A program made the position numbers and the translations under genes. From the NCBI RefSeq assembly GCF_003002815.1, contig NZ_PVTF01000008.1, positions 434,001 through 498,000 on the forward strand: a stretch of 64,000 bases of DNA, given 5' to 3'. Numbering within the stretch: the first letter of the stretch is position 1; every line of letters begins with the position of its first letter. This document shows, in pieces, positions 1 through 64,000 of the stretch. The stretch is from Umezawaea tangerina (GTDB taxonomy: Bacteria > Actinomycetota > Actinomycetes > Mycobacteriales > Pseudonocardiaceae). The notes under the pieces are model-generated. The model saw only the letters and a program-made list of their open reading frames with translations. It was not told the DNA's origin and did no database searches.

Positions 1-1
1 C

Positions 2-3000
2 AACATGGGTCATGCGGGCTCGCGAGAGGGCCTCCAGTTCGCGGTGGCGACCGGGCGTCCGCACGTCCGGGGTGACCTCGTGTGGCTCGTCGGCGATGAG
101 GCCGCCGGTGCCATCCACGGCAGCGAGATCTTCCGGCGCGCTGGTGGTTCCGACCGGATCCTGCTGCTGTACTGCGAGATCAACCAGCCCATTCCGGACG
201 GGAACGGAGTCACGCGGGCGCAGCAGGTCAAAGTCGCGTGGGTGGCTGATCACGGGCCGGTGGAGATGTTCGGCGCGACGACGGAAGCCTTTGCCGACAT
301 GGGTGGCTACCTCCTCGTCGAGGACGGCGGTGAGTTCACGGAGGTCCTGCTGCCGGGCGAGGAGCCGTCGGCACAGCCCGACTCGGAGCAGGGGATGGCG
401 GGCGCCGCCGGGCTGGAGGTCGCGGGATCGCCCGGTCGGCAGCAGACGGAGCGCATGGGTGCGAGTGCGCGCGGGACGGCTCCTGGGGTGCCCCCCGGCC
501 CCGCGGCGGGGGCGGCGGGTTCCGACGGACCGCCTCCGGCCGCATCCGCTGCTCCGGCCGAACCGGCCCCGCCCGTCGAACCGGCGGTGCAGGAGGAGAC
601 CGCGCCCGCCGGGCCAGTCGTGCAGCAGCAGACCACGCCCGCGGCCGAGTCCGCGGGTTCCGAGGTGCCGGTGCGGCCGAAGGGTGTGGCCCCGGAGCTT
701 CCCGCCGCCCAGGAGTTCGCGGAGGCGCTGGGCGCGAGCGAGCCCGGCGGTTCCGGGTCGGTGGCGAGCACGGCAGGCCATGAGCTGTCTTCGGTCGCGC
801 CGGCCGAACCGGCCGTGCCGGCGGCCCAGGCCGCGCCCGCGCCCGTGATCCCCGGCGTGCCGAGTTACCTGCGCGACAGCACGAGTCTGGGCATCGCCCA
901 GCAGAACGGACCGGTTCGCGCGGACTTCGGCGGCGCGTTGGACGAGCTGCTGCCGCCGGGCCCGCGCGTCGGCGTCGACGGCTTCGTCGAGGACCTGGTG
1001 AACGGCATCGGCAAGTTCCTCGGCAGGGGGCACACCGCCGACGTGACGATCGGTGGCAGGCCGTACGAGCTGCACGGCGTCGCGCGCTTCGGCTGGCAGA
1101 CCGCGGTCGAGGGCGCGCCATCGGACCTGAGCACCACGATGACCGGACCCGGTGGCACCGGCACGATCTCGGCGTCGGCGACGGTGAAGGACGGCAACAC
1201 CGGGCTGCTGGTGTTCGTCCTGACCGCCGCACCCGGCATCTTCGCGGTCGGCAGCGCGCAGCTGTCCACGGACGCGAGCAACGTCGTCACCTCGTCCGTG
1301 GACGCCAAGGCCGGGGAAAGCAACCAGATGGACCTGCTGATGCCCGCGAGGGAGTTCGCGGTTCCGGTGCGGGTCGAGCTGACTCTGCGGCACGCCGGGC
1401 AGCGCCCGGTCGGTGAACCGGTTGTCGTCGCCGGTAACACCGACCTGCTGGTGCCTGCCGGGCTGAGCGACACCGGAGGCACCGGTGCCGTCGCCACCGG
1501 GACGTCGTACGTCGAGTCGGTCGAGTTCGGGGGCGGCGCACCCGGTGTGTACCGCGGCAGGCCACTGCCGCCCGGACCGGACGGCAGCCACCGGTTGTTC
1601 GACAAGGTCGCCGCCGCGCTGCCGTCGTCACTGGTGAAACCGGGGCGGCCAGGACGCACGGCACTGCGGGAGTTCCTGACCGGCGACACCGTGCACGACC
1701 ACTACCACGACATCGCCGTGACCGCGGAGGACGCCGCCCGAGGTCGGGGCTGGGTGCGTTCGGAGTCGCTGTTCTCCGGCAAGCACCCGCTCCTGTCGTG
1801 GTCCGACACCCCCAGCGCGGTCGAGATGCGGCTGGTCGAACGGGTCGAGCCACAGGTGTTGCAGACCGTGCCGGACGCGACGTTCGTCGAGACCGGCACG
1901 GTCGGCACCGGCACCTCGGACACCGGCACCGCCGCCCGAGGGCTGACCGGCAAGATCATGATCGGCCCCGGCATGGACATGGGGGCGATCAGCCTGGTCG
2001 TGGGGCCGATCGCGGGCGTCGGGGCGGAGCGTGGCCGCGACCAGGACATCGGTCGTTCGGGTGAGATCGAGACCACGAAGACCTGGCGCGGGCCCGCTCA
2101 GCGGGTGCGGCGGCGGTTCGACCTCGAGGTGCGGGTACCGGGCAAACCCGCGATGAGGTTCGCCGACGACGTGACGGTGGTCGAGTGGGTGCGAGTGCTG
2201 GCCGACGCTGCCACGGCCGTACCCGCGGAAGCGCCGCCGGCGACCCCCGCGCAGGGCGGAGAACCGTCCACGGGCCAGGACACGGCCCCTCAGCGGAGTC
2301 TGTTCGGTCCCGAGGCGCTCGAGTCCGGCCGGGCGCTGGCCGGTGCGTCGCTGCGGGTCTCCGGTGTCGCCGAGCGGATGCTCGACCTCATCGAGAACTC
2401 CGTGCGCAAGGTACCCGGCCACCGGTCGTGGTACCTGAGCAGTGACCGCTTCCTCGACCAGTTCGACGACAAGTCCGCGGGCCGGGTACTGGGGCGCAAG
2501 CTCCAGGAGGGACTGCGCCGCCGGGACGCGCTGCGGGGGCTGCTGACCGACCGCGAGCTGTCGATGCTGGCCGACCGCGCGCTGTCCGCGGACGGGCTGC
2601 GACTCCCGATGGTGCCCCGGCACGGCTGGGGCCACGACTACCACGTGGCCTTCACCCTCCGGGCGACCATGTCGGACCTGCGCGACACCGGTGAGGTCAC
2701 GACACCCGCCGCCGTGGAGCAGGTCACCACGACCGACGTCGCGAGCAGCAGTCTCAAGGGCACCAGGACGACGACCGCGAGCGCCGGGTTCGCCAGCCGG
2801 GTCACCGGTGTGATCGCGGAGCGGGCCGCGATCCTGGTGTCGTCGTTGACGGGCGTGTTCACCTGGACCAAGACCGGCTTGACCGGTGTCACCGCGAAGC
2901 GTTCCCTGGTGTCGAAGATCGGTCAGGACAGCGGACTCACCGCCGAGCCGGTGCACCACTTCACCGCGAACCTGGCGTGGTCGCTGACCGGCACGACCTA

Positions 3001-6000
3001 CCGCCGCCACAACGCGATGACGCGCGGCCTCAGCTTCGGCAGTCGCGGTCTGCACGTGCCGCGGGTGGAGCCGGTGTCCATCGTGGACCCGGCGACGGAC
3101 GAGGCGGCTCCGGAAGCCGTCGTCACCGTCGCGGCGGATCTGCGAGTGCCCGCGGCCCACGTCTCGCGCACCCGTCCCGACCCCATCGCCGTGGATCGCA
3201 CGCCGGGACAGGAACTGCCCGGCCTGACCTTGCGACCGGGCCCCGACACCCCGGCGGCGGACGACGCGTTGCGCAGTGGACTGTCCCGCGACCTCGACGG
3301 CGTACGGGTGACCAGCTTCGGGGGACTGGAGTACGTGCGCGCGGCGGTGAAGAACGCGCTCACCCGTGCGTCCGGAGATCCCGTGTTCTCGTTCCCCGAG
3401 TCGGACAACAGCACCCTCATCGAGAACGTGCTGGCCCCCGACACCCTCAAAGCGGACCCGCGCCTGTTCAGCCGGACCATCGGTGTCCGCGGCCTGACCT
3501 GGCCACGGCGGCGCCTCAAGCAGCACGCCGCGGCCGAGGTGTCGTTCGTGCCGCGCGACGTCGAGGTGCTGCCCGGTGAGCGTTGGGAGCAGAGCACGGT
3601 CACCACGTCGACGGAGACGCAGACCGGCAACAGCACCCGGACGACGTGGAAGGCCGTCCCTGTCGTCGACACCACGGCCATCGCCTTCTACAGGGACGTC
3701 GCGCCCGGCGACAAGATCGTGATCCCTGGCGCGCTCGCCATCCTGGAGAACAACCCGATGACGACCGAGGGCGGTAGCGACGACGAGGTGGCCACCGAGG
3801 TGGCCACCGGCACCACCATCAGCAGGCAGCCCGAGCGGTTGCACCACGTGCGGTTCGGAGTGCGGGTCACGGTCGCCGCCGAGGTGCGGTCGCGGCGCTG
3901 GCGCCACGCGTGGGGCCTGTTCCGCGCAGGCTCACCGGGCGCGGCCAACGAGCGGTTCGACCTGCCGCGTGCGGTCACCGCCTGGGTCACCACCGCACAG
4001 CTCGCCGCGTTGCGCGCGGGGCAGGCGGCGCAAGACGCTCGTGCCGACCTGCACGACGAGGCACAGGCACCTGAGCGGGCCGCGCCCGTTCCCGCGTTCC
4101 TGCGTCCCCATGAACCGCTGTCGCTGGGCATCGGCGCGGTGGACGGCGTGGTGGACCTGCGGTCCGTGCTCCCCGCCCTGCGCCAGGACCTCGCCCGATC
4201 ACTCGGCCCCAAGCGCGCGGCGCGGCTCATCCCGTCCTCGCCGTTGAGTCGCGCCCACGACAACTACGCGGCGATCACGTCGTGGCTCGCCGACTCGCAG
4301 ACCTGGCTCGAGGACTCGTCGTCGACCGGCACACCGCGCCCCCTGAGGCTCGAGGACCGCGCGAGCGGACAGACCTACGAGTTCGTCGTCACCAACGAGC
4401 TGCTGGCCACACCCGAGTTCACCGGTCTCGTCCACGGCCGGCTCAAGCAGACGCGGACCACCACGTCGCTCGGCACGAGGGTGCGCACCTTCGCCAGGAC
4501 CGCGCTGCGGATGGAACCCGTCGCGGTGCCCGGTGTGCTGGTGGGCGGACCCGCGCCGAACGAGCAGGTCTCGCGCAGCAACCCCTTCGGAATGCTCGGA
4601 GGCGGGCTCACGGGCGACGTCGTGCTGGGGATGAAGAAGCGCGCGAAGAAGGAGACCCGCAAGACCGTGCGCGACCGCTCGGTGGAGACGTCCGGGCCGC
4701 TCGCGTCCTACCGCGCCCGCGTCGGGTTCACCGTGTCGGTGCACCGACACGGTCGGCAGATCGCGGAGGCCGGCACCGAACGCGCGCTGACGGTGCTGCA
4801 CCTGCCGGAGGACGCGGGGGCCCCAGGACGTTCCGGTGCAACGCCGGGCGCGGTGGTGCGTCCGCGGGAGCAGGCCACCCCGGACGCGCTCTCGCACTGG
4901 CGTGGTGAGCCCGCGTTCACCGGTGGCTGGGTGAGCCGCCTCCAGTTCGACGTCGACGACCTGGCCGACGGCGCCGCGACCGCCTACCGGACGGCGACGG
5001 GGAGCGAGGTCGTCCCGGCCGGGATCAGCCGCGCGCTGCGCGCCTCGCTCACCGGGCCGCGGGTCAAGGCGCTGCTCCCGGCCGCGGGCACCGGCGCTGT
5101 CCCGCTCGATCTGCCCGCCTGGTCCGGCCTGGCGATCGAGATGCACGTTCGCCGGTCCGGCTCACCGACGCTGACCGGAACAACGGCCCGCACCACCGTG
5201 ACGACCTCGGGCGAGGAGTCCGTGCAGCGAAGCGCGGAGGAGATGACGAAGGCCGAGTTCGGCCTGTTGGGCACGCCCATGGCGGGATTCGGTGGCACCC
5301 AGCCCCCTGGGAGCGAGAGAATCGGCGAACGCCGGGCCTTCGGTGGTGGAACCGGGTTCTTGCTGCCGCTGCTGTCGATGGGCGGAGTCGAGTCCGAAGG
5401 CGAGGTCGAGGCCTCCCACACCCACGCGACGCCCGGCGATAAGTCCACTTCGGACGGTCTGACCGGACTGTGGCTCAACGATGTCGAGGTCCGGTTCGTG
5501 GCCCGGCCGACCTCCAGGATCACCCGCAAGGACACCGCGGTGGTCGACGTGCTGATCAGCGACGCGGTGGTGGTCGCGGAGGACCGCGGGCAGGACACGA
5601 TCCCGGCTGAACTGGCCGACGCCGCTCGTTCACTCGCCGCAGCGGCGGACGAGGAAGCGTGGTGGGCCGCGTACGGCGACTACCTCGCGGCGTTGCCGGA
5701 TCTGACACCGGATGAGGAGGTCGTGCCGCCGGGGCCGGTGGTGGAGGCGGTGCCGCCGCAGCTGCCGAACCCGGAGGGGGAGGAGGAGGTACCGCTCGAA
5801 CCGGTGGTGGAGCAGGTGCCGCCGCAGTCGCCGGATCTGGTCGTGGTGGAGGAGGTTGCGCAGCCTGAACCGGTGGTGGAGGAGGTGCCGTCGCGGTTGC
5901 CGGGGCCGGCCGGGGACGAGGAGGTCGTGCCGCTCGAACCCGCGGAGGAGCAGGAGTCGCCGGTCGACGAGTCCAGCCGCGGCGCGGTGTTCCCGCCGCC

Positions 6001-9000
6001 CACCCTGCGGACCTCGGACGAACCGCTCTACGTCACCGACTCGCGCCCGCCGGACGTCGTCCGGGAGGAGGGGTTCCCCGCACCGGATCGTGGTCTTGAC
6101 CTCTACTCGCAGGTCACCTCGCCGGATGGGGACGGCTTCCCGACGATGAGGCGGGATCGTGCCGCGGCACGAGAACTCGGTGTGGGCGAACCCCTCTACG
6201 TCGTCAGCGCCCCGGGAGGCGTGGACGTGGCGGCGACGATGGCGCGCCACGGGGACCGGGGCGGTCCGTCGGGCGTGGTGTTCCCCGAAGGCGTGGCACC
6301 CGAGCACGTCACTCCGTGGGTGGAGCCCGACGAGCCGGACAGCGTGGTGCGGCTGACGGTGGCCGCCGATGCGGTGTCGTTGCCCCCGTCCGACCGGCTG
6401 TCGCTCGACGGTCTCGCCGACGTGGGCGAGGTGCACGTGCGCGCGGAAGGCGACCTCAGCGGGGACGAGCCGCGTGACGCGCTCGCGCTCGTCGTCGAAC
6501 GACTGCGGCCGGACCTCCGGATGCCGGAGATCCGGCAGGTGGAGAGCAGGCGGCAGGTGCGGGTCGAGGAGGCGACCGTGCCAGGGCCGCTGACGGGCGA
6601 GGCCGCCGACGTGGGGGAGATCCGGGAGGTGCAGGCCAGGCGGGAGGTGCGGATCGAGGTGTGGACCGCGCCCGAGCCGCTGACGGTCGAGGTCGTGTCC
6701 CCGGAGGACGAACCGCCCCCCTCGTTCCGGGTGGTGCGGCGCAACAACCTGGTCCACTTCCCGGCGGGCACGCGCTCCGATCTCGCGGACCGCCTGGAAC
6801 AGCTCGACGTCGCTCTCGACGTCTACGCCCAGTTCGACGCCGGGGGACGGGTGCAGTCGCCGTCGCGGCCTGTTCCGCACCATTCGCCGGACGCGCTCGT
6901 GCTCGTCGTCGACGACGTGACCGCCGTGCCGGACGTGCTGGGTTCCGCACTGGTGGAAGGGCTGTCCGCCGCCGCTCCGCTGGCGCTGGTCGTGCTGGTC
7001 GGGCAAGCGGCGGGCGCGGAACTCGCGGCACAGGTGGCGGCGCGGCTCCCGGCAGGACGCCCTCTGGTGTACGCCACGGGCCCGTCCGGGGTGAGTCCCG
7101 AGGACGGCACCCTCCTGGTGCACGCCGACGCGAGCCTCGAACTCTGGGAGCACGGTGCGGTCGAGCTGGCACCGGTTCCCGAGCCGTCCACCGGGCCTGG
7201 CGGGTTGCGCCACGACCGCCCAGACCTGCTCCTGGAAGCGGTGGGCCTCCAGCTCACCCCGGTGCAGGTGCTGGGGATCCGCGCGCAGGCCGCCCAACTG
7301 GTCGAGCACACGGCCGTGCGATCCGCCAAGGGGTTCGCCGCGCCCGTCGTGACGGTGAACGCGCCCACCGCGGCGGCCGCGGAGCACGTGGCGAAGGTGT
7401 GGCGCGGCGAGGTCGCGGACCACGCGAGCCGGGGTCGGGACACCTTGGTGTCGGCGGCCGACCTCGGTCTCGAGGCCGAGGTCGTGCTCGTGCCGGAGCT
7501 GCCCTCCGGTGTCGTCGAGCTGAGGATCGACTGGGAGATGGCAGGTCCCGGTTGTCAGCCGCTCGGCGGGTCCGGGCCGGACCACGTCGCCGCGCCCGTG
7601 GTGATCACCACCGAGTCGCTGCCCCGGCCGCACCCCGTGCTCGACGACCCGAGCTGGGCGCACAGCACCCTTCCCACCGCGCAGTGGATGGTCGACCCCG
7701 ATCCGGTGAGCGAGTCGGAGCGGGAAGCGGCCCGGCGCGGTGCGGTGCCGGTGGCGGTGTCCGGCGAGGACGTCGGACCGACGACGGCGGTGATGGGCCC
7801 GGTTCCCCGATTCGAGGCCTGGCGGCACCCGATCGTCTACGACCTCGCGAGGTACGAGGTCCGGCCGGGGAAGTGGGTGCAGGAGTACACGGCCCGGCTG
7901 CGGTTCCAGGCCGGTCCCGACGTCGACGTTCCCGCGCTGGTGGCCCGTGCCCAGGCCGGTGCCGACAGGATGTTCAACAACCCCGGCTACCGCCTGCCCA
8001 GCGGCGACAGCCTTCACGTCCGGGTGCTGCACGACCCCACTCCCGACGCGCACGCCACGGTGGACATCGGGCCCGCGGGCACCGCGACGGACATGCTGCA
8101 CTGGGCCGTCGACGCCGATGAGCTCGTGTTCGCGGAGGAACTGGGTCACATGCTCGGTCTGCACGACGAGTACCCCGTGCAAGCGGACGACGGTGAGCAC
8201 TGGGTGTTCCGCGGCCCCCGGTCGAACCGGGTCGTCACCGACAACGGCCTGTTCACCGCGCACGTCGGGCACTACCTGCGGGAGCTGCGGGAGAACGGTC
8301 ACACGGAGCTGCCGCCGCCGTCGGTGAAACCTCGGAACCTGTGGCTGCTGGAGACCAGGGCGCGAGCACTCGGAGCGGTGGTGGACGCACCGCTTCCGGT
8401 GGAACGGCACGAACCCGCCGCGGGCGTGCTGCCCGCCACCTCCGCGGGCCCCTCGGGTCAGCCCTGGTCGGAGCCGGGCTCGTCGTCCAGCGGGCCCGGC
8501 ACCGAACAAACCCGGCCCGGCGGTGTCGGGGAGCCGAGCGCGGTGGTGTCGCTCGGGTCGCAGATCGCGCTCGGCCGCAGACACCTCGACGTGCTCGGCG
8601 GACGGTTCGCGGAGGCCGCACTGCCACTGGCGCACCGACTGAAGCAGGTCTGGGAGAACGAGGCCCGGCTGCCCGCCGTCGACCGCCTGGCCATCGCACG
8701 GGAGGCGGTTGTCCGCCTGCGGCAGCTGCGGTTGGCGCAGATGGAGGAGACCTACGACGCCGCGGCCGCCATTGGCGCGAACGGCGGCAACCCGCTGACG
8801 TTCTACCCCGATGGCGTGCCCGGCGGGGTCAGCGGCAGGCCCGATGCCTGGTTCGGCTTCGAGGTCGAGCTCCGGCTGCCGGGGGAGTCCTTCGCCGATG
8901 TCAGCCAGGACCTCGGGCAGAAGCTGGTCGCCGCCGGACACCTCTCCGCCGGGAACGAGGTCGAAGCGGGCTCCTGGTCCATGGTGGAGGAGCGCAACCC

Positions 9001-10294
9001 GCGGTGGGGGGTGGAGCTCGTCTCGTCGGTGCTGTCGGGTAGCCCGACCACGTGGGCGAGCCTGGCAGGGGTGCTCGAGGTCGCCCGGAACCACCGCGGC
9101 CGCGCCGGTCAGCAGCCGGACGTGATCGACACGGGCGGTCACGTGAACGTCAGCTTCACCCAGCAGCTCGGACCCGCGGAGTACGCCAGGTTGGCGCAGT
9201 TGGCCAAGGCGAACGAGATGGTGCTCTACCGGCTGGGGAACTTCAACGGCGCAGGCGCGCCGCAACGCGACATGATGTGGGTGGGCCCTCTGCCGATACC
9301 GCCGCACCCCGACGGGGTTACCTCGATCGGCGACGTCAAGAGGCTGAACCGCAGCAAGTTCGAGCTGATCAACTTCCGGCACGTGGAAGGCAAGCAGACC
9401 GACCGCCTGGAGTTCCGGTTCTGGGCGGGCAGCCTGGATCCGGCGGTGTGGCAAGTGCGCGCGGAGCTGTCGGCGGCGATGGCGTCGGCGGCGAAGGACC
9501 GGTCGATCCACGCCCTGCTGGACAAGGCGATGGCCGCGCTCAAGCCGGTGGGACCGGCCACGCCCCCCACCGACCGGGACGCGGCACTGGCCGTGCTGCT
9601 GGACTTCCTCGAACTCCTCCAGCTCAGCCCCGAGGCGCACGAGCAGGCGGTGCGACTGTTCGCTTGGAACACCTGGTGGAACCACACCGGTGCCAACGAC
9701 ACGCGGTTGCGCACCCAGTCGCTCATCGGGAGGGGAATCCGGAACGTCTACTTCCCGGACAACGCGCGGAGCGTGCCCGAGGCGCTGATGGCGATCGAGT
9801 CCATGCCCCGGATCGCGGGCGCGGAGATCGTCGCGGCGACGCTGTCCCCCGACGCGGGCACCGTCGAGATGTGGCACGGTGCCCCGGTCCACGCCCGCGA
9901 CTTCGTAGTGGCCGTGGACAAGGTGAAGCCCGCCGCGTTCGTCCTGGGGGAGCTTCCTCCGGGCGTCGCGCCTCACGTGGTCTTCGCGATCGCAGGCGCC
10001 GCGCGCGGCCTCGACCTCGACCAGGTCGTCGAGGACCTGAGGGTGCCGGGCACCTTGGATCCGCTGCCCTCGTTGCCGTTCGCCCACCTGTTGGCCATCG
10101 CGACCCGAGACCATCCGGTGCTGGTCACCGCAGGAGCGGTGGGTGTGACCGAGGACGGGCGCGTCGTCTCGGACACCGAGTGGATCGAGCTGCAGCGGGA
10201 CCGGAAGCCGTTGCGCACCGGGGAGACCGACGCCGAACGGGCGCTGCACCGCGCCCGGGCCAACGCACCCCAGCTCCAGGGCGGAGGACGATGA
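2..10294 (+). CDS. Giant multidomain type VII secretion-linked protein (5' end outside window)
   Basis: The frame is open to the left edge and the first residues look like the middle of a domain, so the true start is probably upstream; residue numbers here count from the ATG at 5. Residues about 290-1900 are beta-rich blocks of roughly 400 residues that recur with similar boundaries. An acidic Pro/Val/Glu linker (about 1903-1983) follows. Residues about 2006-2110 resemble a pierisin/Scabin-type ADP-ribosyltransferase, but Val2010 replaces the NAD-site Arg. A metallopeptidase-like domain carries EELGH at 2711-2715, with Glu where HExxH needs its first His. Residues about 2945-3165 resemble the amidoligase (COOH-NH2 ligase) family: E2953/E2955, H3046 in GGHVNVS, and E3136/R3138 in LEFRF. 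Similar giants occur in actinomycete ESX loci. Its place just upstream of the WXG100 genes suggests a substrate or effector; this is inference. Confidence 0.8.
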   Translation, partial: NMGHAGSREGLQFAVATGRPHVRGDLVWLVGDEAAGAIHGSEIFRRAGGSDRILLLYCEINQPIPDGNGVTRAQQVKVAWVADHGPVEMFGATTEAFADMGGYLLVEDGGEFTEVLLPGEEPSAQPDSEQGMAGAAGLEVAGSPGRQQTERMGASARGTAPGVPPGPAAGAAGSDGPPPAASAAPAEPAPPVEPAVQEETAPAGPVVQQQTTPAAESAGSEVPVRPKGVAPELPAAQEFAEALGASEPGGSGSVASTAGHELSSVAPAEPAVPAAQAAPAPVIPGVPSYLRDSTSLGIAQQNGPVRADFGGALDELLPPGPRVGVDGFVEDLVNGIGKFLGRGHTADVTIGGRPYELHGVARFGWQTAVEGAPSDLSTTMTGPGGTGTISASATVKDGNTGLLVFVLTAAPGIFAVGSAQLSTDASNVVTSSVDAKAGESNQMDLLMPAREFAVPVRVELTLRHAGQRPVGEPVVVAGNTDLLVPAGLSDTGGTGAVATGTSYVESVEFGGGAPGVYRGRPLPPGPDGSHRLFDKVAAALPSSLVKPGRPGRTALREFLTGDTVHDHYHDIAVTAEDAARGRGWVRSESLFSGKHPLLSWSDTPSAVEMRLVERVEPQVLQTVPDATFVETGTVGTGTSDTGTAARGLTGKIMIGPGMDMGAISLVVGPIAGVGAERGRDQDIGRSGEIETTKTWRGPAQRVRRRFDLEVRVPGKPAMRFADDVTVVEWVRVLADAATAVPAEAPPATPAQGGEPSTGQDTAPQRSLFGPEALESGRALAGASLRVSGVAERMLDLIENSVRKVPGHRSWYLSSDRFLDQFDDKSAGRVLGRKLQEGLRRRDALRGLLTDRELSMLADRALSADGLRLPMVPRHGWGHDYHVAFTLRATMSDLRDTGEVTTPAAVEQVTTTDVASSSLKGTRTTTASAGFASRVTGVIAERAAILVSSLTGVFTWTKTGLTGVTAKRSLVSKIGQDSGLTAEPVHHFTANLAWSLTGTTYRRHNAMTRGLSFGSRGLHVPRVEPVSIVDPATDEAAPEAVVTVAADLRVPAAHVSRTRPDPIAVDRTPGQELPGLTLRPGPDTPAADDALRSGLSRDLDGVRVTSFGGLEYVRAAVKNALTRASGDPVFSFPESDNSTLIENVLAPDTLKADPRLFSRTIGVRGLTWPRRRLKQHAAAEVSFVPRDVEVLPGERWEQSTVTTSTETQTGNSTRTTWKAVPVVDTTAIAFYRDVAPGDKIVIPGALAILENNPMTTEGGSDDEVATEVATGTTISRQPERLHHVRFGVRVTVAAEVRSRRWRHAWGLFRAGSPGAANERFDLPRAVTAWVTTAQLAALRAGQAAQDARADLHDEAQAPERAAPVPAFLRPHEPLSLGIGAVDGVVDLRSVLPALRQDLARSLGPKRAARLIPSSPLSRAHDNYAAITSWLADSQTWLEDSSSTGTPRPLRLEDRASGQTYEFVVTNELLATPEFTGLVHGRLKQTRTTTSLGTRVRTFARTALRMEPVAVPGVLVGGPAPNEQVSRSNPFGMLGGGLTGDVVLGMKKRAKKETRKTVRDRSVETSGPLASYRARVGFTVSVHRHGRQIAEAGTERALTVLHLPEDAGAPGRSGATPGAVVRPREQATPDALSHWRGEPAFTGGWVSRLQFDVDDLADGAATAYRTATGSEVVPAGISRALRASLTGPRVKALLPAAGTGAVPLDLPAWSGLAIEMHVRRSGSPTLTGTTARTTVTTSGEESVQRSAEEMTKAEFGLLGTPMAGFGGTQPPGSERIGERRAFGGGTGFLLPLLSMGGVESEGEVEASHTHATPGDKSTSDGLTGLWLNDVEVRFVARPTSRITRKDTAVVDVLISDAVVVAEDRGQDTIPAELADAARSLAAAADEEAWWAAYGDYLAALPDLTPDEEVVPPGPVVEAVPPQLPNPEGEEEVPLEPVVEQVPPQSPDLVVVEEVAQPEPVVEEVPSRLPGPAGDEEVVPLEPAEEQESPVDESSRGAVFPPPTLRTSDEPLYVTDSRPPDVVREEGFPAPDRGLDLYSQVTSPDGDGFPTMRRDRAAARELGVGEPLYVVSAPGGVDVAATMARHGDRGGPSGVVFPEGVAPEHVTPWVEPDEPDSVVRLTVAADAVSLPPSDRLSLDGLADVGEVHVRAEGDLSGDEPRDALALVVERLRPDLRMPEIRQVESRRQVRVEEATVPGPLTGEAADVGEIREVQARREVRIEVWTAPEPLTVEVVSPEDEPPPSFRVVRRNNLVHFPAGTRSDLADRLEQLDVALDVYAQFDAGGRVQSPSRPVPHHSPDALVLVVDDVTAVPDVLGSALVEGLSAAAPLALVVLVGQAAGAELAAQVAARLPAGRPLVYATGPSGVSPEDGTLLVHADASLELWEHGAVELAPVPEPSTGPGGLRHDRPDLLLEAVGLQLTPVQVLGIRAQAAQLVEHTAVRSAKGFAAPVVTVNAPTAAAAEHVAKVWRGEVADHASRGRDTLVSAADLGLEAEVVLVPELPSGVVELRIDWEMAGPGCQPLGGSGPDHVAAPVVITTESLPRPHPVLDDPSWAHSTLPTAQWMVDPDPVSESEREAARRGAVPVAVSGEDVGPTTAVMGPVPRFEAWRHPIVYDLARYEVRPGKWVQEYTARLRFQAGPDVDVPALVARAQAGADRMFNNPGYRLPSGDSLHVRVLHDPTPDAHATVDIGPAGTATDMLHWAVDADELVFAEELGHMLGLHDEYPVQADDGEHWVFRGPRSNRVVTDNGLFTAHVGHYLRELRENGHTELPPPSVKPRNLWLLETRARALGAVVDAPLPVERHEPAAGVLPATSAGPSGQPWSEPGSSSSGPGTEQTRPGGVGEPSAVVSLGSQIALGRRHLDVLGGRFAEAALPLAHRLKQVWENEARLPAVDRLAIAREAVVRLRQLRLAQMEETYDAAAAIGANGGNPLTFYPDGVPGGVSGRPDAWFGFEVELRLPGESFADVSQDLGQKLVAAGHLSAGNEVEAGSWSMVEERNPRWGVELVSSVLSGSPTTWASLAGVLEVARNHRGRAGQQPDVIDTGGHVNVSFTQQLGPAEYARLAQLAKANEMVLYRLGNFNGAGAPQRDMMWVGPLPIPPHPDGVTSIGDVKRLNRSKFELINFRHVEGKQTDRLEFRFWAGSLDPAVWQVRAELSAAMASAAKDRSIHALLDKAMAALKPVGPATPPTDRDAALAVLLDFLELLQLSPEAHEQAVRLFAWNTWWNHTGANDTRLRTQSLIGRGIRNVYFPDNARSVPEALMAIESMPRIAGAEIVAATLSPDAGTVEMWHGAPVHARDFVVAVDKVKPAAFVLGELPPGVAPHVVFAIAGAARGLDLDQVVEDLRVPGTLDPLPSLPFAHLLAIATRDHPVLVTAGAVGVTEDGRVVSDTEWIELQRDRKPLRTGETDAERALHRARANAPQLQGGGR
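5711..5955 (+). repeat. Imperfect tandem repeat encoding a Pro/Glu/Val linker
   Basis: Four degenerate units of about 66-69 bp, starting near 5711, 5780, 5846 and 5915, encode the pattern EEVxPxEPVVExVPPxLPxP inside the giant protein. They form an extended acidic linker between the beta-rich blocks and the ADP-ribosyltransferase-like region. The last unit is shortened. Confidence 0.6.
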
Positions 10295-10397
10295 CGCCGC
10301 GGCAGGCGAGCAGATGTCGGGCGGTTCGAGAGCGCCTGGGCTTCCCAACACCCACGACGAGGCGGAATTCGCCGAGTCCGCAACGAGGAGGACGACC

Positions 10398-11102
10398 ATG
10401 ACGGGAACCGCTGAGGAGACGCGGGGGGATGGACCGTCGGAGAACTGGTTCCTGCTGATCGATCCGGCCTGGACCCCCGCCGGTGAGAACGACGTGCCGC
10501 CGCTGGAATCGGTGGTCGGACTGTGGCCGGTGGAGGAGGACGGGAAGCCCGGGAAGTTCCGACCCAACCCGGAGTACCTGCCGAGCGACGACAACTCGCC
10601 GTCGGACCCGTTGGACGCCGTGCTGCGGCTGGTGGTGCAGGGGAGGGCCGAGGCCGAGCACATCCAGCTGCTGCTGCGGGACTCCCTGTTCGACCTGGCC
10701 CTGAACGGCGATGGACGACCGTTGATCACCAAGTCGCCGGACGACGTGCCGTGCGTCGTGGTGGCGACCGGTGAGGCGCACCGGCGGCGGATCGGCTCAC
10801 CCGACTGGCAGCGGATCGAGATCCACGAACTGGTGGTGGCACTGGCGGACGGCGTGGACGTGCTGGTCAACCCCGGCGGGCCCGCGTCGGTACGGCTGAC
10901 CGGGGATTTCCTGCGCGACACGCTGATGCTGGACGACGATCAGGTGGCCGAGCTGTACGCGGGCCACGCGGACGCCTCCGGGCCGCGGCTCGTGCCATGG
11001 CCGTCCGCGGCCGAGCCGGAGAGCGGGGATGACGAGGCCGCGGACCGATCGTCCACGACGGGCCGCATCCGTCGAGAGCACGGCTTCGCCGGTCGAGGGT
11101 GA
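10398..11102 (+). CDS. Type VII secretion system-associated protein, SseB-like
   Basis: The 234-residue protein starts at ATG 10398, six bases after AGGAGG (10386-10391); an in-frame ATG at 10314 lacks such a site. It has no signal peptide or membrane segment and looks cytoplasmic. The segment VLVNPGGPASVRLTGDFL (residues about 155-172) resembles the NPGGP stretch of SseB-type and 'type VII secretion system-associated' proteins of actinomycetes. It lies between the giant gene and the first WXG100 gene, where it could serve as a chaperone, adaptor or immunity partner of the giant protein. That role is inferred from position only. The C-terminal 40 residues are charged and probably disordered. 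Confidence 0.6.
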   Translation: MTGTAEETRGDGPSENWFLLIDPAWTPAGENDVPPLESVVGLWPVEEDGKPGKFRPNPEYLPSDDNSPSDPLDAVLRLVVQGRAEAEHIQLLLRDSLFDLALNGDGRPLITKSPDDVPCVVVATGEAHRRRIGSPDWQRIEIHELVVALADGVDVLVNPGGPASVRLTGDFLRDTLMLDDDQVAELYAGHADASGPRLVPWPSAAEPESGDDEAADRSSTTGRIRREHGFAGRG

Positions 11103-11255
11103 ACGTGTCGGGAAGTTGGCCTGGAAGGGCAGGTACCCGGTGCGTACGCCTGATCGCGGTGCTGCTCGTGATTGCCTCGTCCCAGTGAATGCACGCCTGC
11201 GCACGTTCCGCTTGCCGGGCGACACGAGCAAGTTCGTTCCCAAGGGAGATGCCCA

Positions 11256-11576
11256 ATGGCCCCAGTGTCGACTACCACCCCCGGAATGCTGGCCGCGGCG
11301 GGCCACCTCGCCGACACCCAGAGCGTGGCCAAGAAGGGCGTGGCGACGATCACCGACTCGCTCACCGCCCTGAAGTCGACCTGGATCGGTGACGCGTCCA
11401 CGGCGTTCGACTCGGCGATGTGCGCGTGGATGGACGACTGCAAGTTCATCGTCGGGAAGCTCGGCGAGATGATCGACGTCATGAACGGCAACCAGAAGGT
11501 CATCGCGGCCGGCGAGCAGGCCAACACCCAGCAGGCTTCCCGCATCCCGACCGGCCCTGGCCTCGCGGGTATCTAG
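11256..11576 (+). CDS. WXG100-family secreted protein (ESAT-6/CFP-10-like)
   Basis: The 106-residue protein is chosen from ATG 11256 behind AAGGGAGA (11242-11249). It has the WXG100 length and layout: an N-terminal helix, a WIG turn at residues 43-45 (STWIGDAST), and a second amphipathic helix. Such proteins form helical-hairpin dimers that are exported by EccC-type machines. No clear C-terminal YxxxD/E export signal is visible, so its partner probably carries it; the next gene encodes one. Two Cys residues (in the stretch AMCAWMDDCKF) just after the turn are unusual for the family. The gene is 47 bp before the second WXG100 gene, as in esxB-esxA pairs. Confidence 0.85.
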   Translation: MAPVSTTTPGMLAAAGHLADTQSVAKKGVATITDSLTALKSTWIGDASTAFDSAMCAWMDDCKFIVGKLGEMIDVMNGNQKVIAAGEQANTQQASRIPTGPGLAGI

Positions 11577-11623
11577 AACCGCCGCCACGACCTCGTCCAC
11601 ATCGAGCTGAAAGGGACACCGCA

Positions 11624-11926
11624 GTGGCTACCTACACCTTCGACCGCGGCATGGCGGACTCGGTGCGCGACCAGATGGCCTCCGTCACCATGGCGTTGCG
11701 GAGCGAACTGGAACGCATGGACCAGCAGGTCCAATCAACCCTGCAGGACTGGCAGGACGGCGCCAAGGACCAGTACCTGGTCGCGAAGTCCCAGTGGGAC
11801 GAGGTGGCGGCGCGGATGCCGAACAGCCTCCACTCCGCCGAGGTCGCGCTGAGCGAGATCACCGACGGCTACCTCAAGATCGAGCACACGGGCATGAACG
11901 CCTGGGGCGGATACGACGTCAAGTGA
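11624..11926 (+). CDS. WXG100-family secreted protein, second member of the pair
   Basis: A GTG at 11624 after GAAAGGG gives exactly 100 residues, the canonical WXG100 size. The turn reads WQDG (W43, G46) rather than strict WxG, followed by AKDQY. A YxxxE export-type signal is present at Y83-E87 (YLKIE) after the second helix. With the upstream 106-residue protein it probably makes a heterodimer whose C-terminal signal is read by EccC. The single-residue insertion in the WXG turn is a small departure from the family. Confidence 0.85.
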   Translation: MATYTFDRGMADSVRDQMASVTMALRSELERMDQQVQSTLQDWQDGAKDQYLVAKSQWDEVAARMPNSLHSAEVALSEITDGYLKIEHTGMNAWGGYDVK

Positions 11927-12002
11927 GCGCGGGTGGAACCGCCAGGTCACACCCGGCAGCGCCACCTGTTCCGACAGCCACACACGTGAGGAGTGATCAG
12001 CG

Positions 12003-12536
12003 ATGACCACCGTCGGCGAATCCGTCGTTCCGTACTACGGCCCTGGTAGCAACCACCCGCCGGCCGACACGAGCTGGCAGGGCCCTGCCGACGGCTACTA
12101 CAGCGACCAGTTCGTCTGGGGAAGCTTGCCCAAGGCTTCGGAGAACGCCACGAGCGGGGTCAGCGTCAACACCGATGCCCTGAGGATGTTCGCGCAGAAC
12201 CTCCGCTCGCTGCTCGTGCCGCTGAAGGCGGCCCAGGACAGCCTGGAGGGCATGAGGCTCGCCCCCGGCGGCTTCTTCGACGCGTACGCGTTGGTCGGCA
12301 AGGTGCTCGGTTCCGGTGCCGGTGCGGGAGAGGCCATCCAGCCGACCACGCTCGACTTCATCAAGAAGGCGGTCCAGGCCGTCACCATCGCCGCTGACGA
12401 GCTCGAAGGTCTTGCGCGCCAGTACAAGAGCGCCGAGGAGCTCAACGCCGCCACCGGACACGATGTCGAGGAGTACATCCAGGGCGCGAAGGCCTACATC
12501 GGCAACGCCGTCGGCGTCGCCCCCGGTCTCACCTGA
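12003..12536 (+). CDS. EspC-like type VII secretion substrate
   Basis: The 177-residue protein has no signal peptide and follows GAGGAG with a suitable gap before ATG 12003. Its first 50 residues are Pro/Gly/Tyr-rich. Residues about 53-175 are helical, with a VNTDALRMFAQNLRSLL start and a later AADELEGLARQYKSAEE stretch, the pattern of EspC-type secreted helical proteins. It lies between the WXG100 pair and the PPE-like gene, and is probably co-exported with them. Family assignment rests on pattern recognition of the amphipathic helices, so it is tentative. Confidence 0.65.
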   Translation: MTTVGESVVPYYGPGSNHPPADTSWQGPADGYYSDQFVWGSLPKASENATSGVSVNTDALRMFAQNLRSLLVPLKAAQDSLEGMRLAPGGFFDAYALVGKVLGSGAGAGEAIQPTTLDFIKKAVQAVTIAADELEGLARQYKSAEELNAATGHDVEEYIQGAKAYIGNAVGVAPGLT

Positions 12537-12609
12537 CCGCGGTTCCCCCTGCGTTCGTCGCCGCATCCACTCGGGTCACGAGTCCCGCCAGACAGGAAAG
12601 CTCCGCGAC

Positions 12610-15165
12610 ATGGCTGATGACAATCCGGGCTTCACGATCCAGAACGGCACCTTCTTCGCGACCGGTGACGGATCGGGCCTGAAGAAGGAGGACTACGACA
12701 ACTGGGATTGGCACCGGATCGAGGCCGCGATCACCGGCTTCTCGTCCGTACCCCCGGACATGAAGGTCGACTTCTCCAGCGGGCCCTCAAATCCGTCGAC
12801 CCTGTGGAACGCCGCGTTGGCCTTCCGCTCGGTGCAGGAGATCCTGTTCCAGATCGGTAGCACGACCCGCGAACAGGCGAAGACCCTCGCCGGCGAGGAC
12901 GGCTACTGGAAGGGCGAGGCCGCCACGGCGTTCCTGCAGCTCATGACGCAGTTCGGCAACGCGTTCACCAGCCACGCGCGGCAGCTCGCAGGAGGTCCGG
13001 CCCACATCTCGCCCGTGCCGGAGTCGTTGTGGGCCGCGGGTTCGTACCTCGACTGGGCGCGGCGGACGATCTACGAGATCGATGCCCACTACGGCAACGA
13101 AGCCATAAAAGTCGCCACGATGTTCGGCTCGGCGGTAGTGGACGAACTGATCATGGACAACAAGATGGTCAAGATCAGCAGTTACCCCTTCATCGTCGCG
13201 ATGATGGAGGCGGACATGCGGAAGGTCCTGAAGATCCTGGCGGCCGAGTACGAGAAGTCGAAGTTCGACAACACCCTCGTGTCCGTGCCGACGCCGGGCT
13301 CCGGCACGGGCCCGCCTCCGCCGAACAAGCCGTTCGTGACCAGCGAGCGGCCTCCTGCCCTCGGGCCTCCTTTCACCGGGATCGAGGCTCCGATGGAGGT
13401 GCAGCCCCCGCCGGGGCTGGGGATTCCACCGGAGTTGGGGTCGGCGATGCACGTCCCCGCCGGCATGGCCGAGGGGCCGGGTCTGTCTCCGTTCGACCAG
13501 GCCGCGCTGACCGGTCCGGGAAGCGGTGCGGGCCGGCCACCGGGCTTCGAACCGACGGGTTTCCCCGCCATGGTGCCGCCTTCGTTCGACGGTCCTCCTG
13601 CGTCGGAAGGGGTGGGCGCGCCACCGTCGCTCCAGCCTTTCGCGCCGTCGTCGCTGCCCCCGTCCGGCAGTGGCCTGAACGGGTCTGGGCCCGGCAACCG
13701 GGTGAACCTCCCGTCGGGTCAGAAGCCGGGATCGGGCGCGGGAGCCACGTCGCCGAACCTGCCGGAGCTCGAGCCGTTCGAGCCGTCCGAGCCGCCGGAC
13801 CTGGCGGACTGGGCGGCGGACAAGGCCCTGGACAGCCTCGACTCGGCCGACCAGCGTGGTGCTGGCGTGCCAGGTGGTGCGCTTGGCGGGATGCCGATGA
13901 TGCCGCCGATGTCGCCGCCCGCGGGGCCCGGCGCGGGTGGGTCCGAGCGGTCGGACGCATCCGGTCTGCTGGGTGGTGAGGTCGCTTCGTGGGAGGGTGC
14001 CGACCTTGCCGGGATCGGTGATCCGGAGGCGCTCGCCGATCTGGCTGAGGGCAAGGAGAAGTGGGAGGCGCCGTCGCTTGGTGCCGGTGTTCCCGGTGGT
14101 ATGCCGATGGTGCCGCCGATGTCGCCGCCCGCGGGATCTGGTGCGGGTGGGTCCGAGCGGTCTGATGCGTCCGGTCTGCTGGGTGGTGAGGTCGCTTCGT
14201 GGGAGGGTGCCGACCTTGCCGGGATCGGTGATCCGGTCGCGGACGAGGCCCTCCCGGAGGGCGAGGCCCAAACCTGGGCCTCGGTCATGTCGTCGGGTGT
14301 GCCCGTGGACGGTCTGCTCCTGGAAGTGCCGAACGAGTCCGTCGAGCCGGTGGTGAACGGTTTCGGCGAACCCGATGACCGAGTCCACGGCCGGCCTGTC
14401 GCCCCCGGTGTTCCCGACGGGGACACCGCGGCGTGGGAGGGCGCGTCCGCACCGGGACAACCCCTCGGGACAGCCACGCGGTCCGCGTCCCTCCTGCCCG
14501 GTGCACCGGTGCTACCGGCCCCGGCCGCACCGGTGGTCTCGAACGTGCCCGCGCGCGCCGACTCGTCCGCGTTGATCGCGGACGATCGCGCCTCCTCGGC
14601 CGTGCCGTCCGATCCCGGCGCTTCCCGGCAGGAGGATGAGCGGGGTGGTCCGGGGAGCGGCGTGCCGCTCCCGCCCGAGTCGCTGGAAGAGCGGATCGCC
14701 GTTGTGCGGCCCCCTGACGCCGACGAGGACTTCGGCGCGTGGGACGTCCCCGCGAGCACCGGTCTCCTGTGGGCCGTGCCGGCTCCCGGCCGGACAGCGG
14801 AGGACGACGATGAGGCGGAACCGCACACGCCCGACCACACGGTGCGCGGGACAACGCCTTGGGAGTCCGTGACGAACCACGCTGCCGCGCGGTCGGCGGT
14901 GGACGTGAAAGCGCTCGGGAGTCGGAGTTTCAGGGACGGCAGCGAGTTCCTCCCGCGCCCCGACAGGCCAGAGGACTTGCGCAGGTGCGGAAGTGCCGAG
15001 CACGACGCCGAGGCCCAGCCTGCCGAGGAGGAAGTGGCGCGTGCTGCCGAGGAGGGGGAAACGGCGGAAGAGGAGCAGACGCCCACATCCGCCGACCTGC
15101 TTCGCCAGGACGGCGGCGCGTGGGCGGAGGCCTCGCGTCCGAGGACTACCGGGGTGATCGAATGA
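12610..15165 (+). CDS. PPE/WXG-like secreted protein with long Pro-rich tail
   Basis: The 851-residue protein starts at ATG 12610 behind AGGAAAG; longer in-frame starts run back through the previous gene. Residues 1-230 are helical with a WKG turn at 100-102 (GYWKGEAATAF), as in PPE or long WXG-type substrates. From about residue 235 it is Pro/Gly/Ser-rich and probably disordered. Two near-identical copies of a 45-residue segment with MPPMSPPAG and GEVASWEGADLAGIGDP sit 70 residues apart. It ends in an acidic tail. The stop overlaps the eccC start (ATGA at 15162-15165), indicating translational coupling. It is probably exported with the WXG proteins; the tail may span or bind the cell wall, but that is speculation. 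Confidence 0.75.
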   Translation: MADDNPGFTIQNGTFFATGDGSGLKKEDYDNWDWHRIEAAITGFSSVPPDMKVDFSSGPSNPSTLWNAALAFRSVQEILFQIGSTTREQAKTLAGEDGYWKGEAATAFLQLMTQFGNAFTSHARQLAGGPAHISPVPESLWAAGSYLDWARRTIYEIDAHYGNEAIKVATMFGSAVVDELIMDNKMVKISSYPFIVAMMEADMRKVLKILAAEYEKSKFDNTLVSVPTPGSGTGPPPPNKPFVTSERPPALGPPFTGIEAPMEVQPPPGLGIPPELGSAMHVPAGMAEGPGLSPFDQAALTGPGSGAGRPPGFEPTGFPAMVPPSFDGPPASEGVGAPPSLQPFAPSSLPPSGSGLNGSGPGNRVNLPSGQKPGSGAGATSPNLPELEPFEPSEPPDLADWAADKALDSLDSADQRGAGVPGGALGGMPMMPPMSPPAGPGAGGSERSDASGLLGGEVASWEGADLAGIGDPEALADLAEGKEKWEAPSLGAGVPGGMPMVPPMSPPAGSGAGGSERSDASGLLGGEVASWEGADLAGIGDPVADEALPEGEAQTWASVMSSGVPVDGLLLEVPNESVEPVVNGFGEPDDRVHGRPVAPGVPDGDTAAWEGASAPGQPLGTATRSASLLPGAPVLPAPAAPVVSNVPARADSSALIADDRASSAVPSDPGASRQEDERGGPGSGVPLPPESLEERIAVVRPPDADEDFGAWDVPASTGLLWAVPAPGRTAEDDDEAEPHTPDHTVRGTTPWESVTNHAAARSAVDVKALGSRSFRDGSEFLPRPDRPEDLRRCGSAEHDAEAQPAEEEVARAAEEGETAEEEQTPTSADLLRQDGGAWAEASRPRTTGVIE
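13891..14236 (+). repeat. Direct repeat, two 136-bp copies at 210-bp spacing
   Basis: Copy 1 (13891-14026) and copy 2 (14101-14236) have equal length, and the final 66 bp are identical (13961-14026 and 14171-14236). The spacing is a multiple of three, so the frame of the PPE-like protein is kept. It looks like a recent in-frame duplication or gene conversion of a 70-residue unit. Confidence 0.9.
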
Positions 15166-18100
15166 GCACCGTCACCGTCAAGCGCGGGCCTCGGCCTGCC
15201 GGCCCCGAGATGCCGGAAGGCCAGGAAGAACTCCAGGAACCGCCTTTGGTGCCTGAGCCGGCGGCGCGGGACTACAGCTCGGTGCTGATGTTCGTGCCGA
15301 TGGCGCTCGGTCCGATCGCGATGGTCCTGATGTTCTCCAGCGTCGGATCGGGCGGCGGCTCACCGCTGATCATCATCATGTCCGGTGCGATGGCGATGGG
15401 CATGGTCGCGATGGCGACCAACCAGTTGTTCCGCGGTGCCGGTGAGCGCAGGAAGAAGCTGGACGCCGAGCGTCGTGACTACCTGCGCTACATCTCCCAG
15501 TTGCGCCGCAAGGCGAGGGAGAGGAGCGACGAGCAGCGGGGCGCGGTGGCGTGGAACAACCCCGACCCCTCCTGGCTCTGGTCGTTGGCCGCCGGACCCC
15601 GCCTGTGGGAGCGGCGGGGCAGCCACGACGATTTCGCGAGGGTGAGGATCGGCCTCGGCGTGCAGCACGCGGCGATGGAGTTCACGCCCCCGTCCACCAA
15701 ACCGATCGAGGACCTCGAACCGCTGTGCGCGATCTCGCTCCGGCGCTTCAGCGAGACCTATCGGACCGTCACCGGCATCCCCATCGCCGTCGGCCTGCGC
15801 AGTTTCACCAGCGTCGAGTTCGCGGGCGACCCCGTCGCGGCGGTCGGGCTGGTGAGGGCCATGGTCGGGCAGCTGGTCACCTTCCACGCGCCGGACGAAC
15901 TCCGGATCGCGGTGCTCACCGCGCCGCAGAACCAGGCGGACTGGGACTGGGTGAAGTGGCTGCCGCACAACGCGCACCCCACCGCTCGTGACGCCGCGGG
16001 CCCGTTGAGGATGCTGACCTGCGACCACGACGAGCTGGTCGAACTGCTCGGCGCCGAGGTCACCGATCGCGGCGACCACGACAAGGGCGTGCTGCCGGGA
16101 GTGGCGGAACCGTTCGTCGTGGTCGTCGTGCACCTCGCCACCATTCCGGAACACTCGCCGCTGTTCGGGCCCGGTCTGCGCAACGTGTCACTCCTCGACG
16201 CCACCGGTGCGTTGCCGGGTGGCGCGAAGGTGCTCCGGTTGACTTGCCGGGACGGCCAGGTCTCCTATCCGGCGGGCGACGACGAGATCGGCACCGCGAC
16301 GGCGGACTCGCTCGGTCTACCGCAGGCGGACACCCTCGCGCGAGTGCTCGCCCCCAAGCGCACCAACGGGACCATCGACGTGGTCGACCGCCCGTTCGAC
16401 AACGACTTCGAGCTGACCGCGTTGCTGGCCATCCGGGACGTGCACACCTTCGACGTCAACGCCCAGTGGCGCCACAAGGCCGCGCAACGGACCCGCCTCC
16501 AGGTGCCGATCGGGGTCACGGAGGAGGGCGAGGTCGTGGAGATCGACCTCAAGGAGTCCGCCCAGGGCGGCATGGGTCCGCACGGAATGCTGATCGGTGC
16601 CACCGGGTCCGGCAAGAGCGAACTGCTGCGCACACTGGTGTGCGCTCTCGCCGCCACGCACTCGTCGGAGATCCTCAACCTCGTCCTGGTGGACTTCAAG
16701 GGCGGTGCGACCTTCCTCAACATGGAGAAGCTGCCCCACACCTCGGCGGTGATCACCAACCTGGCCGACGAGCTGCCGCTGGTCGACCGGATGCAGGACT
16801 CGATCAACGGTGAGATGACCCGGCGCCAGGAAGCCCTCCGGCAAAGCGGGCACTCGTCCCTGTTCGAGTACGAGAAGGCCCGCCTGGCAGGTGGGCAGCT
16901 GCCGCCCCTGCCCACCCTGCTGGTCATCGTCGACGAGTTCTCCGAGCTGTTGAGCGCCAAGCCCGAGTTCATGGACCTGTTCGTCTCCATCGGCAGGCTG
17001 GGGCGCAGCCTCGGCGTGCACCTGCTGCTCGCCTCCCAGCGCCTGGACGAAGGGCGCATCCACCGGGTCGAAGGTCACCTGTCGTACCGGGTCGCACTGC
17101 GGACGTTCTCCTCCATGGAGTCCCGCAGCGTCATCGGCGTCGCCGACGCCTACGAGCTGCCGTCCGGTCCCGGCAACGGCTTCCTCAAGATCGACACCAG
17201 CACCTTGGTCCGGTTCAAGGGTGCTTACGTCTCCGGACCGTGCCGGACCGCCGCACCCGACAGCGGAGCTGTCAGCGAGGAGGACCTCGCGGCCGGGGAG
17301 ATCGTCCCGTTCTACACCGGGCCGAACCCGACCGCGTTCCAGCTCCTCTCCACCGCCGAGCAGGACGAGGAGTCCGCCGAGGCGGAAGACGAGGACCAGC
17401 CGGCCGCCGAGGACGCGCCGAGCCTCGCGGAGGTGTTGATCGGGCGCCTGGCGGGAGCCGGTCCCGCGGCTCGCCAGGTGTGGCTCCCGCCGTTGGCCGA
17501 GTCCCCGAGCCTGGACTCCCTGCTGCCCAGCGTGGTGCCCGATCCCCGACTCGGCATGACCGTCGACGACCCGATGGCCCGCGGCAGGCTGCGCGTGCCC
17601 GTCGGCTTGGTCGACATGCCCTACGAGCAGGTGCGCGAGCTGCTGGTCGCCGACCTGTCCGGTGCGGACGGTCACGTCGGTGTGGTGGGCGCGCCGATGA
17701 GCGGCAAGTCGGCCTTGCTGCGCACGGTGATCCTCGGCCTCGCCCTGACACACACGCCGGCGGAGGTCCAGTTCTACGGGCTGGACTTCGGTGGTGGCGG
17801 CATCACGTCCGTCAGCGGCCTGCCGCACTTCGGGTCCGTCGCGACGCGCATGGAGCGCGACCGCGTGGTCCGCACGCTCGAAGAAGTGGTGCAGGTCATG
17901 GAGATGCGCGAGGCCGTGTTCGCCGCGGAGGGCCTGGAGTCGATGGCCGACTACCGCGCCGCCCGGCGGGACGGCCGGATCGAGGACCAGCACGGCGAGG
18001 TCTTCCTGATCATCGACGGCTGGTTCACGCTGCGCCAGGACTACGGCGACCTGGAGACCAAGCTGACCGAGATCGCCGCACGTGGTCTGTCCTTCGGCAT

Positions 18101-19202
18101 CCACCTGGTGGTGTCGTCGACGCGCTGGTCGGAGATCCGGCCGTGGCTGCGGGACGTGCTGGGCACGCGGTTCGAGCTGCGGCTGGGCGACCCGATGGAA
18201 TCGGAGGTGCAGAGCCGCAAGGCCGCCACCGTGCCGAACCAGCCGGGTCGTGGCCTCACGAGTTCGGGTTTCCACTTCCTCGCCGCGCTGCCGCGGCTCG
18301 ACGGGTCTTCGACGACCGACGACCTGGCGGTGGCGACGAAGTCCGTGGTGGACGAGGTGCGCGCGTTCTGGCCCGGTCGCAGCGCACCCGGCGTGCGGCT
18401 GCTGCCGACCCGGTTGCCGGTGGTGGACCTGCCGCGGCCGGAGGGCGACCTGCGGATCTGCCTCGGGCTCGACGAGCAGCGCCTCACCCCCGTGTGGCAC
18501 GACTTCAACGCGGTCCCGCACCTGTTCATGATGGGTGACGCGGAGACCGGCAAGACCAACGCGCTGCGGCTCGTGCTCCGCTCGATCGTGTCCGCCTACC
18601 GCCCCGGACAGGCGAAGATCCTCGTGGCCGACTCCCGGCGCGACCTCGACGGCATGGTCCCGGAGGCTTACCGCGTCGGGCACGTCGTCGGTTCCGACGC
18701 GCTGATCGACCTCGCCACGAAGGCCGCGGTGTCGCTGCACAAGCGCGTACCCGGTCCGGACATCTCGTCGGAACGCCTGCGGCGCCGGGACTGGTGGGAG
18801 GGACCGCAGCTGTTCGTGGTCGTCGACGACTACGAGCTGTTCGCGGGCGGGATGTCGATGGGCACCCCGATGGACGCGCTGCTCCCGTTGCTGGCGCAGG
18901 GTGTCCACATCGGATTTCACCTGGTTCTGGCGCGCAGCAGCGCGAACGCGATGCGCGGCTTGATGGATCCGGTGATGCGGCGGCTGTGGGAGCTCGGCAC
19001 GCCGGCGCTGCTGTTCTCCTACCCGAAGGAGGAGGGCAAGTTCCTCGGCGAGGCCCCGCCGCGCACCCTGCCGCCCGGCCGCGCCCAACTGGTCACCCGC
19101 CGGGGCGTGAAGCTGATCCAGACCGGGGTCGTGCCGGTGGACGGCGCGCACCACGTCGGCGCCGGTTCCGTGAGCGCGTCGTCAAGGAATGAGGGACTGT
19201 GA
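15162..19202 (+). CDS. eccC: ESX secretion ATPase EccC (fused EccCa-EccCb)
   Basis: This 1,346-residue FtsK/SpoIIIE-type motor of the type VII secretion channel recognises and drives export of WXG100 proteins. Two hydrophobic segments (about residues 45-85) anchor it in the membrane. Three ATPase domains follow. Walker A motifs are GATGSGKS (479-486), GAPMSGKS (843-850) and GDAETGKT (1125-1132). Walker B-like stretches are LLVIVDEFSELL, FLIIDGW and LFVVVDDYELF. The first domain, usually the active one, looks intact; the second has Gly after the Walker B Asp and may be a regulatory site. All three domains are in one polypeptide, as in non-mycobacterial ESX systems. The ATG at 15162 overlaps the upstream stop, and its own stop overlaps eccD. 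Confidence 0.95.
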   Translation: MSTVTVKRGPRPAGPEMPEGQEELQEPPLVPEPAARDYSSVLMFVPMALGPIAMVLMFSSVGSGGGSPLIIIMSGAMAMGMVAMATNQLFRGAGERRKKLDAERRDYLRYISQLRRKARERSDEQRGAVAWNNPDPSWLWSLAAGPRLWERRGSHDDFARVRIGLGVQHAAMEFTPPSTKPIEDLEPLCAISLRRFSETYRTVTGIPIAVGLRSFTSVEFAGDPVAAVGLVRAMVGQLVTFHAPDELRIAVLTAPQNQADWDWVKWLPHNAHPTARDAAGPLRMLTCDHDELVELLGAEVTDRGDHDKGVLPGVAEPFVVVVVHLATIPEHSPLFGPGLRNVSLLDATGALPGGAKVLRLTCRDGQVSYPAGDDEIGTATADSLGLPQADTLARVLAPKRTNGTIDVVDRPFDNDFELTALLAIRDVHTFDVNAQWRHKAAQRTRLQVPIGVTEEGEVVEIDLKESAQGGMGPHGMLIGATGSGKSELLRTLVCALAATHSSEILNLVLVDFKGGATFLNMEKLPHTSAVITNLADELPLVDRMQDSINGEMTRRQEALRQSGHSSLFEYEKARLAGGQLPPLPTLLVIVDEFSELLSAKPEFMDLFVSIGRLGRSLGVHLLLASQRLDEGRIHRVEGHLSYRVALRTFSSMESRSVIGVADAYELPSGPGNGFLKIDTSTLVRFKGAYVSGPCRTAAPDSGAVSEEDLAAGEIVPFYTGPNPTAFQLLSTAEQDEESAEAEDEDQPAAEDAPSLAEVLIGRLAGAGPAARQVWLPPLAESPSLDSLLPSVVPDPRLGMTVDDPMARGRLRVPVGLVDMPYEQVRELLVADLSGADGHVGVVGAPMSGKSALLRTVILGLALTHTPAEVQFYGLDFGGGGITSVSGLPHFGSVATRMERDRVVRTLEEVVQVMEMREAVFAAEGLESMADYRAARRDGRIEDQHGEVFLIIDGWFTLRQDYGDLETKLTEIAARGLSFGIHLVVSSTRWSEIRPWLRDVLGTRFELRLGDPMESEVQSRKAATVPNQPGRGLTSSGFHFLAALPRLDGSSTTDDLAVATKSVVDEVRAFWPGRSAPGVRLLPTRLPVVDLPRPEGDLRICLGLDEQRLTPVWHDFNAVPHLFMMGDAETGKTNALRLVLRSIVSAYRPGQAKILVADSRRDLDGMVPEAYRVGHVVGSDALIDLATKAAVSLHKRVPGPDISSERLRRRDWWEGPQLFVVVDDYELFAGGMSMGTPMDALLPLLAQGVHIGFHLVLARSSANAMRGLMDPVMRRLWELGTPALLFSYPKEEGKFLGEAPPRTLPPGRAQLVTRRGVKLIQTGVVPVDGAHHVGAGSVSASSRNEGL

Positions 19203-20596
19203 CCACGATTCCCGCATCGTGCCGCATCACGGTGCTCGGCCCGAGCGGACGGGCTGATCTCGCTGTGCCCGTCTCCACCAACGTCTCCGCGCTGCTGCCG
19301 ACACTCGTCCGGCACGTCGTGCGGGACCAGGACCGCGATGGCGACGGGCACGAGTCCTGGGCGTTGCAACGGCTCGGTGACGCGCCGTTCGACCCCGAAG
19401 GCACTCCGGAGACCCTCGACTGGCTCGACGGTGAGCAGCTCTACCTCACCCGCGCGGAGAACCCGTTGCCGGAGTTGGACTTCGACGACGTGGCGGAGGG
19501 AATGGCCGCGGCGGTCAACCGGCAGGGCAACAGGTGGAACGGCGAGGTGAACCGCGCACTGTTCCTCGGCCTGACTGGTGTCGCGTTCGCCGCGATCGGG
19601 GTGTCGCTCTTCGCGAACACGAGCGCGGCGTTCGCCGCGACGACCGCCGGGGTGCTCGCGACCCTGCTCTGCCTGGCCGCCGTGCTCGTCGCGCGCACGA
19701 TCGCGGACCGAGGGCTCGCCGCGGTCCTCGGTGTCGCGGGATGCCTGTTCGCCTGCCTGGCAGGGTTGATCGGCCAGGCAGGCCTGCCTGGCGCTCTGTC
19801 GTTGCCGCCGTGGGCCGTCTTCACCGGCGGGCTCGCCATGGGATTGGCGGCGGCCGTGTTGTTGCTGATCCAGCGGCTCTTCGCGCGAGACCTCCCGATC
19901 GTGTCGTTCGGGTGCGCCGCGGTGGCCGGACTCGGTGCGCTGCTCGCCATGTTCCTGCACCTGAACATGGACTTCACGGCGTTGCAGACGGCGCCACTGG
20001 TCATGGTGTTCTTCTTCGTGCTGTTGCTGTTCGCGCCGAAGCTGGCGACTCGCGCCGCTCGTCTGCGCGGTCCGCAGCTGCCTCGCAACGCGGAGGAGAT
20101 GAAGATCGACATCGAGTCGGTGCCCGCCGCCAGGGTGATCGAGCAGACCGGTCACGCCGACCGCTACCTGGGCGTGCTGACCATCGGATCCTCCGCGGTG
20201 TTCGGGTGCGGGTTCTGGTACCTCCTGCGTGACCCGCACTGGCTGGACTTCACCCTCGCCCTCCTGCTGGCGGCCGCGATCCTGCTGCGTTCACGGGAGT
20301 TCCTCGACATCGCCCAGCGCACCGCGTTGGTGCTCGCCGGGACGTGGGGTCTGGTGCTGCTCTCACTCGGACTGCTCGCCGGGATGAACGACGTCGAGCG
20401 GGTCGTCGGTACCGCCGCGCTCGTGCTGGGCGCGTTTCTGCTCGTGGCGGCGGCGTTGCGGCCCGCGCACCGCCGTGTGCTGCCGATCTGGCCGCACCTG
20501 AGCGACGTGCTGGAGAACGCGTGCTGCCTCGCGTTGGTGCCCTTCCTGTTGCAGGCCTTGGGAGTTTTCGCCTGGGCTCGCGGTCTGGCGGGGTGA
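19199..20596 (+). CDS. eccD: ESX secretion channel protein EccD
   Basis: The 465-residue integral membrane protein begins at a GTG that overlaps the eccC stop (GTGA, 19199-19202). Residues about 8-90 form the ubiquitin-like cytosolic domain typical of EccD. They are followed by a charged linker and about eleven hydrophobic helices from residue 122 to the end. EccD lines the inner-membrane part of the type VII channel. The order eccC-eccD-eccB and the size match actinomycete ESX systems. Confidence 0.93.
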   Translation: MTTIPASCRITVLGPSGRADLAVPVSTNVSALLPTLVRHVVRDQDRDGDGHESWALQRLGDAPFDPEGTPETLDWLDGEQLYLTRAENPLPELDFDDVAEGMAAAVNRQGNRWNGEVNRALFLGLTGVAFAAIGVSLFANTSAAFAATTAGVLATLLCLAAVLVARTIADRGLAAVLGVAGCLFACLAGLIGQAGLPGALSLPPWAVFTGGLAMGLAAAVLLLIQRLFARDLPIVSFGCAAVAGLGALLAMFLHLNMDFTALQTAPLVMVFFFVLLLFAPKLATRAARLRGPQLPRNAEEMKIDIESVPAARVIEQTGHADRYLGVLTIGSSAVFGCGFWYLLRDPHWLDFTLALLLAAAILLRSREFLDIAQRTALVLAGTWGLVLLSLGLLAGMNDVERVVGTAALVLGAFLLVAAALRPAHRRVLPIWPHLSDVLENACCLALVPFLLQALGVFAWARGLAG

Positions 20597-20600
20597 GGCG

Positions 20601-21971
20601 GTGCAGACCAAGAAGGACCACGTCCACGCCTACCAGACGCTCGTCGGCCGGATGAGCGCCGCGCTGTTGCTGGGAGACACCAACTACAGCGAGGCCCCGG
20701 CGCGGCGTGCCCTGATGGGACTGGTGTTCGGCCTCGTGCTCGCCCTGCTCGTCGGGGTGGGCTTCTGGGTCTACGGGCTGATGAACCCCGGCGGCAACAC
20801 GGCGTGGCGCAAGCCGAACGTCATCGTCGTGGAGAAGGAGAGCGGAGCCCGGTTCGCCTACCAGCGGGGCGTGCTCGTCCCGGTGCTCAACCACGCGTCG
20901 GCGATGCTGTTGCTGGGCTCGGGGGCGAAGGTCGAGTCGGTCTCGCGCGCGTCGTTGGCCGGTGTGCCGCGGGGCGTGCCCGTCGGCATCGTGGGCGCCC
21001 CCGACCCGGTACCGGCGGCGGACGCCCTGGTGACCACACCGTGGCTGCTCTGCCTGCCCCGCACCGGCGGTGGTGACCAGCAGGGTGCGGGCCTGATGAG
21101 CATGACCTTCGGCTCCGCACCCTCGGTTCCGGTCGGCGAGCACGAGTACATGTGGGTCGGGTCGCCGTCCGGTGACCAGTACCTGGTGTGGTCGTACCGC
21201 AAGCTGAGACTGGCGGACCGCAAGGTGGCGGTGGCACTGGGGCTCGGCACCGCCTCCCCGCCGGTCGCGCCGAACGCGTGGCTCGGGTCCCTGCCCGACG
21301 GTCCCGAGCTCAAGGCCGCCCAGATCCCGGACGACGGGCGCAAGTCCGTTGCGGTGGCCGGTGTGCCGTGGCCGGTCGGCACGGTGTTCCGGCAGTCCGC
21401 GGGCAACGGCAGGCAGAACTTCACGGTGTTGCGCGACGACGGCCTGGCCTCGCTGTCCGCGACCGAGGCCGCGTTGCTGGAAGCGGCGAACGGCCGGGTC
21501 GTGGTGGAGCTGGACCCGGCGTCGATCGCGGCGGCACCCCGGTCGAGCGACACGTCGCTGACCGCGCGGATCCCCGACGTGCTCGCCGACAGCTCCCTGC
21601 AGACCGGGACGAGGTCCTTCTGCCTCAGACAGGAGACGAACGGCGCGAACCTGCTCAGCGTGCCGGTCACGACCGAGCGCGACAACGCGTGGACGGGGAT
21701 GAGCGCCCAGGTCGGACCGTACCTCGAACCGGGCACCGGCCTGCTCGCCGCCTCGGTACCGGGCCCCACCACCGCGGGAGCCAAGCCGGACCGGTTCCTG
21801 ATCACCGATCGCGGTGTCAAGTACGCACTTGCCGACGACCAGACCGTCTCGGCACTGGGCTTCGGCGGCGTTCAGCCACGCCCCGTGCCCAGGACCGTCC
21901 TGGACGAGATCCCGAGCGGACCGGCGTTGAGCCGGGCCGCGGTGGGCGTGGTGGAGAAAGGACGTGGCTGA
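20601..21971 (+). CDS. eccB: ESX secretion protein EccB
   Basis: The 456-residue protein has a short cytosolic start (QTKKDHVHAYQTLVGRM), one membrane helix at about residues 38-63, and a large extracytoplasmic domain with repeated beta-rich units and two widely spaced Cys (in LLCLP and SFCLR) that may form a disulfide. These are the marks of EccB, the periplasm-facing scaffold of the type VII channel. The start is GTG 20601, four bases after the eccD stop with GAGGCG upstream. The following gene begins on the base after its stop. Confidence 0.92.
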   Translation: MQTKKDHVHAYQTLVGRMSAALLLGDTNYSEAPARRALMGLVFGLVLALLVGVGFWVYGLMNPGGNTAWRKPNVIVVEKESGARFAYQRGVLVPVLNHASAMLLLGSGAKVESVSRASLAGVPRGVPVGIVGAPDPVPAADALVTTPWLLCLPRTGGGDQQGAGLMSMTFGSAPSVPVGEHEYMWVGSPSGDQYLVWSYRKLRLADRKVAVALGLGTASPPVAPNAWLGSLPDGPELKAAQIPDDGRKSVAVAGVPWPVGTVFRQSAGNGRQNFTVLRDDGLASLSATEAALLEAANGRVVVELDPASIAAAPRSSDTSLTARIPDVLADSSLQTGTRSFCLRQETNGANLLSVPVTTERDNAWTGMSAQVGPYLEPGTGLLAASVPGPTTAGAKPDRFLITDRGVKYALADDQTVSALGFGGVQPRPVPRTVLDEIPSGPALSRAAVGVVEKGRG

Positions 21972-24659
21972 ATGAGACTCCTGACCAAGCACCAGGACGC
22001 CGGCGGCGATCGGGACCTGATCGGACACACGATCGGCAACGCGCTGGTCGTGCGGTCCAAGCACGTGTTGCGCGACGAGATCCGCGACCTCGCCCTCGGA
22101 CTCGCCGCGGATCCGGATCACGAGCTCGTCATCGTCGACTTGCCGGTGGACAGCCCGTTCGCACTGTGGGAGTCGGCGGCGAAGCTGCTGCCCCGCAAGC
22201 GCCGAGGCGTGCGGCTGGTCATCGGCGGTCGGTCCCGCGAGACGACGACCCTGGCGGGCCAGTGGTTGTCGGAGCGGCTGAACCGCACGGTGATCGCGCC
22301 GGACGGCACGGTGATGAGGGGGGTCGGCGGTTCGCTGTTCGTCGACTCGGGCTGGGGCACCGGATGGGTGCGCTTCCAGCCCGGCAAGTCGCCCCAGCCG
22401 GACGGCAAGCGCTTCCCCCGCCCGCACTGGGAGGAGGCCTCGCCGCTGGTCGAGATCATGCCGACGAGTGCGGGCGGCGTCGCCGAACCGTTGCCGGGTG
22501 GGGTGTGGCTGCGGCCGCGCGGCCCGGAAACCGTGCTGCGACAGCACCGCAAGCGGTTGATCGAGTCGCTGCCGAGCCAGCCCGGCGTCTGCGTGGTCGT
22601 GCTGGGTTGTCCGGGGGCGTTGCCGATCTCGCCGCACGACGTCACCCGCTTCTGGAGCTGGCTACCCGTCGAGGCACGGGCGCGGTTGCGGCTGGTGGGG
22701 TTCGGGCCGGTGAAGTTGTCCGACGACATCTCCTACGGTCAGGCCCTCGCGGACGAGCTGCACGAGAAGGTCATCTGCTACACCGGGCTGCCCACCGGTT
22801 CCCGGATCGACCCGGACGTCTACACCGTGCGCCCCGACGGCGCCCTCGGGTGGCGGGCTTTCGCCGAGGAGATGACCTACCACCCCGCACGGGGCGGAGC
22901 GGCGCGGCCGCCCGCGTTGCTGAGCTACCGGGATCCCGTGTCCGGGGTCGAGGAGGTCGCGCCCGCCGTGTACCGGTACGCGCCGAACGTCGTGCTGGAG
23001 GTCGTCCAGTCGGGCCTGTGGGTCAGGCCCGACCAGGAGTTGCCACACGCGCCCGCGGTGCGCGCCGCGTTGCCCGATGCCGCCCGGCACCTGGTGCTGT
23101 TCGAGGCCGGCCACGGTGATGTCCTCCGGGAGCTCGCCGAGGACGTGCTCGGCAGGTTGGAGCCCGCGACGCGGTACCTGAGCGGGCTGACGCGGGCGAC
23201 CTCGCTGGTACGGCAGCGGATCGAGGTCGGGGGAAGGGCGATGGCGGTCTTCGAACCGGTCGCTGCCGCGCCTCCCGTCATCGAGGCGGCCTCCGAGCCG
23301 GTGCCCGTCTCGACGATCGGGTCTCCGGCCTCGTCGTGGTCGGCGGACACCATGGGCGTGCGGCTGGAGAGCGCGCTGCCCGAGGCGATCCAGTACCGGC
23401 CCGCCCCCTGGACCGGTACTGGGCCGCGGACGGCGGTGCCGGACGCGACATCGGCTCAGAGCACCTCCGACGGTGGCAGCGTGATCGACGTGCGCTCCGT
23501 GAGCGGGCCGCCCGCCGCCGAGGTGTCGGGCGAGCCTGCGGCGCCCGGTGAGGGGTCGCCGGGAACTTCCCCGTCCGGCGGACCTGGTCCGGCGGTCGCC
23601 GAGCCGAGCGCCACGCCGACCGGGACGTCGTTCCTGGAGGCGGCTCCGCCGGTGGCCGGGATCACGGCCACCGAAGCCCCGGTCGTCGCGGGCCTCGCGA
23701 CCACGGCGCCCGAACACGGGTCGGCCGCGGAGCGATCCGCCGTCATGCCTGCCGTCCCGGCCCCGACGGCGATGTCCCAGCCCACTCCGCCTACGCCGTC
23801 TGACCAGCCCGTGGCGGCCTCCCGCGAGGCCGTCGTCTCGGTGCAGCCCACGCCGTCCTCCGGCGCCGCCGCCCTCGTGCCGAAGCGCGGAGTCGAGGAG
23901 GAGCGCGCCTGGCTGCGCCGGGCTCTCAGCCGTGAGTACGCCGCGGTCGCGAACTCCGTGAGCAGGGTCTTGTCCGAGCACCCCGGTTTCCAGGGGGCGA
24001 TCGAACGGTCGGCGGGCGTGCTGAGCGACGCGGTGGCGATCCGCCTCTACCTGTCGGGTCAGGGCGACGGGGTCGACGTGTCGTTGCGGTCGGGGGCCAC
24101 CGGGCCCCACGTGCCGTTCGCGAGGTGTGTGGTGTCCGGACTGAGCAGGCTGCCGTCCCACCGCGGTGTGTCGGTGTTCGCCGCCTCGCCCACCGAGCGG
24201 GAATGGGATCTCTACCGGAGCCGGAAGTACTTCACCGACTGGGGTTTCGTGAACGCGCTGAGCGCGCCTTGCGCGAGGCAACGTCAGGAGCACGACGTCG
24301 ACGTCGTGCTCTGGTCGATGACCGCGCGCCGCACGAAGCTGCTCGAACCCGAGCAGCACCCGACTCCGGACCGGGTGCTGTTCGTGCCCGGAACCAGCTT
24401 CAAGGTGCTCGACCTGGTCGAGCCGGAGGACGGCAGCCGAGGCCGGGTGCTGCTGCGCGAACTCGCGGCAGGGGAGGTCGACGAGTCCGGGCGGGTGGAC
24501 GCGAACCGCGCCTCCCTCGACGAGCTGGCGCTGAACTCCTTGCGCCGCTTCGTGGACTCGTGGGCCGACGCGAAGCACGAGAAGCGAACGCCCCCTGCCG
24601 CCGCCTCCCGGTTCGGACCGCTGCCCGGCCTCGTGCGGCTGGGCGAGGAGGGACGATGA
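21972..24659 (+). CDS. ESX-linked cytoplasmic protein with ADP-ribosyltransferase-like C-terminus
   Basis: The 895-residue protein has no signal peptide or membrane segment. Residues 1-430 form an actinomycete-specific globular region (for example TGWVRFQPGK, VVLGCPGALP). Residues about 430-640 are a Pro/Ala/Thr-rich linker. Residues about 640-895 resemble an ADP-ribosyltransferase fold: an RGVSVF strand near 731, DWGFVNAL near 756, VLWSMTARRTKLL and VLFVPGTSFKVLD near 803, the last like the closing strands of ART toxins. I cannot place a full R-S-E triad. It directly follows eccB and overlaps the EccA-like gene, so it is part of the secretion operon. It could modify a secretion component or be a structural relic. 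Homology is by eye only. Confidence 0.6.
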   Translation: MRLLTKHQDAGGDRDLIGHTIGNALVVRSKHVLRDEIRDLALGLAADPDHELVIVDLPVDSPFALWESAAKLLPRKRRGVRLVIGGRSRETTTLAGQWLSERLNRTVIAPDGTVMRGVGGSLFVDSGWGTGWVRFQPGKSPQPDGKRFPRPHWEEASPLVEIMPTSAGGVAEPLPGGVWLRPRGPETVLRQHRKRLIESLPSQPGVCVVVLGCPGALPISPHDVTRFWSWLPVEARARLRLVGFGPVKLSDDISYGQALADELHEKVICYTGLPTGSRIDPDVYTVRPDGALGWRAFAEEMTYHPARGGAARPPALLSYRDPVSGVEEVAPAVYRYAPNVVLEVVQSGLWVRPDQELPHAPAVRAALPDAARHLVLFEAGHGDVLRELAEDVLGRLEPATRYLSGLTRATSLVRQRIEVGGRAMAVFEPVAAAPPVIEAASEPVPVSTIGSPASSWSADTMGVRLESALPEAIQYRPAPWTGTGPRTAVPDATSAQSTSDGGSVIDVRSVSGPPAAEVSGEPAAPGEGSPGTSPSGGPGPAVAEPSATPTGTSFLEAAPPVAGITATEAPVVAGLATTAPEHGSAAERSAVMPAVPAPTAMSQPTPPTPSDQPVAASREAVVSVQPTPSSGAAALVPKRGVEEERAWLRRALSREYAAVANSVSRVLSEHPGFQGAIERSAGVLSDAVAIRLYLSGQGDGVDVSLRSGATGPHVPFARCVVSGLSRLPSHRGVSVFAASPTEREWDLYRSRKYFTDWGFVNALSAPCARQRQEHDVDVVLWSMTARRTKLLEPEQHPTPDRVLFVPGTSFKVLDLVEPEDGSRGRVLLRELAAGEVDESGRVDANRASLDELALNSLRRFVDSWADAKHEKRTPPAAASRFGPLPGLVRLGEEGR

Positions 24660-27600
24660 ACCGCCAGTTGCTGGTAGTGGGCCCTGAGCGGCCGGGAGCG
24701 TATCCGACGATCGCGGCCGCCCTGCGGGAGGCGCCGGACGGGGCCACGATCAGCGTGCTGCCCGGCCGGTACGGGGAATCCCTCGTCGTCACGCGGATGG
24801 TCACCATCACCGCCGAAGGGGGAGTGGGGTCGGTACAGGTCGTCGCGCGCACCGGCAGCGCCGTTGTCGTGTCCGCCGCCGCGGCCCGATTCTCGGGGCT
24901 GGTGCTGACCAGCTCGGACCCGACCGCCGCGGCGGTGGACATCCGCCAGGGCGAGGTCGCGCTGGACGACTGCCGGGTGTCGGCGTCGGCGTGGGCTGCC
25001 GTGCTCGCGCGAGGTGAGGGCTGTGCGGTCCTGCACGGGTGCACCGTGTCCAGCAGCACGGGCGCGGGCATCGTGGTGACCTCCTCGCTGCCCAGCAGCG
25101 TGGAGGACACCGAGGTCGTGGACGTCGGTTCCTCCGGCGTGGTGGTGACGGAGGCGGGCGAGCTCCAGCTGCGCCGCGTCACCGTGCGCAACGCGAGCGG
25201 CAACGGCGTCTGCGTGAACGGGCGCGCTCGCGTCACCATCGAGGACTGCCGGATCATCGAGGCCGCGAAACCCGCGCTGGTCGTGGAGCAGGAGGCGAGC
25301 GCGGCGGTGCGCGAGGTCACCGTCACGGGGAGTGCGAGCCTCGACCTCTACGTGCGCAGCACGGGACAGGTGGTGATCACCGACTCCTCGTTCTCCGGCG
25401 CGGGTGTGCAGTCCGCGCACATCGCCGGTGGCAGCACACCGCGGTTGACGGGCTGCCGGTTCGACGCGGCGGGCCACAACGCCGTCTACGTCACCGGAGG
25501 GTCGTCGCCCGCGTTCGACGACTGCGTGATCACCGGCAGCCCGGTCGGCGTGCTGGTGGACGCGACGTCACGGCCGACGTTCGCGGCGCTGCGGGTCGAG
25601 GGCAGCTCGCTCGGTGCTGTCCTGGTCGACGCCGAGTCCTCCGCGCGGATCAGGGGACTGCGCGCGGTGCCGGAGTCCGGGCCGGCGGTGGCGGTGAAGA
25701 ACCGGTCGCGGCTCGCGCTGGGTGACGCGGTGATCGAGGTGTCCGGCGCTGCCGGGTTGTCGTTGACCGAGAACTCCCACTGCGAGCTGACCGACGTGCG
25801 GGTCACCGGCGCGGTACCGCACCTCGTGACGCTGGCGAACGGCGCGCACGGGGAGTTCGTGTCGGCTTTGCTGCGCGGTGGCGGTGTGCGGGTGGAGAAC
25901 GCTTCGCTGTCGATCCAGGACAGCGAGGTCGTCGACGCAGAGGAAGACGGCATCAGCGCGGGCGCGGGCAGTGTCGTGGAGGTCGTGCGCTGCCGCGTCC
26001 GATCTGCCAAGCGACACGGTGTGCACCTGCTGAGCGGTTCGCGCGGCGATGTGCGTGGTTGCGAGGTCACGGGGAGCGCGGGTGACGGGCTGCTGCTCGA
26101 CACCGAGGAAGCCGTGACCGTCGTGGACACCACGAGCACCGGGAACGGGGGCAGCCCGGTGCGCAAGGCGGTCGAGCACGAGCGCCTCTCGGTCAGCGGG
26201 CTGGTCACGGACCCGGCTCCGCGGCCCCTGACCCGGCCCGGGGCCGCTCCGACGGCGCCGCGGGCGTCCGAGGACGAGCCGACGCTGGGTGGCGCGATGG
26301 GAGCCGAACTGGAGGGGCCGCTCGCCGAGCTGGACACGCTGATCGGCCTCGACGGGGTGAAGCGCGAGGTGCTCGGCCTGATCAACCTGATCAAGATGGC
26401 CCAGAAGCGCCAGCGGATGGGGTTGCCCATGCCGCCGATGTCGCGGCACCTCGTGTTCGCGGGACCTCCCGGCACCGGCAAGACCACGGTCGCGCGGCTC
26501 TACGGTTCCGTGCTCGCCGAACTGGGCATCCTGAAGCGCGGGCACATGATCGAGGTCGCCAGAGCCGACCTGGTGGGCCAGTACATCGGTTCCACGGCCA
26601 TCAAGACCACCGAAGTCGTCACCAAGGCGATGGGCGGCGTGCTGTTCGTCGATGAGGCGTACACCCTGTCCAGCGGGTCCGGTGGGAGCGGGCCCGACTT
26701 CGGGCAGGAGGCCATCGACACGCTGATGAAGATGATGGAGGACCACCGCGACGAGATCGTGGTGATCGTGGCGGGCTACTCCGAGCTGATGGAGCGGTTC
26801 CTCGCCTCCAACCCCGGCCTCGCCTCCCGCTTCTCCCGCACGATCGAGTTCCCCAACTACAGCGTCGACGAACTCGTCACGATCACGGCCAACCTGTGCC
26901 GGAAGCACTACTACGAGTTGACCGACGACGCGGTGGACACCCTCACCGACTACTTCGAGCGCGTGCCCAAGAACGACACGTTCGGCAACGGCCGCGTGGC
27001 GCGCAAGTTGTTCGAGGCCATGGTGAACAACCAGGCGTCGCGGCTGGCGCTGAAACCGCCGGGCAAGGACACCGAGCTGAGCAGGCTGACCGGCAAGGAC
27101 CTCGCGAGCGAGCTCGTCGCGCTCGGCGAGGTCGCGCCGAGCGCGACGCCGCCGGACGCGAACACCGACCCGGTCGCGGCGGTGCGGGCCACACTGGGAT
27201 GGCAGCGGTTCGCCGGCCTGTCCGGGTTGGCCGACGTGCGGGAAGCCGCCGGTCGCACCCTGGTCGCCCTGTGCGGCCTCAAGGTGCGCAACAAGGGCAT
27301 GGGACACCGCGCCAACATCGCGCTGTCCGGCAGGAAGGGCATGGGCAGGCGTGCGGTCGCGGCACTCTACGCGCAGAGCCTGGCCGAGCTCGGACTCGTG
27401 CGCGCCGGCCACGTGACCAGGCTGTCGCTCGGACGCGACCTGTGTCCGCGCTGGCCCGGCCAGGCGGTGAGCCTGGTGTCCGCGGCGTTCGACGACGCCA
27501 CCGGCGGGGTGCTCCTGCTGGACGCCGACGGTGACTGGACGGCCGATCCGGGCGAGCAACGGACGGAAGCCGTGGACGCGCTGACCGAGGCGATGCGGCG

Positions 27601-27973
27601 CGACCCGGCGGGTCCCGTGGTGCTGCTGTCGGGCGACGACCGTTCGCTGACCAGGGTGTTCGAGGTCTCGGCCGGGCTGGGCGACTGCTTCGCCGAGCGA
27701 TGGGTCTTCGAGGACTACGACGTGGACCAGCTGACCGCGCTCGCCGTGCGGCAGCTCGCGCGCTGCGGCCACCGGGTGCCGGAGCCTGTGGCGGAGGCCC
27801 TGCGCGGGCTGCTGGCCATCGGCGAGAACACCGCCCGTGACGCGCACCAGCTCGCTCAGCGCCTCGCCACCACCGCGGCGTCCCGCACCCTGGCGGAGGC
27901 CGACCTGCGCGCGCTGACGATGTCAGCGCTCCCGTCGTTGTCACTGGACGAAGGTCTCGCGTCGGTGAGCTGA
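24656..27973 (+). CDS. eccA: EccA-like AAA+ protein with N-terminal beta-helix and degenerate second AAA domain
   Basis: The 1,105-residue protein starts at ATG 24656, overlapping the previous stop and preceded by AGGAGG (24646-24651). Residues 1-510 carry the short Gly/Val/Asp-rich repeats of a right-handed parallel beta-helix (pectin-lyase type). Residues about 540-830 are a CbxX/CfqX-type AAA+ domain, as in EccA: GPPGTGKT at 603-610, DEA at 666-668. A second AAA-like domain (about 850-1100) has SGRKGMGRR at 891-899, with Arg898 at the Walker Lys position, and DAD at 956-958 in place of DEA, so it should not hydrolyse ATP. Mycobacterial EccA has a TPR N-terminus instead. The likely role is cytosolic remodelling or release of ESX substrates; the beta-helix may bind them. 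Confidence 0.85.
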   Translation: MNRQLLVVGPERPGAYPTIAAALREAPDGATISVLPGRYGESLVVTRMVTITAEGGVGSVQVVARTGSAVVVSAAAARFSGLVLTSSDPTAAAVDIRQGEVALDDCRVSASAWAAVLARGEGCAVLHGCTVSSSTGAGIVVTSSLPSSVEDTEVVDVGSSGVVVTEAGELQLRRVTVRNASGNGVCVNGRARVTIEDCRIIEAAKPALVVEQEASAAVREVTVTGSASLDLYVRSTGQVVITDSSFSGAGVQSAHIAGGSTPRLTGCRFDAAGHNAVYVTGGSSPAFDDCVITGSPVGVLVDATSRPTFAALRVEGSSLGAVLVDAESSARIRGLRAVPESGPAVAVKNRSRLALGDAVIEVSGAAGLSLTENSHCELTDVRVTGAVPHLVTLANGAHGEFVSALLRGGGVRVENASLSIQDSEVVDAEEDGISAGAGSVVEVVRCRVRSAKRHGVHLLSGSRGDVRGCEVTGSAGDGLLLDTEEAVTVVDTTSTGNGGSPVRKAVEHERLSVSGLVTDPAPRPLTRPGAAPTAPRASEDEPTLGGAMGAELEGPLAELDTLIGLDGVKREVLGLINLIKMAQKRQRMGLPMPPMSRHLVFAGPPGTGKTTVARLYGSVLAELGILKRGHMIEVARADLVGQYIGSTAIKTTEVVTKAMGGVLFVDEAYTLSSGSGGSGPDFGQEAIDTLMKMMEDHRDEIVVIVAGYSELMERFLASNPGLASRFSRTIEFPNYSVDELVTITANLCRKHYYELTDDAVDTLTDYFERVPKNDTFGNGRVARKLFEAMVNNQASRLALKPPGKDTELSRLTGKDLASELVALGEVAPSATPPDANTDPVAAVRATLGWQRFAGLSGLADVREAAGRTLVALCGLKVRNKGMGHRANIALSGRKGMGRRAVAALYAQSLAELGLVRAGHVTRLSLGRDLCPRWPGQAVSLVSAAFDDATGGVLLLDADGDWTADPGEQRTEAVDALTEAMRRDPAGPVVLLSGDDRSLTRVFEVSAGLGDCFAERWVFEDYDVDQLTALAVRQLARCGHRVPEPVAEALRGLLAIGENTARDAHQLAQRLATTAASRTLAEADLRALTMSALPSLSLDEGLASVS

Positions 27974-28108
27974 CCGCCGTCCACGACTACCGGATCGATG
28001 GAGCAGACATGGTGGGGGATCAGTACCTGGTCCGATTACCTCTGGGCGCGTCTTCCAGGGGATACGGTCGTGGGCGTTGACCCGGGGTCGTCTGTCGGCG
28101 GGAGGGGC

Positions 28109-29704
28109 ATGACCGCGTTGATCCCCCCGGACGGGTCCGACCACCCGCCCTCGCCCTGGGTGGTGCGCCACGGTGGAGCCGCCAGGACCGCGCGTGATCG
28201 CCTGGCCGAGAACGCCGAGGGCGAGCGCGTTGTCGGAGCTGCCCGCCGCAGTGCCGTCGTCACCCCCGTCGGTGGTGCGGATGAACTCGTGACGACGCTG
28301 GACGCGACGCTCGGGGTGGTGGCGGTGACGAGCGGGACCTTCGGGCGCGTCGTCGGCTACGCCCGCGAAGGCGAACAGCGGCTGGACGTGCACCTGCTCT
28401 TCCCGGACCGCACGACGTTCTCACTGGCGCACAAGGCCGTTCGCGTGGACGCGGCCGCTGTGGCCTTCGACGGCGATCGCGTGGTCGTGCGCACCGCTCT
28501 GGTGACCGCCGAGCGACGGCACACCGGTGTGCACGTCCGGTTGCCGGGCTCGGACGCGGAGTCGGTGCACGACCTGGCCAGCGGCGAGGTTCGCGCGAGC
28601 ACCGCGAGCGGGCACCGCGTCACCTCGCGGGTCGAGGCGGACTCGGCGTCGTTGGCGGTCAGCGACGACGTCATGGTGCGGGTGATGGGGGATGACGCGG
28701 TGCAAGCACTGCTCGCTGGCGGCCACACGACGCTCCAGCTGGAAGCCGGTGCGCGCCACGTCGAGCTGACCTGTGCCGACGGCACCGCGAGCATCTCCAC
28801 CGCCGCAGGCGCCGTGATGATCGCCTGCTCGCGCAGTGGTCGGCGGGTGAAGGTCGACCGCGACGAGCTGACCGTCCAGTCCGCGGACGCGAGCGCGGGT
28901 GTGCGCTGGGACCGGGGGACGAGCACCTTGTCCGACGGCGGGGACGTGCCGCTCGACGGCCTGCACCTGCGCTGGTCCGATCGCGGCCTGGAGTTCGACC
29001 TCGGCGATGGGTTCACCGTCGTGGTCGCCGACCGAGTCCGGATCAGCTGGTGCGGCAAGACCTTCTCCGTCGGACAGGAAGACGTGATCATCGCCGACGA
29101 GGAGGAGAACTGGTACGTCGCGGCGGACGGCAGCCTCGGCACGGGCGCCTGCATGGTCACCACGGGACCGACGATCGACGGTTCGACGGAGGTGTTCGTG
29201 CGGTCGGTGGACCACGGCTGGTCCGCCTCCATGTGGTCGCACGGGACGTTCGTGGACGACGGCGCTGGTCTGCGGACCGTGCTGGATGAGCACGGAGCGG
29301 TGTTCACTCCCGCCTCGAGGACCGACAGCGCGGTGGTGTCCCAGCGTGACGAGAGGCGTCTCGTGGTCAACGCGGCGACCGCACGGGTGGAGATCGGGCA
29401 CAGCGGGGGAGTCCTGCTGAAGTCGGGTCTCGCCGAGCTGCGTGTGCTCCCCACCTCTGACGGACGTGCGTTGAGGTCGACCATCGCCTGCGGTGACCTG
29501 TTCTCGGTGGTCGTGACCGACTGCGAGCGCGACGGGCTGGTGTGGCGGACGACCCACCGGAGCAGTTCGGTCAGCCACCTCGTTCGCGGTGCGGGCGAAC
29601 TCGTGGTGCGCAACTCGCCCAGCGGGTCGGTGATCACCGCGACGGTCGACGAGGTGCGAGTGGTGCCGTTCGGCGCCAGCACCGAGCACGTCATCACCGT
29701 TTGA
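28109..29704 (+). CDS. Unrecognised beta-rich protein at the end of the ESX operon
   Basis: I do not recognise this protein. From ATG 28109 (GGAGGGG just upstream, short spacing) it has 531 residues; an in-frame ATG at 27998 would add 37 Trp-rich residues and has a weaker ribosome site. It has no signal peptide or membrane helix. Most of it consists of short alternating strands with recurring Val/Thr/Asp-turn-Gly patterns, suggesting a beta-solenoid or stacked sandwiches. It lies 135 bp after the EccA-like gene on the same strand and precedes the regulator. By position it may be an accessory of the secretion system, perhaps a partner of the neighbouring beta-helix. Confidence 0.7.
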   Translation: MTALIPPDGSDHPPSPWVVRHGGAARTARDRLAENAEGERVVGAARRSAVVTPVGGADELVTTLDATLGVVAVTSGTFGRVVGYAREGEQRLDVHLLFPDRTTFSLAHKAVRVDAAAVAFDGDRVVVRTALVTAERRHTGVHVRLPGSDAESVHDLASGEVRASTASGHRVTSRVEADSASLAVSDDVMVRVMGDDAVQALLAGGHTTLQLEAGARHVELTCADGTASISTAAGAVMIACSRSGRRVKVDRDELTVQSADASAGVRWDRGTSTLSDGGDVPLDGLHLRWSDRGLEFDLGDGFTVVVADRVRISWCGKTFSVGQEDVIIADEEENWYVAADGSLGTGACMVTTGPTIDGSTEVFVRSVDHGWSASMWSHGTFVDDGAGLRTVLDEHGAVFTPASRTDSAVVSQRDERRLVVNAATARVEIGHSGGVLLKSGLAELRVLPTSDGRALRSTIACGDLFSVVVTDCERDGLVWRTTHRSSSVSHLVRGAGELVVRNSPSGSVITATVDEVRVVPFGASTEHVITV

Positions 29705-29863
29705 GGCCTACGCGCACCATTCCACCCCTGCGCGACGTGGCAGCCCGTGCTCGCTTCCACCGGGCGCACTCGCATTGTCCGCTGGGATGTTTCGCGGTGC
29801 GGGGAAGTGCCGTCGGTCTCAAATCGCTCGGCGGAACGATTACTCGAACGGGGGAGCTGAGCG

Positions 29864-32155
29864 GTGAATTCACCTGGGTATACCAGTCGTGTCGATGGGC
29901 TCACCGGTTACGTTGGCGTGGTGGAGGAGATCCTGCTGTCGAACTTCGGCGAACTTCTGTTCCAGTATCGAAAACGGGCAGGTCGGAGTCAGCAGGAACT
30001 CGCGCGGCTGTCCGGGGTCAGCGTGCGGGCGTTGCGGGAGCTCGAGCACGGGAGGGCGCGAGCGGCCCAGCGCCGGTCAGCGGAAGTGCTGGCGGACGCG
30101 CTGGGACTTGAGGGTGGTGACCGGGCCGGTTTCCTGAAGGCCGCGCAGGACGGACGCAGGCGTGGTGTGCAGCCGCCACCCGGCTCGTTGTGGGTCGACC
30201 TGCCGCTGTTGCCGGTCGAACAGGTCGGGAGGGACGAGGAGGTCGACCGGCTCCGGCAACTCCTCGCCGTCAGCGCCACCGTGGCGATCGTGGGGCAGCC
30301 GGGGGTGGGCAAGACCGTGCTGGCCGTGCTCGCGGCACATCGGTTGCGTCAGCAGTTCCCGGACGGTTGCTTCGCCATCGACCTGCGCGGTGTCGATGAC
30401 GAGCCACTGCGAGTGCGGATGGTGTTCGACCGCCTGCTCAGGGCGTTCGGGTTGGCGCCTGCCGAGATCCCGGCGACCGAGGCCGAGCAGGCGGGCGTCT
30501 ACCGGGCGACGCTGGCCAAGCGACGTGTGCTGGTGTTGTTGGACAACGCTTTCAACGAGGCGCAGATCCGGCCCCTGCTCACCTCGGCGTCGGACAGCCG
30601 CGTTCTCGTCACGTGTCGTCGCACGCTGGCCGGGCTCGAAGGAGTGCGCTGGTTGCACCTGGGACCGCTGTCCGAACTCTCCGCCCGCGAGCTGCTGCAC
30701 GCTTTTGTCGGTCAGGACCGGATCGACGCGGAGTCGGAGGAGACGAACGAGCTCGTCGCGTTGTGCGGCAACCTGCCGTTGGCGTTGCGAATCGTCGGCG
30801 ACCGCCTGGCGACCAGGCTGCAGTGGTCGATCGGCTACCTGGTCGACCAGTTGCGGGACGAGGGCACCAGGCTCACTTCGCTGTCCGCCGGTGACCTCCA
30901 GGTCCGACGGGTGTTCGAGGTGTCCTACCGCAGGCTCTCACCCCCCGCGCGCGCCCTGTTCTGCCGACTGGCGGTGGTGCCGGGAACGGACTTCGGCATC
31001 GAACTCGTGACGGTGGCCGGCGAGCTGACCGAATGGGACGCGATGGGCGTGCTCGACGAGCTGGTGGACGCGAGCATGTTGCTGACAGGACCGCAAGAGG
31101 GCCGGTTCCGGTTCCACGACCTGCTGCGGATCTTCGCGAAGGAGCGGTGGAAGGCGGAGCACGAGTCCGGCGAACGGGACAGGATCACCCGCGCGACGGT
31201 GTCCCACCTGCTGGGGGCGGCTTCCGCGGCAGGGATGCGGTTCTACCCGGACCCTCCGCCTGACGAGGTCTTCGACTCGTTCGACCAGGCCCGTGACTGG
31301 CTCGACCTCGAAAGGTCCAACTGGCTCGCGGCGGTGCGCAAGGCAGCGCGGATGGGGTGGCACGCCGAGGTTCTCGCGCTGGCCAGGGCGATGCACTGGT
31401 ACTCCGACTCCTACTGGACGGTGCTGCCGTGGGAAGAGGTCTTCCGGCTCGGGCTGGCCGCGGCCCGTGCGCTGGACGATGCCTCTGCCGAGGCCCAGCA
31501 GCTGAACTTCGTGGGCTGGGCGATGCGGAAGGTGCAGGACGACGGGGCGGCGCTCGAGTGCCACCTGGAGGCTTTGCGGGTGGCCACCGAGAACGGCGAT
31601 CTGCTGGAGCAGACGTGGGCACTTGCCTACGCGGGTACGAATCGCCTGCGCCTCGGCCAGCGCGAGGAGGCGTTGACGGATCTGCGGCGAGCTGTCGAAC
31701 TGGCCGCGGACTTCGATTTCTGGACCGTCCAGCTACCCGTGGGTCACCGGTACGGCTTCCTCCTGCTGGACAGCGGCCGAGCAGCCGAAGGCCTCGCCGT
31801 CCAACAGGGGGTGTACGCGCACGCCGAACGACTTCTGAGCGCCGAGCGGCACGAGGGCCGTTTGCTGATCGCAGCCCAGGTGCTCGAGGGAGTCGCCCAG
31901 TGCCAGTACGCGCTGGGGCGGTGGGAGGACGCGGCGGCCGGGCACGCCGCCGCGCGCCACGTCTACGTCGACAGCGGTTCGGATGTTCTTGCCGTGCGCG
32001 CCGGACTACGGGAAGGCCAGTGCTGGATCGCGGCGGGCGACCACGAGAAGGCTCACGACGCGTTGGACTTCGCCCTTGTCCTGTCCGAGGAGAAGGCGTT
32101 GCCGACTTGGTCTGCCGAGGTGCGTGCCGCGCTCGCGCGGTTGTCGTCCTCGTGA
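29864..32155 (+). CDS. HTH/NB-ARC/TPR transcriptional regulator (AfsR-like without SARP domain)
   Basis: The 763-residue regulator starts at GTG 29864 after GGGGAG (29851-29856). An XRE-type helix-turn-helix lies at about residues 28-82 (SQQELARLSGVSVRALRELE). The NB-ARC ATPase covers about 115-400, with GQPGVGKT at 144-151 and a Walker B-like RVLVLLDNAF. A winged-helix stretch (FRFHDLLRIFAKE) and helical TPR-like repeats make up the rest. Such proteins act as ATP-switched transcription factors in actinomycetes. It lies 159 bp after the ESX locus on the same strand and may control it, or may be independent. Its transcript ends at the hairpin at 32180-32224. Confidence 0.85.
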   Translation: MNSPGYTSRVDGLTGYVGVVEEILLSNFGELLFQYRKRAGRSQQELARLSGVSVRALRELEHGRARAAQRRSAEVLADALGLEGGDRAGFLKAAQDGRRRGVQPPPGSLWVDLPLLPVEQVGRDEEVDRLRQLLAVSATVAIVGQPGVGKTVLAVLAAHRLRQQFPDGCFAIDLRGVDDEPLRVRMVFDRLLRAFGLAPAEIPATEAEQAGVYRATLAKRRVLVLLDNAFNEAQIRPLLTSASDSRVLVTCRRTLAGLEGVRWLHLGPLSELSARELLHAFVGQDRIDAESEETNELVALCGNLPLALRIVGDRLATRLQWSIGYLVDQLRDEGTRLTSLSAGDLQVRRVFEVSYRRLSPPARALFCRLAVVPGTDFGIELVTVAGELTEWDAMGVLDELVDASMLLTGPQEGRFRFHDLLRIFAKERWKAEHESGERDRITRATVSHLLGAASAAGMRFYPDPPPDEVFDSFDQARDWLDLERSNWLAAVRKAARMGWHAEVLALARAMHWYSDSYWTVLPWEEVFRLGLAAARALDDASAEAQQLNFVGWAMRKVQDDGAALECHLEALRVATENGDLLEQTWALAYAGTNRLRLGQREEALTDLRRAVELAADFDFWTVQLPVGHRYGFLLLDSGRAAEGLAVQQGVYAHAERLLSAERHEGRLLIAAQVLEGVAQCQYALGRWEDAAAGHAAARHVYVDSGSDVLAVRAGLREGQCWIAAGDHEKAHDALDFALVLSEEKALPTWSAEVRAALARLSSS

Positions 32156-32179
32156 CCAGCCCGGTCCTCATGGCCGGGA

Positions 32180-32224
32180 TTGATGCCGCCGATCCTCGCC
32201 GTAGGCACGGATCGGCGGCATCAA
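32180..32224. terminator. Bidirectional hairpin terminator
   Basis: A perfect 16-bp inverted repeat (32180-32195 with 32209-32224) has a 13-base loop. It lies between the end of the NB-ARC regulator (+) and the end of the small secreted-protein gene (-). There is no U-tract, as is common in actinomycetes. It probably terminates both convergent transcripts. Confidence 0.85.
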
Positions 32225-32283
32225 GGGAGTCCGCTCGGGTGCCGCGATGGATCAGGGCAACCGCGTCGAATGACCAGCCGGGC

Positions 32284-32532
32284 TCAGTACTCCACCCATA
32301 GCTGGACGTAGTCGGGGACGTCGCCGCGGCATTCGTGGTTGTGGCCGGGGTAGCTGTTCTGCGCCTTGTAGTGGCAGGAGAACGTCGCGAGCGCCGCTTC
32401 AGTCGCATTGGTCGCCCGCCACGACTGGACGTAGACCCAGATTCCGGCCGCCTGTGCCGATGTCGGAGTCACTGCGGCGAGGCCGGCGAGGACGGACAGG
32501 GCCATGGCGATGCTGGTGGCAACTTTTCGCAT
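32284..32532 (-). CDS. Small secreted protein
   Basis: The 82-residue protein starts at the ATG at 32532 with GGAAGG five bases upstream. Residues 1-29 are a Sec signal peptide (MRK, hydrophobic core, SAQA/A cleavage). The mature part of about 53 residues is aromatic-rich (WVYVQSW, YVQLWVEY) with two Cys (C53, C69) that could form one disulfide. I do not recognise a family. Actinomycetes make many such small extracellular proteins with a conserved Cys pair and unknown roles. A long in-frame extension upstream to 33123 lies inside the P450 gene and is not supported. Confidence 0.75.
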   Translation of the reverse strand: MRKVATSIAMALSVLAGLAAVTPTSAQAAGIWVYVQSWRATNATEAALATFSCHYKAQNSYPGHNHECRGDVPDYVQLWVEY

Positions 32533-32693
32533 TCGAACCTTCCAGGGCTTGATGCCGGATGATCTTTCAATTCGGAACGTAACAGCGCCCTTGAGGAGAC
32601 GGTGAAAAGGAAGTACGCACGGCCATCTTCGTTGCCCGATCCGGCCGAATGGCTCGACACGCGACGTCGACCCGGTAGCTGAACCGTGTCGAC

Positions 32694-34124
32694 TCAACCG
32701 GTTTTCGTCGGCACGCACAGCGGGGTGAGCACCGCGCGCAGGGGAGCACTGGGGTAGATCTGGTGCACCCGGCACAGTCGCCCACGTGCGTCGTCGAGCA
32801 GTTCCACGTCGAATCGCGTGAGCAGTTCCGCCAGCAAGCCCGCGGTGAGAACCTTGTTGAACTGCTGTGCGACACAGCTGAAGGGACCACGCCCGAACGA
32901 CGCCGTCCTGGGTGCCGGCTCCTGGAGGTGCCGGTCGGGGTCGTAGTCGTCGGGACGGTCGTGCACGCGCGTGCTGTCGCGGTTGATCACGCCCGGCGCG
33001 ACGACGACGGACGAGCCCGCGGGCAGGTGGTAGCGCACCCCTTCCCGCTCGAACTCCAGCGGCTTCCGCAGGAAGCGGATCAGCAAGGACACGGGGTTGA
33101 GCCGCACCGTCTCCAGCAGGCACCTCGCCAGCAGTTCCCGCCGCGCCGCGGGGGTGTCGGCCCCGTGCACGCGCTCCACCAGCGCCGGTCTGGCAAGCAC
33201 GTCGACCAGGGTCCAGTAGTTGTAGGTGCCGGGGTACGAGGTGGCGTACCAGATCACGGCCATGAACATCCAGCGCGCGTCGGCGACGCTCAGCGGCTGT
33301 CCGTCGACCCGCACCCGGTCGATCGCGGTCAGCAGCGGCGAGCTCGCGCTGTCGAACCGACCCAGTTCGGCGCTCAGCAAGCGGTGCAGTCCGCGCGTGG
33401 CGTGGTACTCCGGCATGGCGTAGTGCATCGGCGTCATCGCCAGGGCGGCGCGGAGGACGTCGCTGCCGTCGACGATCTTCCGGTACAGGCCGGTCAGCCG
33501 CGGGCCTACCGCGGACCAGAGCTGGTCACCCGCGAAATAGCGGCCGACCACCTCGTACACCAGGGGATGCACGGCTTCGGTCAGGTCGACGGTGCGCGGC
33601 CAGGCGGCCACCCGCTGTTCGACCACGTCGGCGATCAGGTCCGGCAACCGGGCTATCCGTTCCTGTGACAGCATTTCGGCGATCGTGCGCCGGGCGATCA
33701 GCACGAGGCGCTGCAGTGACTCGGTGTCCCGCCCGGTACGCGGGAACCAGTACCCCATGGTGGGCACCTTGCTCAGCACGGCGCCGAGCGTGGCGTGGTC
33801 GGCAGGCAGGTTCATGACCATGGCGTAGGCATCGTCGTACAGCAGGTAGGTCATGTCGTAGAGCTTCGGCACCCTCAACGTGAACATGGCACCGTACTGT
33901 TCGGCGTTGCGCCGCACCAGCTCCACCGGATCGGTGAGCACCGAGCGCAGACGCGTGTACAGCCCGTAGACGGGGATGCCATCCCGGCCCGCCAGCGCGA
34001 GCGGTGGATGCACGGTCCCGTCGGGAACTCGCACAGGTCTGTTGTGCCACCGCCAGCACGCTGCGGCGGTCCCCATGGCGAGTCCGCCCGCAGCAGTTGC
34101 GGCCAGTGCGCCGGCCATCTTCAC
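32694..34124 (-). CDS. Cytochrome P450 with N-terminal membrane anchor
   Basis: The protein has 476 residues from GTG 34124 (GGAGG four bases upstream); an ATG at 34118 is equally possible. Unusually for bacteria, residues 1-25 are a hydrophobic Ala/Gly-rich segment that may anchor it, followed by a Pro-containing hinge as in microsomal P450s. The ExxR motif is ETVR. The heme loop is FGRGPFSCVAQ with Cys417; Ala replaces the usual Gly two residues after Cys. The I-helix region (MAVIWYATSYPGTYN) lacks the AGxDT/AGxET acid-Thr pair, so its oxygen activation may be atypical. No ferredoxin gene adjoins it. The substrate is unknown; eukaryote-like CYP7/8/51-type similarity is an impression only. 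Confidence 0.88.
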   Translation of the reverse strand: MKMAGALAATAAGGLAMGTAAACWRWHNRPVRVPDGTVHPPLALAGRDGIPVYGLYTRLRSVLTDPVELVRRNAEQYGAMFTLRVPKLYDMTYLLYDDAYAMVMNLPADHATLGAVLSKVPTMGYWFPRTGRDTESLQRLVLIARRTIAEMLSQERIARLPDLIADVVEQRVAAWPRTVDLTEAVHPLVYEVVGRYFAGDQLWSAVGPRLTGLYRKIVDGSDVLRAALAMTPMHYAMPEYHATRGLHRLLSAELGRFDSASSPLLTAIDRVRVDGQPLSVADARWMFMAVIWYATSYPGTYNYWTLVDVLARPALVERVHGADTPAARRELLARCLLETVRLNPVSLLIRFLRKPLEFEREGVRYHLPAGSSVVVAPGVINRDSTRVHDRPDDYDPDRHLQEPAPRTASFGRGPFSCVAQQFNKVLTAGLLAELLTRFDVELLDDARGRLCRVHQIYPSAPLRAVLTPLCVPTKTG

Positions 34125-34994
34125 GTGACCTCCAACGGGAACCAAGATCGTGGTTTCGCGCGGAAACGAGCGAGCAGGCCCGAGTCGCCCGGCCAAGGGA
34201 GCCACGGCCCCGCTCGCCCCACCCCGGTTCCTGCCCACCTGCCGGCAAACGTCTCTCCGACCATAGGGGGACGGAACTCGCCGGACGGCCCGGTGCCCGA
34301 TCACCCCGGAAGTTCGAGTACGCCGGGCAACCTGGTGGTCTTTCCAGCGGGCCTGTGCCTAGGTGGTGGGGGAGCGTGATCAGGTGGAGTGACTTTTCGG
34401 CCAGAGTGGACATCGGAGAAGGTCTGGAAGTCGGCAGAGTCCCGCGGATTCAACGGCGCTTCCCACGCCCGGCTGGGCAACCTCGTAGCGGCGCTGGGTG
34501 CCGAACCGCGCTCGATCGAGCCAGTGCTTCGAATCGCCGCGACGAGCTCGTCGAAGACCGTGTTCACGCGCATACGTTGGCAGGCGGCATCTCCCGCGAT
34601 CACGGCGCAGGTGTTCGCCCTCTTGGCCGCGGGTGCGATCGGTGTACCGCCACGTGACGCACTACCCATGACGGTAGTGTCCAGCCTCTGCTGGGCGGGC
34701 TTGGAGGTCGCTCTGGGCGCATGTTCACGCCACGGTGAAGTCCTACACGGAGGCACTCACCGCGCTGCACCGGCGGGCGCGCCTGATGTTGTTGAGGAAT
34801 CGTTGGCACGACCAGGGCGATGAGCACGAAAGGCCGGCAACGGGTGACGGTCGAGGAGAACACGGTCCCGGCCCGCGTGGCGTGAACCCGGCCGCCGGGG
34901 TGGAGCGTGTGGCGGGGTGATCGCGACGGCGTGGTGTCCGATGGTGTCCGCGACTGGTGTCGACCTGGAACACCGCGCCGGGCGATCTGGGGCG
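34125..34994. other. Gene-poor region without supported genes
   Basis: About 870 bp carry several conflicting open frames on both strands (for example 34389-34823 plus, 34301-34756 minus). None has a good ribosome site or a recognisable family. The composition is coding-like but no frame dominates, which suggests decayed sequence. It borders the IS5-type fossil. Confidence 0.5.
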
Positions 34995-35342
34995 CTACTG
35001 GAACCGGTCGCGGGTCGCGGCCACGATCTCCCCGGCTATGACCGTCTCCAACGCGGTGTACTTGATGGGATCATTCCCGGTCTGCACGGAGAGGCAGCCA
35101 GACTCGGTGCCGCGGAACCAGCCACCTTCCCCGCTGTGCGTGGACAGGCAGTCGCGCAGCTCGACCTGCTCCGCGCCGCCCCGCGAGGCGGTCGAGCGAC
35201 CGAGGTGGACGTGGCTGCCGCCTTCGGACAGGCCAAGGGCACGTGCCCCCTTGCGGGTGGTGGCTCGGTCAACGGTGTAGCTCACCTGGAAGATCCGGTC
35301 GTGCGCCGCGCTTGCCTTGCGGATCTCGTCGTCCAGTGTCAT
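34995..35342 (-). CDS. Hypothetical protein
   Basis: This 115-residue protein is not recognised. The case for a gene is the ATG at 35342 with GGGAGG four bases upstream, and a soluble-protein-like sequence (MTLDDEIRKASAAHDRIF at the start, YTALETVIAGEIVAATRDRF at the end). It has two Cys and no signal peptide or membrane helix. It stands alone in an otherwise decayed region between the P450 and a transposase fossil, so it may itself be a relic. Confidence 0.5.
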   Translation of the reverse strand: MTLDDEIRKASAAHDRIFQVSYTVDRATTRKGARALGLSEGGSHVHLGRSTASRGGAEQVELRDCLSTHSGEGGWFRGTESGCLSVQTGNDPIKYTALETVIAGEIVAATRDRFQ

Positions 35343-35519
35343 CGGGCCTCCCGCTTTGCGCTCATAGATCGTGCATCGCCTCAGCTCAGCGGTCCATTAC
35401 CGGGCTCGACCAGGTCGCGGACGAGGACGTTGGTGAGCGACAGCGGCGGGGAAAGGGCGGAGCTGATCCGCACCCCGCAGTGAGGTCCCAGGTGGTGAGG
35501 TTGGCAGGGAATTGCTGGT

Positions 35520-35870
35520 CACGCCTCCATCGCGTCGGCGGGACGTCCCGCCGACCTGTGGGCCCTGGCAGACCGTGTACGGATTGTTCCGGCGTTGCAA
35601 CGCGCCGGGGTCTGGGCGGTGGTCCTGACCGAGTTGCAGGCCCGTGCGGATGTCGCCGGGCTGATCGAGTGGGACGTGAGTGTGGATTCCACGATCATGC
35701 GGGCGCACCGGCATGCAGCAGCGTCACGCGGTCGAGTACGGCATCGGTCTGCTCAAGCAGCATCGAGCGGTGGCTGCTCGCTACGACAAATTCGCCGTTC
35801 GCTATCAGCCACGGTGCAGGTCGCGGCCATCAATATCTGGCTGCGCTACATCCAGACACGGCCTAGGCGG
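35520..35870 (+). pseudogene. Decayed IS5-family transposase
   Basis: Pieces of an IS5-type DDE transposase lie in order but in alternating frames. These are CGPWQTVYGLFRRCNAPG (frame of 35536), WDVSVDSTIMRAHRHAA (frame of 35595), HAVEYGIGLLKQHRAVAARYDK (frame of 35680) and ATVQVAAINIWLRYIQ (frame of 35595). The central part, roughly 60-80 residues including the second catalytic Asp region, is deleted after the AHRHAA motif. At least three frameshifts make it non-functional. I could not find terminal inverted repeats. Confidence 0.8.
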
Positions 35871-36108
35871 TGAGCACACCGCTGCCGAGCAACCTGCTCA
35901 CGGCCGAGGAGGCGGAATGCCGGGCCGGTGTGCGCTGATGCTCACCCACTTCTGGCCGGTACCGATCGGGCCGCTTCTGCGGCGACGGCCCGATCGACGT
36001 TGGCCGAGGACGTGCTCATCGCGGACGAAGCACTCGACCCGTCCTGACCCCTGGCTCCGTTCCCGGCCACGGCACGGGCGAGGTGCCCATCTGATCGGAC
36101 AACCACGG

Positions 36109-36690
36109 CTAGGGCAGGGCTAGGTGGCTCCACGCGGTGGTGTTGGTGGTGAGGTGCAGGAGGAGGGCTTCGAGGTCGTGGTGGGGCTCGGGGTCCGTGT
36201 GGTTCCAGGTGGGGATGATGCTGATGCCGTCGGCCGCGGCGGTGACGAGGGCGGTGATGTGGGGTGGGAGGCCGTCGTCGGCGAGGTCGTCGCGCCAGCG
36301 GCGGGTGTCGGCGTGGGCGAGGTCGGTGATCTCGGGGATGGCGGCCAGGTGGCCGATGAGGGGCCCCAGGTCGTGGAAGGTGTCGGGGTCGCGGGAGAGG
36401 GCCGCGCTGACCCGGATGTAGGCGCGGGTGAGGCGGCCCGGTGCGAGGTCACCGTGGTCCACCGCGGCGGTGACATCGGCGCGGAAGCGGTCGAACAGGT
36501 CTTGGGCGAGCGCCCGGACCAGGTCGTCCTTGGTGGCGAAGTGGTGCAGGAGGCCACCTTTGGACACGCCTGCCTGCTTGGCGATGTGGTCGAGGGTCGC
36601 CGCGGCGCCGCGGGCGCGGATGCACACGCCCGCGGCGTCCAGCAGCGCGCGGCGGGTGTCCTCGCGGGTGCGTCCGGCTACGCGCGGCAT
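36109..36690 (-). CDS. TetR-family repressor of the adjacent MFS exporter
   Basis: The protein has 193 residues, with a TetR helix-turn-helix at about 10-55 (LDHIAKQAGVSKGGLLHHFATKDDLV) and a helical ligand-binding domain. The start is the ATG at 36690 with AAGGAG upstream, four bases after the MFS stop, so the two are co-transcribed. It probably binds the palindrome at 38245-38270 in the promoter of the pair and is released by a drug-like ligand. The C-terminus (TTNTTAWSHLALP) ends at a TAG. Confidence 0.85.
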   Translation of the reverse strand: MPRVAGRTREDTRRALLDAAGVCIRARGAAATLDHIAKQAGVSKGGLLHHFATKDDLVRALAQDLFDRFRADVTAAVDHGDLAPGRLTRAYIRVSAALSRDPDTFHDLGPLIGHLAAIPEITDLAHADTRRWRDDLADDGLPPHITALVTAAADGISIIPTWNHTDPEPHHDLEALLLHLTTNTTAWSHLALP

Positions 36691-36694
36691 CAGG

Positions 36695-38239
36695 TCACTC
36701 CTTGGTCCAGGTGGTCGTGGCGGTCCCGGTCTTCCTACCGGAGGGGATGGTGCGCCAGGCGATGAGGGCCGCGATCACGGTGATGCCCGCGGCGACCAGG
36801 GAGGTGACCTGCATGGCGGCGGTGAATGCCTCGCGGGCCGCATGGCCCAGTGCGGAGTCGGGGCCGACGCTGTTCACAGCGGAGGCCAGCGAGTCCTCGA
36901 CGGCGGCGCGGACGGGATCCGGCACGTCGACGGGAAGGTCCAGCGACGCCCGGTAGAAGAGGGTCACCCCGGAGCCGAGCAGGGCGATGCCGAGGGCCCC
37001 GCCGAGTTCGTAGGCGGTCTCGGCGATGGCGGAGGCCGCGCCCGCGCGGTGGGTGGGCACCGCGGAGACCACGGCGTCGACGGTCAGGGTCATCGCCACC
37101 CCGACGCCCAGGCCGAGCGGGAGCAGCGCGAGGACCAGCCAGAGGTGGTGGTCGGCCCCCTCGGCGGCGGCGATGAGCGCCAGGCCCAGCGCGCCGAACA
37201 GCAGGCCTGCGGCCACAGCGCGCCCGGTGCCCAGGCGCGCGACGAGGACGCCGACGACGGCGACGACCAGGATCGACGCGATCGTGGTGGGCAGTTCGAC
37301 CAGTCCCGCGGACAGCGGGCCAAGACCGCGGACGAGTTGCAGGTACTGGGAGAAGAAGAACAGCAGACCCGTCAACGCGAAGATCGCGACGACGTTGGCC
37401 AGCACAGCACCGCTGAACGCCTTGTTGGCGAACAGGCTCACGTCGATCAGCGGTGTGTCCAGTCGGCGCTGACGACGGACGAACAGCGCACCCGACGCCA
37501 CGCCGACCAGCACGGCCACCACGGCCTGGACGTCGACGCCCGAACCGATCGCGTGCTTGACGGAGTAGACCAGCGGCACGATCGCGGTCATCGACAGCGC
37601 CGCGGACAGCAGGTCGAACCGGCCCGGTCGGGGATCGCGTGACTCCGGCAGCAGCAACGCTCCCGACACGAGGAACACCAGCACCACGGGAACGTTGATC
37701 AGGAACACCGAACCCCACCAGAAGTTCTCCAACAACGCCCCGCCGACCAGCGGTCCCAACGCCATCCCGCCCCCCGAGGCCGCCGACCAGATCGCGATCG
37801 CCCTGGTTCGCTCCGCCCGGTCGGGGAACGTGTTCCGGATGATCGACAGCGTGGAGGGCATGATCGTCGCCCCCGCCACGCCCAGCAGCAGCCGCGCCGC
37901 GATCAGCGCCTCCGCGCTGGGCGCGAACGCCGCCAGCGCCGAGGCGACGCCGAACGCGGCCGTCCCCGCCAGCAGCACCCGCTTGCGCCCGAACCGGTCG
38001 GCCAGCGTCCCCGTCGTGACCAGCAGGCCCGCCAGCGCCAGGGCGTAGACGTCCCCGATCCACAGGACCTGCGTCGAGCTCGGGGCCAGGTCCGCGGTCA
38101 ACGAGGGCACCGCCAGGTACAGCACCGTGCCGTCGATGGCGAGCAGCAGCATCGAACCGACCAGCACGCCCAGTGCCGCCCACCTGCGCGGATACGGGAT
38201 CGTCACCTTCTCGGCCACACGGGCGTCGTCACGGGTCAT
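36695..38239 (-). CDS. MFS multidrug exporter (DHA2, 14-TM type)
   Basis: The protein has 514 residues with about 14 membrane helices. Family motifs are visible: WIGDVYALALAGLL in TM2, GTLADRFGRKRVLL (motif A) after TM2, and a GPLVGGAL motif-C-like stretch in TM5. It should be a proton-coupled drug or metabolite efflux pump in the cell membrane. The start at 38239 has no Shine-Dalgarno sequence; a TACAAT box at 38251-38246 would place the transcription start on the ATG, so the mRNA is probably leaderless. The tetR gene follows in the same transcript. The much longer open frame upstream has no support. Confidence 0.9.
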   Translation of the reverse strand: MTRDDARVAEKVTIPYPRRWAALGVLVGSMLLLAIDGTVLYLAVPSLTADLAPSSTQVLWIGDVYALALAGLLVTTGTLADRFGRKRVLLAGTAAFGVASALAAFAPSAEALIAARLLLGVAGATIMPSTLSIIRNTFPDRAERTRAIAIWSAASGGGMALGPLVGGALLENFWWGSVFLINVPVVLVFLVSGALLLPESRDPRPGRFDLLSAALSMTAIVPLVYSVKHAIGSGVDVQAVVAVLVGVASGALFVRRQRRLDTPLIDVSLFANKAFSGAVLANVVAIFALTGLLFFFSQYLQLVRGLGPLSAGLVELPTTIASILVVAVVGVLVARLGTGRAVAAGLLFGALGLALIAAAEGADHHLWLVLALLPLGLGVGVAMTLTVDAVVSAVPTHRAGAASAIAETAYELGGALGIALLGSGVTLFYRASLDLPVDVPDPVRAAVEDSLASAVNSVGPDSALGHAAREAFTAAMQVTSLVAAGITVIAALIAWRTIPSGRKTGTATTTWTKE

Positions 38240-38244
38240 CCCAG

Positions 38245-38270
38245 TATTGTACCGGCCGGACGGTACAATA
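38245..38270. promoter_or_regulatory. Palindromic TetR operator overlapping the MFS promoter
   Basis: A perfect 10-bp inverted repeat, TATTGTACCG and CGGTACAATA, has a six-base spacer. Each arm contains a TACAAT -10-like box, one reading left toward the MFS start at 38239 and one reading right toward the SRPBCC gene at 38369. Repressor bound here would block both directions. It is assigned to the adjacent TetR by position. Confidence 0.8.
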
Positions 38271-38368
38271 AATCGAGCGCAGGGTCCACCACCCCGTCCG
38301 CGAGACCCTCGAAGGTATGTACTGGCAGGTGTCTGCCTTGGGCGGTCACGGCCCGCGATGCTCTTGGC

Positions 38369-38866
38369 ATGACGAAGAAGAGCGTTCCGATCACCGTCTT
38401 CGCGCGTGCGACGTCCGGCCCCGCCCACACCCACCGGGTCGTCGTGCCGATCGACCTCACCCTGGTGTTCAAGCCGTGGGGACCGTTTCCCGGCGTCGCG
38501 GAGGTGCGCGACCAGACCGGCACCTGGGACCGGCCGGGGACCTCGCGCCAGACCTGGTTCACCGACGGCTCCAGGGCCGACGAGCGGCTCACCGAGATCG
38601 TGGACGGACACGGGTTCGCCTACGAGCTCAGCGGTTTCACCAACGTGCTGGCCAAGCTGGTCTCCGGGGTGCGCGGCGAGTGGTCGTTCCTCCCCGACGG
38701 CACCGGCACGTCGATCCGGTGGACCTACGACTTCCAGCCGCTGCCCGGCCGCTACTGGATCGTCGCCGGGCCGTTCAAGCCGCTGTGGACCCGATACATG
38801 CGCGCCGCGCTCGCCCGGATGGTGACCGTGGTGCAGAACACGCCGGGTGCGACCATGGAGGGGTGA
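38369..38866 (+). CDS. SRPBCC-family (polyketide cyclase/START-like) protein
   Basis: The 165-residue protein has the SRPBCC pattern: an early strand (HTHRVVVPIDLTLVF), a mid-sequence YELSGF...VRGEWSFLPDGTGTSIRWTYDF beta-sheet run, and a long amphipathic C-terminal helix (WTRYMRAALARMVTVVQ). Such domains have a deep hydrophobic ligand cavity. It lies divergent from the MFS pump across the shared palindrome and may bind or handle the same small molecule. Its stop overlaps the next start (GTGA), so it is translationally coupled with the HTH regulator. Confidence 0.75.
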   Translation: MTKKSVPITVFARATSGPAHTHRVVVPIDLTLVFKPWGPFPGVAEVRDQTGTWDRPGTSRQTWFTDGSRADERLTEIVDGHGFAYELSGFTNVLAKLVSGVRGEWSFLPDGTGTSIRWTYDFQPLPGRYWIVAGPFKPLWTRYMRAALARMVTVVQNTPGATMEG

Positions 38867-39711
38867 GCGACCTGAGCTTCGGTGCCCTGGTGCGCGGCTG
38901 GCGCGACCGCCTCGACCCGGCCGATGCCGGCTACGCCAGGTCGGCTCGACGGCGCGCTCCCGGCCTGCGCCGCGAGGAACTCGCCGAGCTCGCCGGTCTT
39001 TCCCACGAGTACGTGCTGCGACTGGAGCAGAGCCGGGCCACCAACCCGTCCGTCCAGGTGGTGTCGGCCTTGGCCCGCGCGCTGCGGCTTTCCCCTGCCG
39101 AACGCGACCAGCTCTTCCGCGCCGCAGGTCAGCTCGCGCCCCGCGACCAGACGGTCGGCACCCACGTGCCGCCGAGCATCCGCCGCCTTGTCGACCGCCT
39201 CGGCGATCTCCCGATCGGCGTGTTCGCCGCTGATTGGAGCCTGCTGTGGTGGAACGACCTGTGGACGGCTCTGCACGGCGATCCATCCGACCTGCCGCCC
39301 GCCGAGCGCAACCTCGTCCGCGCCCTCTTCGGCACGGGCGAGGGCCGCTGGCACCTGCGCCCGGTCACGTCGACCGCCGGACCGCTTGCTTTCGAGACCG
39401 CGATCGTCACGGACTTGCGCGAAGCGGTCTCCCGCTACCCGGCCGACCCGGACCTGGCGGCGCTCGTGGACGGCACGCGGGCGTCCTCGCCCCTCTTCGG
39501 TGAGCTGTGGTCGGTAGCGGGCATGGGACAGCTCACCGGTGACATCAAGACGATCAGCCATCCCGAGCTGGGTGACATCACCCTGGACTGCGACGTGCTG
39601 ACCGTGCCCGGCGTCGACCTGCGCATCGTCACCTACACGGCAGCCACGGGAACCAGAGGCGCCGACCAGCTCGACCTCCTGCGGGCGTCCCGGCTCAGCG
39701 AGGCACGCTGA
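38863..39711 (+). CDS. XRE-type regulator with MmyB-like ligand domain
   Basis: The 282-residue protein begins at GTG 38863, overlapping the upstream stop and preceded by GGAGGG. The helix-turn-helix is at about residues 28-75 (LRREELAELAGLSHEYVLRLEQ). Residues about 100-275 match the MmyB-type ligand-binding domain, with the signature WSLLWWNDLWTALHGDP and a closing LDCDVLTVPG strand. Members of this large actinomycete family regulate nearby enzyme genes; here the coupled SRPBCC gene is the likely target. It could bind a fatty-acid-like ligand, by analogy with family members. Confidence 0.85.
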   Translation: MSDLSFGALVRGWRDRLDPADAGYARSARRRAPGLRREELAELAGLSHEYVLRLEQSRATNPSVQVVSALARALRLSPAERDQLFRAAGQLAPRDQTVGTHVPPSIRRLVDRLGDLPIGVFAADWSLLWWNDLWTALHGDPSDLPPAERNLVRALFGTGEGRWHLRPVTSTAGPLAFETAIVTDLREAVSRYPADPDLAALVDGTRASSPLFGELWSVAGMGQLTGDIKTISHPELGDITLDCDVLTVPGVDLRIVTYTAATGTRGADQLDLLRASRLSEAR

Positions 39712-39986
39712 CGACGCCGACGAGTTCCGGACCGGCACGGCCGGTACCTCGGCAGTTGCCCGCCGCCCCATCGGCGTTCGTCGGCCGCGTCGACGAGCTC
39801 GCACAGTTGACCGCGGTACCGGAGCAGTCGGCGTCCGGGATGGTGATGATCTCAGCGTTGGCCGGGACGGGAGGGATCGGCAAGACCTGGCTTGCCCTGC
39901 ACAGGGCGCGCACCCGCGTCGACCGGTTCCCCGACGGGCAACTGTTCATCGGTTGTCCCGCATGCCTCCTGTGGCTGGTTGACTGA
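39711..39986 (+). pseudogene. Truncated NB-ARC regulator fragment (AfsR/SARP type)
   Basis: The frame reads PRQLPAAPSAFVGR, then a P-loop-like GTGGIGKTWLALH, then FPDGQLFI, and stops at 39986. This is the linker plus start of the NB-ARC domain of SARP/AfsR-type regulators, which normally continue for several hundred residues. No HTH domain precedes it and no TPR part follows. A TTG at 39756 could begin a 76-residue peptide, but a fragment left by deletion is more likely. Confidence 0.65.
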
Positions 39987-39994
39987 TCCGGCGC

Positions 39995-40036
39995 TACTTG
40001 ACGCTGGCCGTCAAGTACTTGACACTGGCCGTCAAG
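39995..40036. promoter_or_regulatory. Two tandem palindromes upstream of an HTH gene
   Basis: A 21-bp unit is repeated head to tail (39995-40015 and 40016-40036) with one mismatch. Each copy contains CTTGAC and GTCAAG as a perfect inverted repeat around a seven-base spacer. The block ends just before the ribosome site of the gene at 40048. This is a likely paired operator for autoregulation; hairpin formation in the mRNA leader is an alternative. Confidence 0.75.
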
Positions 40037-40047
40037 GGGGTGGCCCG

Positions 40048-40485
40048 ATGTCGGATGCGCACAGCGCACTGGTCGAGCAGTTGGTCGCCGTGGTGCGGCA
40101 GCGACTGCTCGACCCGCTGGAGATCCTGCTGGGCGTCGACCAGCCGGCGGACCGAGTCCTGGCGGCGGCCGAGGACTGGGGGGCGCAGCTGCTCGGCGAG
40201 GACCAGGCCGCCGCGGTGATGTGTGCCGCCCGACTGATCGCCGCGCTCTACCCCGGTGATCGCTTCGAGCCGCCGGTCGACTGGTGGGGTACGCCGTTGG
40301 GACGGGTTGTCGCGCGGCGGGCCGGCTATCCGGGCGTGGACCACGTCTCCTACAGCGTCGCCGGTGCCATGCTCGGTATCACCCGGCAGGGCGTGCACGA
40401 CCTCGTGACCAGGGGAAAGCTCGACCGTCACGTCGACGGCGGCGTCACGACGGAGTCCATCGGACATCGGATGAGGAGCCTGTGA
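40048..40485 (+). CDS. Small helix-turn-helix protein
   Basis: The 145-residue protein starts at ATG 40048 after AGGGGG. The first 90 residues are helical and acidic (LVEQLVAVVRQRLLDPLEILLG). The C-terminus has a compact HTH-like stretch, YSVAGAMLGITRQGVHDLVTRGKLDRH (about residues 110-136), as in excisionase/MerR-type DNA-binding helices. It is probably autoregulated through the tandem palindromes directly upstream. The stop overlaps the hydrolase start by one base, so the two form a coupled pair, a combination that recurs in actinomycetes. Confidence 0.7.
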   Translation: MSDAHSALVEQLVAVVRQRLLDPLEILLGVDQPADRVLAAAEDWGAQLLGEDQAAAVMCAARLIAALYPGDRFEPPVDWWGTPLGRVVARRAGYPGVDHVSYSVAGAMLGITRQGVHDLVTRGKLDRHVDGGVTTESIGHRMRSL

Positions 40486-41180
40486 TGATCGATTTCGGCG
40501 GATCGGGACCGCAGGTGCTCCTGCTGCACGGTCTGGGCGGTAGCGCGGAGGACTGGCGTGAGTTCGCGGGCCACCTCACCGACACCCACCATGTGCTCGC
40601 CGTTGATCTGCGTGCGGAACTGCCGTGGTCATGGGACATCGCACTGGCCGACATCGAAGCGCTCGACCTGGACAACCCCGCCGTGGTCGGCATGTCCTAC
40701 GGCGGCATGATCGCCGGCCGATGGGCGGCACGACACCCGGAGTGCCCCGCTGTGATCAGCATCGACGGCCATCGCGGCGGCCTCACCGCACCGGCGAACT
40801 ACCCCGGCATGGTGTCCACCCGAGTCGAATCGGAACTGGCCGCGCTGCGGACGGTGTTCGAGGCGCAAGCGCAGACCCCCTTCCTGGAGGTCGTGTTCGA
40901 CGCTTTCGTCGCGGACGACACCATCGACGCCTTCGCCAAGGCGCAATGCCCGACCCTGGTGTTGTTGGCGACGAGGAACATCCAGCAGGCACGGGACTTC
41001 GAGGAGTTGATGGCCGCGGGCCGCCGCGGCGTCGAACGCGACCTGACCACCGCGGCCGCGGCGAATCCGAACCTCACCGTCGTGAAGGTCGACGGCACCC
41101 ACGGCATGGTCACGGCGCAGCCCGCCGCCATCGCCGCCATCGTCCGCGAGTACCTGCCGCCGTCTCGGAACAACCTCTAA
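40485..41180 (+). CDS. Alpha/beta hydrolase
   Basis: The 231-residue protein starts at ATG 40485 with GAGGAG six bases upstream. It has an oxyanion-region HGLGG near residue 15, a nucleophile elbow GMSYGGM at about 69-75 (Ser), and a C-terminal GTHGM supplying the catalytic His. The lid is short. No signal peptide is present, so it acts in the cytoplasm on an unknown ester or related substrate. It is translated with the HTH protein, which probably controls it. Confidence 0.85.
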   Translation: MIDFGGSGPQVLLLHGLGGSAEDWREFAGHLTDTHHVLAVDLRAELPWSWDIALADIEALDLDNPAVVGMSYGGMIAGRWAARHPECPAVISIDGHRGGLTAPANYPGMVSTRVESELAALRTVFEAQAQTPFLEVVFDAFVADDTIDAFAKAQCPTLVLLATRNIQQARDFEELMAAGRRGVERDLTTAAAANPNLTVVKVDGTHGMVTAQPAAIAAIVREYLPPSRNNL

Positions 41181-41492
41181 CCCCACGCGCGACCGACCAG
41201 TCGGCGATCATCATTCTGCCCGGTGACCAGCGGTCGACTCGTGCCGGCGGCCGTGCTCGCGGGAACATCGCAGTCCACGCCCAAAACATGGAATGGGCAG
41301 CCTGGTCGGGTTTCGGTCAGCGGCGCCAAAACCTCATAAGGTGAGCTGTGCGGTTCGCGCCGATATGAACGATTTGTCGTCATAATCCCTGGTCAGCGGC
41401 TCACTGTCACGCAATGGCCTTGTTCCAGCCACTTTTCCGCCATGCATCCGCGCATACCATCCGGGCGGTTCGACATCGGCGAAAGGCAGGAC
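41181..41492. other. Intergenic region upstream of the phosphatase
   Basis: 312 bp contain no supported gene. The last 130 bp are relatively AT-rich and probably carry the phosphatase promoter. I looked for PHO-box direct repeats and found only a weak TTCC repeat at 12-base spacing, not enough to call. Confidence 0.5.
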
Positions 41493-42881
41493 ATGAGAAG
41501 AAGTGGCGCGATTTCCGCACTGGCCATCGCCGCGGCCGTGGTCGTGACGAGCACGGTCGCGGCCGACGGCTCTCCAGGGCGGGGTGATGACGAACGGGCG
41601 GTCGAGCAGGCTCTGCACGACCGGCAGCCCACGAACGTCATCGTGCTGATCGGTGACGGCATGGGCGTCCAGGAGATCACCGCCGCCCGGTACTACCAGG
41701 GCGTGCGGAACAAGCTCAACGTGGACCGGTTGCCGTTGACCGGGTTCGACACGACCTGGTCGGTCAAGCCCGCGCCGAAGGCGCCCTACCTCCCCGACTA
41801 CGACCCCGACTCGGCGTCCACCGGGACGATGTGGGCCACGGGCGTGAAGACCCTCGACGAGCGGATCTCGCAGGGCCCCAGCAGCGCGATCGACGTACCG
41901 GGCCGCAACTACGAGTCGGTGATGGAGAAGGCGAAGAAGCGCGGCCAGAAGGTCGGCGACGTCACCACCGCCGAGCTCACCGACGCCACCCCGGCCGTGC
42001 AGGGGGCGCACATCTCGCTGCGCGGCTGCCAGGGACCCGCCGACATGACGGCGTGCGCCAAGGAGACCAAGGACGTCGGCGGACTCGGCTCGATCGCCGA
42101 GCAGGAGGTCGACAACCACTTCGACGTGCTGTTCGGCGGCGGCCGCAACCGGTTCACCCAGACCGTGACCGGCGGCACGGACAAGGGCAGGACCGTGGTC
42201 GACTCGGCCACGCGGCAGGGCTACCAGTACGTCACCGACGCCGCGGGCCTGGGCAAGGTCGACAGCCGCAAGCCGGTGCTCGGCCTGTTCACCCCGAGCA
42301 CGATGTCGGTGGAGTGGAGTGGCCCGGCCGCGTCCACCGGCAAGGGCAACGCGCCCGCGACGTGCGTGGAGAACCAGCGTCCCGCGAACGAGCCGAGCCT
42401 GGCCGACATGACCACCAAGGCCATCAAGCTGCTGGAGAACCGTCGCGGGTTCTTCCTCCAGGTCGAGGGCGCCTCGATCGACAAGCAGGACCACGCCACC
42501 AACGCGTGCGGGCAGATCGGCGAGACCGTGGCCTTCGACAAGGCCATTGGCGTCGCGCTGGACTACCAGAAGGCGCACCCCGACACCCTGGTCGTGGTCA
42601 CCGCGGATCACTCCCACACGAGCCAGATCGTGTCCGAGGACGCGAGCGGGACCGGACTGCCGACCGGCTACTCGACCAACGTCGTCACCAAGGACGGGCA
42701 GACCCTGACGCTCGCCTACAACACCGCCGGCTACGGCGGCCCCGGCGCACCGCCGGTGGCCACCCCGCCGAGCCAGCAGCACACCGGTGCGGCCGTTCCC
42801 GTCTGGGCCATCGGCCCACGCGCGACCGACGTGCTGGGCACCAACGACCACACGGACCTGTTCCACACCCTGGGCGGCTGA
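41493..42881 (+). CDS. phoA: Secreted alkaline phosphatase (PhoA family)
   Basis: The 462-residue protein starts at ATG 41493 behind AAGGCAGG, rather than the in-frame ATG at 41442. Residues 1-24 form a Sec signal peptide. All family catalytic features are visible: the metal Asp55 in VLIGDGMG, nucleophile Ser107 in PDSASTG, E/D/H in QVEGASIDKQDH, TADHSH, and the late metal His in QHTGAAVP. It hydrolyses phosphomonoesters outside the cell using two zinc ions and one magnesium. Four Cys in the middle could form disulfides. Phosphate-starvation control is expected for the family but no clear PHO box was seen. Confidence 0.92.
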   Translation: MRRSGAISALAIAAAVVVTSTVAADGSPGRGDDERAVEQALHDRQPTNVIVLIGDGMGVQEITAARYYQGVRNKLNVDRLPLTGFDTTWSVKPAPKAPYLPDYDPDSASTGTMWATGVKTLDERISQGPSSAIDVPGRNYESVMEKAKKRGQKVGDVTTAELTDATPAVQGAHISLRGCQGPADMTACAKETKDVGGLGSIAEQEVDNHFDVLFGGGRNRFTQTVTGGTDKGRTVVDSATRQGYQYVTDAAGLGKVDSRKPVLGLFTPSTMSVEWSGPAASTGKGNAPATCVENQRPANEPSLADMTTKAIKLLENRRGFFLQVEGASIDKQDHATNACGQIGETVAFDKAIGVALDYQKAHPDTLVVVTADHSHTSQIVSEDASGTGLPTGYSTNVVTKDGQTLTLAYNTAGYGGPGAPPVATPPSQQHTGAAVPVWAIGPRATDVLGTNDHTDLFHTLGG

Positions 42882-42891
42882 GCCGAGCTGT

Positions 42892-42926
42892 GCGAAGGGC
42901 CGGCGGGACGCCCGCTGGCCCTTCGC
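42892..42926 (+). terminator. Strong hairpin terminator after the phosphatase gene
   Basis: A 16-bp stem (42892-42907 with 42911-42926) is complete except for one G-U pair and has an ACG triloop. It begins 11 bases after the stop codon. There is no U-tract, the usual actinomycete form. Confidence 0.9.
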
Positions 42927-43071
42927 CGTGTGCGGAAAGGCGGTCGATCGCACCGCGCCGATCCTGCCCGTGATACCCACCACCCCGGCGCGGATGACCC
43001 ACGACTACGTGCGCCACGGCACCACCAGCCTGTTCGCCGCCCTGGACCTGTCCAGTTGGCCACGATCGCCA

Positions 43072-43557
43072 TCAATCTTCCACAAGTGCAACTATCGCAT
43101 CACGGACCGCATGGTAGCGAACCAGTGATAGGCGAATTGGAGATTTTGTCAACCGGTCGTGATGCCAGATGGAAATTTGAAAGTGTTCTGAATTGTCGAT
43201 GGAGTCGATCTCATGATACATGATCGTGTGTTCGGCAAAAATGGTTTCGATCACTAAGCGATCCTCGTACACTGCGACATGCAAATTTTGATATTGAAAA
43301 CGCACCCAGCCGATCCAGCCGGTACATCCATCCTCGGCGACCGGTTGCGCGGCAGGTCTTGGCATTTGCCCCACTGGCCTACCGCGGCCCACGAGAACCG
43401 GGAGAAACCATCGAAACGTGACGTACAGTGAACTGCATATAATTATGGCAAGACCTGTATTGTCGGGCAGTCCGGTCAGCCCAAAAATAACACATACACC
43501 GTAGATGCCAGCAGCAGGTGCAAGGTAGTCCGCTAATCGTCGAACAACTTTACTCAT
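43072..43557 (-). CDS. Two-helix membrane protein with PH-like cytosolic domain, low GC
   Basis: The 161-residue protein starts at the ATG at 43557 with AGGGGG upstream. Two hydrophobic helices cover about residues 15-60. The remaining 90 residues form short strands (WVRFQYQNLHVAVYEDRLVIET) and a final helix, like the small membrane proteins with a PH-like domain. The gene is markedly richer in A and T, including third codon positions, than everything around it, which suggests horizontal transfer. A TACAAT box lies upstream on the same strand (43578-43573). The function is unknown. Confidence 0.7.
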   Translation of the reverse strand: MSKVVRRLADYLAPAAGIYGVCVIFGLTGLPDNTGLAIIICSSLYVTFRWFLPVLVGRGRPVGQMPRPAAQPVAEDGCTGWIGWVRFQYQNLHVAVYEDRLVIETIFAEHTIMYHEIDSIDNSEHFQISIWHHDRLTKSPIRLSLVRYHAVRDAIVALVED

Positions 43558-43876
43558 GTATCCCCCTTGGGCGGAATTGTACACCTCTTGAGGTTCTGTT
43601 CATGCGCGCAGTCGACATCGGCGCTGCTCACCGACTGGGCATGACCGTCGGAGACCGCCGTCGAATCCAGTGCAGAAACCGATGACCCTCAACATTTACC
43701 TGGACGGCATTGTCGAACACACTGCAATACGCTGGCCGTGGGTGCATGACGTCTGCTGGCCGCCGCGCGTCGCGCGAGGTGATGCCGTGTCGACCAGCTG
43801 GCCGTCCGCCAACTGCATAGCGTCACCTCAGTGCTGAACAACACCAAGAAAACTCACGACAGACCTAGGGGAAACC
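43558..43876. other. Intergenic region, nothing identified
   Basis: 319 bp between the divergent membrane-protein gene and the tautomerase pseudogene. It should hold the promoter of the former near 43573. I see no other gene or clear repeat. Confidence 0.5.
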
Positions 43877-44074
43877 ATGCCGTTCGCCAACTTCAAGGTC
43901 CCTGCCGGCACGATCACACCGGAGCAGAAAAAGCTGAACATCGACCGCACCACCGACCTCTACGGCGAAGCCGCCCGACAGAACGTGCTCGTGCTCGTCG
44001 ACGAGGTCGTCGACGGCGGCTGAGGCATCGGCGGCACCGTGCTCACCGCCGCCACGCTCAACGGCGACCAGTGA
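43877..44074 (+). pseudogene. 4-oxalocrotonate tautomerase-like pseudogene
   Basis: The frame starts MPFANFKVPAG, with Pro directly after Met as in tautomerases, whose catalytic base is the N-terminal Pro. It continues with TTDLYGEAARQNVLVLVDEVVDGG. There TGA (44021-44023) stands where the family has Trp of GGWGIGG. The same frame goes on through GIGGTVLTAATLNGDQ to a second TGA at 44072. The DLY...AAR stretch also seems about six residues short of family members. One nonsense change plus the small deletion suggests an inactive gene; a 48-residue product is possible. Confidence 0.75.
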
Positions 44075-44149
44075 CCCGGCCCGGCGGCGGCCGCGACCGC
44101 GGAGTCAAGCTGCACTTGCTTCGAAGTCAAGCAAGTCGCGTCCGACACG

Positions 44150-44617
44150 TCAGCGCGGAGGTCCGAGGACGACGTTGCCGCTCAGCTCGGCGGCTTCGGC
44201 GAGCAGCCGCGGCGTGATCTCGAAGCCTTCCGGACGCGGCTCACGCAGGTCGCGGCCCGCGTGGCGGAACATCTTCTCCAGTCCACCGGGTGTGGCGATG
44301 AGCAGCAGGTCGGCCTTCTTCGAGGTGATGCGGTAGCTGTGCGGGATGCGTCGCGGCAGGAAGACGATGCCGCCCTCGGCCAGCTCGTGCTCCTCGTCAC
44401 CGGCCCACACCATGGCCGAACCGGACAGCAGAAGGAAGACCTCGTCCTCGTTGTTGTGCAGGTGAAACGGTGGAGCTTCGCCCTCGCTGACGTCGAACCG
44501 GCCGACAGTGAGCTGCCCGCCCGTCGCCTCGGAATCGAGCAGGACGCTGAAGACGCTCCCACCGATCCACTCCAGCTGCTGCTGATCTTCCCGCTGGGCG
44601 AGGTAGGGAATGCTCAT
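44150..44617 (-). CDS. Cupin-domain protein
   Basis: The 155-residue protein has a single cupin barrel. Motif 1 is PPFHLHNNEDEVFLLLSG, with two His and a Glu as metal ligands, and motif 2 is the PRRIPHSYRI stretch with the final His. It is a likely small metal-dependent enzyme or sensor of unknown substrate in the cytoplasm. The start is the ATG at 44617 with GAGGA upstream. Its first 221 bases overlap the 3' part of the metallo-beta-lactamase-fold gene in another frame, which is odd and suggests that the neighbour is extended by a frameshift. Confidence 0.85.
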   Translation of the reverse strand: MSIPYLAQREDQQQLEWIGGSVFSVLLDSEATGGQLTVGRFDVSEGEAPPFHLHNNEDEVFLLLSGSAMVWAGDEEHELAEGGIVFLPRRIPHSYRITSKKADLLLIATPGGLEKMFRHAGRDLREPRPEGFEITPRLLAEAAELSGNVVLGPPR

Positions 44618-45668
44618 GCACAGTCCTCGGACTCAGTGGACAGCGGCGCCGTCCTCCTCTCCGCCTACCCTGCCCCGCACGAGCTGCCGATCTCCACCTT
44701 CCGCAGTGCTCACCCCTGCTCAAAACTGCCCACGCACCTCGCCAGGCAGGCTGATGTGCGGTACCGGCCTTCCGCGACGAGGTGCTTCGACACGGCCATC
44801 CGGGCTGGAAGGCCAGGTGGACGCCGTCCGGTTCGTGGACGATCCGGCCGGCCGTCGGTGGCGGGAAGTGGGTGCCCAGTACGAGCGTGTCGGTTCCGGC
44901 GAGCGACTGCAGCAGGGTATGCCGGGTGGCCCTGGCCTGCGCCGGGTCGACGTCGACGCAGCTGGTCACTTCGGGGTCGGCGATCTGCACCGGGTGGTGG
45001 ACGCAGTCGCCGGTGATCAGGGCCGTCTCGCCGGCGCTCGTCAGCTCGACCGCCACGTGGCCCGGAGTGTGGCCCGGCGTGGGGATCAGCCGCACCCCGT
45101 CCGCGACCTCGACGCCGTCCGCGGCGACGTCGACGAGGTCCAGCAGGCCGGCGTTCTCGACGGGGTGAACTGAGTCGCGGAACATCTGCAGCCGTGGTTC
45201 GTCCATGTCCTGCGCCGCCCAGTACTCCCGCTCGAGCTTCGAGGTCGCGTAACGCGCGTTCGTGAACAGGGGGACCCATTCGCCGTTCACCTCGTGGGTG
45301 TTCCAGCCCACGTGGTCGGTGTGCAGGTGGGTGAGCAGCACGAGGTCCACGGTGCCGGGCTCGACGCCGACGTCCACGAGCCGGTCGTGGTACCCGGTGC
45401 GCAGGTTGTGCCACGCGGGGTTGGCGCGCTCCTTGCGGTTGCCGATGCCGGTGTCGATCACGATGCGCCTGCCATCGCTGACGACGACGAAGCTGTGGCT
45501 GGCGAGCCGGAGGATGCCGTCCTCGGTGGCGAAGTCGGGCTTGAGCCAGGCGTGGCGGTCCACGACCTCGGGGGTCGCCGCGGGAAGCAACCACGGTCCG
45601 GTCTCGGGTGGCAGTTCCGTTTCGTCGATCCGGTGCACAGTCAGGTTTCCCACGCTCCACGAAGGCAT
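44397..45668 (-). CDS. Metallo-beta-lactamase-fold hydrolase with aberrant C-terminal extension
   Basis: From ATG 45668 (AAGGAG five bases upstream) the frame encodes 423 residues. Residues 1-290 are a complete MBL domain: THLHTDHVGW supplies HxHxDH, TPGHTPGH and TGDCVHH the further zinc ligands, and LGTHFPPPTAGRIV closes the fold. It is probably a lactonase-like or general hydrolase. The last 130 residues are Arg-rich, low in recognisable structure, and overlap the cupin gene. Family members usually end near the position of base 44800. A frameshift there, or loss of the original stop, is likely; the catalytic part appears intact. Confidence 0.8.
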   Translation of the reverse strand: MPSWSVGNLTVHRIDETELPPETGPWLLPAATPEVVDRHAWLKPDFATEDGILRLASHSFVVVSDGRRIVIDTGIGNRKERANPAWHNLRTGYHDRLVDVGVEPGTVDLVLLTHLHTDHVGWNTHEVNGEWVPLFTNARYATSKLEREYWAAQDMDEPRLQMFRDSVHPVENAGLLDLVDVAADGVEVADGVRLIPTPGHTPGHVAVELTSAGETALITGDCVHHPVQIADPEVTSCVDVDPAQARATRHTLLQSLAGTDTLVLGTHFPPPTAGRIVHEPDGVHLAFQPGWPCRSTSSRKAGTAHQPAWRGAWAVLSRGEHCGRWRSAARAGQGRRRGGRRRCPLSPRTVHEHSLPRPAGRSAAAGVDRWERLQRPARFRGDGRAAHCRPVRRQRGRSSTVSPAQQRGRGLPSAVRFGHGVGR

Positions 45669-45877
45669 TCCGACTCCTTTGAGGACATTCATCCGCGCTG
45701 CCGTCACCGTGACGATCTACTCCGGGAAGCGCTCTGCGGGGGAGGGCAGGGTCGGATCGACCGACAACGGGGAGCAACATCGGATGGGCCCCTGCAACAT
45801 CGTGAACGTCGAGGAAACCCTGCTGGACCCGCCCGTGCGCGTCCACCGAGCACCCGCGCCCGGCACCGCGCCCCGGC

Positions 45878-46606
45878 TCAACGCCCAACCGGGTGGGAAA
45901 TGCGTTCCAGCCACTCGCCGAGGAGGCCGCGTTCGTGCTCGGTCAGCGCGGTGGCCCGAGGCAGCAAGGCGTGGAGCGTGACGGCGGCGTTCGCCGGTTC
46001 GACCGGACCGGTGTCGTGTCCTTGGTCGGTGGTTATGGCCGTGATCAATGCTTCTCGGTTCGCCGTGGACAGTGCGAGGTCCCGTTGTTCGGCGGGTTGG
46101 GCGAGCAGTCCGAGCGCGGTGCCGCAGCCGGCGGTGTGCACCATGAGAGCGGCGAGATCCTCCCTCACCCGCAGCCTTCCGGCTTCGGCGACGCGATGGA
46201 CGTACTCGCGCAGGACCTTCCGTCCTTCCTCCGCCGCGGCCATGGGCGCGGTGGGGCGGGGGTTGCCCCAGATCAGTGCGTAGAGCGCGGGGTTGGCGAG
46301 CGCGAACGACACGTTCAGGTCCCAGCCCGCGCGCAGGTCGTCCACGGGGTCGCTGCTGGGTGCGAGGGTCTTCTTCGCCGTGAGGTGTGCGGTGAATCCG
46401 TGTGCTGCGACCGCGTCGAGCAGACCGTTCTTGTCACCGAAGAGGCGGTAGATGACCGGCGCCTGGACGCCGGCGGCGGCGCTCACCGTACGCGTGGAGA
46501 CGGCGTCGTAACCCTCTCGCGTCAAGATCGCGAACGCCGCTTCGACGATGCGTTCACGGTGGCGTTCAACGGTGCTGCCGGGGCTCTGATCGCTCACCTT
46601 GGGCAT
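45878..46606 (-). CDS. TetR-family regulator
   Basis: The 242-residue protein has the TetR HTH at about residues 17-63 (VSTRTVSAAAGVQAPVIYRLFGDKNGLL) and a helical ligand domain. Its ATG at 46606 is 16 bases after the SDR stop, so it is the last gene of the SnoaL-SDR-TetR operon. The four CCACTG half-sites upstream of that operon (47893-47956) are its likely binding sites. The 209-bp gap to the MBL gene suggests a separate promoter for the latter. Confidence 0.85.
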   Translation of the reverse strand: MPKVSDQSPGSTVERHRERIVEAAFAILTREGYDAVSTRTVSAAAGVQAPVIYRLFGDKNGLLDAVAAHGFTAHLTAKKTLAPSSDPVDDLRAGWDLNVSFALANPALYALIWGNPRPTAPMAAAEEGRKVLREYVHRVAEAGRLRVREDLAALMVHTAGCGTALGLLAQPAEQRDLALSTANREALITAITTDQGHDTGPVEPANAAVTLHALLPRATALTEHERGLLGEWLERISHPVGR

Positions 46607-46622
46607 TGTATGGGCTTTGCGG

Positions 46623-47384
46623 TCACCGGTTGGCAGGCATGAGGACGTGTTGCCCGCCGTCGACGACGATGTTGGCGCCGGTGACGAACCGGGAGTCGTC
46701 GCAGGCCAGGAACAGTGCGACCAGGGCCACGTCCTCGGGTGTGCCGACCCGGCCGAGTGGTGTGCGGTCGGTGTCCTTGTCGGTGATGAACCGGTCGGTC
46801 TGGTTCGTGCGGGTCAGGCCGGGGCTGATGGTGTTCACCCGAATCCCCAGCGGGCCGCCCTCGACTGCGAGATGCGGGGCGAACGAGGCGATCGCGCCCT
46901 TCCCGATGCCGTGCGCGCTCAGATGTGTGCCGTTCGTCTGGTCGGCGGTGATGGAGGAGGTGCTGATGATCGACCCGCCACCACCTGCCTTCATGTGCGG
47001 CCAGACCGCGTGGGTGGGGTAGTAGACGACGTCGACCTCGTTGCGCATGGCGGAGCGCCAGCTCTCGGGGGTCTGGGCCTCGAAGGTCGACGCGGGGCTG
47101 AAGCCCGCGTTGTTGTAGAGCACGTCGATGTGCCCGAACCGGGCGATCGCGTCCTGGACCCAGGCCGCGACCTGGTCGGGTTCGGCCAGGTCCAGTGGGG
47201 CGGTGGAGTGCATCCGCCCGCCGGACCGTTCGACCAGCGCGACCGTCTCCTTGTCGCGCTCGGCGTTGATGTCGCAGCCGACGATCGTGGCGCCCTCACT
47301 CGCGAACAGCAGGGCGGCGGCGCGCCCGATGCCGGAGCCGGTGCCGGTGATCAGGGCTACCTTGTCCTTGAGTCGATCTGTCAT
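46623..47384 (-). CDS. SDR-family oxidoreductase with His in place of the catalytic Tyr
   Basis: The 253-residue protein starts at the ATG at 47384 with AGGAGG eight bases upstream. It is a classical short-chain dehydrogenase: TGTGSGIG binds the nucleotide, D38 region (GCDIN) suggests NAD preference, and NNAG and VNTISPG are present. The active-site YxxxK reads H158-GIG-K162, so Tyr is replaced by His (CAC, one base from TAC). Some SDR relatives share this change. It may be inactive, altered in pH optimum, or specific for another chemistry. It sits between the SnoaL-like and TetR genes in one operon. Confidence 0.88.
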   Translation of the reverse strand: MTDRLKDKVALITGTGSGIGRAAALLFASEGATIVGCDINAERDKETVALVERSGGRMHSTAPLDLAEPDQVAAWVQDAIARFGHIDVLYNNAGFSPASTFEAQTPESWRSAMRNEVDVVYYPTHAVWPHMKAGGGGSIISTSSITADQTNGTHLSAHGIGKGAIASFAPHLAVEGGPLGIRVNTISPGLTRTNQTDRFITDKDTDRTPLGRVGTPEDVALVALFLACDDSRFVTGANIVVDGGQHVLMPANR

Positions 47385-47434
47385 GGGTCGATTCCTCCTG
47401 GGATTCGTTGTGCCGGCGTCGAACTGGTCGAGGT

Positions 47435-47866
47435 TCAGGCGTTGAGCTGGTCGAGCAGGCCGTGGAAGTCCTCGAGGTGCCAGGACTCGGCGATTCGGCC
47501 GTTCTCGATGCGGTGGAAGTCGTAGGCGCGGTAGGCGACCTTGCGGCCGGTCGGTGCGACGCCGAGGAGGTCGGCGCTGTGGGTGCCGCTGCTGACGGAG
47601 CGGACCGCGACCCGGTCTCCGCAGACCACGATGTCCTCGTGGGTGATGGTGAAGTCGGGGAAGACGTGGCGCAGGAAGGCGATGGTGTCCCGGAAGCTTT
47701 CGGCGCCGGGTTCGCTGCCCGGTGCGAGCGGGGCGTTCTGCCAAGTGGGTGCGAGCACATTCGTCACGACGTCGTCGATGATCTCGGTGTTTCCGGTGTT
47801 CATCGCTTGGTACAGGCGATGAACTGCGGCCTCGGCGGCCTGACTGCTGGCGGTGATGTCCGACAT
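47435..47866 (-). CDS. SnoaL-like polyketide cyclase/ester cyclase-family protein
   Basis: The 143-residue protein starts at the ATG at 47866 behind AAGGAG. It has the cone-shaped alpha+beta pattern of the SnoaL family: HRLYQAMNTGN helix, HVFPDFTITHEDIVVCGDRVAVR strands, and a closing IAESWHLEDFHGLLDQLN. Family members cyclise polyketide esters or serve as small-ligand isomerases. It is first in an operon with an SDR and a TetR regulator, 50 bp before the SDR start. The substrate is not known. Confidence 0.83.
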   Translation of the reverse strand: MSDITASSQAAEAAVHRLYQAMNTGNTEIIDDVVTNVLAPTWQNAPLAPGSEPGAESFRDTIAFLRHVFPDFTITHEDIVVCGDRVAVRSVSSGTHSADLLGVAPTGRKVAYRAYDFHRIENGRIAESWHLEDFHGLLDQLNA

Positions 47867-47892
47867 GGGGGCTCCTTGGGTTGCACACCTTG

Positions 47893-47956
47893 TTTCCACT
47901 GATAATCATCCGGTGTTATCAGTGGAAAGTCCACTGTGCTTCCAGTCACACAGTGG
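47893..47956. promoter_or_regulatory. Cluster of four CCACTG half-sites (two palindromes)
   Basis: A 13-bp perfect inverted repeat (47893-47905 with 47916-47928, spacer of ten) is followed by an 8-bp perfect one (47931-47938 with 47949-47956, spacer of ten). All four arms contain CCACTG or its complement. The cluster lies just upstream of the SnoaL-SDR-TetR operon. It is a likely double operator for the operon's TetR protein. Confidence 0.75.
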
Positions 47957-48255
47957 CCGGCGGATCGACCTGCACACGGGGAAGGCGGATCCATCACGGT
48001 TGCCGTGGCTGGGGTTCGCGGACACTCCTGAGCCGCGAGCCGACGACACTCTGCGACCTCGGCGGACCAGACCTGGCCGCCGGGCTGGACGAATCACTGG
48101 CCACGGTCCGTCGATGGTGGACCTGACGTCCGCGGCACCTGGAGCCCGATGGGGCTACTTCTTGCCGTGTCGGGGTTTCCGTTGACGGACTCCTGAAGGG
48201 CGTCCGTATCGGTCGGGAGTCCTCGCCGAGGCATGCGACCTCGGGTCGCACGTTG

Positions 48256-48912
48256 TCACAGCGGGCGGCGCAGCCCGTCCAGCACGAGGGTGATGACGCC
48301 GTCGGCCTCGGCCCGCCAACCAGGGCGGTCGTGGCCCGCGCTGATTCCGTGCAGCGCCATCATCACGGCACCGGCGTCCACGTCGTCGCGAACGGTGCCG
48401 TCGCGCACGGCGGCGGCCACCAGGTCGATGACAGCCTGCTCCAGCGCCCGGCTGCCTTCGGTGAGGGCGGTCGAGTGGGTGGCCATGAGCGTGGACAGCG
48501 TCCGGGCCAGGCCCTTGTGGGTGTCTATGTGGTCGATCATGCCGCGTAGGAAGGTCGCCAAAGCCTCTGCCGCCGGCAGTGCGGCCCGCAACTGGCGGAC
48601 ACGGTCGCACAGCGCGGCGATCTCGCCGTGGTAGACCGCCTCGGCCAGTGCCTCCCTGGTGGGGAAGTGGCGGTACAGCGTGCCCGTGCCCACCCCGGCC
48701 AGACGGGCGAAGTCGTCGAAGCGCAGGTCGAAGAAGCCGCCGCCGTCGAAGACTTCCTTCGCCGTGGCGAGCAGGGCGTGGGGTTGCCCGCCGGTGAGGG
48801 GGCGGGGCGAGTCTGACTCCGCCGGTGTTGCCGGTCCGGGTAGTTCGTCGCGGCTCCCTGGTCCGCCGCATCCCGCAGCCGAACCCGGTCGCGTCGGTCG
48901 ACCGCCTGCCAT
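48256..48912 (-). CDS. TetR-family regulator divergent from a P450 gene
   Basis: The frame from ATG 48912 gives 218 residues. The TetR HTH lies at about residues 48-90 (FDDFARLAGVGTGTLYRHFPTREALAEAV), followed by a ligand domain. The first 40 residues are Pro/Gly-rich and unlike the family, and there is no good ribosome site, so the true start may be an internal codon. It is divergent from the P450 at 48973 with only about 60 bp between, and is the natural candidate to control it. Confidence 0.8.
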   Translation of the reverse strand: MAGGRPTRPGSAAGCGGPGSRDELPGPATPAESDSPRPLTGGQPHALLATAKEVFDGGGFFDLRFDDFARLAGVGTGTLYRHFPTREALAEAVYHGEIAALCDRVRQLRAALPAAEALATFLRGMIDHIDTHKGLARTLSTLMATHSTALTEGSRALEQAVIDLVAAAVRDGTVRDDVDAGAVMMALHGISAGHDRPGWRAEADGVITLVLDGLRRPL

Positions 48913-48972
48913 TCACGCATGGCCTTGCTGTCCAGCCTCTACCGCCTGTCCGTGACGTCGTGGAAGGAAGTC

Positions 48973-50178
48973 ATGACCACCACCGAGAAGCACGAGTTCC
49001 CCATGGCCCGTACGTGCCCGTTCGCGCCGCCGACGGCCTACGAGGAGATCCGCGAAGAAGAGCCGGTCTCGCTGGTTCGTCTGCCCGACGGCGGGCAGGC
49101 CTGGGTGATCAGTCGCCACGAAGACGTGCGAACCGTGTTGAACGACCGGCGGTTCAGCGCCGACCGGCAGCACCCGGACTTCCCCGCGCTGGTCGAGGGC
49201 GAGGCGGCGTCCCGGCGGCCGGACGAGGAGCGCTTTCTGATCGCTATGGACCCGCCCGAGCACGGGCCGGCGCGCAAGGCCGTGCTCGGCGAGTTCACGG
49301 TGCGCCGGTTGGAGGCGCTGCGGCCGCGGATCCAGGAGATCGTCGATGGGCAGATCGACGCGCTGCTGGCCGGGCCGCGGCCCGGTGACCTGGTGGAAAC
49401 GCTGTCGCTGCCGGTTCCGTCGCTGGTGATCTGCGAGATGCTGGGTGTGCCGTACGCCGACCACGAGTTCTTCCAGAAGCACACGGTGAAGGTGATCAAG
49501 CAGTCGACGCCGCCCGAGGAGCGGTGGGCGGCCACGGCGGCCATCCAGGGCTACATGGCCGACCTCATCGCGGCGAAGGAGGAGAACCCGCCGGACGACC
49601 TGCTCGGGCGGCAGATCGTCAAGCTGCGCGCGAACGGCACCTACCGGCGGACGGCACTGGTCGGCATGGGCTTTCTGCTGCTCGTGGCGGGTCACGAGAC
49701 GACGGCGAACATGATCTCGCTGTCGACCATGGCGTTCCTGCGCAACCCGGAGCAGCTCGCGATGATCAAGGCCGACCCGGCCAAGACGCTCGACGCGGTC
49801 GAGGAGATGCTGCGGTACTTCACGATCATCGACGTGGCGACGGCTCGGCTGTGCGTCGAGGACGTCGAGGTCGGCGGGCAGTTGATCCGGGCGGGCGAAG
49901 GAGTGCTGGCGCTGGGTTACTCGGCCAACCGGGACCCGCGGGCGTTCGAGAACCCGGACGAGCTCGACATCGAGCGCGGCGCGCGCCACCACGTCGCGTT
50001 CGGGTTCGGGCCGCACCAGTGCCTTGGCCAGAACCTGGCTCGGATGGAGCTGCAGATCGTGTTCGACACGCTGTTCCGCCGCGTCCCCGGCCTGAAGCTC
50101 GCCGTGGACGTCGACGAGCTGCCGTTCAAGGACGACGCGAACATCTACGGCCTCTACCGGCTCCCGGTGACCTGGTAG
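48973..50178 (+). CDS. Cytochrome P450 (CYP105/107-like soluble class I)
   Basis: The 401-residue protein starts at ATG 48973 after AAGGAAG, not at the in-frame ATG at 48919. Signatures: I-helix LVAGHETTAN, ExxR in EEMLRYF, and heme loop FGFGPHQCLGQ with Cys350. The length fits soluble bacterial class I P450s that take electrons from a ferredoxin. A 3Fe-4S-type ferredoxin gene follows 37 bp downstream, and a TetR gene is divergent upstream. It is probably a xenobiotic or secondary-metabolite hydroxylase. Confidence 0.93.
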   Translation: MTTTEKHEFPMARTCPFAPPTAYEEIREEEPVSLVRLPDGGQAWVISRHEDVRTVLNDRRFSADRQHPDFPALVEGEAASRRPDEERFLIAMDPPEHGPARKAVLGEFTVRRLEALRPRIQEIVDGQIDALLAGPRPGDLVETLSLPVPSLVICEMLGVPYADHEFFQKHTVKVIKQSTPPEERWAATAAIQGYMADLIAAKEENPPDDLLGRQIVKLRANGTYRRTALVGMGFLLLVAGHETTANMISLSTMAFLRNPEQLAMIKADPAKTLDAVEEMLRYFTIIDVATARLCVEDVEVGGQLIRAGEGVLALGYSANRDPRAFENPDELDIERGARHHVAFGFGPHQCLGQNLARMELQIVFDTLFRRVPGLKLAVDVDELPFKDDANIYGLYRLPVTW

Positions 50179-50215
50179 AGGACGAACTGCCATCCCGCCT
50201 CAGGAGGAGAGGGTC

Positions 50216-50410
50216 ATGAAGATCATCGCGGACACCGGCAAGTGCGTCGGTGCCGGACAGTGCGTGCTCACCGAGCCCGCGCTGTTCGACCAGAGCGAGG
50301 ACGACGGCACGGTCGTCGTGCTGAACAGGACACCGGAAGGTGAGCTGGTCGAGAAGGCCCGCGAAGCGGCGCACGTGTGCCCCAGCCAGGCCCTCTCCCT
50401 GGAGGAGTGA
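50216..50410 (+). CDS. Ferredoxin (3Fe-4S type), partner of the upstream P450
   Basis: The 64-residue protein has Cys10, Cys16 and Cys55 (KCVGAGQC and HVCPSQA) and Gly13 where a four-iron cluster would need its second Cys, giving the three-Cys set of 3Fe-4S ferredoxins linked to actinomycete P450s. AGGAGG lies upstream of ATG 50216. It should pass electrons from a reductase to the P450 encoded just before. Confidence 0.92.
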   Translation: MKIIADTGKCVGAGQCVLTEPALFDQSEDDGTVVVLNRTPEGELVEKAREAAHVCPSQALSLEE

Positions 50411-50442
50411 GACTTTCCGGGCAACTGTGCGCCGCGTTGTGC

Positions 50443-50460
50443 GATCACCTGTCGGTGATC
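50443..50460 (+). terminator. Short hairpin after the ferredoxin gene
   Basis: A 7-bp inverted repeat GATCACC/GGTGATC with a four-base loop lies 33 bases after the ferredoxin stop. It is a weak candidate terminator for the P450-ferredoxin transcript. Confidence 0.35.
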
Positions 50461-50697
50461 ACGTGGTTGCTCCTTTGAGCCGGGCACACCGATCTCGGAC
50501 GCCGGTCTGGGGAGGGATGTCCGGCTCGAAGGGGCGACTGAGGCAGGCCGACCTAAGCGGCATGCCGTGCTCATCGGCAGCGGCATGATCACGACCGCAT
50601 CCGCGTGTGGGCCCTCCGGTACTTGCGCGGATGAGGTCTTCGGCAGGCGCAACGTCCGCGGGCCACGTCGAGGCGGTTGGTGAGCCCGCGACTCCGA

Positions 50698-51336
50698 CTA
50701 CAGCATCTGCGACAGGTCCCGCAACGCCGTGGCGATCTGCTCCCGGTGCCCTTCCAACGTCTCGGTGGTGACCCCGCCGGCGGCGGCCCTGGCCACCTCG
50801 TCGGTGGACACCTTGAGCGCAGCGCTCATCGACGCTGCCCGCACGCGAACGTTGATGTCCGAGGCCGGTCGTCCCATGCGTTCGCCGAGGACCTCGGCCA
50901 GCGCGTCCTCCGCCCGCTCCCGCAGCATCAGGTAGGCGGCACGCAACGCCCGCTCACTCTGGGTCAGCCGCACGACCGACAGAACAGCGTCGATGTCCTC
51001 GTCGGATGCCGTGTCCTCCAGCGGGCTGTAGGCCTCACGCAGGTGGTCGATCAGTTCGACCTCGCGTGGCCAGGCGCGCACGACCGCGCAGAACGCGTCG
51101 ACCACCTTGGTGAGCAGTGGTTCGACGCAGCTCTCCTTCTGCGGGAAGTGGCGCCAGAAGGTGCGTTCGGAGACGCCCGCGGCCTGCGCTATCTGCTCGC
51201 CCGAGGTGGCGGCGACGCCCTGTTCGGAGAACAGGCGGACGGCGTGACGGGAGATGTCGAGGCGCTGGAGTCGACGTTGTTCGTCACTCACCGGCGGGCG
51301 GCCACGGCGAGGCTTTTCTGTCGCGACGTCCGTCAT
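50698..51336 (-). CDS. TetR-family regulator divergent from the second P450-ferredoxin pair
   Basis: The 212-residue protein begins TEKPRRGRPPVSDEQRR, a basic arm, then the TetR HTH (about residues 42-75: GEQIAQAAGVSERTFWRHFPQKE) and a ligand domain. The ATG at 51336 lacks a ribosome site; a TTAAAT box at 51348-51343 would start transcription at the ATG, so it is probably leaderless. It is divergent from the P450 at 51411, and the palindrome between them is its likely operator. The long upstream extension of the open frame lies antisense to the P450 and is rejected. Confidence 0.87.
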   Translation of the reverse strand: MTDVATEKPRRGRPPVSDEQRRLQRLDISRHAVRLFSEQGVAATSGEQIAQAAGVSERTFWRHFPQKESCVEPLLTKVVDAFCAVVRAWPREVELIDHLREAYSPLEDTASDEDIDAVLSVVRLTQSERALRAAYLMLRERAEDALAEVLGERMGRPASDINVRVRAASMSAALKVSTDEVARAAAGGVTTETLEGHREQIATALRDLSQML

Positions 51337-51370
51337 CGGCCGATTTAAGCACGACACACGTTCGAGAACA

Positions 51371-51395
51371 GTTGTTGGCACCATCTGCCAACAAC
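51371..51395. promoter_or_regulatory. TetR operator and leaderless P450 promoter
   Basis: A perfect 10-bp inverted repeat, GTTGTTGGCA and TGCCAACAAC, has a five-base spacer between the divergent tetR and P450 genes. Its left arm contains TTGGCA (51375-51380), which is 18 bases before TACGGT (51399-51404). That -10 box ends six bases before ATG 51411. Binding here should block the P450 promoter. Confidence 0.78.
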
Positions 51396-51410
51396 CGCTA
51401 CGGTCGGTGC

Positions 51411-52625
51411 ATGAGCATTGACGCAGAGCGCCTGAAGCTGCCGCTGGCCAGGCCGAACGTCCTCGAACTCGCTCCGCTCTACGAGGTGCTGCGACGTGAA
51501 GCGCCGATCGCGCCCGTGACGACACCGGCGGGGGACCCCGCCTGGCTCGTGACCCGGTTCGAGGAGGTCCGCCTCCTGTTGGGCGACAAGCGCTTCGGCC
51601 GGTCGCACCCGGAACCGGACAAGGCCTCCCGCATCTCCACCTCCGCCGTGCAGGACGGCCCGACCGGCGAGTACACGACGGAGGAGGCCGACCACACGCG
51701 CATGCGCAGGCTGCTGACGCCTGCGTTCTCCGCCAAGCGGATGCGGATGCTGGGCGACAACATGGAGGAGCTCGTCGACGGCTGCATCGACCGGCTGATC
51801 GCCGAGCACGAGAAGACCGGCGTCGTCGACCTGCACCGCGGTCTCGCGTTCCCGTTGCCCGTGGCCATGATCTGCCGGCTGCTCGGTGTGCCGCAGGAGG
51901 ACAACGAGAAGTTCGCGTCGCTGTCCGAGCGCATGGCGGGCACCGAGATCGGTGAGGACGCGCACAAGGCGCGCGAGGAGTTCTTCGGCTACATGGTCGG
52001 GCTCGTCGAGAGCAAGCGCGGCGCGCTCGGCGAGGACGTGATCTCCGACCTCGTGCGCGCACAGGCCGAAGACCCGTCGTTCGACTACGTGCAGATGGTC
52101 CGGCTCTGCGTCGGACTGCTGTTCGCGGGCCACGAGACGACGGTCAACCGCATCGGCCTCGGAGTGCTGTTCCTGCTCACCGACCGCTCGCGCTGGGACG
52201 CCTTCGTCGCCGACCCCGACGGCCGCGTCGACGCGGTGGTCGAAGAGGTCATGCGCCTGGGTGCCCCCGGCGACCTGGGTCTGCTGCGGTACGCGCGTGA
52301 GGACGTCGACATCGCGGGTGTGACCATCCACGCCGGTGACGCGCTGGTGCTCTCCATCAACGCGGCCAACCGCGACAAAACCGTCTACACCGAAGCCGAG
52401 AAGTTCGACCCCGACCGTCCGGAGAGGACACACCTCGGGTTCGGCCACGGCGCCCACTTCTGCATCGGCGCCTCACTGGCCCGCACGGAACTGCGCGTCG
52501 TGTTCGCCGCGCTGGCCAAGCGCCTGCCGGAGATGAGGCTCGCCAAGGAACTCGACCAGCTGAAGGTCCGCGCGACGCTCACCGGCGGCGTGTCGGAGCT
52601 GCCCGTCACCTGGAAGTCGGCATGA
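51411..52625 (+). CDS. Cytochrome P450 (soluble class I), second cassette
   Basis: The 404-residue P450 has I-helix FAGHETTVN, ExxR in EEVMRLG, and heme loop FGHGAHFCIGAS with Cys351. No ribosome site precedes ATG 51411, matching the inferred leaderless promoter. A ferredoxin gene overlaps its stop codon (ATGA). It is not a recent duplicate of the P450 at 48973, since the sequences differ throughout. It is probably controlled by the divergent TetR; the substrate is unknown. Confidence 0.93.
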   Translation: MSIDAERLKLPLARPNVLELAPLYEVLRREAPIAPVTTPAGDPAWLVTRFEEVRLLLGDKRFGRSHPEPDKASRISTSAVQDGPTGEYTTEEADHTRMRRLLTPAFSAKRMRMLGDNMEELVDGCIDRLIAEHEKTGVVDLHRGLAFPLPVAMICRLLGVPQEDNEKFASLSERMAGTEIGEDAHKAREEFFGYMVGLVESKRGALGEDVISDLVRAQAEDPSFDYVQMVRLCVGLLFAGHETTVNRIGLGVLFLLTDRSRWDAFVADPDGRVDAVVEEVMRLGAPGDLGLLRYAREDVDIAGVTIHAGDALVLSINAANRDKTVYTEAEKFDPDRPERTHLGFGHGAHFCIGASLARTELRVVFAALAKRLPEMRLAKELDQLKVRATLTGGVSELPVTWKSA

Positions 52626-52813
52626 ACATCGAGGTGGACCAGGGCAAGTGCGTCGGGTCCGGCCAGTGCGTCCTGGCCGCTGACGACGTGTTCGACCAGC
52701 GCGACGACGGCCTGGTGGACCTGCTGAACGCGAGTCCACCGCCCGAGCGCCTGACCGACGTCCGGCACGCGGCGGCGGTCTGCCCGTCTGCGGCGATCGC
52801 CGTCTCGGAGTGA
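52622..52813 (+). CDS. Ferredoxin (3Fe-4S type), coupled to the second P450
   Basis: The 63-residue protein has Cys10, Cys16 and Cys54 (KCVGSGQC and AVCPSAA), with Gly13 in place of a fourth Cys. The ATG overlaps the P450 stop, so the two are translationally coupled at near equal levels. A strong hairpin follows directly. Confidence 0.92.
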   Translation: MNIEVDQGKCVGSGQCVLAADDVFDQRDDGLVDLLNASPPPERLTDVRHAAAVCPSAAIAVSE

Positions 52814-52817
52814 TCCT

Positions 52818-52855
52818 TGGTGCCGGACCGGTGGGGGTTCACCGGTCCGGCACCA
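52818..52855 (+). terminator. Hairpin terminator after the second P450-ferredoxin pair
   Basis: A perfect 16-bp stem (52818-52833 with 52840-52855) has a six-base G-rich loop and begins five bases after the ferredoxin stop. It is rich in G and C with no U-tract. Confidence 0.9.
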
Positions 52856-53084
52856 CTCCGGCCGCACTTCGTGATCATGTGGCCTGCCGAGCTTCTGCTG
52901 GGCCACGGGGATCTTGTCGCGTGGGTCGCGGGCCCGGACGAGTTGTTCGGGTGAGTGGCAGGTCGGTTTCACCGATCGCGACCAGGAGACGGTGTTGAGC
53001 CGTACGGGTCAACGTGCAGCGACCTCCGAACAACCCCCTCGCCGCGTGGCTACCGTGTGATGCCTCGACAGGCGAGTGGGTGTG

Positions 53085-56000
53085 ATGGCCATGCGCGACG
53101 ACGACCCGGATCCCGAGGGCACCAAGAACCCGTTGCACAACGAGGTCAGTGGGATCGTGATGGGCCCGGTGGTGCAGGCGGGCTCCATCACCAACACCCA
53201 GATCAACTACGTCTACCGGCGAACGGTGACGGACGGGGTCGCCGCGCCTCCCCTCCTGACGGTGTCCGGTCAGGTCGATTCCCCCTACCGCGGGTTGGCC
53301 GCGTTCGACGAACGGGACGCGCCCTTCTACTTCGGACGTGAGGTGATCGCGACCGAGGTACTGGAACGGATGTCGCACCATCTCCGGGATCGGCGGCTCC
53401 TGGTCGTGTCGGGCGTGTCGGGTGCGGGCAAGTCGTCATTGCTGCGCGCGGGCGTGCTGCCGAGGATTCGCGGGGAGGGGCTGGCCTCCGCGCCGGGTTC
53501 GGAGTCCTGGCCCTGCCTGGTGTTCACCCCTGGCGAGTCTCCGCTGGACGCGCTGGCGGTCCGGACCGCGACCCTGGCGCGGATCGACGCCGCGAGCGTG
53601 CTGGAGAAGATGAAGGCGGACCCGGCCGGTTACGCGATCATCGCGCGCCAGGCCGCCCTGGCCCAACCCGGCCCACCCGATCGGCGACTCCTGCTGGTGG
53701 TCGACCAGTTCGAGCAGGTGTTGCGGCGGACGGAAGAGGAGCAGCGGGAGTTTGTCACGGCCCTGCACGCCGCCGCGACCACCGGACACGAGGCCGACGG
53801 GATCCCCGCCGCCTTGGTGGTGCTGGTCGTGCGCGCCGACTTCGAGGCTCGCTGTGCCGATCACCCCGAACTGACCCAGGCCGTCAAGGACCGCTACCTG
53901 GTGACGGCCATGACGCGACGACAACTGCGGATGGCGATCACCGAACCGGCGGCCAAGGTGCGTTCGCGAGTCGAGGACTCCCTCGTGCGGACCCTGTTGG
54001 ACGAGGTCGGCACCCAGGTCACGGGATCCGCGGTGACCACGAGAGGGGCGGGCGCGCTGCCCTTGGTCTCCCACGCGCTGGACCAGGCATGGCGCGGCAG
54101 GGCGGGAAGCACGCTGGCGCTGGCCGACTACGAGCGGATCGGCGGTGTCGAGGGTGCCGTGGCGGGCAGCGCGCAACGTGCGTTCGACCGGCTCACCACC
54201 GCCCAGCGGGCAGCGGCCCGGCAGGTCTTCCTGCGCCTCACCACCATCAGCGGGGACGGCGTGACCATCTCCCGCCGCGCGGGTCGCGCCGAACTCCTGC
54301 GGAGTCCGCACGACCCGCAAGACGTGGAGGCGGTGCTGGAGTCGTTCGCCGCCGAACGGCTGCTTACCCTCGCCGCCGACACCGTGGAGATCAGCCACGA
54401 GGTGCTGTTGACGGCGTGGCCGCTGTTGCGCGACACGTGGCTCGGCGACACCCTGGCCGACCGCCTCGCCCGCACGCGCCTGAGCGCGGCCGCCGCGGAA
54501 TGGGATCGCCTGGGCCGGGACCAGTCCTCCGTCTACCGGGGCAGCCTGCTGCGCGCGGCCGTGGAGAGCGTCGCCCGCGCCGACGCCGACCCGGACGGCC
54601 GGTCCGTCACCGACGTGGAACGGGATTTCGTGCTCGCCGGTCGACGCGTGAGCCGCCGGGCCGTTCGACGGCAGCGGGCTCTCACCGCTTTCCTGGTGGT
54701 CGTAGCTCTCGCGTTGGCCACCGCCGCGTACGTCGCCTACCGGGCGCGGGCCGAGGCCGTGCACCAGCGCGACGCCATCGCCTCCGACCAACTGGCGCTG
54801 AAGAGCCGGACCGAGAACGACGCCGATCCCGCGCTCGCCAAGGTGGAGAGCGTCGCCGCGTGGCGGATCGCCCCCTCCCCGCGGAGCCGCTCCGCCATGC
54901 TCGCGGCCGCCGCCCGACCCGATGTGGCGACCTTCGTCGGGCACAGCGGTTGGGTCTTGGCGGTGGCCTACTCGCCCGACGGGAAGACGGTGGCCAGCGT
55001 CGGCGACGACAACACCATCCGGTTGTGGGACGTCGGCACCCGTAGTCAGATCGGCGACCCGTTGGCGGGGGACAACGGCGTCCTGAGCGTGCTGGCCTTC
55101 TCACCGGACGGCAGGACCCTGGCGGCCGGTGGGTTCGACTCGGACGACAAGGTGCGGCTGTGGGACGTCGACAGCCGTCGGCAGGTCTCCGCGGTGCCCA
55201 TCCAGGCGGCCTACACGTCGGGGATCGCGTTCTCGCGCGACGGCGGGACCCTGGCCGTCGCCGAGAACGACGGATCGACCGTGCTGTGGGACATCGCCAC
55301 CGGCACCCTGGTCGCCCGACTCGGCGGTCACACCGGCGCGGTCATGTCCGTGGAGTACTCCCCGGACGGCCGGACCCTCGCCACCGCGGGTGAGGACGGC
55401 ACGGTGCGGCTCTGGGACGCGCTCGCCCACGGTCAGATCGGTGACCCCATCGTCACGGGCGCGAAGTCCGTCAACGTCACGACGTTCTCCCCGGACGGCC
55501 TGGTGCTCGCCTCCGCCGGGGAAGACCTCGACGTGCGGCTCTGGGACGTCGCCACCCGGACGCTGATCGGCACGCTGTCGACCGACGACGAGACGTCGGT
55601 GAGCGCGGTCGTCTTCGCACCCGACGGCAAGACGGTCGCCGCCGCGGGCGCGGCCGGGACGATCCGGCTCTGGGACACCACCTCCAAGAGACCCCTCGGA
55701 GCCCGCTTCACCACCAGCAGGCACGTCACGTCGCTGGCTTTTTCCCCGGACGGAGCCACCTTGGCCAGCGCGGACTTCGGTGGAGTGGTCAGGCTGTGGA
55801 ACACCCGTTCCCAGGCCGCCGCTCCGATCGCCGGTTCGACCAACGCGGTCGTCTACTCGCCGGACGGTCGGGTCGTGGCCACCGTCGGCGACGACGCGGC
55901 CGTCAGCCTCTGGGATGCGGCGAGCCACGATCGACTAGCCCTGCTGACCGGGCACACCGGGCCTGTCACGAGTGCCGTGTTCTCCCCGGACGGCAAGCGG

Positions 56001-56819
56001 TTGGCCACCGCCGGCGTCGACGGTTCGGTGCGCCTCTGGGACACCGATGCCCACCGCCAGACCGCCTCGATCGCCATCCCGCGCGAACGCTACTTCTCGG
56101 CGGCCTTCTCGCCGGATGGCAGGACGCTGGCCGTCATCGGTGACGGCCCGGTCCTGCTCTGGGACGTCCTCGCCGACCAGGTGGCACCACTGCCCGACTC
56201 GGGGAACTCGATCTACGTGGCCTCACCGGGCAGCCCTCGAGGCGCCGCTGACACGTGGATCGCTTTCGCTCCGGACGGTCGAACCCTGGCCACCGCCCAC
56301 GGCGATGAGGTGCTGCTGTGGGACACCGCGACCCGACAGCGCACCGGCAAACCCCTGACGGGCCATGTCGGCGCGATCAGATCGGTGGCCTTCTCGCCCG
56401 ACGGCTCGGTGCTGGCCACGGGGAGCAAGGACCAGACGGCCCGCCTGTGGGACGTCGGCACCCACGACCAGATCGGTGCTCCTCTCACCGGTCATGCCGA
56501 CGGCGTCTCCGCCCTGTCGTTCTCGCCGGACGGCCGTGCGCTCGCCACCGGGAGCTCGGACGGCGTCCGGCTGTGGGATACCGGGACTCACCTCCAGATC
56601 AGCGTCCCGCACACCGATCAGGTCACGTCCCTGGCGTTCGCTCCGGACGGCCGGATCCTCGCCAGCGCGAGCGAGGAGGGTGTCCGGCTGTGGGACGTCT
56701 CGTACCTGGCAGACGACCTTCCGCATCGCCTTTGCGCGGAGGCGTCCCGGTCGCTCAGCCAGGACGACTGGACCCGTTACGTGGCGTCCGGGCCCGTCTA
56801 CCGCACGACATGTCCTTGA
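53085..56819 (+). CDS. STAND NTPase with 14 WD40 repeats (NLR-like)
   Basis: From ATG 53085 the protein has 1,244 residues; ATG 53091 and GTG 53076 are alternatives. Residues 19-37 carry NEVSGIVMGPVVQAGSITN, similar to the short N-terminal motifs of actinobacterial NLR-like proteins thought to act as amyloid signalling sequences. The nSTAND1-type NTPase (about 65-480) has GVSGAGKS at 110-117 and LLLVVDQFEQ with Asp207. A membrane helix follows at about 536-556. Fourteen WD40 repeats (SPDGxxLA...RLWD), enough for two seven-bladed propellers, complete the protein. Such proteins sense a signal through the repeats and switch by NTP-driven assembly. A defence or regulatory role is inference; no partner gene adjoins it. 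Confidence 0.9.
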   Translation: MAMRDDDPDPEGTKNPLHNEVSGIVMGPVVQAGSITNTQINYVYRRTVTDGVAAPPLLTVSGQVDSPYRGLAAFDERDAPFYFGREVIATEVLERMSHHLRDRRLLVVSGVSGAGKSSLLRAGVLPRIRGEGLASAPGSESWPCLVFTPGESPLDALAVRTATLARIDAASVLEKMKADPAGYAIIARQAALAQPGPPDRRLLLVVDQFEQVLRRTEEEQREFVTALHAAATTGHEADGIPAALVVLVVRADFEARCADHPELTQAVKDRYLVTAMTRRQLRMAITEPAAKVRSRVEDSLVRTLLDEVGTQVTGSAVTTRGAGALPLVSHALDQAWRGRAGSTLALADYERIGGVEGAVAGSAQRAFDRLTTAQRAAARQVFLRLTTISGDGVTISRRAGRAELLRSPHDPQDVEAVLESFAAERLLTLAADTVEISHEVLLTAWPLLRDTWLGDTLADRLARTRLSAAAAEWDRLGRDQSSVYRGSLLRAAVESVARADADPDGRSVTDVERDFVLAGRRVSRRAVRRQRALTAFLVVVALALATAAYVAYRARAEAVHQRDAIASDQLALKSRTENDADPALAKVESVAAWRIAPSPRSRSAMLAAAARPDVATFVGHSGWVLAVAYSPDGKTVASVGDDNTIRLWDVGTRSQIGDPLAGDNGVLSVLAFSPDGRTLAAGGFDSDDKVRLWDVDSRRQVSAVPIQAAYTSGIAFSRDGGTLAVAENDGSTVLWDIATGTLVARLGGHTGAVMSVEYSPDGRTLATAGEDGTVRLWDALAHGQIGDPIVTGAKSVNVTTFSPDGLVLASAGEDLDVRLWDVATRTLIGTLSTDDETSVSAVVFAPDGKTVAAAGAAGTIRLWDTTSKRPLGARFTTSRHVTSLAFSPDGATLASADFGGVVRLWNTRSQAAAPIAGSTNAVVYSPDGRVVATVGDDAAVSLWDAASHDRLALLTGHTGPVTSAVFSPDGKRLATAGVDGSVRLWDTDAHRQTASIAIPRERYFSAAFSPDGRTLAVIGDGPVLLWDVLADQVAPLPDSGNSIYVASPGSPRGAADTWIAFAPDGRTLATAHGDEVLLWDTATRQRTGKPLTGHVGAIRSVAFSPDGSVLATGSKDQTARLWDVGTHDQIGAPLTGHADGVSALSFSPDGRALATGSSDGVRLWDTGTHLQISVPHTDQVTSLAFAPDGRILASASEEGVRLWDVSYLADDLPHRLCAEASRSLSQDDWTRYVASGPVYRTTCP

Positions 56820-57006
56820 GCCTCCCGGTCGCTTGGGCACGACCGGCGCCCGGACACCGACGCAGGGGTGTATTCGTACGACGCGGTCGGACAGGGCGGT
56901 GGTGGACATGGCGCCGAGCGCTGTCTTGCACCGCTGCACCGTGGGGGAGCACCGTCCTCGCAGGGGCGGCGGATGAAGTCCTGGACATGCACCGGGAGCA
57001 TGACTC

Positions 57007-57156
57007 GCGGTTGTGCAGTCGGCGCACACGCTGCTGGTTCGCCTTGACCTCGACCACGTAATCCCGATCGCGACTCACCATGCTCGCGGGCTGTTCCTGA
57101 CGGCGTTCGGCATCGGATTCATCATGCTCGGAATCCTGGGCGACGAGTCCTGCGCC
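57007..57156 (-). pseudogene. Possible ISAs1-type transposase fragment
   Basis: The reverse frame contains SDAERRQEQPASMVS and RDRDYVVEVKANQQRV, resembling the DAxxxQ...DYxxxVKxNQ segment of ISAs1-family transposases. Neither the catalytic core nor the ends are present in this 508-bp interval (56820-57327), which otherwise holds no supported gene. The match is short and made by eye. Confidence 0.35.
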
Positions 57157-57327
57157 CTGCTGGCGAGCCTCCTGGCAGGCCGGACCTGCAGGATGCAGAC
57201 CGCACGCCGCCGCCTCCATCAGCCAGTGCTGACCCAGTCGACACCACGTCGCCCTGACTGGATTCCGTTCCGGCCAGGTGACGCCTATACCCACGTCTTT
57301 GGTTTCCGTTGTGTGCCGAAGACCAAC

Positions 57328-57681
57328 CTAACGACCGCGGTCGTCGCTGGTCCTGTCCTCCTCGTACACCTGCACCGCACCGCGCTTGGCGAACGCCGCC
57401 CACAGGTTGAACACGATGATCGCGATGCCGGCCACCAACCACAACCAGAAGAAGCCGCTCGGCGCCTTCGACCCGATCTGCACGACGCCATACACCAGGA
57501 TCGCCGCACCGAACAGGGCGCCGAAGATCGCGGCGGGTTTCGACGGTCGGATGCGTCCCACGAGGCCTCCCAGTGCTCCGATGATCCACAGGGTTCCCCG
57601 GCACGACGAGCGGTCAAACTCCGAGCACGGCCGGCACTTGTCGTGTTCGGAGAAGACTTCCGCCTTCTTGTCGCAGGGCAT
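57328..57681 (-). CDS. Small membrane protein
   Basis: The frame from ATG 57681 gives 117 residues. Two or three hydrophobic stretches lie at about 31-42, 52-68 and 75-98, followed by an acidic/basic tail. The first 30 residues are Cys-rich (four Cys) and unlike a membrane-protein start, so translation may begin further in, near the LWIIGALGG stretch. The protein is not recognised. It is nine bases downstream of the response-regulator gene on the same strand, perhaps in one transcript with the two-component system. Confidence 0.6.
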   Translation of the reverse strand: MPCDKKAEVFSEHDKCRPCSEFDRSSCRGTLWIIGALGGLVGRIRPSKPAAIFGALFGAAILVYGVVQIGSKAPSGFFWLWLVAGIAIIVFNLWAAFAKRGAVQVYEEDRTSDDRGR

Positions 57682-57690
57682 CCGGCTCAG

Positions 57691-58347
57691 TCAGACCGGT
57701 GGATCGACCAGGCCGGCTTCGTGGGCGAGGACGCCGGCCTGGGTGCGGTTGCGGCAGTCGATCTTCACGAGCATCCGGGACACGTAGCTCTTCACGGTGG
57801 CCTCGGACAACGACAGTTCGCGGGCGATGTCCGCATTGGACAGTCCACGACCCAGGCAGATCAACACTTCCAGCTCCCGGTCGGTCAGCGGACGCAGTCG
57901 GGCCTTGGTGCCCGCGTCTCGTTGTTGTCCCGCAACCGATGCCGCGACCAGCCGAGCGGTCGCGATGGGTGACAGCACGGTGTGCCCGGCGGCGGCCACC
58001 CGGACCAGCTCGACCAGGTCCTGGGGCGCGGTGCTCTTCACCAGGAAACCCGCCGCGCCCGCGCGCAGGGCCGCGAGCACGTGGCTGTCCGCGTCGAAGG
58101 TCGTGAGCGCGACGACCGGGGGAGGGGCGGGAAGTCTCCCGATCCGCTCGATGGCGACGAGGCCGTCGACACCGGGCATCCGCAGGTCCATCAGCACGAG
58201 GTCGGGACGGTACCGGACGACCGCCTCCACGGCCTCCGCGCCGTCGTGCGCCTCGGCGACCACCTCGATGTCGTCCGCGCCACCGAGGATCACCCGCAGG
58301 TGCGCGCACACCATCGGTTCGTCGTCGACGACGACCACCCGGATCAT
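57691..58347 (-). CDS. NarL/FixJ-family response regulator
   Basis: The 218-residue protein has a receiver domain with D8/D9, phospho-acceptor Asp54 (LVLMDLRMPG), a switch Thr in ALTTFD and Lys in FLVKSTAP. A LuxR-type HTH follows (about 150-210, LTDRELEVLICLGRGLSNADIARELSLSEATVKSYVSRM). Its ATG overlaps the histidine kinase stop (58344-58347), so the pair is translationally coupled. Targets are unknown; the divergent exported hydrolase and the adjacent membrane protein are candidates. Confidence 0.93.
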   Translation of the reverse strand: MIRVVVVDDEPMVCAHLRVILGGADDIEVVAEAHDGAEAVEAVVRYRPDLVLMDLRMPGVDGLVAIERIGRLPAPPPVVALTTFDADSHVLAALRAGAAGFLVKSTAPQDLVELVRVAAAGHTVLSPIATARLVAASVAGQQRDAGTKARLRPLTDRELEVLICLGRGLSNADIARELSLSEATVKSYVSRMLVKIDCRNRTQAGVLAHEAGLVDPPV

Positions 58348-59531
58348 GCGGTGTCCCCCCGTGTCGGCACGTAGGCGGGCAGTATCGCATCGACCTGGTA
58401 GCCGCCACCCGGTGTCGGGCCGGTGCGGAGGGTGCCGCCGGTCAGCTCCACCCGCTGTGCGAGACCGAGCAGCCCGGTGCCGGAACCACTGCGGGCCAAC
58501 GCGCCGTCCGGTGCCCGGCTCGGCGCGCCGTTGGCGACGCGCACGGTGACACCATCGGGCCGGTAGGTCATCGTCACTGCCACCTCCGCGCCGGGGGCGT
58601 GCTTGCGCGCGTTCGTCAGCGACTCCTGCACCACCCGGAACGCGGTGCGCAGCACGGTCGGCGCGATCTGCCCGGGGTCACCGTCGACGGCGAACGAGAC
58701 CGTCTCGCCGACCGCGCGCGCCTCGACGACCAGCGTCCGCGGATCGGGTGCGTCCGGTCGCACGGGTTCGCCCGCCGGCGTCACCTCGGTGTTCCGGAGG
58801 ACCCCGAGCAGGTCCCGCAACTCGGCCAGCGCCTTGGCACCCGCCTGCCGGATGTCCTCGGCCGCGGCGCGTGCGGCGGGATCGGCCGACTCGGTGCCCA
58901 GCGCCCCGGCGTGCAACACCACCAGGGTGAGCTGGTGGGTCACCACGTCGTGCATCTCCTCGGCGAGCCGCCGCCGCTCCTCCGCCCTGGCCCGTTCGGC
59001 GAGGAGCACCTGCTCGCGTTCGGCGCGTTCGGCCCGCTCCCGCAGGGAGTCCACCAACTCCCGGCGGGCGCGCAGGTAGAGCACGGCCAGTGCGGGCAGG
59101 ACGGTGTTGACGATCCCCAGAGGTGTGGTGTCCCAAGCCGGATCCCACGGTCGCGTGCCCAGCACGGCGAGCAGACCGGTCACCACGAACGCGTGGCGCC
59201 GGTCGGTCAGCCGCACCAGGTTCACGACGATCGCCGGCGTGGCGTAGGGCAGCGTCGCGTGCGCTGCGGGGTCCACCGGGGTGAACAGGCCGGGTGCGAA
59301 CTCCTCCGAAACGAGCATGACCACCGCGACGACCAGCGCCCAGGACGCCACCCGCGCCGGGAAGCGGGCGAGGAGCAGCAGCGACACGTCCACCGACAGT
59401 TGCAGGAGCAGCGCGGCACGGGGCCCCGCCCAGCCCGTCGTCGGCGGGCTCAGGCCGTAGACGAGCAGGTCCAGACCGCCGAAGACCACGACCGCGACCA
59501 CCAGCCACAGCAGATCCCGGCTCGCCCTCAT
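58344..59531 (-). CDS. Sensor histidine kinase (HisKA_3 family)
   Basis: From ATG 59531 the protein has 395 residues; a GTG at 59540 is also possible. About five hydrophobic segments cover residues 5-150 and probably sense a membrane signal. A short coiled-coil leads to the HisKA_3 phospho-acceptor EEMHDVVTHQ with His194. The ATPase domain has the N-box ESLTNARKHA and a GTGLLGLAQRVE glycine box. It should phosphorylate the coupled NarL-type regulator. The first 23 residues of the longer frame overlap the promoter region and are unlikely. Confidence 0.9.
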   Translation of the reverse strand: MRASRDLLWLVVAVVVFGGLDLLVYGLSPPTTGWAGPRAALLLQLSVDVSLLLLARFPARVASWALVVAVVMLVSEEFAPGLFTPVDPAAHATLPYATPAIVVNLVRLTDRRHAFVVTGLLAVLGTRPWDPAWDTTPLGIVNTVLPALAVLYLRARRELVDSLRERAERAEREQVLLAERARAEERRRLAEEMHDVVTHQLTLVVLHAGALGTESADPAARAAAEDIRQAGAKALAELRDLLGVLRNTEVTPAGEPVRPDAPDPRTLVVEARAVGETVSFAVDGDPGQIAPTVLRTAFRVVQESLTNARKHAPGAEVAVTMTYRPDGVTVRVANGAPSRAPDGALARSGSGTGLLGLAQRVELTGGTLRTGPTPGGGYQVDAILPAYVPTRGDTA

Positions 59532-59646
59532 CCGGATCACGGTATCGCCCCACACCCGGATGCCGAGCCCCGTGCAACTTTCGTGGACACCGGTGTCCAC
59601 CTTCTCCGCTTCCGGGGCAACGGCTCACTGCGGTCCACTCGGTGTC

Positions 59647-60615
59647 ATGACGAACACGAGGCATTCCAGGCGCACGGTGTTGCGGGCGGCCGCGGTCGGC
59701 GCGGCAGCAGGCGGGCTCACCCTGGCCGGGGGCGGCACGACCGCCCAGGCGCGGCGCGGAAGGGGCGGCACGACGACATTCGTGGTCGTGACCGGCGCGA
59801 GCGGCACACCCGGTGGGATCGACGCGCTGTCCTTGCGGGGGCACCGCACCGTCGGGGTGGACCTGCCCGGTCACGGCGCGACCGATGCCCAGTTCGCCCA
59901 CGACTACCAGTGCCCGCAGGATCCGGCATCGCTGGCGACCCGACCGTCGCCGATGGCGGGTGTCGGACTGGACGCCTACGCCGCGGCGGCGATCCGGACG
60001 GTCCGCGCGGTCGCAGAGTTCGGCCCGGTCGTCCTCTACGGCGGCAGCATGGGCGGCGCGACGCTGAACCGGGTCGGCAACGCCGTGCCGCACCTCATCG
60101 ACCGGATCGTCTACGACACCGCGTTCTGCTGCGTGGACCTGGCCTGCCCGGAGGACTACCTGACCACCCCGGAAGGATCGACGACCCTGGCGGGCACCCT
60201 CGCCGCACTGGTCGTCGCCGACCCCGCGGTCATCGGCGCCGTGCGCGCCAACTACCGCACTGCCGACCCGGAAGCACTGGCCGCGTTGAAGGAGGCGCTG
60301 ATGGCCGGCGCAGGCGACGCCGAGTTCTACTCGACGCTCGCCCACCTGCAACCCGACGAGTCGCTGACCGTGGGCCGGGAGAACTCGCAGGTCCGAGCCG
60401 ACACCTGGGGCTGCATCCCCCGCACCTACATCCGGCACACTGCGGACCGGATGATCCCCCTCGCACTTCAGGACCGGATGATCACCGAGGCCGACCGCCT
60501 GACCCCGCGCAACCACTTCGACGTGCACACTGTGGACGCCGGCCACGCCGCGACCGCCGAGCAGTTCGAGCAGATCGTCGACATCCTCGACCGCCTGCCC
60601 GAGTGCGCAGGGTGA
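59647..60615 (+). CDS. Tat-exported alpha/beta hydrolase
   Basis: The 322-residue protein starts at ATG 59647. It has a twin-arginine signal (SRRTVLRAAAVGAAAGG, cleavage near AQA), so it is exported folded. The mature part is an alpha/beta hydrolase with VDLPGHG in the oxyanion region, nucleophile elbow YGGSMGGAT, and late DAGHAA supplying the His. Cys pairs (QCPQD, FCCVDLAC, WGC, ECAG) may form disulfides outside the cell. Divergent from the two-component genes, with 115 bp between, it may be one of their targets. Confidence 0.85.
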   Translation: MTNTRHSRRTVLRAAAVGAAAGGLTLAGGGTTAQARRGRGGTTTFVVVTGASGTPGGIDALSLRGHRTVGVDLPGHGATDAQFAHDYQCPQDPASLATRPSPMAGVGLDAYAAAAIRTVRAVAEFGPVVLYGGSMGGATLNRVGNAVPHLIDRIVYDTAFCCVDLACPEDYLTTPEGSTTLAGTLAALVVADPAVIGAVRANYRTADPEALAALKEALMAGAGDAEFYSTLAHLQPDESLTVGRENSQVRADTWGCIPRTYIRHTADRMIPLALQDRMITEADRLTPRNHFDVHTVDAGHAATAEQFEQIVDILDRLPECAG

Positions 60616-60808
60616 GTTCGCCAGACGACATCGTCCCGAAGGTCCCACCGGACTTCCCGAGGTCCCCTGACCACCGCGAGGAGTAGGCATGGGAAGCATC
60701 GCTCGCCCGGTGCGAAGGAGGTTGCGGTGTGCGTGTGTGCTGACCGCGTCGCCCATGTCGACAGCCACGACCGCTCGTAGCCGTGTGGTGGCGTAGGAAG
60801 AAATCGGT

Positions 60809-61615
60809 GTGAGGATCACGGCGGCGGTGGCTAGGTTCGCGAGTGTGACGCGAGACGAGGTGTTGCAGGACCGGCCGCATCGGCGGGTGGAGCGGATCGG
60901 CGACACCGTCCGCAGGCCCACCTACCCGTGGTCGCCCGCGATCCATGCCCTCCTCCAGCACCTGGAGGCTGTGGGGTTCCGGTACGCACCTCGGGTGTTG
61001 GGGCTGGACGAGGACGGTCGTGAGGTCCTGACCTACGTGGAGGGCGAGTCCGGCCCGCAGGGCTGGGCCAAGGTGGTCGACGACGCCGGTCTGGCGAGAT
61101 TCGCCCGGCTGCTGCGCGACTACCACGACGCGGTGCAGGACTTCGTCCCACCTGACGGGGTCAGCTGGTCCACCGGCAAGGCGGGGGCGGGTGACGACGA
61201 GGTGATCTGCCACGGTGACTTCGGCCCGTGGAACGTCGTCTGGCAGGGCGGGCATCCGGTCGGCATCCTCGACTGGGACTACGCCCGTCCCGCGTCGCGG
61301 ATCCACGACATCGTCTACGCGTTGGAGTACGTCGCGCCGTTCCGCGACGACGCCGAGTGCCTCCGGGCGTTGCGGTACCCCGATCCGCCCGACCGACGGC
61401 ACCGCGTGGAGTTGTTCGCCGCCACCTACGGCCTGACGTCCACGTCGGGGCTGGTCGATGCCGTGATCGAGGTCCAGCGGGACGGGATCGAGCAGGTCCG
61501 CACGTTGGCCGACGCCGGAATGCAGCCCCAGGTCGACTGGATCGCCGAGGGCCACCTCGAGGAGCTGGAGGGCAGGATCTCCTGGAGCCAGGCCAACAGG
61601 CACTTGTTCGAGTAG
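60809..61615 (+). CDS. Aminoglycoside phosphotransferase-like kinase
   Basis: The 268-residue protein starts at GTG 60809 after AGGAAG. It has the APH/choline-kinase core: Brenner-type motif CHGDFGPWN with Asp137 as catalytic base and Asn142, and ILDWDYA with Asp155/Asp157 for magnesium. The N-lobe is short and begins RPHRRVERIGDTVRRP. Members phosphorylate small hydroxyl compounds; many annotated ones do not act on aminoglycosides. It stands alone, convergent with the FAD monooxygenase, so the substrate is open. Confidence 0.85.
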   Translation: MRITAAVARFASVTRDEVLQDRPHRRVERIGDTVRRPTYPWSPAIHALLQHLEAVGFRYAPRVLGLDEDGREVLTYVEGESGPQGWAKVVDDAGLARFARLLRDYHDAVQDFVPPDGVSWSTGKAGAGDDEVICHGDFGPWNVVWQGGHPVGILDWDYARPASRIHDIVYALEYVAPFRDDAECLRALRYPDPPDRRHRVELFAATYGLTSTSGLVDAVIEVQRDGIEQVRTLADAGMQPQVDWIAEGHLEELEGRISWSQANRHLFE

Positions 61616-61777
61616 CCGATCGGGACGAGTACCACCCGGCACTCGCGGGTACGCGTTGACCTCCCGGCATTCCCTCGACTGGCGCCGAGCGACCCGGAGG
61701 GGGAGCCGGTGCTCGGGATCTAGGTGCCGTGTTGGTCGAGGGTGCGGCCGGTCGACGGATCGCGCGACCTGCGACCT

Positions 61778-63280
61778 CTAGAAGCCGTGGATGCGGAACG
61801 CCTCGGCCAGGCCGGTCAGGTTGGCGTCTGCGGTGGCCCAGGCGACGTACCCGTCCGGCCGGATCAGCAAGGCGGCCAGGGCGTCGTGGGCGGGGCAGCG
61901 TGCGGTGACCGTCCGCACCCGGTGGCCTTCGGCGGCGTCGCGGATCTGCGCCGAGCCCGTCAGGTCCACCAGCACCGCTCGGCCGTCGCGCAGCAGGTCC
62001 GGCAACGGGGTGGCGCCGGTCAGTTCCAGCGGTGGTGCGAACCGGCCGGTCAGGGGGTGGGCGGATCCCGGCGCGTAGTCGATGTCGGTCCCGTTCACCA
62101 TCGCGGTGAAGTGGTGCCTGGTCGCCGGGACCGCCAGTGCTTCGCCCAGCACCTCGCGCAACGCGGCGACCTGGGCGCCGGGGCGCATCAGCGCGACCTG
62201 GGCGCGGGTGTTGCGCAGCACCCGTTCGCCCACGGGATGCCGCTCGGCGGTGTAGGTGTCCAGCAGGGCTTCGGGTGCCAGGCCGCGGACCACCAGCCCC
62301 AGCTTCCAGCCGAGGTTCATCGCGTCCTGCAGGCCCAGGTTCAGGCCTTGCCCGCCGATCGGCGAGTGCACGTGCGCGGCGTCGCCCGCCAAGAGCACTC
62401 TGCCCTGGCGGTAGGTGGTCGCCTGCCGCGTGTTGTCGCTGTACCGGACGCCTCCCGCCAGCCGGGTGACCGTCACGTCGACGCCGCTGACCCGGCGGAT
62501 GCTCGCCTGCATCTCGGCCGCCGTCATCGGCGCGTCCCGTTCGTCCGGGCCGCCGTCGAACTCGATGGTGGCGATCTCCCCCGGCACCAAGGACAGGTTC
62601 AGCAGTCCGCGCGGACCGTGCAGCGACGCGGTGACGGCTCCGGGGTCGGCGAGCTCGGCCACGGCGGTGCGGCCGGTCATCGTGGCGGGTGTGCCGGGAA
62701 ACCCGATTCGGGCTTGCTTGCGCACGGTGCTGCGGCCGCCGTCGCACCCGACCAGGTAGGCCGCGGACACGGAGCTGCCGTCGGCCAGCAGGGCGCGGAC
62801 CTCGGTCTCCTCGGTCACGACGTCGACGACCCGGCAGCCGGACCGCAGCGGGACGCCCAGTCCGGTGACCCAGTCGACGAGGATCTGTTCGAGCTGGTGC
62901 TGCTTGATGAGGAACTGGTCGGCTGTGCCCAGGGGATCGGGCTGGTCCTCCACGAGCGGGAGTCCGCCGAAATGCCCTTTGGCCCGGTGCTCCACCAGCA
63001 GTCGCAGCAGTCCGCGGACCTGGTCGGCGCCCGCGGGGCCCTGGTCGGCGGCGAGTCGGTCGAACAGCTCCTCCTGCGCTCTGGCCAGCGGTCCGGTCAG
63101 GCCGCGCAGGCGCAACGCCTGGCAGGTGCGGCCGTTGATCCCGCGCAGGCCCAGGCCGCGGAGCTGACGAGCGGGCTCGTCGGCCGCTTCCAGGACGAGC
63201 GGATCGGCTCCGGCCAACCTGAGCTCACCGGCCAGCAACAACCCGACCGGCCCTCCACCCACAACGACGACGTCCGGCAC
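61778..63280 (-). CDS. FAD-dependent aromatic monooxygenase (Rox/TetX-like class A)
   Basis: The 500-residue protein starts at GTG 63280 with GGAGGG upstream. The FAD-binding GxGxxG is VVGGGPVGLLLA (about residues 6-17), the second motif is VGCDGGRSTVRK, and the GD motif is LLAGDAAHVHSPIGGQGLN. The C-terminal thioredoxin-like domain ends IRPDGYVAWA. The layout is that of rifampicin monooxygenase and polyketide hydroxylases. The enzyme uses NAD(P)H and oxygen to hydroxylate aromatic substrates, in resistance or biosynthesis. It is divergent from a TetR gene, the usual resistance-type arrangement, with GTAAA operators between. Confidence 0.9.
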   Translation of the reverse strand: MPDVVVVGGGPVGLLLAGELRLAGADPLVLEAADEPARQLRGLGLRGINGRTCQALRLRGLTGPLARAQEELFDRLAADQGPAGADQVRGLLRLLVEHRAKGHFGGLPLVEDQPDPLGTADQFLIKQHQLEQILVDWVTGLGVPLRSGCRVVDVVTEETEVRALLADGSSVSAAYLVGCDGGRSTVRKQARIGFPGTPATMTGRTAVAELADPGAVTASLHGPRGLLNLSLVPGEIATIEFDGGPDERDAPMTAAEMQASIRRVSGVDVTVTRLAGGVRYSDNTRQATTYRQGRVLLAGDAAHVHSPIGGQGLNLGLQDAMNLGWKLGLVVRGLAPEALLDTYTAERHPVGERVLRNTRAQVALMRPGAQVAALREVLGEALAVPATRHHFTAMVNGTDIDYAPGSAHPLTGRFAPPLELTGATPLPDLLRDGRAVLVDLTGSAQIRDAAEGHRVRTVTARCPAHDALAALLIRPDGYVAWATADANLTGLAEAFRIHGF

Positions 63281-63300
63281 GACACCCTCCGCACTACAGC

Positions 63301-63338
63301 GTAAACGTACGGCGTAAATATGATATTTACGGTGTAAA
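63301..63338. promoter_or_regulatory. GTAAA half-site cluster between the monooxygenase and tetR genes
   Basis: A 19-bp perfect palindrome (63313-63331, arms CGTAAATAT/ATATTTACG around one G) overlaps a second palindrome TTTAC-GGT-GTAAA (63326-63338). A further GTAAA lies at 63301. TATGAT at 63319-63324 could be the -10 box of the rightward tetR promoter, and the palindrome gives a TATCAT on the other strand. It is a likely operator for the adjacent TetR. Confidence 0.8.
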
Positions 63339-63361
63339 TCTGTCAAGTGGGAGGAGTGGGG

Positions 63362-64000
63362 ATGGCGCGGAGAGAGCCGCTGACCCGCGATCGGATCCTG
63401 GCCGCCGCCCTGGCGCTGGTCGACGAGGAAGGCCTGCCCGGCCTGTCCATGCGGAGGCTGGCGAAGGTCCTCGGGGTCGAGGCGATGGCGCTGTACAACC
63501 ACGTGGCGAACAAGACCGAGATCCTCGACGGCCTCGCGGAGCACGTCTTCGCCGAGATCGAGCGCGCCGACCCCGCCCTGCCGTGGGCCGAACGCGTGCG
63601 CGCCACGGTGATGGGCACCTACCGTGCGCTCCGCCGCCACCCGGTGGTACCGCTGGCACTGGCCACCGACCAGGCCAACCCGACCTCGCTGCGCGCCCTG
63701 CAACCGCTCGACGACCTCATCGGCGCCCTCACCGAGGCGGGTTTCGACGACGACGGGACACGCCGCGCCCTGGGATCGCTGAACAGCCTCGTCTTCGGCT
63801 CGCTGCTGCTGACGACCGCCGGTTTCGCCCGTGACCAGGTCGGTCACGCCGAACAGGAGCAGATGGACGTCTACGTCCGCCGGGTGAACCCCGCCACGCT
63901 GCCGAACTTCGCCAGGGTCCTGCCCGCGCTGATGGCCGGTGACCCGGAACAGGACTTCGAGAAGGCGCTGGACATGCTGATGGCGGGCATCGAGGCGGCG
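63362..64000 (+). CDS. TetR-family regulator (3' end outside window)
   Basis: The frame is open from ATG 63362 (GGGAGGAG five bases upstream) through the last base, 213 codons. The HTH is at about residues 10-50 (LSMRRLAKVLGVEAMALYNHVANKTEIL), in the form found in TetR/TetR_C-type repressors, with the ligand domain following (RRHPVVPLALA). It is divergent from the FAD monooxygenase across the GTAAA sites and probably represses it and itself until a ligand binds. Only the end of the C-terminal domain should be missing. Confidence 0.88.
   Translation, partial: MARREPLTRDRILAAALALVDEEGLPGLSMRRLAKVLGVEAMALYNHVANKTEILDGLAEHVFAEIERADPALPWAERVRATVMGTYRALRRHPVVPLALATDQANPTSLRALQPLDDLIGALTEAGFDDDGTRRALGSLNSLVFGSLLLTTAGFARDQVGHAEQEQMDVYVRRVNPATLPNFARVLPALMAGDPEQDFEKALDMLMAGIEAA

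Follow-up and report, generated by a model that had tools for sequence, protein, structure and literature searches.

A single gene of Umezawaea tangerina encodes a protein of 5,827 amino acids that is probably a polymorphic-toxin-type effector of the type VII (ESX) secretion system encoded beside it, one that would be exported by that system, cut into parts and toxic to its targets. This reading draws on the structure of the gene and the order of its operon, on domain matches and conserved residues, on the predicted fold of a module from a relative, and on the shuffling of the same modules among related genomes.

Gene structure and ESX neighbourhood

The window, a stretch of 64,000 nucleotides (G000:C8:434001-498000) from the 10.68 Mb genome of U. 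tangerina, begins with a forward-strand open reading frame (2..10294) of 3,430 codons with no stop within. The frame is coding and not a product of chance, since it is long and stop-free and shows a codon-position GC of 0.75/0.53/0.90 in the window part of the gene, with 0.72/0.52/0.85 in the upstream part. The window edge cuts the frame. Upstream it opens with a GTG at L002:6811, two codons downstream of a stop in the same frame, and a G-rich stretch lies 5' of that GTG. The full protein (2,397 + 3,430 residues) is stop-free and contains only three cysteines. Residues are numbered in the full protein ('abs.' in Table 1), the window position being 2 + 3 x (abs. - 2398). The original prediction, a giant of more than 3,400 residues, was right about the coding frame and short on its extent; the finding is real and the partial misreading is due to the window edge. 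A WXG100_2 domain, a live-looking ART and two cysteine-protease-like modules had been missed because they lie outside the window or are cryptic, the second cysteine-protease-like module having its end inside the window.

Table 1. Modules of the giant protein and genes of the adjoining ESX cluster
Feature	Window position	Residues (abs.)	Strand	Basis or remark
ART1, Scabin-like	upstream of window	739-861	+	PF22596 E 2.4e-21
LC1	upstream of window	938-1498	+	634 bits; His 1298, Cys 1354
LC2		2029-2543	+	594 bits; putative catalytic His 2401, Cys 2455
LC2 C-terminal part	2..355		+	N-terminal part upstream of window, abs. ~1990-2397
Pro/Ala/Gly-rich linker	356..862		+	composition
Beta-rich module, ~1,515 profile positions	863..5590	2685-4260	+	homologues and internal repeats
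Acidic proline-rich linker	5591..5980		+	composition
ART2, Scabin-like, in window	6026..6352	4406-4514	+	PF22596 E 1.2e-6
'Mid' segment	6428..7180		+	also after beta module in L039, 40% identity
Zincin-like module, HExxHxxGxxDE-type	7181..8410	4791-5200	+	motif at 8135-8149; alignment A3
Amidoligase-like C-terminal module	8534..10291	5242-5827	+	alignment A2; relatives' conserved residues kept
NF033532 type VII secretion system-associated protein, adaptor/chaperone candidate	10398..11102		+	189 bits against cut-off 85
WXG100 protein	11256..11576		+	PF06013 E 4e-8
WXG100 protein, provisional start	11609..11926		+	PF06013 E 1e-6
EccC-type FtsK/SpoIIIE ATPase	15162..19202		+	PF01580 E 1.2e-86
EccD	19199..20596		+	PF19053 E 6.1e-75
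EccB	20601..21971		+	PF05108 E 3.9e-83
EccA-type protein (beta-helix and AAA), provisional start	24660..27973		+	PF13229, PF00004, PF17866

The recovered upstream sequence contains the WXG100-like N-terminus that the original prediction had suggested looking for: residues 9-129 match WXG100_2 (PF25547) with E 7.4e-11 and 42.7 bits, against a Pfam cut-off of 27. Downstream, the gene is linked to the ESX machinery by an NF033532 gene, a WXG100 pair, EccC, EccD, EccB and an EccA-type AAA gene, so that it does head a type VII operon, though not strictly as the first gene: two genes precede it, namely a YbaB/EbfC gene (E 2.9e-9) and a second that is WXG-like by eye and has no Pfam match. Between EccB and the EccA-type gene (window 21972-24659) lies an 895-residue ORF with no Pfam match at E 0.001, and regulator-like genes with HTH and NB-ARC domains flank the ESX cluster (L002:300-2549 on the reverse strand; window 29864-32155 on the forward strand).

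Live-looking and dead-looking enzyme modules

The giant contains six enzyme-type modules. The first, ART1, resembles the Scabin/pierisin-type ARTs: it matches Scabin (E 4.2e-15) and pierisin-1 (E 2.1e-8) and retains Scabin's Arg, Ser-Thr-Thr and Glu positions (R741, S779, E828), differing in being embedded in a giant protein and in a third motif that reads ExE and not QxE. The Arg, Ser and ExE are also kept in its relatives in L033 and G110, and ART1 is, by these residues, a live-looking Scabin-like ART. The ART-like domain recognised earlier within the window, ART2, is a different case. It matches the PF22596 profile (28.9 bits against a cut-off of 27), but alignment to a solved ART shows that the catalytic R-S-E residues are not conserved, and ART2 looks like a catalytically dead pseudo-enzyme.

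Two of the six are LC modules. Each copy in the giant carries one His and one Cys at conserved places, and in an alignment of 35 rows (A4) each of these residues is present in 34. The predicted structure of the LC module of a relative, 44% identical, has the CPD fold by VIA-align comparison, with the fold triplicated and the His and Cys in the last unit only, an arrangement that distinguishes LC from the CPD of MARTX and large clostridial toxins. The LC modules thus appear to have a CPD-like cysteine protease fold, as judged on the relative's copy by overall fold rather than by residue-by-residue superposition on CPD. They are not filed as C80, because the C80 profile (PF11713) matched none of the 35 rows at E up to 1 and none of 17 last-third rows at E up to 10, a further difference from the MARTX and clostridial domains. 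Another is that no basic position is invariant in the CPD-like third (the best is conserved in 74% of rows and lies in the far C-terminal helix), so that the alignment gives no sign of a conserved basic cluster supporting activation by inositol phosphate.

LC is not a known sequence family by PDB and Pfam searches: the whole module (A4) has no PDB match, the last third (A6) has two at chance level (E 1.1 and 1.4), and Pfam returned only stray single-row matches, the best being WXG100_2 in one LC row of A4 and A6, built from named loci L029-L043 (E 0.005 and 0.0017). The name 'lonely Cys' occurs in no paper found in the open-licence PMC literature and is not used here. A weak C80 match (E 0.017) lies at residues 2179-2226 of L037, outside the LC modules. 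Where the stop of the giant gene is included, as it is in nine of the named loci, 81-594 residues follow the last full LC, and fewer than 120 in four of them (L030, L039, L040, L043). LC is therefore often the last module in relatives, unlike in the U. tangerina giant, where the beta module and the final three enzyme-type modules come after both copies. Since it is C-terminal in four of these nine loci, LC might itself be a toxin there.

The protease-like domain of the original prediction corresponds to a zincin-type module shared with relatives, assigned through the motif that they carry. HExxH is found in eight of the nine relative rows of alignment A3, or seven of eight distinct copies, the L032 and L036 rows being the same DNA. 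The window copy departs from HExxH in that its first metal ligand is not histidine, and it is probably inactive because this ligand is lost. The module has no PDB match and only stray single-row Pfam matches, including Astacin at E 0.29.

The C-terminal module keeps FGFEVE-, GGHxN- and EFRxW-type motifs at residues 5348, 5442 and 5533 (alignment A2), which we take to be the catalytic motifs of amidoligases. The earlier amidoligase-like assignment is supported through relatives: at a threshold of E 5, five of the eight module rows match PF12224 (Amidoligase_2), the best at 9.9e-5, and the window's own copy has no match to that profile; one relative's match, at 20.7 bits, falls below the cut-off of 22. 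Searches with the module gave only stray PHROGs matches (best E 0.097) and none in the PDB, while a search of 100 genomes for canonical PF12224 proteins, meant for profile comparison, had no hit at E 1e-15 and is uninformative. Amidoligase-like modules also lie in open frames of 27,324 (G016:C1 ~4897162, L005) and 23,843 residues (G020:C4 ~198963, L004), well beyond the 13,652 residues of SACTE_5178, the giant given in the accessible text of Zhang et al. 2012 (PMC3482391).

The beta module and module shuffling among relatives

What had been described as repeated beta-rich blocks is one module with diverged internal repeats (residues 3181-3672 against 3500-3962, hhalign E 1.1e-7), its profile spanning about 1,515-1,527 positions. 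Homologues occur in the named loci L033, L035, L039 and L040, and the module is nearly whole in one stretch in 11 loci (L035, L047-L055, L057). Neither repeat analysis nor a structure model, which is poor (pLDDT 52.9), gave a recognised fold. Four low-confidence inserts within it are Ser/Thr-rich, constant in length and diverged in sequence, and the hydrophobic alternation that marks membrane barrels is not clearly above that of shuffled sequence. In one relative (L056, G135:C1:1640852-1642921) a copy of the module is broken by one stop codon.

The LC profile recovers 15 named loci in Amycolatopsis, Crossiella, Lentzea, Actinosynnema and a strain labelled Nocardia. Among 120 genomes of the family, that of U. 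tangerina included, at least 8 have LC (only 97 residues of it in G035) and at least 14 the beta module; both counts are lower bounds, since scoring was limited to 10 candidates per genome for LC and 9 for the beta module. Beyond the family, LC was found in at least one of 394 class genomes among the best three candidates per genome, and the beta module in at least one of 148 genomes among the best seven or fewer, the one being U. tangerina itself in both cases; both are weak tests for absence. Open frames holding the matches range from 486 to 16,768 residues for LC; for the beta module the shortest, interrupted by a stop, has 1,583 and the longest 17,426.

These relatives carry variable toxin modules on a shared frame. 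In G110, leaving LC fragments aside, the order is WXG100_2, beta, zincin, ART, LC, LC, LC, amidoligase, LC, part of an amidoligase and LC, and in G124 five amidoligase copies (one in two pieces) and zincin-like pieces lie between two beta modules. The same modules occur in other orders in both the named loci and the numbered genomes, two sets that overlap in strain (L041 is G107 and L040 is G137, for example) and are not independent. Weak matches to TcdA/TcdB and GT88 glycosyltransferases (E ~4e-4, below cut-off) at residues 918-1051 of L030:9902-19735 are perhaps another type of warhead.

The NF033532 gene is a more constant companion. Its homologue lies downstream of the giant in eight of the nine named loci that hold the giant's stop, at most 140 bases away in six, and in the ninth (L041) the sequence ends 211 bases past that stop. 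The copies nearest the giants' stops are 56-71% identical while the warheads differ, and NF033532 occurs in 85 of the 120 family genomes, far more than carry LC or beta modules. Because it is conserved across differing warheads and widespread, we infer that its product is an adaptor or chaperone; a warhead-specific immunity protein, the other role considered, is unlikely on the same grounds. In the scan of neighbouring ORFs we recognised no immunity gene specific to a warhead, which at most hints that the protein does not serve to kill kin. The tail of ART1 (residues 841-869) and the neighbouring NF033532 protein have a common short NPxYxP-type motif (NF033532 match E 5.3e-5). In family genomes NF033532 lies in ORFs of about 200-300 residues and also in open frames of 1,200-2,000, and it may be fused to other proteins in some of them.

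Alternative readings and known systems

As an effector, the giant would engage EccC through its N-terminal WXG100_2 domain and be exported, aided by the WXG-like partners and the NF033532 protein, as the domain and gene order suggest. The two CPD-like His-Cys modules, whose fold is predicted for the 44%-identical relative, would then cut the chain between modules, outside or inside the target cell, as in MARTX and TcdA/B. Freed ART1 would ADP-ribosylate a target, and the C-terminal amidoligase-like module would ligate amines or amino acids to target carboxylates. The pseudo-ART and the metal-deficient zincin would be non-catalytic parts, serving for binding or as spacers, or else decaying, and the 1,500-residue beta module perhaps acts in adhesion or translocation. 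The original prediction had offered a multi-warhead effector or a structural exoprotein, and a multi-warhead T7SS effector is the best reading. Two of the three enzyme-like domains it named in the window, ART2 and the zincin, look catalytically dead and for that reason are probably not warheads here. Against the effector reading count the assignment of LC by fold on a relative's copy, its C-terminal position in some relatives, the missing basic cluster in its CPD-like third, the lack of a recognised immunity gene in the ORFs scanned, and these two dead-looking modules among six.

The same two modules also favour a structural or adhesive exoprotein, in which the function lies with the beta module and the linkers, most of the enzyme-like modules have been retired to binding, and LC trims or cross-links the protein at the cell surface. 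That the largest single module is beta-rich with no recognised fold, and is found in more family genomes than LC, fits as well. We nevertheless consider an exoprotein unlikely, since ART1 and both LC copies retain their catalytic residues, those of the amidoligase are kept, and the enzyme modules are swapped among relatives in a toxin-like manner.

The giant may alternatively be a former multi-warhead toxin in which some enzymes have become pseudo-enzymes and which persists through drift or as a reservoir for recombination. Decay would account for the dead look of ART2 and the zincin, and no LC or beta match was found in the two genomes of the same genus examined (G001, G002). However, published giants also contain pseudo-enzyme modules: according to the accessible text of PMC3482391, some repeats in their caspase-like arrays lack catalytic residues. 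In addition, all 5,827 codons are stop-free with normal codon-position GC throughout, and the ESX genes beside the giant have uninterrupted frames and match their respective families, which leaves decay with only a slight chance of being correct. In other contexts amidoligases have peptides or the envelope as substrates, but an intracellular or cell-wall-biogenesis protein with no role in conflict, its amidoligase modifying the cell's own envelope, is highly improbable given the WXG100_2 N-terminus, the ESX operon and the patchy presence.

An effector of this kind shares with the CpnT/TNT-type T7SS toxins an N-terminal WXG100-like domain, adjoining WXG100 genes and C-terminal catalytic parts, and we presume that the WXG100_2-headed architecture links it to CpnT. 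It differs in being larger, with several warheads and autoprocessing-like modules, and has no TNT domain among its Pfam matches at E up to 0.1. From MARTX and large clostridial toxins, which autoprocess by CPD/C80, it differs in having a T7SS context and WXG100_2 rather than RTX or clostridial delivery parts.

The combination of modules, which had been called unexplained, is not so in principle. As far as the accessible text of Zhang et al. 2012 (PMC3482391) goes, that paper describes giant toxins of actinobacteria in which several ART, caspase-like and metallopeptidase domains are combined, and proposes multiple autoproteolytic releases for them. The U. tangerina giant, which likewise joins ART, protease-like and metallopeptidase-type modules, looks, by description, like one of this kind. 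The term amidoligase is absent from that paper (0 occurrences), and the same text does not describe the beta module or the WXG100_2 start. To that picture our analysis adds, for this member, a WXG100_2 start and a link to ESX, and further the triplicated CPD-like fold of LC, the division into live-looking and dead-looking modules, and the amidoligase and beta modules. We recognised no later paper on giants in the open-licence PMC literature, and the accessible text of PMC12419801 does not treat them.

Giants have been described from sequence since at least 2012, and we found no experimental study of them in the open-licence PMC literature. The present protein is a complete member of 5.8 kaa with a clear export domain, a recurring cysteine-protease-like module, a live-looking ART and a defined beta module of 1,500 residues. 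A bolder version, which we regard as a long shot, makes it the type VII counterpart of MARTX, the beta module being a single-chain device for membrane translocation that carries several long Ser/Thr/Gly-rich hairpins of conserved length. The enzyme modules would be delivered through this device and then freed by the CPD-like modules. If that were true, actinomycetes would own a multi-effector weapon that delivers itself, and its targets might be eukaryotic predators. If LC does cut the chain, T7SS effectors would have the logic of MARTX and clostridial toxins, with one chain exported and many parts released.
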